A DNA stretch of 31,066 nt, taken from positions 1-31,066 of the IMG/VR virus record IMGVR_UViG_3300013372_001618, one strand, 5' to 3'. A program made the position numbers and the translations under genes. This DNA comes from a virus. The first letter of the stretch is position 1; every line of letters starts with the position of its first letter. The notes beneath the pieces were generated by a model. The model was not told the DNA's origin. It did not search any database and saw nothing but the letters and a program-made list of their open reading frames with translations. Of this stretch, positions 1-31,066 are shown piece after piece.

Positions 1-785
1 ACCCTGACGGTCGTGTCAATATGTTTAGTCGTAATGGTAAAGAGCTTGTTAACTTCCCTCACGTAGTAGAGCAAATTGCGGCCGCATTTACTGATGGCGA
101 AGAAGCGATGGTACTAGACGGTGAGATAATGAGTAGCAGTTTCCAAGACTTGATGAAGCAAGTGCATCGAAAAGACAATGTAGAAGCAGGTGATGCCATA
201 CTTAACTTGTTTGATATTTTGCCGCTAGCTGATTTTGAAAAAGGTAATTGGAGTCGTAAGCAAAGTCACCGCACACAAATGATAACCAATTGGGTCACTA
301 AACGTCAACATCTTATGCCTAATGTTACAGTTGTAGCGCAAGAGCTTGTAGATTTAGACACAGAAGAAGGTAATAAACGGTTTAGTGAGATCAATGCCAA
401 GGCTGTTGCAGGCGGATATGAAGGCATTATGATTAAGGATCCAGAAGCACCTTATGAATGTAAGAGGACTGCCAGTTGGCTCAAGCTCAAACCATTTATT
501 GAAGTTAGTCTTACTGTGGTAGCCACCGAAGAAGGTACTGGTAAGAACGTAGGTAAAATGGGTGCATTAGTCTGTGAAGGAATTGATGATGGGAAAGATA
601 TCCGTGTTAATGTTGGCAGTGGCTTTACTGATGAACAGCGTGATGATCTTTGGTCATGCAAGGTCAACGGACACGTCATTGAAGTACGTGCAGATGCAGT
701 AACACAAAATCAAGACGGCACCTACTCATTAAGATTCCCCCGATTCAAAGGATTTAGGGGGTTTGAACAAGGAGAAAAAATATGA
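1..785 (+). CDS. ATP-dependent DNA ligase, C-terminal part (5' end outside window)
   Basis: The reading frame is open to the left edge of the window, so the start and the adenylation lysine motif (KxDG) lie upstream. What remains shows nucleotidyltransferase motifs of ATP-dependent ligases in order: SRNGKEL (motif Ia region, nt 27-47), DGE (motif III, near nt 120), EGIMIKD (motif IV, near nt 421) and WLKLKP (motif V, near nt 478). About 90 residues follow, as expected for the OB-fold domain. It would seal nicks in phage DNA during replication and repair. The stop overlaps the next start by 4 nt (ATGA), so the two are probably translationally coupled. The internal ATG at nt 21 is not the true start, because the coding frame continues upstream of it. 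The family call is firm; the subtype (T4- or T7-like) is not decided. Confidence 0.9.
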   Translation, partial: PDGRVNMFSRNGKELVNFPHVVEQIAAAFTDGEEAMVLDGEIMSSSFQDLMKQVHRKDNVEAGDAILNLFDILPLADFEKGNWSRKQSHRTQMITNWVTKRQHLMPNVTVVAQELVDLDTEEGNKRFSEINAKAVAGGYEGIMIKDPEAPYECKRTASWLKLKPFIEVSLTVVATEEGTGKNVGKMGALVCEGIDDGKDIRVNVGSGFTDEQRDDLWSCKVNGHVIEVRADAVTQNQDGTYSLRFPRFKGFRGFEQGEKI

Positions 786-985
786 TCAAAGAAGGAACTT
801 GCTGGACTGGTCTCGGTGGCAAAATATTTTTAGTTCTCAAAAAAGTTGAACTAGACGGTCACACTTGGATATATTATCGAGACTACCGCCATAATATAGA
901 AGATGACGTACGAGAGTATAGTTGTTATGAAGAAACCTTCTTAGAAAGATTCCGCGAACTACCCGAAAGCACAAAAGAAAGATAA
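782..985 (+). CDS. Small conserved-looking phage protein (67 aa), unknown function
   Basis: A 67-residue protein in tight context: it overlaps the ligase stop by 4 nt, and its own stop is followed after one base by the MazG-like start. A purine-rich stretch (AAGGAGAAAAAAT) precedes the start. The N-terminal half has a GTxWTGLGGKIFLV pattern followed by a WIYYRDY strand, which could be a small SH3-like beta barrel. The C-terminal part is charged and probably helical. No catalytic motif is visible. Position and spacing support a real gene; the function is unrecognised. Confidence 0.7.
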   Translation: MIKEGTCWTGLGGKIFLVLKKVELDGHTWIYYRDYRHNIEDDVREYSCYEETFLERFRELPESTKER

Positions 986-986
986 A

Positions 987-1352
987 ATGACAAACCCGTT
1001 TAGAGATCAAGAAAAATTCATGAAGGCCTGCGACCAGACAGTTGGTGGCGAGTTTGACAAAGATCAATTTAATTTGTATATTAGTTTGATTGAAGAAGAA
1101 GCAAAAGAACTTGCCGAAGCCATTGAAGCTCACGATCAAGTAGAAACACTGGATGCACTTATTGATATTCTAGTGGTCACCATTGGTGCTATCCATAGCA
1201 TGGGCAGTGATGCTGAGGGTGCGTGGAAAGAAGTCATGAAAACTAACTTTGCCAAGATTGATAAAGAAACAGGTAAAGTTCGTAAGCGTGAAGATGGAAA
1301 AGTTCTCAAGCCCATCGGCTGGACTCCTCCAGATTTAAAACAATTTATTTAA
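987..1352 (+). CDS. mazG: MazG-like nucleotide pyrophosphohydrolase
   Basis: 121 residues, the size of single-domain all-alpha NTP pyrophosphohydrolases. The metal-binding signature is visible: an EEExxELxEA block near residues 35-43, then a DALIDILVVTIGA helix near residues 60-72 supplying the second acidic pair. The C-terminal part (NFAKID..GKVRKREDGKV, ending near GWTPPDL) follows the pattern of phage MazG-like proteins. It would hydrolyse (d)NTPs to monophosphates in the cytoplasm. In marine phages such enzymes are proposed to adjust nucleotide pools or the stringent signal; that role is inference here. The ATG lies one base after the previous stop with AAAGAAAGA upstream, so co-transcription with the ligase is likely. 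Confidence 0.88.
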   Translation: MTNPFRDQEKFMKACDQTVGGEFDKDQFNLYISLIEEEAKELAEAIEAHDQVETLDALIDILVVTIGAIHSMGSDAEGAWKEVMKTNFAKIDKETGKVRKREDGKVLKPIGWTPPDLKQFI

Positions 1353-1359
1353 GGAAAGA

Positions 1360-2199
1360 ATGATGGGTAGAAATTATTGGACATGCACAAAATTTGCAGA
1401 CTGGATTCGTGGTACTGCCAAACCACGTGCTGAAACCATGGAAGGTTGGGACAACTGGCATACCACTGCTAAAATGCGTTATAACTTTCGCTATTGGCTA
1501 GCAGAAGAAGGATTGGACTATATACAAAATGCTATCTACTACATTCCTGACCGAATTTATGCGGTCAAATATTACATCAATAATCGTTGGGTATCTCATA
1601 CTCACGCTCTCACTGCCCATAGTTCTCTTATATCTAAAGGACAGTGGTGCGATGTTGGTCACCGCTTTCTTCCTTGTTTGTTCAGCGAGCTTGTGGATTT
1701 TGTTGAAGTAGAGCTTGCTTGGTGGCACCTAGTTTGGGAAGATAAAGAAAAGCGCAAGAAGTATAATGCTCCCTGGTGGCGCTTTGGCTGGTGGAACATG
1801 CGCCTGTGGCGTTGTCCCCAAGCTGGCCTAGACAATCTTGCATGGCAAGCTAATCTTGTAAGAGATGAGCAATATACTAACAAAGATGATCCAGAATTTG
1901 GCAAACCCACTGAACAGGCAATTAGAGCCAAGGAAATTTTAGATCTTTACACATGGTGGACTGAAGTATATCTAAAACGTCCAGACCCCTATGAAGCCAG
2001 TGGATGGAGTGCCTACTGCGAAGCAAGCCGTACAGCTAATGGCGGTAGCCTAAGTTGGGGTGCAGATAAGAGTCCCGAACTTAAAAAGATGAGTGACAAA
2101 TCACACAAGCTACTTCGTAAGATTGAAGAAGCCTACGAAAAAGAAGACGAAGCCATGATGATTCGTTTGATTAAGATCCGTGGTAGTCTGTGGACTTAA
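1360..2199 (+). CDS. Tryptophan-rich phage protein (279 aa), unknown function
   Basis: A 279-residue protein with 21 tryptophans, many paired (AWW, PWW, GWW, TWW). No enzyme motif is recognisable. The middle (about residues 110-160) alternates aromatic and charged residues and includes VELAWWHLVW and RFGWWNMRLW. The C-terminal 60 residues are Lys/Glu-rich and probably helical. There are no convincing transmembrane segments, because charged residues interrupt every hydrophobic run. A Shine-Dalgarno AAGGAA at 1351-1356 serves tandem ATG codons at 1360 and 1363; spacing slightly favours the second. The next gene starts directly after its stop. A structural or host-takeover role is possible, but nothing in the sequence decides this. 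Confidence 0.75.
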   Translation: MMGRNYWTCTKFADWIRGTAKPRAETMEGWDNWHTTAKMRYNFRYWLAEEGLDYIQNAIYYIPDRIYAVKYYINNRWVSHTHALTAHSSLISKGQWCDVGHRFLPCLFSELVDFVEVELAWWHLVWEDKEKRKKYNAPWWRFGWWNMRLWRCPQAGLDNLAWQANLVRDEQYTNKDDPEFGKPTEQAIRAKEILDLYTWWTEVYLKRPDPYEASGWSAYCEASRTANGGSLSWGADKSPELKKMSDKSHKLLRKIEEAYEKEDEAMMIRLIKIRGSLWT

Positions 2200-3018
2200 A
2201 TGAAAAAGTATGTTGTTGGATTAGGGTGTAGTTGGACTCAAGGTCAGGGAGGGTATCCTAAAGAAATATGGGACAGATATAATGGTCGTATAGATATCAG
2301 TGGCGACGAAGATCAACCTCTTAGAGAGTACGAACACTTTAACAGTTGGGTCAACTCTCTGTGCCGAGACTACCTTAGTGATCACATACCTATAAATCTT
2401 GGTGTACGAGGTTGCGGCAATCGTGGCGCTGTAAAACAATTATATTTTAGCAACATCGATTGGTCGCAAGGTTCCGGGTATATTATTTTAATGTTGTCCG
2501 GGCTTGACCGATTCGACTTCTTAAGAGAAGATCTTCTAAAAGACGATAACGCATACCATCATTACAAATACAATACTATCTGGCCTATTGAATCTTCGGA
2601 TAATGAACTATGGCGTGGATACGCAAAAGCATGGTCGGAACAGATTGTGGCCCATGAAACAATGCTAGCCATGTTAGAACTTCAAAATTTTTGCAGATTA
2701 TACAATTACAAACTTATTGTAGCAAATGGTTTTAATACTGTAGACTTAGAAAATCACCTAGGGGAATTTGCTAAACCATTAGCTAATAAATTTAATTGGG
2801 ATTATTATCTGCATAGCAAGACACCATATGTAGCTATGATAGAAAAATTAATAGAGTTAGATCAAGCAATAGACCAAAAAGACTGGAAAGATTTCTATAC
2901 CAAATATAGTAATTTTAATTATCCTAAAGAGTATCTTACTAATTGCTCGCATCCTACAATTAAAGGATATAATACTATTGCAGGTGAGCTTAATAAATTT
3001 ATTTCTTTGTCAGCGTAA
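2200..3018 (+). CDS. SGNH/GDSL hydrolase-like protein
   Basis: 272 residues with the block order of SGNH/GDSL esterases. Block I is GLGCSWTQG near residues 7-15, with serine in the nucleophile position. Block II is NLGVRGCGNRG near residue 67, supplying the oxyanion glycine. Block III resembles LSGLDR near residue 100, where the usual GxND is altered. Block V is NCSHPT near residue 250, supplying the catalytic histidine, with Cys-Ser where the Asp is usual. Members hydrolyse esters such as acetyl groups on glycans. The start abuts the previous stop with no gap. A second SGNH-like protein lies at 11216-11971. The altered blocks III and V leave catalytic competence uncertain. Confidence 0.7.
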   Translation: MKKYVVGLGCSWTQGQGGYPKEIWDRYNGRIDISGDEDQPLREYEHFNSWVNSLCRDYLSDHIPINLGVRGCGNRGAVKQLYFSNIDWSQGSGYIILMLSGLDRFDFLREDLLKDDNAYHHYKYNTIWPIESSDNELWRGYAKAWSEQIVAHETMLAMLELQNFCRLYNYKLIVANGFNTVDLENHLGEFAKPLANKFNWDYYLHSKTPYVAMIEKLIELDQAIDQKDWKDFYTKYSNFNYPKEYLTNCSHPTIKGYNTIAGELNKFISLSA

Positions 3019-3034
3019 TTAAGGGCTAGTGCGT

Positions 3035-3040
3035 TATAAT
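3035..3040 (+). promoter_or_regulatory. Candidate -10 box for the 36-aa gene
   Basis: An exact TATAAT, in the context GTTATAATA that recurs at two other promoters in this window. It lies 24 bases before the ATG of a 36-codon gene, just after the stop of the SGNH-like gene. No good -35 is present at 16-18 bp, so it would depend on a weak -35 or an activator. Confidence 0.45.
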
Positions 3041-3064
3041 ATGTATGTTCTAAAGGAATTTAAA

Positions 3065-3175
3065 ATGAAATTAGTTATTGCCGCCGAGGAAGATGAATTA
3101 TCACCGTACATAACTGTTAGGCTAGCATTGGCCAGAGCCAAAGCAATGGCAAAGTACAGAGAAGTTTGGGGGTAA
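3065..3175 (+). CDS. 36-aa microprotein gene
   Basis: A 36-codon frame starts with ATG after an AAAGGAATTTAAA leader, with Shine-Dalgarno AAGGA at about 3053-3057. The product starts MKLVIAAEEDEL, continues SPYITVRLALARAKAMAKY and ends REVWG. An acidic N-terminus leads into a basic, Ala-rich helix. It has its own -10 box upstream and an intrinsic terminator whose loop contains the stop codon, so it looks like a monocistronic unit. This supports it as a real gene despite its size. Small helical proteins of this kind in phages can be host-takeover factors or regulators, but nothing here identifies a function. Confidence 0.6.
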   Translation: MKLVIAAEEDELSPYITVRLALARAKAMAKYREVWG

Positions 3176-3194
3176 TACCCTAAACTTTTTTTTT
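3163..3194 (+). terminator. Rho-independent terminator
   Basis: The left arm AGTTTGGGG (3163-3171) pairs over 9 bp, including one G:T, with CCCTAAACT (3178-3186). The loop is 6 nt, and 9 thymines run from 3186 to 3194. It ends the 36-aa gene transcript; the TAA stop lies inside the hairpin. It also argues against the TTG at 3193 as a start for the next gene. Confidence 0.85.
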
Positions 3195-3222
3195 GGTCAT
3201 TATATTATTAGATAATTACTGT

Positions 3223-4584
3223 ATGACCTCTAAACAACGAATTATAGAAATAAAAGAAATAACCGATCAAATAAGCCCTACATTTTGTTTGGCTAAATGG
3301 CATCATACTACAATCTATCTTCAAACAGGAGAAACACATAGTTGTTATCATCCTGCTCCACACAAAATACCACTTGAAGAGATTAAAACTAATCCTAGTG
3401 CAATTCATAATACCATAGAGAAAAAACAACAACGTGCAGAAATGCTAGCAGGTGAAAAACCCCAAGGTTGTCAATACTGCTGGAACATAGAGGCATTAGG
3501 TGATGACTATATCAGTGATCGACATGATCGTAACGCCAGTATCTATAAGCCAGAGAGACTACAGGAAATTATTGATCAAGGTCCGGACTTCAATGTCAAT
3601 CCTGAATATCTTGAAATAAGTTTTGGCAATGAATGCAATTTCAAATGTGGCTACTGCCATCCCAAAGCATCTAGTAGTTTTTATAAAGAGATAAAAGAAC
3701 ACGGTGCATATCCTGTTAACAATCACAGATTTACTGTTGACGGATTGTTTATCTACGAAGAAGACGTCAATCCATATGTAGCAGCGTGGTGGCGTTGGTG
3801 GCCTACACTGCGTAAAACTTTAAACATTCTACGTATAACTGGAGGTGAGCCTCTACTGCAAAAGAACACATTCCTATTACTAGATAACTTAGATAGATAT
3901 CCACTGCCCAATTTAGAATTAAACATTAACAGTAATCTGGGTGTGAAACCCCTATTAGTAAATCGACTTGCAGAAAAAGTTGAAAAACTTCGTGTAGAAG
4001 GTAAAATTAGAAACTTCAAACTGTTTACCAGTATTGACACTTGGGGAGAACGAGCGGAATATATACGTACTGGATTAGACTTAGAAGTATGGGAAAGTAA
4101 TTTCCATACATATCTAACTAAGACAGCGAACCCAATAACTTTTATGATTACTTTTAACATCTTAGCAGTTACTAGTTTCAAAAGTCTATTAGAAAAAATA
4201 CTTGAATGGAGGAAACAGTATGGTTGGTATTCTAGTACTAATGAACATCGTATTCGTTTTGATACTCCTTACCTAAAGGAACCTTTACAATATGACATGA
4301 ACATATTGCCCAAAGCAGAGTTCTTACCTTATATGCAAGAGGCTTTAGAATTCATGGCCGCTAATGTTGACAACTCTGCTGTTGATAAATTTACTGATCT
4401 AGAATATGAAAAGTTTCGTAGAGTAGTAACCTACATGGAAACTACTATATATTCAGATGCAAAAATAAAAGAAGGTCGTGCAGACTTCTATCGTTGGTTT
4501 ACAGAATATGATCGTAGACGAAAAACTGATTTTGTTAAAACTTTTCCAGAATTAGAAAACTTTTATAAGTCTTGTAAAACATAA
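3223..4584 (+). CDS. Twitch-domain radical SAM enzyme
   Basis: 453 residues from the ATG at 3223; an upstream in-frame TTG falls inside the terminator T-tract and is rejected. The radical SAM cluster motif is CNFKCGYC (CxxxCxxC) near residues 137-144, followed by ITGGEPLL (SAM-binding GGEP) near residue 207. An N-terminal cysteine-rich section (CYHP, then CQYCW near residue 83) resembles auxiliary-cluster or twitch-type proteins, so a second Fe-S cluster is possible. Such enzymes generate a 5'-deoxyadenosyl radical to modify peptides, sugars or small molecules; the substrate cannot be read from sequence. The stop overlaps the next start (TAATG), making this the first gene of a four-gene coupled operon with two GT-like proteins and a second radical SAM enzyme. 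Confidence 0.85.
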   Translation: MTSKQRIIEIKEITDQISPTFCLAKWHHTTIYLQTGETHSCYHPAPHKIPLEEIKTNPSAIHNTIEKKQQRAEMLAGEKPQGCQYCWNIEALGDDYISDRHDRNASIYKPERLQEIIDQGPDFNVNPEYLEISFGNECNFKCGYCHPKASSSFYKEIKEHGAYPVNNHRFTVDGLFIYEEDVNPYVAAWWRWWPTLRKTLNILRITGGEPLLQKNTFLLLDNLDRYPLPNLELNINSNLGVKPLLVNRLAEKVEKLRVEGKIRNFKLFTSIDTWGERAEYIRTGLDLEVWESNFHTYLTKTANPITFMITFNILAVTSFKSLLEKILEWRKQYGWYSSTNEHRIRFDTPYLKEPLQYDMNILPKAEFLPYMQEALEFMAANVDNSAVDKFTDLEYEKFRRVVTYMETTIYSDAKIKEGRADFYRWFTEYDRRRKTDFVKTFPELENFYKSCKT

Positions 4585-5873
4585 TGAATAAGATTAAAAT
4601 GGCCTATAACTGGATTGGTCCACAAGGACCTCTCCCTAATATTGAAATACCAAATATTCTAAATCTAGCCGATGCTTCTGTTGGTGGATCGTTAACTTCT
4701 AATAGGATTTGGATAGAAGGTATATGGCATATCTTTAAAGACCATTTTGAATTAAGTCCTACTGCTAGTATACAAGACTCTGATACATTCATATATCCGT
4801 TAACTCTACATTGGCGTGTAAACTTTGATTCTTATTTTACTATAGGCGATGGCATTTTAGAATATGCTCATCTTAGTAACGATATTCTACACAAAATTAA
4901 ACACGGCAACGGTTATATTTTGATAGATCATAGCCCTGAAGCATTTGTCTACGATAAACATCTCAATGTGCTACATTCTTATTTCTCATCTCACGGTATT
5001 CCTTTATATAAGATATTGTATCTGACCGGATGTATGAATATCGAAGAAGTGTACAACAGCTATTGCAATCGATATCGTATCCCCAATGACAAAAGTCATA
5101 GAATAAAATTAGTATGCTATCCTTGTAGCATAGATAGTGCATCAAAGGATATTGAAAATTTAGAAGTTGAGCCTGGCTATAATACAGAAAGTATGCCTAA
5201 AAAAATATTTTTGAGTTGGAATAGAAGGCATAAAGCTCACAGAAACATGTTGACCTTGCTATTTGATAAAAACAATCTGCTAGATTGTAGTTACTTTAGT
5301 ATGTCTAAATGTCAACCGGAGTTTCCTGATATAAAATTTGAAGATATTTTTGAAGACTACTGGCTTGACTTTTTTGATTTGTCAAAAGAAGACATATCTA
5401 ACCTAGTAAAAAAACTACCACTAGTAGTCGACGGGGAAACTTCTATTAATAAAATGATGAAGGGTACTCAATCTACATCAGAAAATTTTTACAAAAGCAG
5501 TCTAATAAGTATCATAACAGAAACTAACTTTGTAGAAAATGAAATTTCAATGACAGAAAAATCTATTAAACCTGTTAAAGAAAAACATCCGTTCATCATG
5601 GTAGGTGTAAAAGGCACACTAAAAGCATATCATAGGCTCGGCTATAAAACATTTAGTGATTTTTGGAGTGAAGATTACGATAACATAGAGAACTGTTGGG
5701 AACGACTCCGTGAAATTATTAGGGTATGCACAGAAATTTCACAGTGGGATAGTGCTAAAATTCTAGATTTTAAAAGAAATGTTAAACCAATATTAGATCA
5801 TAATTTTCAAATTGCAAAAGCAGGCATCAGTCAACAAGCTGCAAACAGTATTATTCAACATGTCAACACATGA
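4584..5873 (+). CDS. GT-B-like glycosyltransferase family protein, copy A
   Basis: 429 residues. Two conserved blocks tie it to the proteins at 5870-6949 and 9062-10258. The first is KKIFLSWNRRHKAHR near residues 206-220. The second begins TETNF and continues through TEKSIKPV near residue 323, HPFIMVG, GYKTF near residue 353 and FWSEDYD. An E-x-TEK-xxKP-xxxxPF pattern resembles the nucleotide-sugar binding region of GT-B enzymes such as GT10 fucosyltransferases. The likely role is sugar transfer to an unknown acceptor. The N-terminal half is divergent and may bind the acceptor. It is coupled by 1-nt and 4-nt overlaps to the radical SAM gene and to copy B. The family resemblance is clear to me; donor and acceptor are unknown. 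Confidence 0.6.
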   Translation: MNKIKMAYNWIGPQGPLPNIEIPNILNLADASVGGSLTSNRIWIEGIWHIFKDHFELSPTASIQDSDTFIYPLTLHWRVNFDSYFTIGDGILEYAHLSNDILHKIKHGNGYILIDHSPEAFVYDKHLNVLHSYFSSHGIPLYKILYLTGCMNIEEVYNSYCNRYRIPNDKSHRIKLVCYPCSIDSASKDIENLEVEPGYNTESMPKKIFLSWNRRHKAHRNMLTLLFDKNNLLDCSYFSMSKCQPEFPDIKFEDIFEDYWLDFFDLSKEDISNLVKKLPLVVDGETSINKMMKGTQSTSENFYKSSLISIITETNFVENEISMTEKSIKPVKEKHPFIMVGVKGTLKAYHRLGYKTFSDFWSEDYDNIENCWERLREIIRVCTEISQWDSAKILDFKRNVKPILDHNFQIAKAGISQQAANSIIQHVNT

Positions 5874-6949
5874 AAATATATTATTTGCGATGTTACAATC
5901 TAGAATTAACAGAAAATCTAGAATTAGTAGCCAACAGAATTATCGACAGCGACCCCGATAGGATAATAATTTGGTGTGCCCAAGAATATGCCTACTATGA
6001 AATATTTGATCAGTTGTTTGATCTATTAGAAAACTGGGCCACATCTAACAATAAATTAGTTCATTTGATCACCACTTGTAAATCTGGATATGTTAGGCCG
6101 TGGATTCTAGCAGAAGGCACCTACGGTATACTATATAATTTTATGTTTGCACACATGATGGGATTCCCTACTGACCCAAAAATATGCGATAAAAAATTCA
6201 TATACCTTAACAATAACAAAGCACCAAGTCAAATCAATCCCACTAAAATTTTTACTTGTTATAATCACACTGCACATGCCCAAAGAGGACTGCTGGTAGA
6301 TCTATTGGCAAGAGACAATTTGATAAAATTAGGCATAGTGACCTTTCACTATCCCGAACAATATCAGTGGATTTATCATAATGGAACAAAACTTCTTGAC
6401 GAATTAGATTTCAAATTAGATAACAATAAGTACTCACCCGATATGGTTCCACAAAGTCAAACTTCTGCTTTTATGGACGTAGTTACAGAATCTCGATATG
6501 ATATCAATGAATACTTTATTACAGAAAAAACATTAAAAAGTCTAATGTTGTATAGACCCTTTCTAGTGTTAAGCTGTCAAGGGTTTCACAAATACCTTGT
6601 TGACCGCCTTGGACTCAGATTATACGATGAACTATTTGACTACGGTTTTGATAATGAACCATCGATCAACAATCGCGTTGAAGGCATCATAAAAAACATT
6701 AAACATATAGAAAAAAGTTTTAGCAGTACTACACAGTTAAATGAAATGTATGATTCTATTAGACCAAAATTATTATATAACAGAAATAGAATAGAAGAAA
6801 TATTTGTCAACAAGGATTTAATTGTACCAAAATCACTTAAATTCTTAATGGAACAAGACAATATTACAATAGAAAATGCCGGGTATGCAGACCTACCTGA
6901 TTATATGATAAAAATGGGTTGGTCTAATATAAAGTTAAATAATGTATGA
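5870..6949 (+). CDS. GT-B-like glycosyltransferase family protein, copy B
   Basis: 359 residues, the shortest of three related proteins here. The shared middle block is TKIFTCYNHTAHAQR near residue 125. The shared C-terminal block has TESRY, then YFITEKTLKSL near residue 218, RPFLVLS and a degenerate GLRLYDELFDYGFD. The YxxTEK pattern is close to that of fucosyltransferase-type GT-B enzymes. The N-terminal 120 residues (a repeated LELVAN-like helix and a DPDRIIIWCAQE strand) form an alpha/beta fold. It overlaps its neighbours by 4 nt on each side, and its stop leads directly into the B12-binding radical SAM gene. Sugar transfer is inferred from weak motifs only. Confidence 0.55.
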   Translation: MKIYYLRCYNLELTENLELVANRIIDSDPDRIIIWCAQEYAYYEIFDQLFDLLENWATSNNKLVHLITTCKSGYVRPWILAEGTYGILYNFMFAHMMGFPTDPKICDKKFIYLNNNKAPSQINPTKIFTCYNHTAHAQRGLLVDLLARDNLIKLGIVTFHYPEQYQWIYHNGTKLLDELDFKLDNNKYSPDMVPQSQTSAFMDVVTESRYDINEYFITEKTLKSLMLYRPFLVLSCQGFHKYLVDRLGLRLYDELFDYGFDNEPSINNRVEGIIKNIKHIEKSFSSTTQLNEMYDSIRPKLLYNRNRIEEIFVNKDLIVPKSLKFLMEQDNITIENAGYADLPDYMIKMGWSNIKLNNV

Positions 6950-9075
6950 CTCCTGAAGAAGCCAATGACAAACACCTAATGACTCTTAAAGCCATTGCAG
7001 AGTATGCTAAACCTGCACAGCAAAAGAATCTTACTAGTGTACAAATAGACTATGCTATTAGAAAAACTAGATTAATGCTAGTGATACTGCCGCAATGGGC
7101 AGCAGAATTTCCGCCGTTTAATCTCTGTAGACTTAGCTCTGTTGTTAAAGAAGCAGGTTACGAAAGCCGTATCATTGATGCTAATATTAAAGGCTATCAA
7201 TACTATAAGAAACATATAGAAGATAAGATAAATTTTAAACTATGGGACCCAACAACAATCTGGCGTTGGGTCGGTGACAACTACAATGATATACATTCGT
7301 TAATTGAACCAATATTAAATGAATGTTTAGACTCCATTATAGAGTACAATCCCACTATAGTAGGATTTAGCATGTATCAAATGAATGAAGAGCCTACTAA
7401 ATGGATGGCTCAAGAACTTAAAAAACGTATGCCTCACGTTAAAATAGCAGTAGGTGGACCTAATGTACAAAAAGGATATTTTGTTAAACAACCTTACTAT
7501 GATTACGTAGTCAGTGGCGAAGGTGAAGAAGCTATCTTAACGATATTAGATGAGATCGAAAGCGGCCTAGGAGGCACTGATCAAAAGCATCTAAGTCAGC
7601 CGGAAGGACAGAGATTAAATCTTAACAACTTCCCCATGCCTGACTATGACACTATAGATTTTAATGAATATAAAATACCCAACGGCGTTACTACAGAATT
7701 AAGTAGAGGGTGCATTGCCAAGTGTACATTCTGTGAGGAAACACACTTTTGGAAGTATAGGCAGCGACAGGCTATAGATGCACTAACTGAGGTGGAATAC
7801 CTATACAACAAAAAAGGCACAACAGTCTTTTGGTTCATTGACAGTCTTGTAAACGGAAATCTAAAAGAACTTAGGGCATTTGCCAAAGGTGTTGTGGCCA
7901 AAGGACTAGACATCAAATGGACTGGATATGCTAGACATGATGGTCGTATGGATGTAGAATATTTGAAAGATTTATATGCCAGTGGATGCATGATGTTGAA
8001 CTACGGATCAGAAGCTGGCAGTCAAAATGTATTAGATAGTATGGCCAAAGGTGTCACTATTGCAGAGATGGAACAGAATTTTAGAGACGGCCATGCTATA
8101 GGAATCAAAGCAGCCACTAACTGGATTGTGGGATTTCCAACTGAAACATATCAAAACTATGCAGATACTATGACCATGCTATGGCGTGTTAGAGATATGA
8201 GCGTACATAATATGAGTACAGGTGTAGGATTTTTTAACGGCCCTGAAACTATTGTGGGGCAAAATCCAGAAAAGTTTAATATCTCAGATCATAAATATTT
8301 AGGTTATTGGATTAGTAAAGACTTTACTAAGGGCGGCAGTCATTTGCTCATGCGTGTAAAATGTATGAGTATCTTCCTTGATCAGATTATAGGCAACAGA
8401 GGTATTAACTATCCTCACAGACCTGCATTGGCCAGAGATCATTACACGATAAAATATATCAAACCTGGTATAGAAAAGGATGTTAACTACGAACAATTTG
8501 ATTACGATATAATCAAAACTGATATTAATCCTTATGCCGACTCTTTAGTAAACGAGATATGGCCATTGCTAAGGATGCTATGGAAGACACGTGGCGGCTA
8601 TACTGCTACTATTAAATTTAGTCCCGAATTAGACGATACAGAGTTTGGTCGTCATTTCGGCACTGGTCTATACACTGCCGAATTTAAGTTTACTATCTTA
8701 GAAAGAGGTAATTGGGCAGCTGATTTTAAATATAAATTTGTACAGAATGTTGAGCCGGATCAATATAGGACTGCTAATAGATGGGGTGCATTTTTTGCAC
8801 AAGATTATAGTAAGATGGAGGGCAATCCTGCTGCCCGTGCAAGACAACTGGCCAAGCCCGCATGGGGCAAAGATGGGCGAGGCGAAGTGGAATTTAATCA
8901 GTTAATCGATGAAGAAAAAGAATTAAATCGCACAATTGATTTTGGTTTTAACTATGCTTGGAAAGACACAGGTGACTGGAGCGACTATAGGAAGTATGAG
9001 ATTAGCATTCCAGGAGCAGATATTCCAAGAGTAGAGGAACACCCCTTAGTGTTCAAACCACTTATAAAACATTGA
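6946..9075 (+). CDS. B12-binding-domain radical SAM enzyme
   Basis: 709 residues. An N-terminal Rossmann-like region (about 40-200) has LMLVILPQW, IVGFSMYQMN, VGGPNV and YVVSGEGEEAI, the pattern of a cobalamin-binding domain placed before a radical SAM core. The classic DxHxxG is not obvious, so cobalamin may bind base-off without His or not at all. The core carries RGCIAKCTFC (CxxxCxxC) near residues 256-263, then the usual WFIDSL, GSEAGSQNVLD and GFPTET strands. A C-terminal extension of about 250 residues is unassigned. Known families of this architecture methylate or rearrange unactivated carbons. It is coupled to copy B by ATGA and converges with the minus-strand operon over 14 bp at its 3' end. 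Confidence 0.85.
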   Translation: MTPEEANDKHLMTLKAIAEYAKPAQQKNLTSVQIDYAIRKTRLMLVILPQWAAEFPPFNLCRLSSVVKEAGYESRIIDANIKGYQYYKKHIEDKINFKLWDPTTIWRWVGDNYNDIHSLIEPILNECLDSIIEYNPTIVGFSMYQMNEEPTKWMAQELKKRMPHVKIAVGGPNVQKGYFVKQPYYDYVVSGEGEEAILTILDEIESGLGGTDQKHLSQPEGQRLNLNNFPMPDYDTIDFNEYKIPNGVTTELSRGCIAKCTFCEETHFWKYRQRQAIDALTEVEYLYNKKGTTVFWFIDSLVNGNLKELRAFAKGVVAKGLDIKWTGYARHDGRMDVEYLKDLYASGCMMLNYGSEAGSQNVLDSMAKGVTIAEMEQNFRDGHAIGIKAATNWIVGFPTETYQNYADTMTMLWRVRDMSVHNMSTGVGFFNGPETIVGQNPEKFNISDHKYLGYWISKDFTKGGSHLLMRVKCMSIFLDQIIGNRGINYPHRPALARDHYTIKYIKPGIEKDVNYEQFDYDIIKTDINPYADSLVNEIWPLLRMLWKTRGGYTATIKFSPELDDTEFGRHFGTGLYTAEFKFTILERGNWAADFKYKFVQNVEPDQYRTANRWGAFFAQDYSKMEGNPAARARQLAKPAWGKDGRGEVEFNQLIDEEKELNRTIDFGFNYAWKDTGDWSDYRKYEISIPGADIPRVEEHPLVFKPLIKH

Positions 9076-10258
9076 GGTTTGTGTTGATCTTAAACCATTT
9101 TGTTATATGATGGTTGTGTGCTAACACTTCAGACATCTCATTATACATCTCTTGTAGTTCATCAATAGACTTGCTGTCAATTAGATCAATGACATCTAAT
9201 ATCTTTAACATGCGCCGTTCGTGATTTTCTTCAAGGTCATAACTTTCATCCCACCAACGATCAAAAGTGTTAAACCCAAAAGTTTTAAGATACTTTAAAC
9301 TGTAGGGAGGTGCTACAAGTATTAAAGGTAATTTTGCCCGTAAAGGGTTTAAAGTTTTTTCACTGATATTTGCAAATGGCTGCGCGAACCGTGTTTCATT
9401 GACTACTGCACAAAAACATTCTGCGTAACTGTTGATAAATTCAGTTGAGACAGGAGGTGCAACCTTACCAGGAATACACACAGAATTAAACTTGTCAACC
9501 GTTACAGAAGATGTATCCCTATCAATGTGTAGATTAGAATTTTCTAAGACAGCCGATCCTGCTACTAATTTTAAAAATCTCAATGGGTTAGAATTTTCTA
9601 ATTGATCTAAATCAAACCAAACATTTTCTCGAAGTTTATCAAACTCGCATTTGATATGCCAACTATAATTTCCTTCTATGTTAACTAGATGAGACATGGA
9701 AATGTGTCTATGAGTAGCGTATCTCCAATTTGAACACCAAAACTTTTTAGATATGTTGTGGTTAATAGTGTTGTATTTTGTAGGATGATTTAGGCTTCTT
9801 AAGAAGATATCAAAGCAGTGTAATTTTAAATTTGGATATTGGTCTTGTAGTAATTGTATCCCATACTCACAGGTATATACATTGATAAATTCAAGATTGT
9901 ACGCTACTCTAAATTTTTCAACACTGTCTAATTCATCACTTCTTATATCAGATATACTTTCATCACCTTTAAATTCACTGTAAAATGATCTATTGTGAAA
10001 TTCATTTGTTGATAATTTAAAACACAAAGGCTCAAAGAAATAAACATCTAGTGCAGATAATTTTGACTTAACTTCTAAATTATCAAATTCGTTGATAAAG
10101 TTAGTACCAGTATAGATAAAAGACGGAGTCTTGATGGTTTTAATATTTTTAAAGACATTCCATCTCAATTGAGAAACAGCCAAAAATCCCAAATGATCTT
10201 CTTGACCTGGAATGTTTACCCAATACAATCCCGGCGTGTATTCAAGATCTAAGTTCAT
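9062..10258 (-). CDS. GT-B-like glycosyltransferase family protein, copy C
   Basis: 398 residues, last gene of the minus-strand operon. It shares both blocks of copies A and B: KKFWCSNWRYATHRH near residue 170, and a C-terminal block with NETRF, ISEKTLNPL near residue 301, LPLILVA, then GFNTFDRWWDESYD. The last piece is the best-preserved version of the motif in the window. The N-terminal 160 residues show no recognisable fold. The start ATG overlaps the amidinotransferase stop by 4 nt. Its place beside an amidinotransferase and an aminotransferase suggests it transfers, or is built around, a modified sugar made by those genes; that is inference. The 3' end overlaps the B12 radical SAM gene by 14 bp. 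Confidence 0.6.
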   Translation of the reverse strand: MNLDLEYTPGLYWVNIPGQEDHLGFLAVSQLRWNVFKNIKTIKTPSFIYTGTNFINEFDNLEVKSKLSALDVYFFEPLCFKLSTNEFHNRSFYSEFKGDESISDIRSDELDSVEKFRVAYNLEFINVYTCEYGIQLLQDQYPNLKLHCFDIFLRSLNHPTKYNTINHNISKKFWCSNWRYATHRHISMSHLVNIEGNYSWHIKCEFDKLRENVWFDLDQLENSNPLRFLKLVAGSAVLENSNLHIDRDTSSVTVDKFNSVCIPGKVAPPVSTEFINSYAECFCAVVNETRFAQPFANISEKTLNPLRAKLPLILVAPPYSLKYLKTFGFNTFDRWWDESYDLEENHERRMLKILDVIDLIDSKSIDELQEMYNEMSEVLAHNHHITKWFKINTNLNVL

Positions 10259-11214
10259 GATTCTCTAATTAAATCCAATGTTACACAATGAAAACATCCG
10301 CCTAATGTCCTACTATGACGCATGGGCAACATAGCGCATTCTATTCCGTATTTTTCTAATTCTACTCTAAGATTATGTTGATGTTCTTCAACTATAACAA
10401 GGCTTGGACTAACACTTAATAAATTTACATTAATCCATTTAGATGAATTACACCATCCAGGATAATGCCCAACATCAACAGGTTCAGGAGAAAATATAAC
10501 GTCCCAGTCCTGAAATGCCCTGGGCAACATATCTTTACTCTTAACTCTGCTAGGATTTACCAGCATGAGTCCTTCTCTTAGGAAGGCCACGGTACTGTCA
10601 ATGTGCATATAACTATAAACATTTTCTAATGTATGCACGGGAACATTTAGTAACTCTTGAAGATACTGAGCACCATTTTTGTTACCACTGTTTGAAACCA
10701 AATACATTAGTTTGTCATTGGCTTTAATAACATTGGCAGCATCAAACTTTGGATGATGATTTTGTAAGGCTAGTACCTCTGGATCGCCGAGACATTCTAG
10801 ATTGTACATGTCATCGCCTTGATAATTAGGTACCACATGTATATTTTCTAAATGTTCAGCATAGGCTAGATACTCATTTTCACGGGCACGTAGACTCATA
10901 GGGGCTGCAACTGCCTTATTGCCGTAGGCTATTATAGTATCTCTTGGACAATAATTGTAGTACTTTACAGGCTCTCTATGTGGGCGAACCACTTCTACAC
11001 TGCACGACTTTAGAAAATTACTCAGCGTTTCTAAATCTTCATTTGCTTCATCTATTACTTGTGTTGGATATTGCCCTTGATGAATAGTGGATTCATCTTT
11101 TACATCAGCATAGTTTACTGTGCGTAGACTAATATCTAAAGAGGGAATTGTTGCATAATCAGCAACTCCAACTACTACTTTTTTAAGGGTATCCCATTCG
11201 TTTAAAGCATTCAT
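10255..11214 (-). CDS. Glycine/inosamine-type amidinotransferase
   Basis: 319 residues from the ATG at 11214; the longer frame would start at a TTG at 11226. The match to the GATM/StrB family is strong: YCPRDTII near residues 88-95, FDAAN with catalytic Asp158, YMHIDST with catalytic His204, SSKWINVN near 257-264, and TLGGCFHC with nucleophile Cys310. All three catalytic residues are present. The family moves an amidino group from arginine to an amine, giving guanidinoacetate (GATM) or guanidino-inositols (StrB). The acceptor cannot be read here. The ATG begins one base after the previous stop, preceded by GGATTTTAAA. Neighbouring aminotransferase and glycosyltransferase-like genes make an amino-sugar acceptor plausible. 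Confidence 0.88.
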   Translation of the reverse strand: MNALNEWDTLKKVVVGVADYATIPSLDISLRTVNYADVKDESTIHQGQYPTQVIDEANEDLETLSNFLKSCSVEVVRPHREPVKYYNYCPRDTIIAYGNKAVAAPMSLRARENEYLAYAEHLENIHVVPNYQGDDMYNLECLGDPEVLALQNHHPKFDAANVIKANDKLMYLVSNSGNKNGAQYLQELLNVPVHTLENVYSYMHIDSTVAFLREGLMLVNPSRVKSKDMLPRAFQDWDVIFSPEPVDVGHYPGWCNSSKWINVNLLSVSPSLVIVEEHQHNLRVELEKYGIECAMLPMRHSRTLGGCFHCVTLDLIRES

Positions 11215-11215
11215 T

Positions 11216-11971
11216 TTAAAATCCAACTGGTTGTCTGTAGTGCAAATTATATTTTTCTTTAATCATTGTAGTAATTATAGGAGCTAAGTCTTTATTTTTC
11301 GGTAAAGGAATCATGTCAATGATGTCTTGGTGTATGCCGTGGCAAATATCCACTGTTTGATAATTCATCTCTAAATTTAAACTAGGGTATACTTGATCTC
11401 TTAAAAAATTTAAATGATGTAATACTGTAGGATGATCATCATATTGATATTGGCCAAACGCTTCAGTTCTATTGTAATCAAAAATAGTGTCAGTAGGGAT
11501 AAATTCTTTATAAAACTTAAACAATTTATTTTCTTTTTCTGTTAGATCTCTAGCATTACTTTCAAATTTTAATAAAGGTGTTACATTACTTTGAAAAGGA
11601 ATTTTGTACATCTTATTTGCAGATATGATTGCTGTGGAATTTTTTATAATATCGTTTTCAAGAGACCAGTATTTGCTAATAAATTTCCTATCATAAAATT
11701 CTTCATGAAAAATATTCCCGTGTGTTTGCCAGTGTCTAATGTAACGATCTTCTCTATGCCAATGACTCCATAAAACAATTACTAAATCATCTTCTGTAAT
11801 AGTATTCCTGAGATCGCATTCAACAAGTCTATGAAATATTCCTACATTACCTATTCCGCTCATGCCCCAGTTTTCACTAGGCACACCTAGGTCCCAAGCC
11901 ATTATATCTGCCCATGTAGGCCATCCAAATCTTGTAAACGAACAACCAAAAGTAAAAAGTCTCTTATACAT
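11216..11971 (-). CDS. SGNH/GDSL hydrolase-like protein, second copy
   Basis: 251 residues with SGNH-type blocks: FTFGCSFTRFG near residues 6-16 (serine nucleophile position), NWGMSGIGNVG near residue 34 (oxyanion glycine), LWSHWHRED near residue 67 in place of block III, and YDDHPTVLHHLNF (Asp and His of block V). Block V here keeps Asp-x-His more faithfully than in the related protein at 2200-3018. It could remove or transfer an acyl group on a glycan. The start overlaps the aminotransferase-like stop by 8 nt, and the stop sits one base before the amidinotransferase ATG, so it belongs to the same transcript. Confidence 0.68.
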   Translation of the reverse strand: MYKRLFTFGCSFTRFGWPTWADIMAWDLGVPSENWGMSGIGNVGIFHRLVECDLRNTITEDDLVIVLWSHWHREDRYIRHWQTHGNIFHEEFYDRKFISKYWSLENDIIKNSTAIISANKMYKIPFQSNVTPLLKFESNARDLTEKENKLFKFYKEFIPTDTIFDYNRTEAFGQYQYDDHPTVLHHLNFLRDQVYPSLNLEMNYQTVDICHGIHQDIIDMIPLPKNKDLAPIITTMIKEKYNLHYRQPVGF

Positions 11972-12554
11972 TGAATACCTTCATTTTAGGGAGATATGGA
12001 TAATCGTTGTAACTCCAAGATGTCGGAGTAGAATTTATAGCAGTTGGCAACTTTTCTAACCCTAGTTGAGCAGTTTCGGGTGTCATATAATAATGATAAC
12101 CCATTGTTTCAATATCCTGCATTGCCCAAGGCTTATCTGATGTTCTTCCATCGTAACACAATTTCTTTAATGTTGTATACGCATCTTGGTTATCTGTTAA
12201 GATTGCGCCGCCTCGTACAAGATTAAGATGTTTTTTATACTGGAAACTTAGACACATCAATGTGTTGGGAATGTAACCTTTTTCTTTCCAATAGACCGCG
12301 GCATCTATGATATTTGTATTGCCTAAATAATAATAGTCCTGCCATTTAACTTCTTCAAAGGCCCATTTGATTCCTAACTTTTCAAATGTAAAAGGAAGAG
12401 ACACGTAGGTCTGAGAGGGACAAGTGGCTGCTAGAACTTTATTATATCTTAATGACAGCTCAATAGCATGGGTGCAACAATCTACAGCAACGGCAAATGT
12501 AGACCCATAAAATTTAGCAATAGCTTTTTCAAACTCATCAACTTTATTAAACAT
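11964..12554 (-). CDS. Short DegT/DnrJ/EryC1/StrS aminotransferase-like protein
   Basis: 196 residues, about half the usual 370-400. The large-domain features of the family are present in order: FEKAIAKFYGS near residue 8, a THAIELSL stretch near 28 replacing the usual SGTaAL, CPSQTYVS near 45, IIDAA with Asp84 (pairs with the PLP ring nitrogen), then LSFQYKKHL with Lys107 or Lys108 as candidate Schiff-base lysine, and RGGAIL. The normal C-terminal small domain is absent; the next gene already overlaps, so it has not merely shifted frame. I prefer the ATG at 12554, which overlaps the upstream gene by 8 nt, to a TTG at 12593. It could be a minimal sugar aminotransferase or a PLP-binding partner. 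Confidence 0.72.
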   Translation of the reverse strand: MFNKVDEFEKAIAKFYGSTFAVAVDCCTHAIELSLRYNKVLAATCPSQTYVSLPFTFEKLGIKWAFEEVKWQDYYYLGNTNIIDAAVYWKEKGYIPNTLMCLSFQYKKHLNLVRGGAILTDNQDAYTTLKKLCYDGRTSDKPWAMQDIETMGYHYYMTPETAQLGLEKLPTAINSTPTSWSYNDYPYLPKMKVFNV

Positions 12555-13050
12555 TTTTTGTAAAAGTAACTTGTGCAGTGTACCTAGGTTCAAGTCCTAT
12601 GTTGGCTGCTAGATGGGGAGTATCGTATTGCCATATAATATAGTCACCTGCTGACCATTTAGTAAAAGGAGTATCGTCAACTTCTAATATGTGCCCGGAC
12701 CTCCAATCTTCTAAAAATACTATAGCTCTATAAATTGTAGTAGGATCTGTAATATTATGTACATTAATATAGGTTTTGTAACTATCACTGTGTCGTGGCA
12801 GCAAATCTCCGGTACTCATTTTAAGAAAATTAACACCTACATTTGTGCCGCCAAATAGTGTGAAGAAAGGTTCAGCCCAATCTGGCATGATATTTTTCAT
12901 ATCATATATTCCGCCCACTGAATCTCTCTCAGAATATCCTAAAGATTTCCACAGTTCTAAATCTTTAGGATTGTTAAACTGTGCATCTCGATATGTAAGT
13001 AGGGCATGTTTATCGCCCCAGAATGGTTTAATCAGACCCGTCTCAAACAA
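12547..13050 (-). CDS. 2-oxoglutarate/Fe(II) oxygenase-like protein
   Basis: 167 residues of double-stranded beta-helix type. A candidate facial triad is visible: His87 and Asp89 in PRHSDSY, then His146 in DTPHLAAN, with Arg156 in EPRYTAQ as candidate 2-oxoglutarate carboxylate binder. The arrangement recalls aspartyl/asparaginyl or prolyl hydroxylases and small phage 2OG oxygenases. It would hydroxylate an unknown substrate using iron, oxygen and 2-oxoglutarate. The start is a TTG at 13050, supported by GGAG seven bases upstream; no in-frame ATG precedes it. It is the first gene of the five-gene minus-strand operon, with overlaps or 1-nt gaps throughout. Confidence 0.72.
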   Translation of the reverse strand: MFETGLIKPFWGDKHALLTYRDAQFNNPKDLELWKSLGYSERDSVGGIYDMKNIMPDWAEPFFTLFGGTNVGVNFLKMSTGDLLPRHSDSYKTYINVHNITDPTTIYRAIVFLEDWRSGHILEVDDTPFTKWSAGDYIIWQYDTPHLAANIGLEPRYTAQVTFTKNV

Positions 13051-13057
13051 AATGTCT

Positions 13058-13061
13058 CTCC
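13058..13061 (-). promoter_or_regulatory. Ribosome binding site deciding a TTG start
   Basis: GGAG on the minus strand lies 7 nt before the TTG at 13050. An in-frame ATT would be only 4 nt away, and a stop (TAG) closes the frame further upstream with no ATG between. Confidence 0.6.
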
Positions 13062-13086
13062 AATAAATATGCTACTATTATTTATT
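13062..13086. promoter_or_regulatory. Possible divergent late-type promoters
   Basis: Between two divergent operons, AATAAATA occurs on the plus strand (13062-13069) and on the minus strand (13086-13079). Each has 7 of 8 bases of the T4 late motif TATAAATA. The minus copy sits about 29 nt before the TTG at 13050. The region is AT-rich, so chance matches are likely. Confidence 0.3.
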
Positions 13087-13127
13087 TGAGGAACCTATGC
13101 GAATAATTTTTATCAATGTGAGAATGT

Positions 13128-13886
13128 GTGAAAATAATACTAGTAACTGGCGGATTTGACCCCCTACATTCTGGACACATTTCCTATTTCGAAGCTGCTA
13201 AACGGTTAGGAAATAAGCTAGTAGTAGGACTAAATTCAGATGCGTGGCTCGAACGTAAAAAGGGTCGGGCTTTCATGCCCTTTGAAGAACGACAACGTAT
13301 TATACAAAGTCTTCATATGGTAGATATGGTTATAGATTTTGATGATAATGATGGCACTGCCTGTGATGCCATTGCTAAAGTTCGCCTACATTACCCTATG
13401 AAATATGTAAAAGTAATCTTTGCCAACGGCGGTGATCGTACAGCAAACAATATACCTGAGATGACTGTACCAAATGTTGAGTTTGTATTTGGTGTAGGTG
13501 GTGAAAATAAAATCAATTCAAGTAGCTGGATCTTAGATGAATGGCGGTCTCCTAAAACAGAACGACCGTGGGGATATTATCGAGTATTACATGAGGTCCC
13601 TGGAACTAAAGTAAAAGAACTTACAGTCATGCCTGGACAAAGTCTAAGCCTACAACGCCATAAAAACAGACATGAGATTTGGCATGTAGCAGAAGGCAAA
13701 TGTGCAGTTGAACAACGTATGTCTAGCGGTTATATTTTGCCAACAGTTAATTTAGAAAAATACAGTCAAATCAATATACCAATTAACAATTGGCATAGAC
13801 TGTATAATCCATTTGAGGAACCTTGCAAGATCATCGAAATACAATACGGCAAGTCTTGTGATGAAGAAGATATCGAACGGATTTAA
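13128..13886 (+). CDS. Cytidylyltransferase fused to mannose-6-phosphate-isomerase-type cupin
   Basis: 252 residues in two domains. Residues 1-135 are a nucleotidyltransferase of the RfaE/TagD type: GGFDPLHSGH with HxGH at His14-His17, VVGLNSD, then an ANGGDRT strand where such enzymes carry the second nucleotide-binding motif. Residues 143-252 are a type II phosphomannose isomerase cupin: ERPWGYY, PGQSLSLQRHKNRHEIW with metal-binding histidines, VAEGKCAV and NWHRLYNP. Together they suggest making an NDP-activated polyol or sugar. The start is a GTG with a stop upstream in frame, so no earlier start is possible. It is followed by an epimerase gene 33 bases on. The fusion of these two domains is unusual to me. 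Confidence 0.85.
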   Translation: MKIILVTGGFDPLHSGHISYFEAAKRLGNKLVVGLNSDAWLERKKGRAFMPFEERQRIIQSLHMVDMVIDFDDNDGTACDAIAKVRLHYPMKYVKVIFANGGDRTANNIPEMTVPNVEFVFGVGGENKINSSSWILDEWRSPKTERPWGYYRVLHEVPGTKVKELTVMPGQSLSLQRHKNRHEIWHVAEGKCAVEQRMSSGYILPTVNLEKYSQINIPINNWHRLYNPFEEPCKIIEIQYGKSCDEEDIERI

Positions 13887-13919
13887 TTAAAGCTATATAT
13901 AATATAAAGGACTATTAAC

Positions 13920-14846
13920 ATGCAAAAAATTCTTATCACTGGCCTGTCAGGATTCATTGGCGGCTATCTTAAAGACCGTTTAGAATCAAAATATCAAATT
14001 TTTGATCTTGATCGAGACCTATTAGACAAAGAAGGTATCGATCAACGCCTACAAGAAGTTGATCCCGATTTTATTATTCACCTGGCTGCAAGAACTGAAG
14101 TAGAAAAAAGTTTTTATGAGCAAACAAGTTTCAGTAGTGTTAACTATGTTGGCACTGTCAACATGATTGAATCAGCTAGGCATTTAAAAAATTTAAAATT
14201 ATTTGTTTTTAGCAGTACTATGGAGACCTACGGCTGGCAACCCGAAAGCGATTTGATTCGTGACGGCCAAGAATATACACTGCCTGTCTTCACAGAAGAA
14301 ACTAGGCAACATCCAAATGCTCCATATGCTGTGGCCAAGGTGGGATGTGAATTATATCTAGAATATGCACAACGGTCATTTAACTTTCCATTCTGTGCAT
14401 TCAGACAGACTAATAGCTATGGACGTAAAGATAATGATTTCTTTGTAGTAGAACAGATTATTTCACAAATGTTAAAAAATCCCAATGAAATTAATCTAGG
14501 TTATGGAGAACCATATCGTAACTTCCTTTGGATTGACGACTTAATTCGGTTATATGAAACAGTAATCGACAAACATGAGCAAGCTCGTGGAGAAATCTTC
14601 TGCACCGGTCCAAATAATGCTCTTAAAATCAAAGACCTTGTTGACAAGATAGCCAAGAAAATTGATTGGGATGGACAGGTTAATTGGAACACTAAGCCAA
14701 AGAGGGACGGAGAAATTTGGGTACTAAACTCTAGCCCTGCCAAAGCAGAACGACTGCTAGGATGGAAACCAGAAATGGATTTGGACACCGGGTTGGATCT
14801 TACTATCCAAATCTGGAGAGAAAAACTTCTAACCAAAATTGCTTGA
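13920..14846 (+). CDS. NAD(P)-dependent nucleotide-sugar epimerase/dehydratase
   Basis: 308 residues of the extended short-chain dehydrogenase family. The N-terminal GLSGFIGGYL (residues 8-17) holds the GxxGxxG dinucleotide motif, followed by HLAARTEVEKS, FSSTMETYG (active-site Ser/Thr) and YAVAK (catalytic Tyr-x3-Lys near residues 137-141). A FLWIDDLIRLY segment and a terminal GWKPEMDLDTGL segment are typical of GalE/GMD-like enzymes. It would epimerise or dehydrate an NDP-sugar, probably one activated by the upstream fusion protein. A TAAAGG ribosome site at about 13905-13910 precedes the ATG. The exact reaction is not readable. The TGA stop overlaps the -35 box of the next promoter. Confidence 0.9.
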   Translation: MQKILITGLSGFIGGYLKDRLESKYQIFDLDRDLLDKEGIDQRLQEVDPDFIIHLAARTEVEKSFYEQTSFSSVNYVGTVNMIESARHLKNLKLFVFSSTMETYGWQPESDLIRDGQEYTLPVFTEETRQHPNAPYAVAKVGCELYLEYAQRSFNFPFCAFRQTNSYGRKDNDFFVVEQIISQMLKNPNEINLGYGEPYRNFLWIDDLIRLYETVIDKHEQARGEIFCTGPNNALKIKDLVDKIAKKIDWDGQVNWNTKPKRDGEIWVLNSSPAKAERLLGWKPEMDLDTGLDLTIQIWREKLLTKIA

Positions 14847-14871
14847 CTTCCTGTTAAATTGGTGTTATAAT
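14843..14871 (+). promoter_or_regulatory. Consensus sigma70-type promoter with extended -10
   Basis: TTGACT (14843-14848) and TATAAT (14866-14871) are separated by exactly 17 bp, with TG one base before the -10. A 7-bp inverted repeat, TGTTAAA (14852-14858) and TTTAACA (14882-14888), is centred on the -10 box and could be an operator. This is the best promoter in the window and drives the 393-aa gene. Confidence 0.82.
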
Positions 14872-22200: not shown

Positions 22201-25200
22201 AAGTTAACACTCTATGGTCTGATCTAGCAGGTAAAGTTGGAGACACTGCGGCCATTTCTACTACTGGTCCTACGTATGCCGGGCAAGAGTTTGATACATC
22301 ATTCCTTGATGCTCGAACACTGCTATTAACACAAAAATCCATCATTGGTGTTAATGCTGTAACTTATTTAGAAACTACCTATGCTGGCGGGTTCCAATAT
22401 GCAGAAACTACTTGCTTTAGAGACTTAGGATACCTAGTACAGGCTGCGGCATTTGATATATTATTTGACAGCAACTATCAAAGTATTAATGCTGGTAAGA
22501 GTTACTATAGAAATGCCAGTGCCAAGGCTGTTGCTATTGGTACACAGTATGAAGAAACACTGGATGCTATCAACTATGCAAAAACTGTGGCCTTGGCTGT
22601 TTTAAATCAAGAAAACATAGAAATATACCAAGATGCTGTTAATCAATATTTCAACGTAGCACTTGCTCCTTCGGAGACTGCTATAGCTACTATATCGTCT
22701 AATTGGACTATTGTCACAGACATTATCCAATATGGTCTAGGTGCTAGTTCTGCTAGTTCACCAAATCTAGGTTCTGGTCTTGTTGAAATTAAATTTGACA
22801 ACGGAGGCAATGGATTCGTTGACCAAGGTTATCCGTTGAACAATGAACTTATTGCAGGCAAACTATTATTGGGTGCAAGCTCATTTGCCAACGCAACTGT
22901 TATCAGTTATACTCCCGGAAGTGAAACTGGTGTTAATGAAACTGACACTATTATAGCAAGACTAAATCTACCAATTGATTTCATTGAAGCTGATGGCGGT
23001 GAAGAATTAGAGTTTGCCGAGAGTGTAAAAGATTTACAAATAACTATCTTTGTTGAGAGTGGTATTTACTACGAAGACTACCCAATTAGACTGGCGGAAA
23101 ACGTATCAATTAAAGGTAACGATTTCCGCCGTACAATTATTCGTCCTAGAGATCGAGTGAGTCAAAGTGTATGGGCACGTATTTTCTTCTATCGCGATGC
23201 AGTCATGGATGGTATGCAAATTGGTTACTTAGATGAAGACACTGACTATGCTACTTCAGTATCGGCAACTATATCAGATGTTCTTGGTACCATCACTATT
23301 ACATTAACTTCCGGCGTAGTACCCGGTGAATGGGTCGGTCGAGTATTTAAATCGGGCGTTGGTAAAGCTCAGATTGACAGTGTAGCCAACAACTATATGA
23401 ATTGTACAGTGATATATCCATTTGCTGCCGCTGGAGAAATTATCAGCGGCAGTTGGAGCGTATACGGTCCTAAGAATTACGGACGCCACTACTTAACAGA
23501 TCCATTTGATATTACAAGTACTCCTAAGAATAATAGAGATATCGACGTATTCTTATGTAACAATGCAACTCGCGTTAATAATTTATCAGGCCAGGGGCAT
23601 GGCGGATTTATGATGGTGCTTGATCCAGAAGGACAAATTCTAAGTAAATCACCGTACGGTCAAGTTTGCTCAAGTTTTTCTGGATCAATTAATAAACAAC
23701 GATGGGCAGGTGGTCAATTTGTCGACGGTTTTGCAGGAAGACTAAAAGGTCAAATTACTGCACTAGATGATCTGCAGGTTGCATCGGGATCACTGCTAGA
23801 CGGTTATCTAAATGTCACTATAACAGGATATAAAAATTCAGGTTTAGATGTACGTGCTCCAAAAACTCCATGTTCGTTCTTCTGGAGAGGCATACGTTAT
23901 CAAGTAAACAATATATTAGACTACAACAGTACCACATATACGCTTCAGGTAGAACTAGATAAAAATACTCCGTACTTGGTCAGTACTCCTGTTACAACCA
24001 CAGAAACTGGTAATGGCGGTGGTGGCACTCTAATTACGTTAACTTATCCTGTACAGGTAGGGTCTCCTTACGTCAAAGGAAGTAGTGTACAATTAACTGG
24101 CTATAGCCCAATCGAGTATAACAGTTATTTTGTAGTTGACTCAAGTTCTCCTACACAAACAACACTGGTAAAATTTGCAGTTGGACAGGCAATACGTGTA
24201 GTTGGGACGTTACTTGGTGACGCTACAGGAATTAGTGCAGGTACCTACTATATCATTGCAACTAATGGTTCTTCAACATTTACACTGTCAGCTTCTAATA
24301 GTGGAGCGGCTCTAACTACTTCAGGAACTACGGTCACTGGCTTAACCTTTAGTCTAAATATTGCAGGAACATTTGACACTATAAACAGCGTGGCAGTTAC
24401 AGGTGTTGGCGGTCAATTTAGTTGTACAACAGAAATTCCAACAGCTGGTATAACAATACATGGCAGCATAAACGGTACTGGTTATAATCCAATTAATATT
24501 GAAATGGGTGGTAACCGAAGTATGCTGGCCAACGACTTTGCCATGATTAACGATCTTGGCTACGCTATTGTTGCAGGCAACGCCGGATTAACAGAACAAG
24601 TTTCAACATTTACATACTACTGCTATACTCACTATTGGTCATTTAACGGCGGACAGATTCGTTCGGTTGCCGGGTCCAATGCTCACGGTGTATACGGTCT
24701 ACGGGCCAGCGGATATGACGTAACAGAATTACCCGACCAAGTTGTAACTGCACAGAATCTTGTACAAGTCATGAAAATCTACAAGAAAAGATTAACTGTT
24801 AACAGCATGGAGTCTGGAGATCTTGAAGTATATGTTTCAAATTATGAATATGCTCCCCAAAATGTCAGTGAGCTAGAAATTGATCATACTAGTTCTGGTG
24901 GAACTATAACTCGATACGAAGTTAAAACAGTATCTGAATCTGGCTATACTACTGATCCAACATTTAATCAACCCGTATATGGAGTTCCGGTTAAAACTGG
25001 AACTGGTCCTTATTATGTGACATACACCGTGCCTTTACAAACTCAAATAGCTGCCGCTGGTAGCTTTGTAATAGGAGTCACTTACACTATTGTTAGCGTG
25101 GGTACAACAGTCTTTACTACTGTAGGAGCAGCACCAGGAGATGGCGTTGGTGATACTTTTGTGGCAACGGGTACAGGTACTACGGCTACAACAGGTGGTA

Positions 25201-28200
25201 CTGCTAGTTATGTACGTGCTCCTGGCATTGGTGTGTTCTATAAAATTAGTGGTAACAGTAACGAAGAGTACAACAGTAATATTTTATGCACTGCCAGCAC
25301 TACTACAAGCATAACACTAGAATATCAAACAGATCCGGGAACTGTGGGGGTAACTGGTTTTGCACTATTAACCATAGCAAACTATTCGCCCAACGTTGCT
25401 AGAGCAACATTTGCCCTACAGGCGAGTGCTCCATACAATATCGGTGATACCATTTATATTTCTGGAGTAAGTACCGAAGCATGGAATAACTCCTATCTAG
25501 TAACAGACTGTGGCACCACCTATGTGCAATTTAGTTCAGGTGTGGCTACAACTGTTCCTACCAGTGGTTATGTGACTAGTACACTGCTAACTGGCCAAAA
25601 AGTTTTATCGTTGAATTTCAGTACTAGCGGTAATGATAACACCTCAACTGCTGGATTGGCTTATACTTTATTCCATGAGCAGACCGTGTCCGTGAGGGCA
25701 TTACAGTATATTAAATTTACAGGTATTGCCAATGTAAACCCAACTCGACCAAGTACTGCATTACAATTCAACGAAAAGTTGTCTGAAATCTATCGAGTTA
25801 TATCCTATGGTCTAACAGATAGTACAGGCAATCAATTAGTTGATGGCACAGCAGTACTAACTACTGATACGTCATTTAACTACATTAAAGTATATACTGA
25901 CTCCGCTAACACAGTTGAGAGTGATCCCAATGATACTTATGAAGCTGTGATCACAGCCACCATTGATGACGGTGCTGGCAGTGCTGGTACTACTATGACA
26001 GTCTCAGCCAGAACTAGTGGCATTATAAGAATTGGTCAAATAATTTCAGGACCAGTTATTTCTATCGGTGACGCTGTTACATTTAGCGGGCTGTTGTCGG
26101 GCACTGGAAGTATTGTAGGCTATACTAATCCATCAACATATTATGTCGCCAGTACTAATGGCTCAACTACATTTGTGTTATCAGACACATATCAACATGC
26201 GTTAGATAACACTGACTTTATTACAACTACACCTGGCACTATCATTGCTGCTACTTCAATTGTAGTTACTACTACAGGTGGAAATGTAACTCTCAGTAAT
26301 GTAGAAACTACAGGTTCATCAGGGGAATTTGAATGTGATAACATTAACACTGTGGCAGCTGGATCAATAGTACTTGCACAAATATCTGGCACTAGCGGAG
26401 ATGTTGGAACTTATACCGTAAGCATTAGTCAGCTGGTAAGTCCTGCTATAACTATCAGTTGCGGTCCAAAAACTCTAGGATCTAGTATTGGTGATACAAA
26501 AATTGCTATTAGTCCTATTACAGATCAAACTATAGCCGATCAGCTGTCAAAGGGAATTTACATAACCACACTAGGCGGAAGGGTTCACCGAGTAACAGGT
26601 TATACTATTACTACTGGAACTGTTATTACCCTAACTGGTGCTAGTGGTACTGGAAGTATATGTACATTGACTTTTGCTGAACAAGCGGTGGCTCCGTTTA
26701 TTGTGGGCGACGTAATTGAAGTTGCCTATGCAAGGCCCACTGCGTATAATGGAACGTTTGTGGTCACAGACTGCACTACAACTTCGATTAGTTTCCCAGG
26801 TACAGCAACAGGAATATTAAGTTTACCAATTAGTGCAATCTTATACGGTTCTGGCCGTCCGGCATATATTAATATAGATCCAACTCCTGTAAAAGAAACA
26901 GCAGGAAATTATGATGAAGGGTTTGCAATTACCAGTATTGCTCTTAAAACAGGTGCCGGACCTTACTACGTAAAATATAATATTCCGAGCCAAGATTGGC
27001 CTATTGAAGTCGACACATACTTTAAGATATCGGGAAATGCATCAACTGGGTATAATGGTAGTCATAACGTAACAGCCGGTGTTTCGTTGTCCACTGTCAG
27101 TGTTTCAGGCGACGGCACAACGGTTACAATTACCTATGCACCACAATCGTCTGCACCTTTTGCGGTTGACTCTATTGTCACACTAAGTGGTGTAGTGAAC
27201 TCAGCATATAATAAGTCATACACTATTCTTACTTGTAATGCTACTACATTAACTGCTGCCAGCACTGTTACTGGTGCAGCCAGCGTCCAAGGCATACTCA
27301 GCCAACAGTCAGATTCTACTGTTAATACAGTGACCGTGGCCTATGTAGATGATCCAGGTACTTGGATTGATCCACGAAGCATTACTATTACCAGTTTTGC
27401 CAGTAAGTCTGCAGGCTTAGGTACTACTGAAAATGTAGTGTTTAACATTCCATATCAAGCAGTGATAACTGCTACAATTGATGACGGTGCTGGCCTTGCT
27501 GGTACTATTATGACAGTCTCAGCCGTATCTAGTGGTGTACTAGCGCCGGGACAAACTATCGGTGGTGCAGGCGTTACCGCAGACACTACTATTGTTAATC
27601 AGCTATCTGGTATTACTGGTAGCACTGGCACCTACACCGTAAGCATTAGCCAACTACTAACTCCAGCGGTGCTTGATAATGTCAATGCCAACACTATACC
27701 AACTGTGGGTACTAGTGTGTATTACACAATCTATGGTAACAGTAATGTTGACTATAACGGATTAGTCAACGCCACTACTGCCACCATCAACACCATAACA
27801 TTTAACTATCCAAGTGATCCTGGAATATATGGCGGTGGTACAACTAAGATAATATCAGGATCTTCAGTAATGCGTAGACCACATACTGGTATCGATAAAC
27901 CGTTGTCCGCTGACACTAGTTACACCATGCGTATTGGTTATCCTAAGAATATTGGTGGTCAAGTTACAGTTAAAATTTCAACTACTCGTGCCACAGGACA
28001 TGACTTCTTAGATATAGGTACTGGCGGTTACAATACCACTAACTATCCAAATCAAATCTTTGGTAATCCAACTATATCCAAAACTGGTATTGTAGGTGAA
28101 GTTAAGGAAGATGGTGTTGGTCGTGTATTCCACGTAAGCACTGATCAAGACGGTATCTTCCGTGTAGGTCGATTCTTTACAGTTGACCAAGGTACTGGTA

Positions 28201-30413
28201 CAGTTACATTCTCAGCTGCTATTGCTCTGAGTAACTTAGACGGTCTAGGATTTAAACGTGGTGTCACAGTCAGTGAATTCTCAACCGATAACACCTTTAC
28301 CAATAATGCCGCCGACACTGTGCCTGTTCAAAGTGCCATTAGAGGATACATTGATCGTAGACTAGGTCTAACACATGCTGGCGGCTTTGTATCAAGTGTT
28401 AATCGTAGAGGTCCAGGTTACATGGCCTTAAATGGTGTACTGGCCATGAGCGGCAGTATGAACCTTGGCGGTAACAGTGTTCAAAACGTGGCCAACAGTG
28501 TTTTTAGAGTAAGCTCAGGAACTGACGCAGCCAACGTAGCCTATGTTGACGGTCGTGTTGGATCTTTTGAAACATTTAACCAAATGAGGGATGTTAAGTT
28601 TAGTTCGCTGGCCTCTGGGGATATTCCAGTTTACGATAATGATAACAGTGTTAGTCTTGCTGTCACAAGCAGCATCACCGGAACAGGTATAATTGGCACA
28701 GCAACATTTAGTGTTGTTCAAGTAAGTGCTCCGTTTGCTGTTGAATCATCTATAACAATTTCTGGAGTAACTGGTACAACAGCCTGGAATAATACTTGGG
28801 TTGTTATAACTTGTGATACTACCACAGTAACATTTGCTGCATCTGTTTCAGGTATAGGTGACGGTGGAACAATCAAACAACAAAGATGGAGAAATGTACC
28901 ACAACCCACAGGTGATGTTAATGTTACCTATGACTACGTAACTAAAACTTTAACTTCTACAATTCAAAGTGGAGTGATTGTTAATGCCGACGTTAATGCA
29001 AATGCAGCCATTGACCAAACTAAATTATCATTAGATAACGCTGTGGTCACTACTGCTGCAAGTATTGCAGTGACTGGTGCTGTTAGAGTTGGAACTGTTG
29101 CTACTTTAACATTTGCAACACAAACTGTTGCTCCGTTTGCTGCCGGTGCAAGAATCGTAGTCAGCGGATTTAGTACAACTGCATACAACGGCACTGTTAC
29201 TGTGTTAGGTGCACCTAATGCGCCAACAGTGACTACTGTATCATACACCATTGACGTTGCTGCTGTAACACCGGCTGTGTTGGGATCAGGTGCCGTGAAG
29301 GCATTAGGTGGTATTGCAAGTTTTAGCAGTAACAACTTTAGTGTAACCAATGGATTTTTAAGTTTCAAATCAGGTGGTATTTCTTACGCTAACATCCAAG
29401 ACGTTACAGCCAACCGTATGCTGGGTAACTTAACTGCTAGTGCTGCTTCAATGTCTGAAGTTACTCCAGAAGCAATCCTTAAGAGATCATACTTTGATCT
29501 AGCAACTACCCAATCTGCAACTACTAGCACTGAATATGTGTATTCATTCACACTTGGTGCCAGCGAAGCTGCAAGTAGTTTTACCAAACTCGAAGCAAGT
29601 ACAAGCGGTGCTAATAGCAGTCTTGTAAAAACTTCAGCAAGTGGTGCAATAGATGTCAAAGGACTATACATCGCCGGTGATGAAATTATTGCAGTTGTTG
29701 GTGATGTACTAACCGTGACAACACCTGGCGGTTGGGATTTTATGAGCATCAGCGGAACTACCTCAGCCAGTGTGTTAACTGTGCCTGTTACCATTGATAA
29801 CAGCGGCGGCATTATGGTCACTACTGATTTAAGAGCAGACGCAGCTGGCAATGGCGCTACTGCTGCTAATCTTATCGGTACTTGGCAAGTTGGTGGCACT
29901 AGTAGCATTGATCTTGCCAGCAACAATGGTACACTACTGACTAGAACACTAAACACCGGGGATGCTGCAACGACTGGTTCAGTCCAAGGTACTTGGACAT
30001 TAACTATTGGTAGTCAATGGGAATCAACATTTGGCGCTGACTTAGCTGAATACTATCTAACCGATGCTGAGTACGAGCCAGGAACGGTGCTGGTATTTGG
30101 TGGTTCCGCAGAAGTTACTACTACCGATATAGAAGCTGATGCCACAGTAGCAGGCGTAGTTTCAACCAAGGCACAACTTACAATGAATGGTAAGATAAAA
30201 AATCAAGGAGCAGTGTTAATGGCTCTAGTGGGTCGTGTGCCAGTTAAGGTAATAGGTCCAGTTAATAGAGGTGAGATGTTGACCACTAGTACAACTCCAG
30301 GGTATGCTTGTAGGGCTGCTAGTCCCACAATAGGTACTATCATAGGTAAGGCCATGGAAGCAAAAACTACTCCAGGTACGGGCATAATTGAAGTAGCAAT
30401 AGGAAGATTATAA
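19284..30413 (+). CDS. Giant tail-fibre/adhesin-like structural protein (3709 aa)
   Basis: Starts at the ATG 19284; an upstream in-frame GTG lies inside the Fe-S carrier gene. Domains in order: an N-terminal virion module (NIGVQGNDGTGDSIRESF, residues 4-30); a GDVMLGALTL...AATKFYVDN fibre motif; five degenerate helical repeats (about residues 360-1080); a pectate-lyase-like beta-helix (from about 1250) with GHGGFMMVLDPEG near 1438; many beta-sandwich repeats (about 1595-3325); a DGIFRVGRFFTVDQGTG segment near 2955; and a C-terminal ADLAEYYLTD domain (about 3586-3709) ending GTGIIEVAIGRL, of the type seen at the ends of phage fibres. It is probably a trimeric host-recognition fibre. The size is large for a fibre. 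The exact location on the virion is inferred. Confidence 0.85.
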   Translation: MTKQTVNIGVQGNDGTGDSIRESFRKVNENFTEIYAAFGLEGKIQFKKLGDVDPSLSIAGTFGSESILISNTAGNLLTAKSLNAGYGISIDIDNTAKTVTIRSNQSKLINDTYPTLGAPLNAATNTIGNLADPDETAVANFNTTHSQYGWTTTLAKLAVNRGYVDDNFIKLVDGRIVGPLRVRDEPIAPEADDADYDSTLSGNYLKSEAIQRQDAVYRGGDVMLGALTLADHPGSLAGVGKPKGDDDLQAATKFYVDNATMYSQVNLFVSTNGDDVQTLSPLGKEGRAWNYAYKTIGAAALAAENFMNLSNTEPGPYKQRIGYTSGVADQDLTFSKVTGYDYIGGNVGDADYVDAYTLLVQNKEFIQTEVVAYINNKYVNSIDFDATVFSQAIADIVSAAADDLVLDTNYRSAAKAASLVGINLTDQLTTTIDGIDYALSIIQGYQYNEINRKAKIAQTLDAIGWDILFASNYQSVRMGQSYFYAPGQTTTSGEFEQTVGALDFIRDTLVALPSLVGQSTAIVRMSDSIDVIKNILSNGALQAASLEMPVSGDSLSGSASVRDLLLGNISFIQAEVIGYLAVEYSSLSYNKTTYKRNIKLMIEAVVYDIVYGGNSASRYAGQQYYNGATGILQANEIVPFKDAIDYIALIAKDIVQNDTPATVYQQSFRQYTNISLTGGAARTTDIDNKFAVITTIINDGVTQGAVTLVNPTVTSASPTLLDAQTAIDDDSGDIQDLTITYINDTFAVINDNAAQSSIQTSFGIVTTTLTSGLAALPAITYTSPVNLAAGFTHARVLLSNNIEFIQEEIAGWITATNIDFYIANTAVDLKRELKYIVEALMFDITYGGNSAIVAATDQYIANESSQFSTNDLEIIIDAFDYANELSKKIIKNQQPDSHYAQVTAGSFEIGTTYTIIDLGSTTNGQWNTAAGTSTTVYSVGSTFVAAAVGTGTGTVSYQYKNASLSQGASAETKVNTLWSDLAGKVGDTAAISTTGPTYAGQEFDTSFLDARTLLLTQKSIIGVNAVTYLETTYAGGFQYAETTCFRDLGYLVQAAAFDILFDSNYQSINAGKSYYRNASAKAVAIGTQYEETLDAINYAKTVALAVLNQENIEIYQDAVNQYFNVALAPSETAIATISSNWTIVTDIIQYGLGASSASSPNLGSGLVEIKFDNGGNGFVDQGYPLNNELIAGKLLLGASSFANATVISYTPGSETGVNETDTIIARLNLPIDFIEADGGEELEFAESVKDLQITIFVESGIYYEDYPIRLAENVSIKGNDFRRTIIRPRDRVSQSVWARIFFYRDAVMDGMQIGYLDEDTDYATSVSATISDVLGTITITLTSGVVPGEWVGRVFKSGVGKAQIDSVANNYMNCTVIYPFAAAGEIISGSWSVYGPKNYGRHYLTDPFDITSTPKNNRDIDVFLCNNATRVNNLSGQGHGGFMMVLDPEGQILSKSPYGQVCSSFSGSINKQRWAGGQFVDGFAGRLKGQITALDDLQVASGSLLDGYLNVTITGYKNSGLDVRAPKTPCSFFWRGIRYQVNNILDYNSTTYTLQVELDKNTPYLVSTPVTTTETGNGGGGTLITLTYPVQVGSPYVKGSSVQLTGYSPIEYNSYFVVDSSSPTQTTLVKFAVGQAIRVVGTLLGDATGISAGTYYIIATNGSSTFTLSASNSGAALTTSGTTVTGLTFSLNIAGTFDTINSVAVTGVGGQFSCTTEIPTAGITIHGSINGTGYNPINIEMGGNRSMLANDFAMINDLGYAIVAGNAGLTEQVSTFTYYCYTHYWSFNGGQIRSVAGSNAHGVYGLRASGYDVTELPDQVVTAQNLVQVMKIYKKRLTVNSMESGDLEVYVSNYEYAPQNVSELEIDHTSSGGTITRYEVKTVSESGYTTDPTFNQPVYGVPVKTGTGPYYVTYTVPLQTQIAAAGSFVIGVTYTIVSVGTTVFTTVGAAPGDGVGDTFVATGTGTTATTGGTASYVRAPGIGVFYKISGNSNEEYNSNILCTASTTTSITLEYQTDPGTVGVTGFALLTIANYSPNVARATFALQASAPYNIGDTIYISGVSTEAWNNSYLVTDCGTTYVQFSSGVATTVPTSGYVTSTLLTGQKVLSLNFSTSGNDNTSTAGLAYTLFHEQTVSVRALQYIKFTGIANVNPTRPSTALQFNEKLSEIYRVISYGLTDSTGNQLVDGTAVLTTDTSFNYIKVYTDSANTVESDPNDTYEAVITATIDDGAGSAGTTMTVSARTSGIIRIGQIISGPVISIGDAVTFSGLLSGTGSIVGYTNPSTYYVASTNGSTTFVLSDTYQHALDNTDFITTTPGTIIAATSIVVTTTGGNVTLSNVETTGSSGEFECDNINTVAAGSIVLAQISGTSGDVGTYTVSISQLVSPAITISCGPKTLGSSIGDTKIAISPITDQTIADQLSKGIYITTLGGRVHRVTGYTITTGTVITLTGASGTGSICTLTFAEQAVAPFIVGDVIEVAYARPTAYNGTFVVTDCTTTSISFPGTATGILSLPISAILYGSGRPAYINIDPTPVKETAGNYDEGFAITSIALKTGAGPYYVKYNIPSQDWPIEVDTYFKISGNASTGYNGSHNVTAGVSLSTVSVSGDGTTVTITYAPQSSAPFAVDSIVTLSGVVNSAYNKSYTILTCNATTLTAASTVTGAASVQGILSQQSDSTVNTVTVAYVDDPGTWIDPRSITITSFASKSAGLGTTENVVFNIPYQAVITATIDDGAGLAGTIMTVSAVSSGVLAPGQTIGGAGVTADTTIVNQLSGITGSTGTYTVSISQLLTPAVLDNVNANTIPTVGTSVYYTIYGNSNVDYNGLVNATTATINTITFNYPSDPGIYGGGTTKIISGSSVMRRPHTGIDKPLSADTSYTMRIGYPKNIGGQVTVKISTTRATGHDFLDIGTGGYNTTNYPNQIFGNPTISKTGIVGEVKEDGVGRVFHVSTDQDGIFRVGRFFTVDQGTGTVTFSAAIALSNLDGLGFKRGVTVSEFSTDNTFTNNAADTVPVQSAIRGYIDRRLGLTHAGGFVSSVNRRGPGYMALNGVLAMSGSMNLGGNSVQNVANSVFRVSSGTDAANVAYVDGRVGSFETFNQMRDVKFSSLASGDIPVYDNDNSVSLAVTSSITGTGIIGTATFSVVQVSAPFAVESSITISGVTGTTAWNNTWVVITCDTTTVTFAASVSGIGDGGTIKQQRWRNVPQPTGDVNVTYDYVTKTLTSTIQSGVIVNADVNANAAIDQTKLSLDNAVVTTAASIAVTGAVRVGTVATLTFATQTVAPFAAGARIVVSGFSTTAYNGTVTVLGAPNAPTVTTVSYTIDVAAVTPAVLGSGAVKALGGIASFSSNNFSVTNGFLSFKSGGISYANIQDVTANRMLGNLTASAASMSEVTPEAILKRSYFDLATTQSATTSTEYVYSFTLGASEAASSFTKLEASTSGANSSLVKTSASGAIDVKGLYIAGDEIIAVVGDVLTVTTPGGWDFMSISGTTSASVLTVPVTIDNSGGIMVTTDLRADAAGNGATAANLIGTWQVGGTSSIDLASNNGTLLTRTLNTGDAATTGSVQGTWTLTIGSQWESTFGADLAEYYLTDAEYEPGTVLVFGGSAEVTTTDIEADATVAGVVSTKAQLTMNGKIKNQGAVLMALVGRVPVKVIGPVNRGEMLTTSTTPGYACRAASPTIGTIIGKAMEAKTTPGTGIIEVAIGRL
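20365..22515 (+). repeat. Five degenerate helical repeats in the giant fibre protein
   Basis: Repeats near nt 20365, 20628 (short), 20981, 21676 and 22330. The common pattern is FIQxEVxxY, a spacer, then a helix ending [FY]DIxxxxNxxSxxAGxxYY (for example FDILFDSNYQSINAG). Spacing is irregular at roughly 260-700 nt. DNA identity is low, so the duplications are old. Confidence 0.65.
25944..26009 (+). repeat. 66-nt duplicated module, copy 1
   Basis: Matches 27459-27524 at 58 of 66 positions, without gaps. It encodes AVITATIDDGAGSAGTTMTV plus SA. The high DNA identity stands out against the older repeats around it. Confidence 0.85.
27459..27524 (+). repeat. 66-nt duplicated module, copy 2
   Basis: Matches 25944-26009 at 58 of 66 positions. 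It encodes AVITATIDDGAGLAGTIMTV plus SA. A second shared stretch (encoding YTVSISQL) follows each copy further downstream, near 26415 and 27635. Confidence 0.85.
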
Positions 30414-30721
30414 TGACACAAAAACAAATAAACATTGGTAGCAGTCCCAACAAAGGCGACGGTGATCCGTTACGTACAGCATTTGGTAAAATTAACGATA
30501 ACTTCGACGAACTATATTTACTCACTGGGGTAGTTAGTTTAACAGAGCTGGCACAAGACTATGCGGCAGAAATGTTAGTAAACGGAGTACATGCTGGTGT
30601 GAGTGTAGAATATAATGATACCAATAATACGTTAAATATTACAGTAGAACAAGATATCGATGGAGGTGCTTCCTCCACGTTTTTCGACGACGACTTAACC
30701 ATAAACGGGGGCGGAGCATAA
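30413..30721 (+). CDS. Small tail-fibre-associated protein with NIG module
   Basis: 102 residues. The N-terminus (QINIGSSPNKGDGDPLRTAF followed by KINDNFDELY) is the same virion-attachment-like module as at the start of the giant fibre. A second part with AQDYAAEMLVNGVHAGVSV and YNDTNNTLNITV is of a kind often repeated in marine phage structural proteins. The C-terminus is acidic and ends NGGGA. The ATG overlaps the giant gene's stop by 1 nt, and the next structural gene starts after one base, so all three are probably translated from one transcript. It is likely an adaptor or short fibre; this is inferred. Confidence 0.75.
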   Translation: MTQKQINIGSSPNKGDGDPLRTAFGKINDNFDELYLLTGVVSLTELAQDYAAEMLVNGVHAGVSVEYNDTNNTLNITVEQDIDGGASSTFFDDDLTINGGGA

Positions 30722-30722
30722 C

Positions 30723-31066
30723 ATGGCACGTAGAATACAACTAAGACGCGACACAGCGGCAAACTGGACCAGTACAAATCCAGCGCTGGCGCAGGGTGAA
30801 ATAGGTATAGACTTAACCAGTAGTAAGATTAAAATAGGTAACGGTAGTACATTATGGAATGCTCTTAGCTATTGGGATGACGCGGAAATTAACATCTCTG
30901 CGTTCGGTGAAGGGTTTAGTCTAACAACCGCTAATAAGATTGTTACTAATAAACTTTACAGCACAACCCAAACGCAACCAACACAGAATTATAGACTAGA
31001 ATTAGACACTAACGGTGTTGTTAAACTACCAGACGGTAGTATTATCAATGGTAGCACTATTAGAGG
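30723..31066 (+). CDS. Phage tail-fibre protein, N-terminal part (runs off window)
   Basis: An open frame from the ATG at 30723 to the window edge, about 114 codons so far. The N-terminus (ARRIQLRRDTAANWTSTNP) and the following LAQGEIGIDLTSSKIKIGNG with LWNAL are the beta-prism-like head domain found at the start of many phage fibre and tropism proteins. The next part (YRLELDTNGVVKLPDGSII) begins a repeat-like beta segment. It follows the previous stop by one base. Length and C-terminal domain are unknown because the gene is cut by the window. Confidence 0.8.
   Translation, partial: MARRIQLRRDTAANWTSTNPALAQGEIGIDLTSSKIKIGNGSTLWNALSYWDDAEINISAFGEGFSLTTANKIVTNKLYSTTQTQPTQNYRLELDTNGVVKLPDGSIINGSTIR

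Follow-up and report, generated by a model that had tools for sequence, protein, structure and literature searches.

A mobile phage module described here seems, on the balance of the evidence, to make an amino sugar, convert it into a guanidino sugar and transfer the product. A guanidine-bearing sugar is probably made by the phages that carry the module, because a half-size DegT/StrS aminotransferase (mini-DegT) and a StrB-type amidinotransferase (AMT) travel together with oxygenase and sugar-transfer genes. The window, by which we mean the whole stretch of DNA analysed (31,066 nucleotides), corresponds to an IMG/VR phage contig of 31 kb; for context, a sibling of 39 kb was read, and so was a 96 kb contig whose AMT protein is identical; open reading frames (ORFs) were called mechanically throughout. 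Five genes form a compact minus-strand operon at 9062-13050, in the order 2OG oxygenase, mini-DegT, SGNH-like, AMT and GT-B-like. The 2OG and mini-DegT genes overlap by 8 bp, as do mini-DegT and SGNH; SGNH and AMT are 1 bp apart, AMT and the GT-B-like gene overlap by 4 bp, and 77 bp separate the operon from an opposing plus-strand pair, an NT-cupin gene and an SDR dehydratase/epimerase gene:

12547..13050, minus strand: 2OG/Fe(II) oxygenase, Asp/Asn-hydroxylase-like, 167 aa; TTG start with GGAG upstream
11964..12554, minus strand: half-size DegT/StrS aminotransferase (mini-DegT), 196 aa; ATG at 12554, ORF opens with TTG at 12593
11216..11971, minus strand: SGNH/GDSL-hydrolase-like protein, accessory; assigned from motifs alone
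10255..11214, minus strand: StrB-type amidinotransferase (AMT); ATG at 11214, ORF opens with TTG at 11226
9062..10258, minus strand: putative GT-B-like glycosyltransferase (GTB_c); AlphaFold model with a marginal fold match
13128..13886, plus strand: NT-cupin fusion, HldE-C-like plus mannose-6-P-isomerase-C-like; Pfam PF01467 and PF01050
13920..14846, plus strand: nucleotide-sugar dehydratase/epimerase (SDR); Pfam GDP_Man_Dehyd, 1.4e-42

All seven genes named in the first-pass annotation are present at their places and its roles are right in outline, the SGNH and GT-B calls being weak. The better starts are probably ATG 12554 for mini-DegT, where its homologues begin, and ATG 11214 for AMT. 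A promoter and terminator scan gave little of use. A strong sigma-70-like site (TTGACT-17-TATAAT with an extended TG) lies at 14843-14871, ahead of the gene at 14879.

AMT is of the StrB type, and amidino transfer by it is strongly indicated by its family and predicted active site. Its best solved relative is StrB (1bwd; phmmer E 6.5e-58, profile E 5.6e-85), and the Asp-His-Cys triad, first read as intact in this one protein, turned out to hold without exception across 37 aligned phage homologues. The tree comprised 87 sequences, 63 of them phage rows; 61 phage AMTs make up one clade (100/100) on a long stem, the placement of two phage rows with very long branches (L141 and L004) being unreliable. 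At 95/86 this clade is joined by StrB and a single cyanobacterial protein, whereas human AGAT groups elsewhere, with most cellular homologues (98/95). The arginine-site residue Arg322 of AGAT is kept in 61 of the 63 phage AMTs, so L-arginine is the likely donor. The position of AGAT Asn300, the glycine-binding residue in that structure, is Ser or Thr in 61 of 63, so glycine is an unlikely acceptor. The original label of GATM/StrB-type is thus kept on its StrB side by the tree and dropped on its GATM side, where the glycine-binding Asn is absent.

The aminotransferase, as far as homology goes, is a derived half-size branch of the DegT/DnrJ/EryC1/StrS family; it is assigned by homology only, because it falls short of the two-domain length (about 360-400 aa). 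It matches Pfam DegT_DnrJ_EryC1 (PF01041) with E 1.3e-15, and measures 196 aa as against about 370 aa for the usual DegT/StrS enzymes. The first-pass annotation had called it StrS-type, which agrees with the Pfam match and the PLP residues, and had missed the half length. With few exceptions the 67 distinct homologues are 194-218 aa long, a constancy that rules out a full-length enzyme shortened by frameshift or truncation; full-length DegT proteins from the same loci have 320-399 aa. Neither the N-terminal arm nor the C-terminal domain is present, and an internal segment (~45 aa) is likewise missing; the Schiff-base Lys108 and the PLP residues Asp84, Ser103 and Thr28 are invariant across 51 aligned sequences. 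The AlphaFold model (pLDDT 96) comes closest to solved folds of sugar aminotransferases, all of roughly double its length, with GDP-perosamine synthase and ArnB among them. The large-domain fold and PLP-binding residues are common to mini-DegT and these two enzymes (about 365 aa), whereas mini-DegT lacks the three segments. No viral model of its size matched well in the structure comparison, and we know of no tested precedent for a half-size DegT enzyme.

At least 580 contig stretches match, and they come from many uncultured aquatic phages; yet among 50,697 phage records a close relative is present in just one. E-values of the locus search are relative to the candidate stretches, and the loci analysed are the best-matching among the matches listed. 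Viral contigs retrieved by AMT alone gave 79 new best-matching loci with AMT, of which 73 bear mini-DegT, mostly one or two genes off. After removal of near-copies, mini-DegT is present in 61 of 65 distinct best-matching AMT-anchored phage loci, and 53 of these 61 have it on the AMT strand, usually one or two genes upstream. A control set was anchored on an endonuclease gene near the operon and comprises 80 loci, many of them short: neither AMT nor mini-DegT occurs in 78, and the two loci with both are the source phage and its sibling. Among control loci holding at least 15 kb, neither gene is found in 25 of 27. A fixed neighbourhood as the explanation of co-occurrence is thereby ruled out, and the pair should be considered a mobile unit whose joint presence does not simply follow from common descent of this region, because the control loci nearly all lack both genes. 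A lack of co-occurrence in relatives had been set beforehand as something that would refute the pathway, and the opposite was seen, with very strong co-occurrence of the pair (61/65 against neither gene in 78/80).

Other genes accompany the pair to different extents. Among 95 non-redundant best-matching loci, part of which were retrieved by mini-DegT and are thus biased for it, mini-DegT is found in 90, 2OG in 80, GT25-type genes in 32 and an O-carbamoyltransferase (NodU/CmcH-type; Pfam PF16861 7.5e-55, PF02543 3e-21), which is a further enzyme of sugar tailoring, in 24. The plus-strand unit had been read as part of the pathway, but NT-cupin occurs in only 2 of the 65 best-matching AMT loci and an epimerase-family gene in 29 of the 95; being rare in relatives, both were ruled out as module members, and the unit lies outside the conserved core. 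Among the neighbours conserved with the pair in the 95 best-matching loci, there is neither an inosamine kinase nor a dehydratase or dehydrogenase dedicated to forming a ketone.

It is also evident that mini-DegT occurs in two genomic contexts. Of 74 distinct best-matching mini-DegT loci, 39 have AMT, 19 have a cupin and 16 have neither in the available stretch; AMT and cupin are together in none. The mini-DegT tree likewise splits AMT-linked from cupin/GMD-linked groups (91/91; 96% of bootstrap trees). Where cupin loci were read, mini-DegT stands with GDP-mannose 4,6-dehydratase and with a gene for a methyltransferase or acyltransferase, and this context therefore ties the mini-DegT family to sugar-nucleotide amination. 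It is also seen in bacterial genome records (Prochlorococcus, Neomarinimicrobiota and alphaproteobacterial contigs), some of which are single-cell or metagenome assemblies that may include phage DNA. Several marine bacterial records (L103-L106 and L108-L112) show a cassette of cupin, methyltransferase or another small gene, mini-DegT and GDP-mannose 4,6-dehydratase. The AMT context is the phage-specific one. A cellular origin as an intact pair was ruled out, since a phage-type AMT adjoins mini-DegT in none of 11 mini-DegT genomes; the sole AMT match in these genomes falls with AGAT in the tree and is located on a separate contig.

The iron site of the 2OG protein (H87-x-D89 and H146) is kept in 81 of 81 relatives and the 2OG-binding Arg (R156) in 70 of 81. 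Its match to Pfam Asp_Arg_Hydrox is weak (19 of 30 family members, best E 9.8e-6), and a profile search against the PDB gave no significant match. In 14 relatives among the 95 best-matching non-redundant loci the 2OG domain is fused to a GT-B-like protein. The GT-B-like protein of the window (AlphaFold pLDDT 82) has marginal PDB GT-B matches (best E 1.2e-3, TM 0.38), with no fold match below 1e-3 and no Pfam family match. Three GT-B-like proteins in the window (4584-5873, 5870-6949 and 9062-10258) have a common TE...(S/T)EK(T/S) motif, and two radical SAM genes lie near them, at 3193-4584 (NCBIfam N_Twi_rSAM 6.9e-97) and 6946-9075 (B12-binding). The SGNH-like protein carries GCS..T and DDHPT...H motifs, read directly from the sequence, and has no Pfam, PHROG or NCBIfam match; a family member lies within four ORFs of AMT in 25 of the 65 best-matching loci.

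In the proposed pathway, the PLP-dependent mini-DegT would aminate a keto group of a sugar nucleotide or cyclitol, and AMT would then move an amidino group from L-arginine to the amine so formed. The 2OG and GT-B-like proteins, acting jointly, would most likely hydroxylate an acceptor and then place the sugar on it, and other glycosyltransferases may share in the transfer; alternatively, the 2OG protein could make the ketone itself. The 2OG::GT-B fusions suggest hydroxylation and transfer on one substrate, as in the lysyl hydroxylase/glucosyltransferases. Collagen LH3 and mimivirus L230 are enzymes of this kind, in which a 2OG hydroxylase is joined to a glycosyltransferase as in the phage fusions; the phage 2OG and GT both come from different families. 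The sugar cannot be named, because neither a kinase nor an enzyme that forms the ketone was recognised as conserved, and the substrate must therefore come from a variable gene or from the host.

The acceptor is most likely a phage virion protein (fibres), followed by a host surface glycan and then DNA. More specifically, phages may carry a dedicated, mobile pathway in which mini-DegT helps to make a streptidine-like guanidino sugar and the 2OG/GT pair, in some relatives a single fused protein, puts it on hydroxylated residues of virion fibres, giving a positively charged glycan, a tentative picture that we hold to be somewhat unlikely in this full form. The AMT/mini-DegT pair in the window lies near giant fibre-like genes. 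The fibre motif searched for was found in only 3 of the 95 best-matching related loci, and a fibre-adjacent position is thus unsupported as a general sign of a virion target. One giant protein of 3721 aa with the motif NDGTGDSIRESFRKVNENFTE is encoded at 19248-30413, and it is one of several giant fibre-like genes on the 96 kb sibling contig.

A target in the host envelope, where LPS or capsule glycan would be remodelled during infection (for instance to block superinfection) and the virion would not be decorated, is possible but doubtful. GT25 genes of the "LPS biosynthesis" type are found nearby, KdsA- and KdsB-annotated genes adjoin a second amidinotransferase in Synechococcus phage S-SCSM2R, and in bacterial genome records the genes around cupin/GMD-linked mini-DegT are of polysaccharide type. 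However, no polymerase, flippase or ligase was recognised among the conserved neighbours, for which annotation was not exhaustive, and the 2OG::GT-B fusions suit a hydroxylate-then-glycosylate route on protein better. That an amidinated amine or sugar serves to hypermodify the phage DNA is quite improbable. Genes for 2OG enzymes and radical SAM proteins are common in DNA hypermodification clusters, but the 2OG protein here is of the Asp_Arg_Hydrox type and not TET/JBP, and the window genes scanned gave no match to a DNA glycosyltransferase or DNA-pyrimidine hydroxymethylase family. T4-related phages do glycosylate their DNA, as in the arabinosylation of RB69 (PMC6024577).

The two enzymes could also act in parallel, mini-DegT making an ordinary amino sugar for a glycan and AMT amidinating another amine (a polyamine, amino acid or lipid). 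The varied acceptors of the AMT superfamily, of which HsvA and SxtG are members, are consistent with this, as are AMT genes with no mini-DegT nearby (at L129, L136, L146 and L179 and in Campylobacter phage CP220) and the 35 of 74 best-matching mini-DegT loci, some of incomplete extent, that have no AMT. It is unlikely nonetheless, given the joint presence of the pair in 61 of 65 best-matching loci against neither gene in 78 of 80 controls, and given mini-DegT groups specific to their contexts (91/91; 96%) with AMT and cupin together in no best-matching locus. Viral surveys frame amidinotransferases in yet another way, as glycine-amidinotransferase or creatine genes: one viral gene set bears the label K00613 (PMC8226683), creatine biosynthesis by viruses via GAMT is a topic of one ocean survey (PMC11360552), and "glycine amidinotransferase" stands on phage records as an automated name. 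That AMT is such an enzyme (GATM, K00613), an auxiliary metabolic gene of creatine-like metabolism, is extremely improbable; the phage clade lies with StrB and AGAT elsewhere (98/95), Asn300 is replaced by Ser or Thr in 61 of 63, and no GAMT-like partner was recognised among the listed conserved neighbours. This identity was rejected on the tree and the active site, and members of the phage AMT clade that are labelled "glycine amidinotransferase" in viral metagenomes are probably misnamed.

The proposed guanidino-sugar pathway resembles the StrB/StrS steps to streptidine (streptomycin) in pairing a DegT/StrS aminotransferase with an arginine amidinotransferase. It differs in the half size of the aminotransferase, in having no conserved inositol dehydrogenase or inosamine kinase, and in being embedded in phage glycosyltransferase clusters. 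Bluensomycin-type pathways include an O-carbamoyltransferase, and some phage relatives also add one. The module is related to known phage glycan clusters, as a variant of them. Nearly the same gene set lies in one run in the annotated record of Synechococcus phage S-SCSM2R (PQ898602, about 228-236 kb): 2OG, glycosyltransferases, mini-DegT (as "AHBA synthase"), radical SAM, 2OG, AMT (as "inosamine amidinotransferase") and GT2. Its gene order is different, the radical SAM gene lies inside the run, and no SGNH gene is annotated. In the Campylobacter phage CP220 group an AMT-superfamily gene lies amid radical SAM and nucleotide-sugar-transferase-like genes, but it is only 24% identical and has no mini-DegT nearby. 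The first-pass annotation knew of no phage system of such composition: no paper on one was found, but the composition is already deposited, since the S-SCSM2R record holds nearly the same set. Searches for phage amidinotransferases, phage DegT and guanidino DNA, with bioRxiv and subscription papers outside their range, returned no account of the module, and no functional test of the S-SCSM2R glycan cluster was found in the literature searched. If the proposed pathway is true, it would be a virus-encoded route to a guanidino sugar, a chemistry with no viral description in that literature. The module also provides a PLP sugar aminotransferase of half size for enzymologists to study, and it leads to the testable prediction that virions or host surfaces bear a charged glycan so far unseen.

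Further genes were observed beside the module in relatives. ORFs of 1450-2221 aa lie downstream of AMT at L144:14294-20956 and in eight other loci, most of them starting RDVFYYG.KPN.HP; the one that was scanned has no Pfam match. In S-SCSM2R the second amidinotransferase (SSCSM2R_266, L221:47584-49931) adjoins KdsA and KdsB and then a 2OG oxygenase. By sequence reading, the sibling contig has FabZ-like, ACP-like and ketosynthase-like ORFs at L097:11933-13997, with fatty-acid-desaturase-like ORFs nearby.
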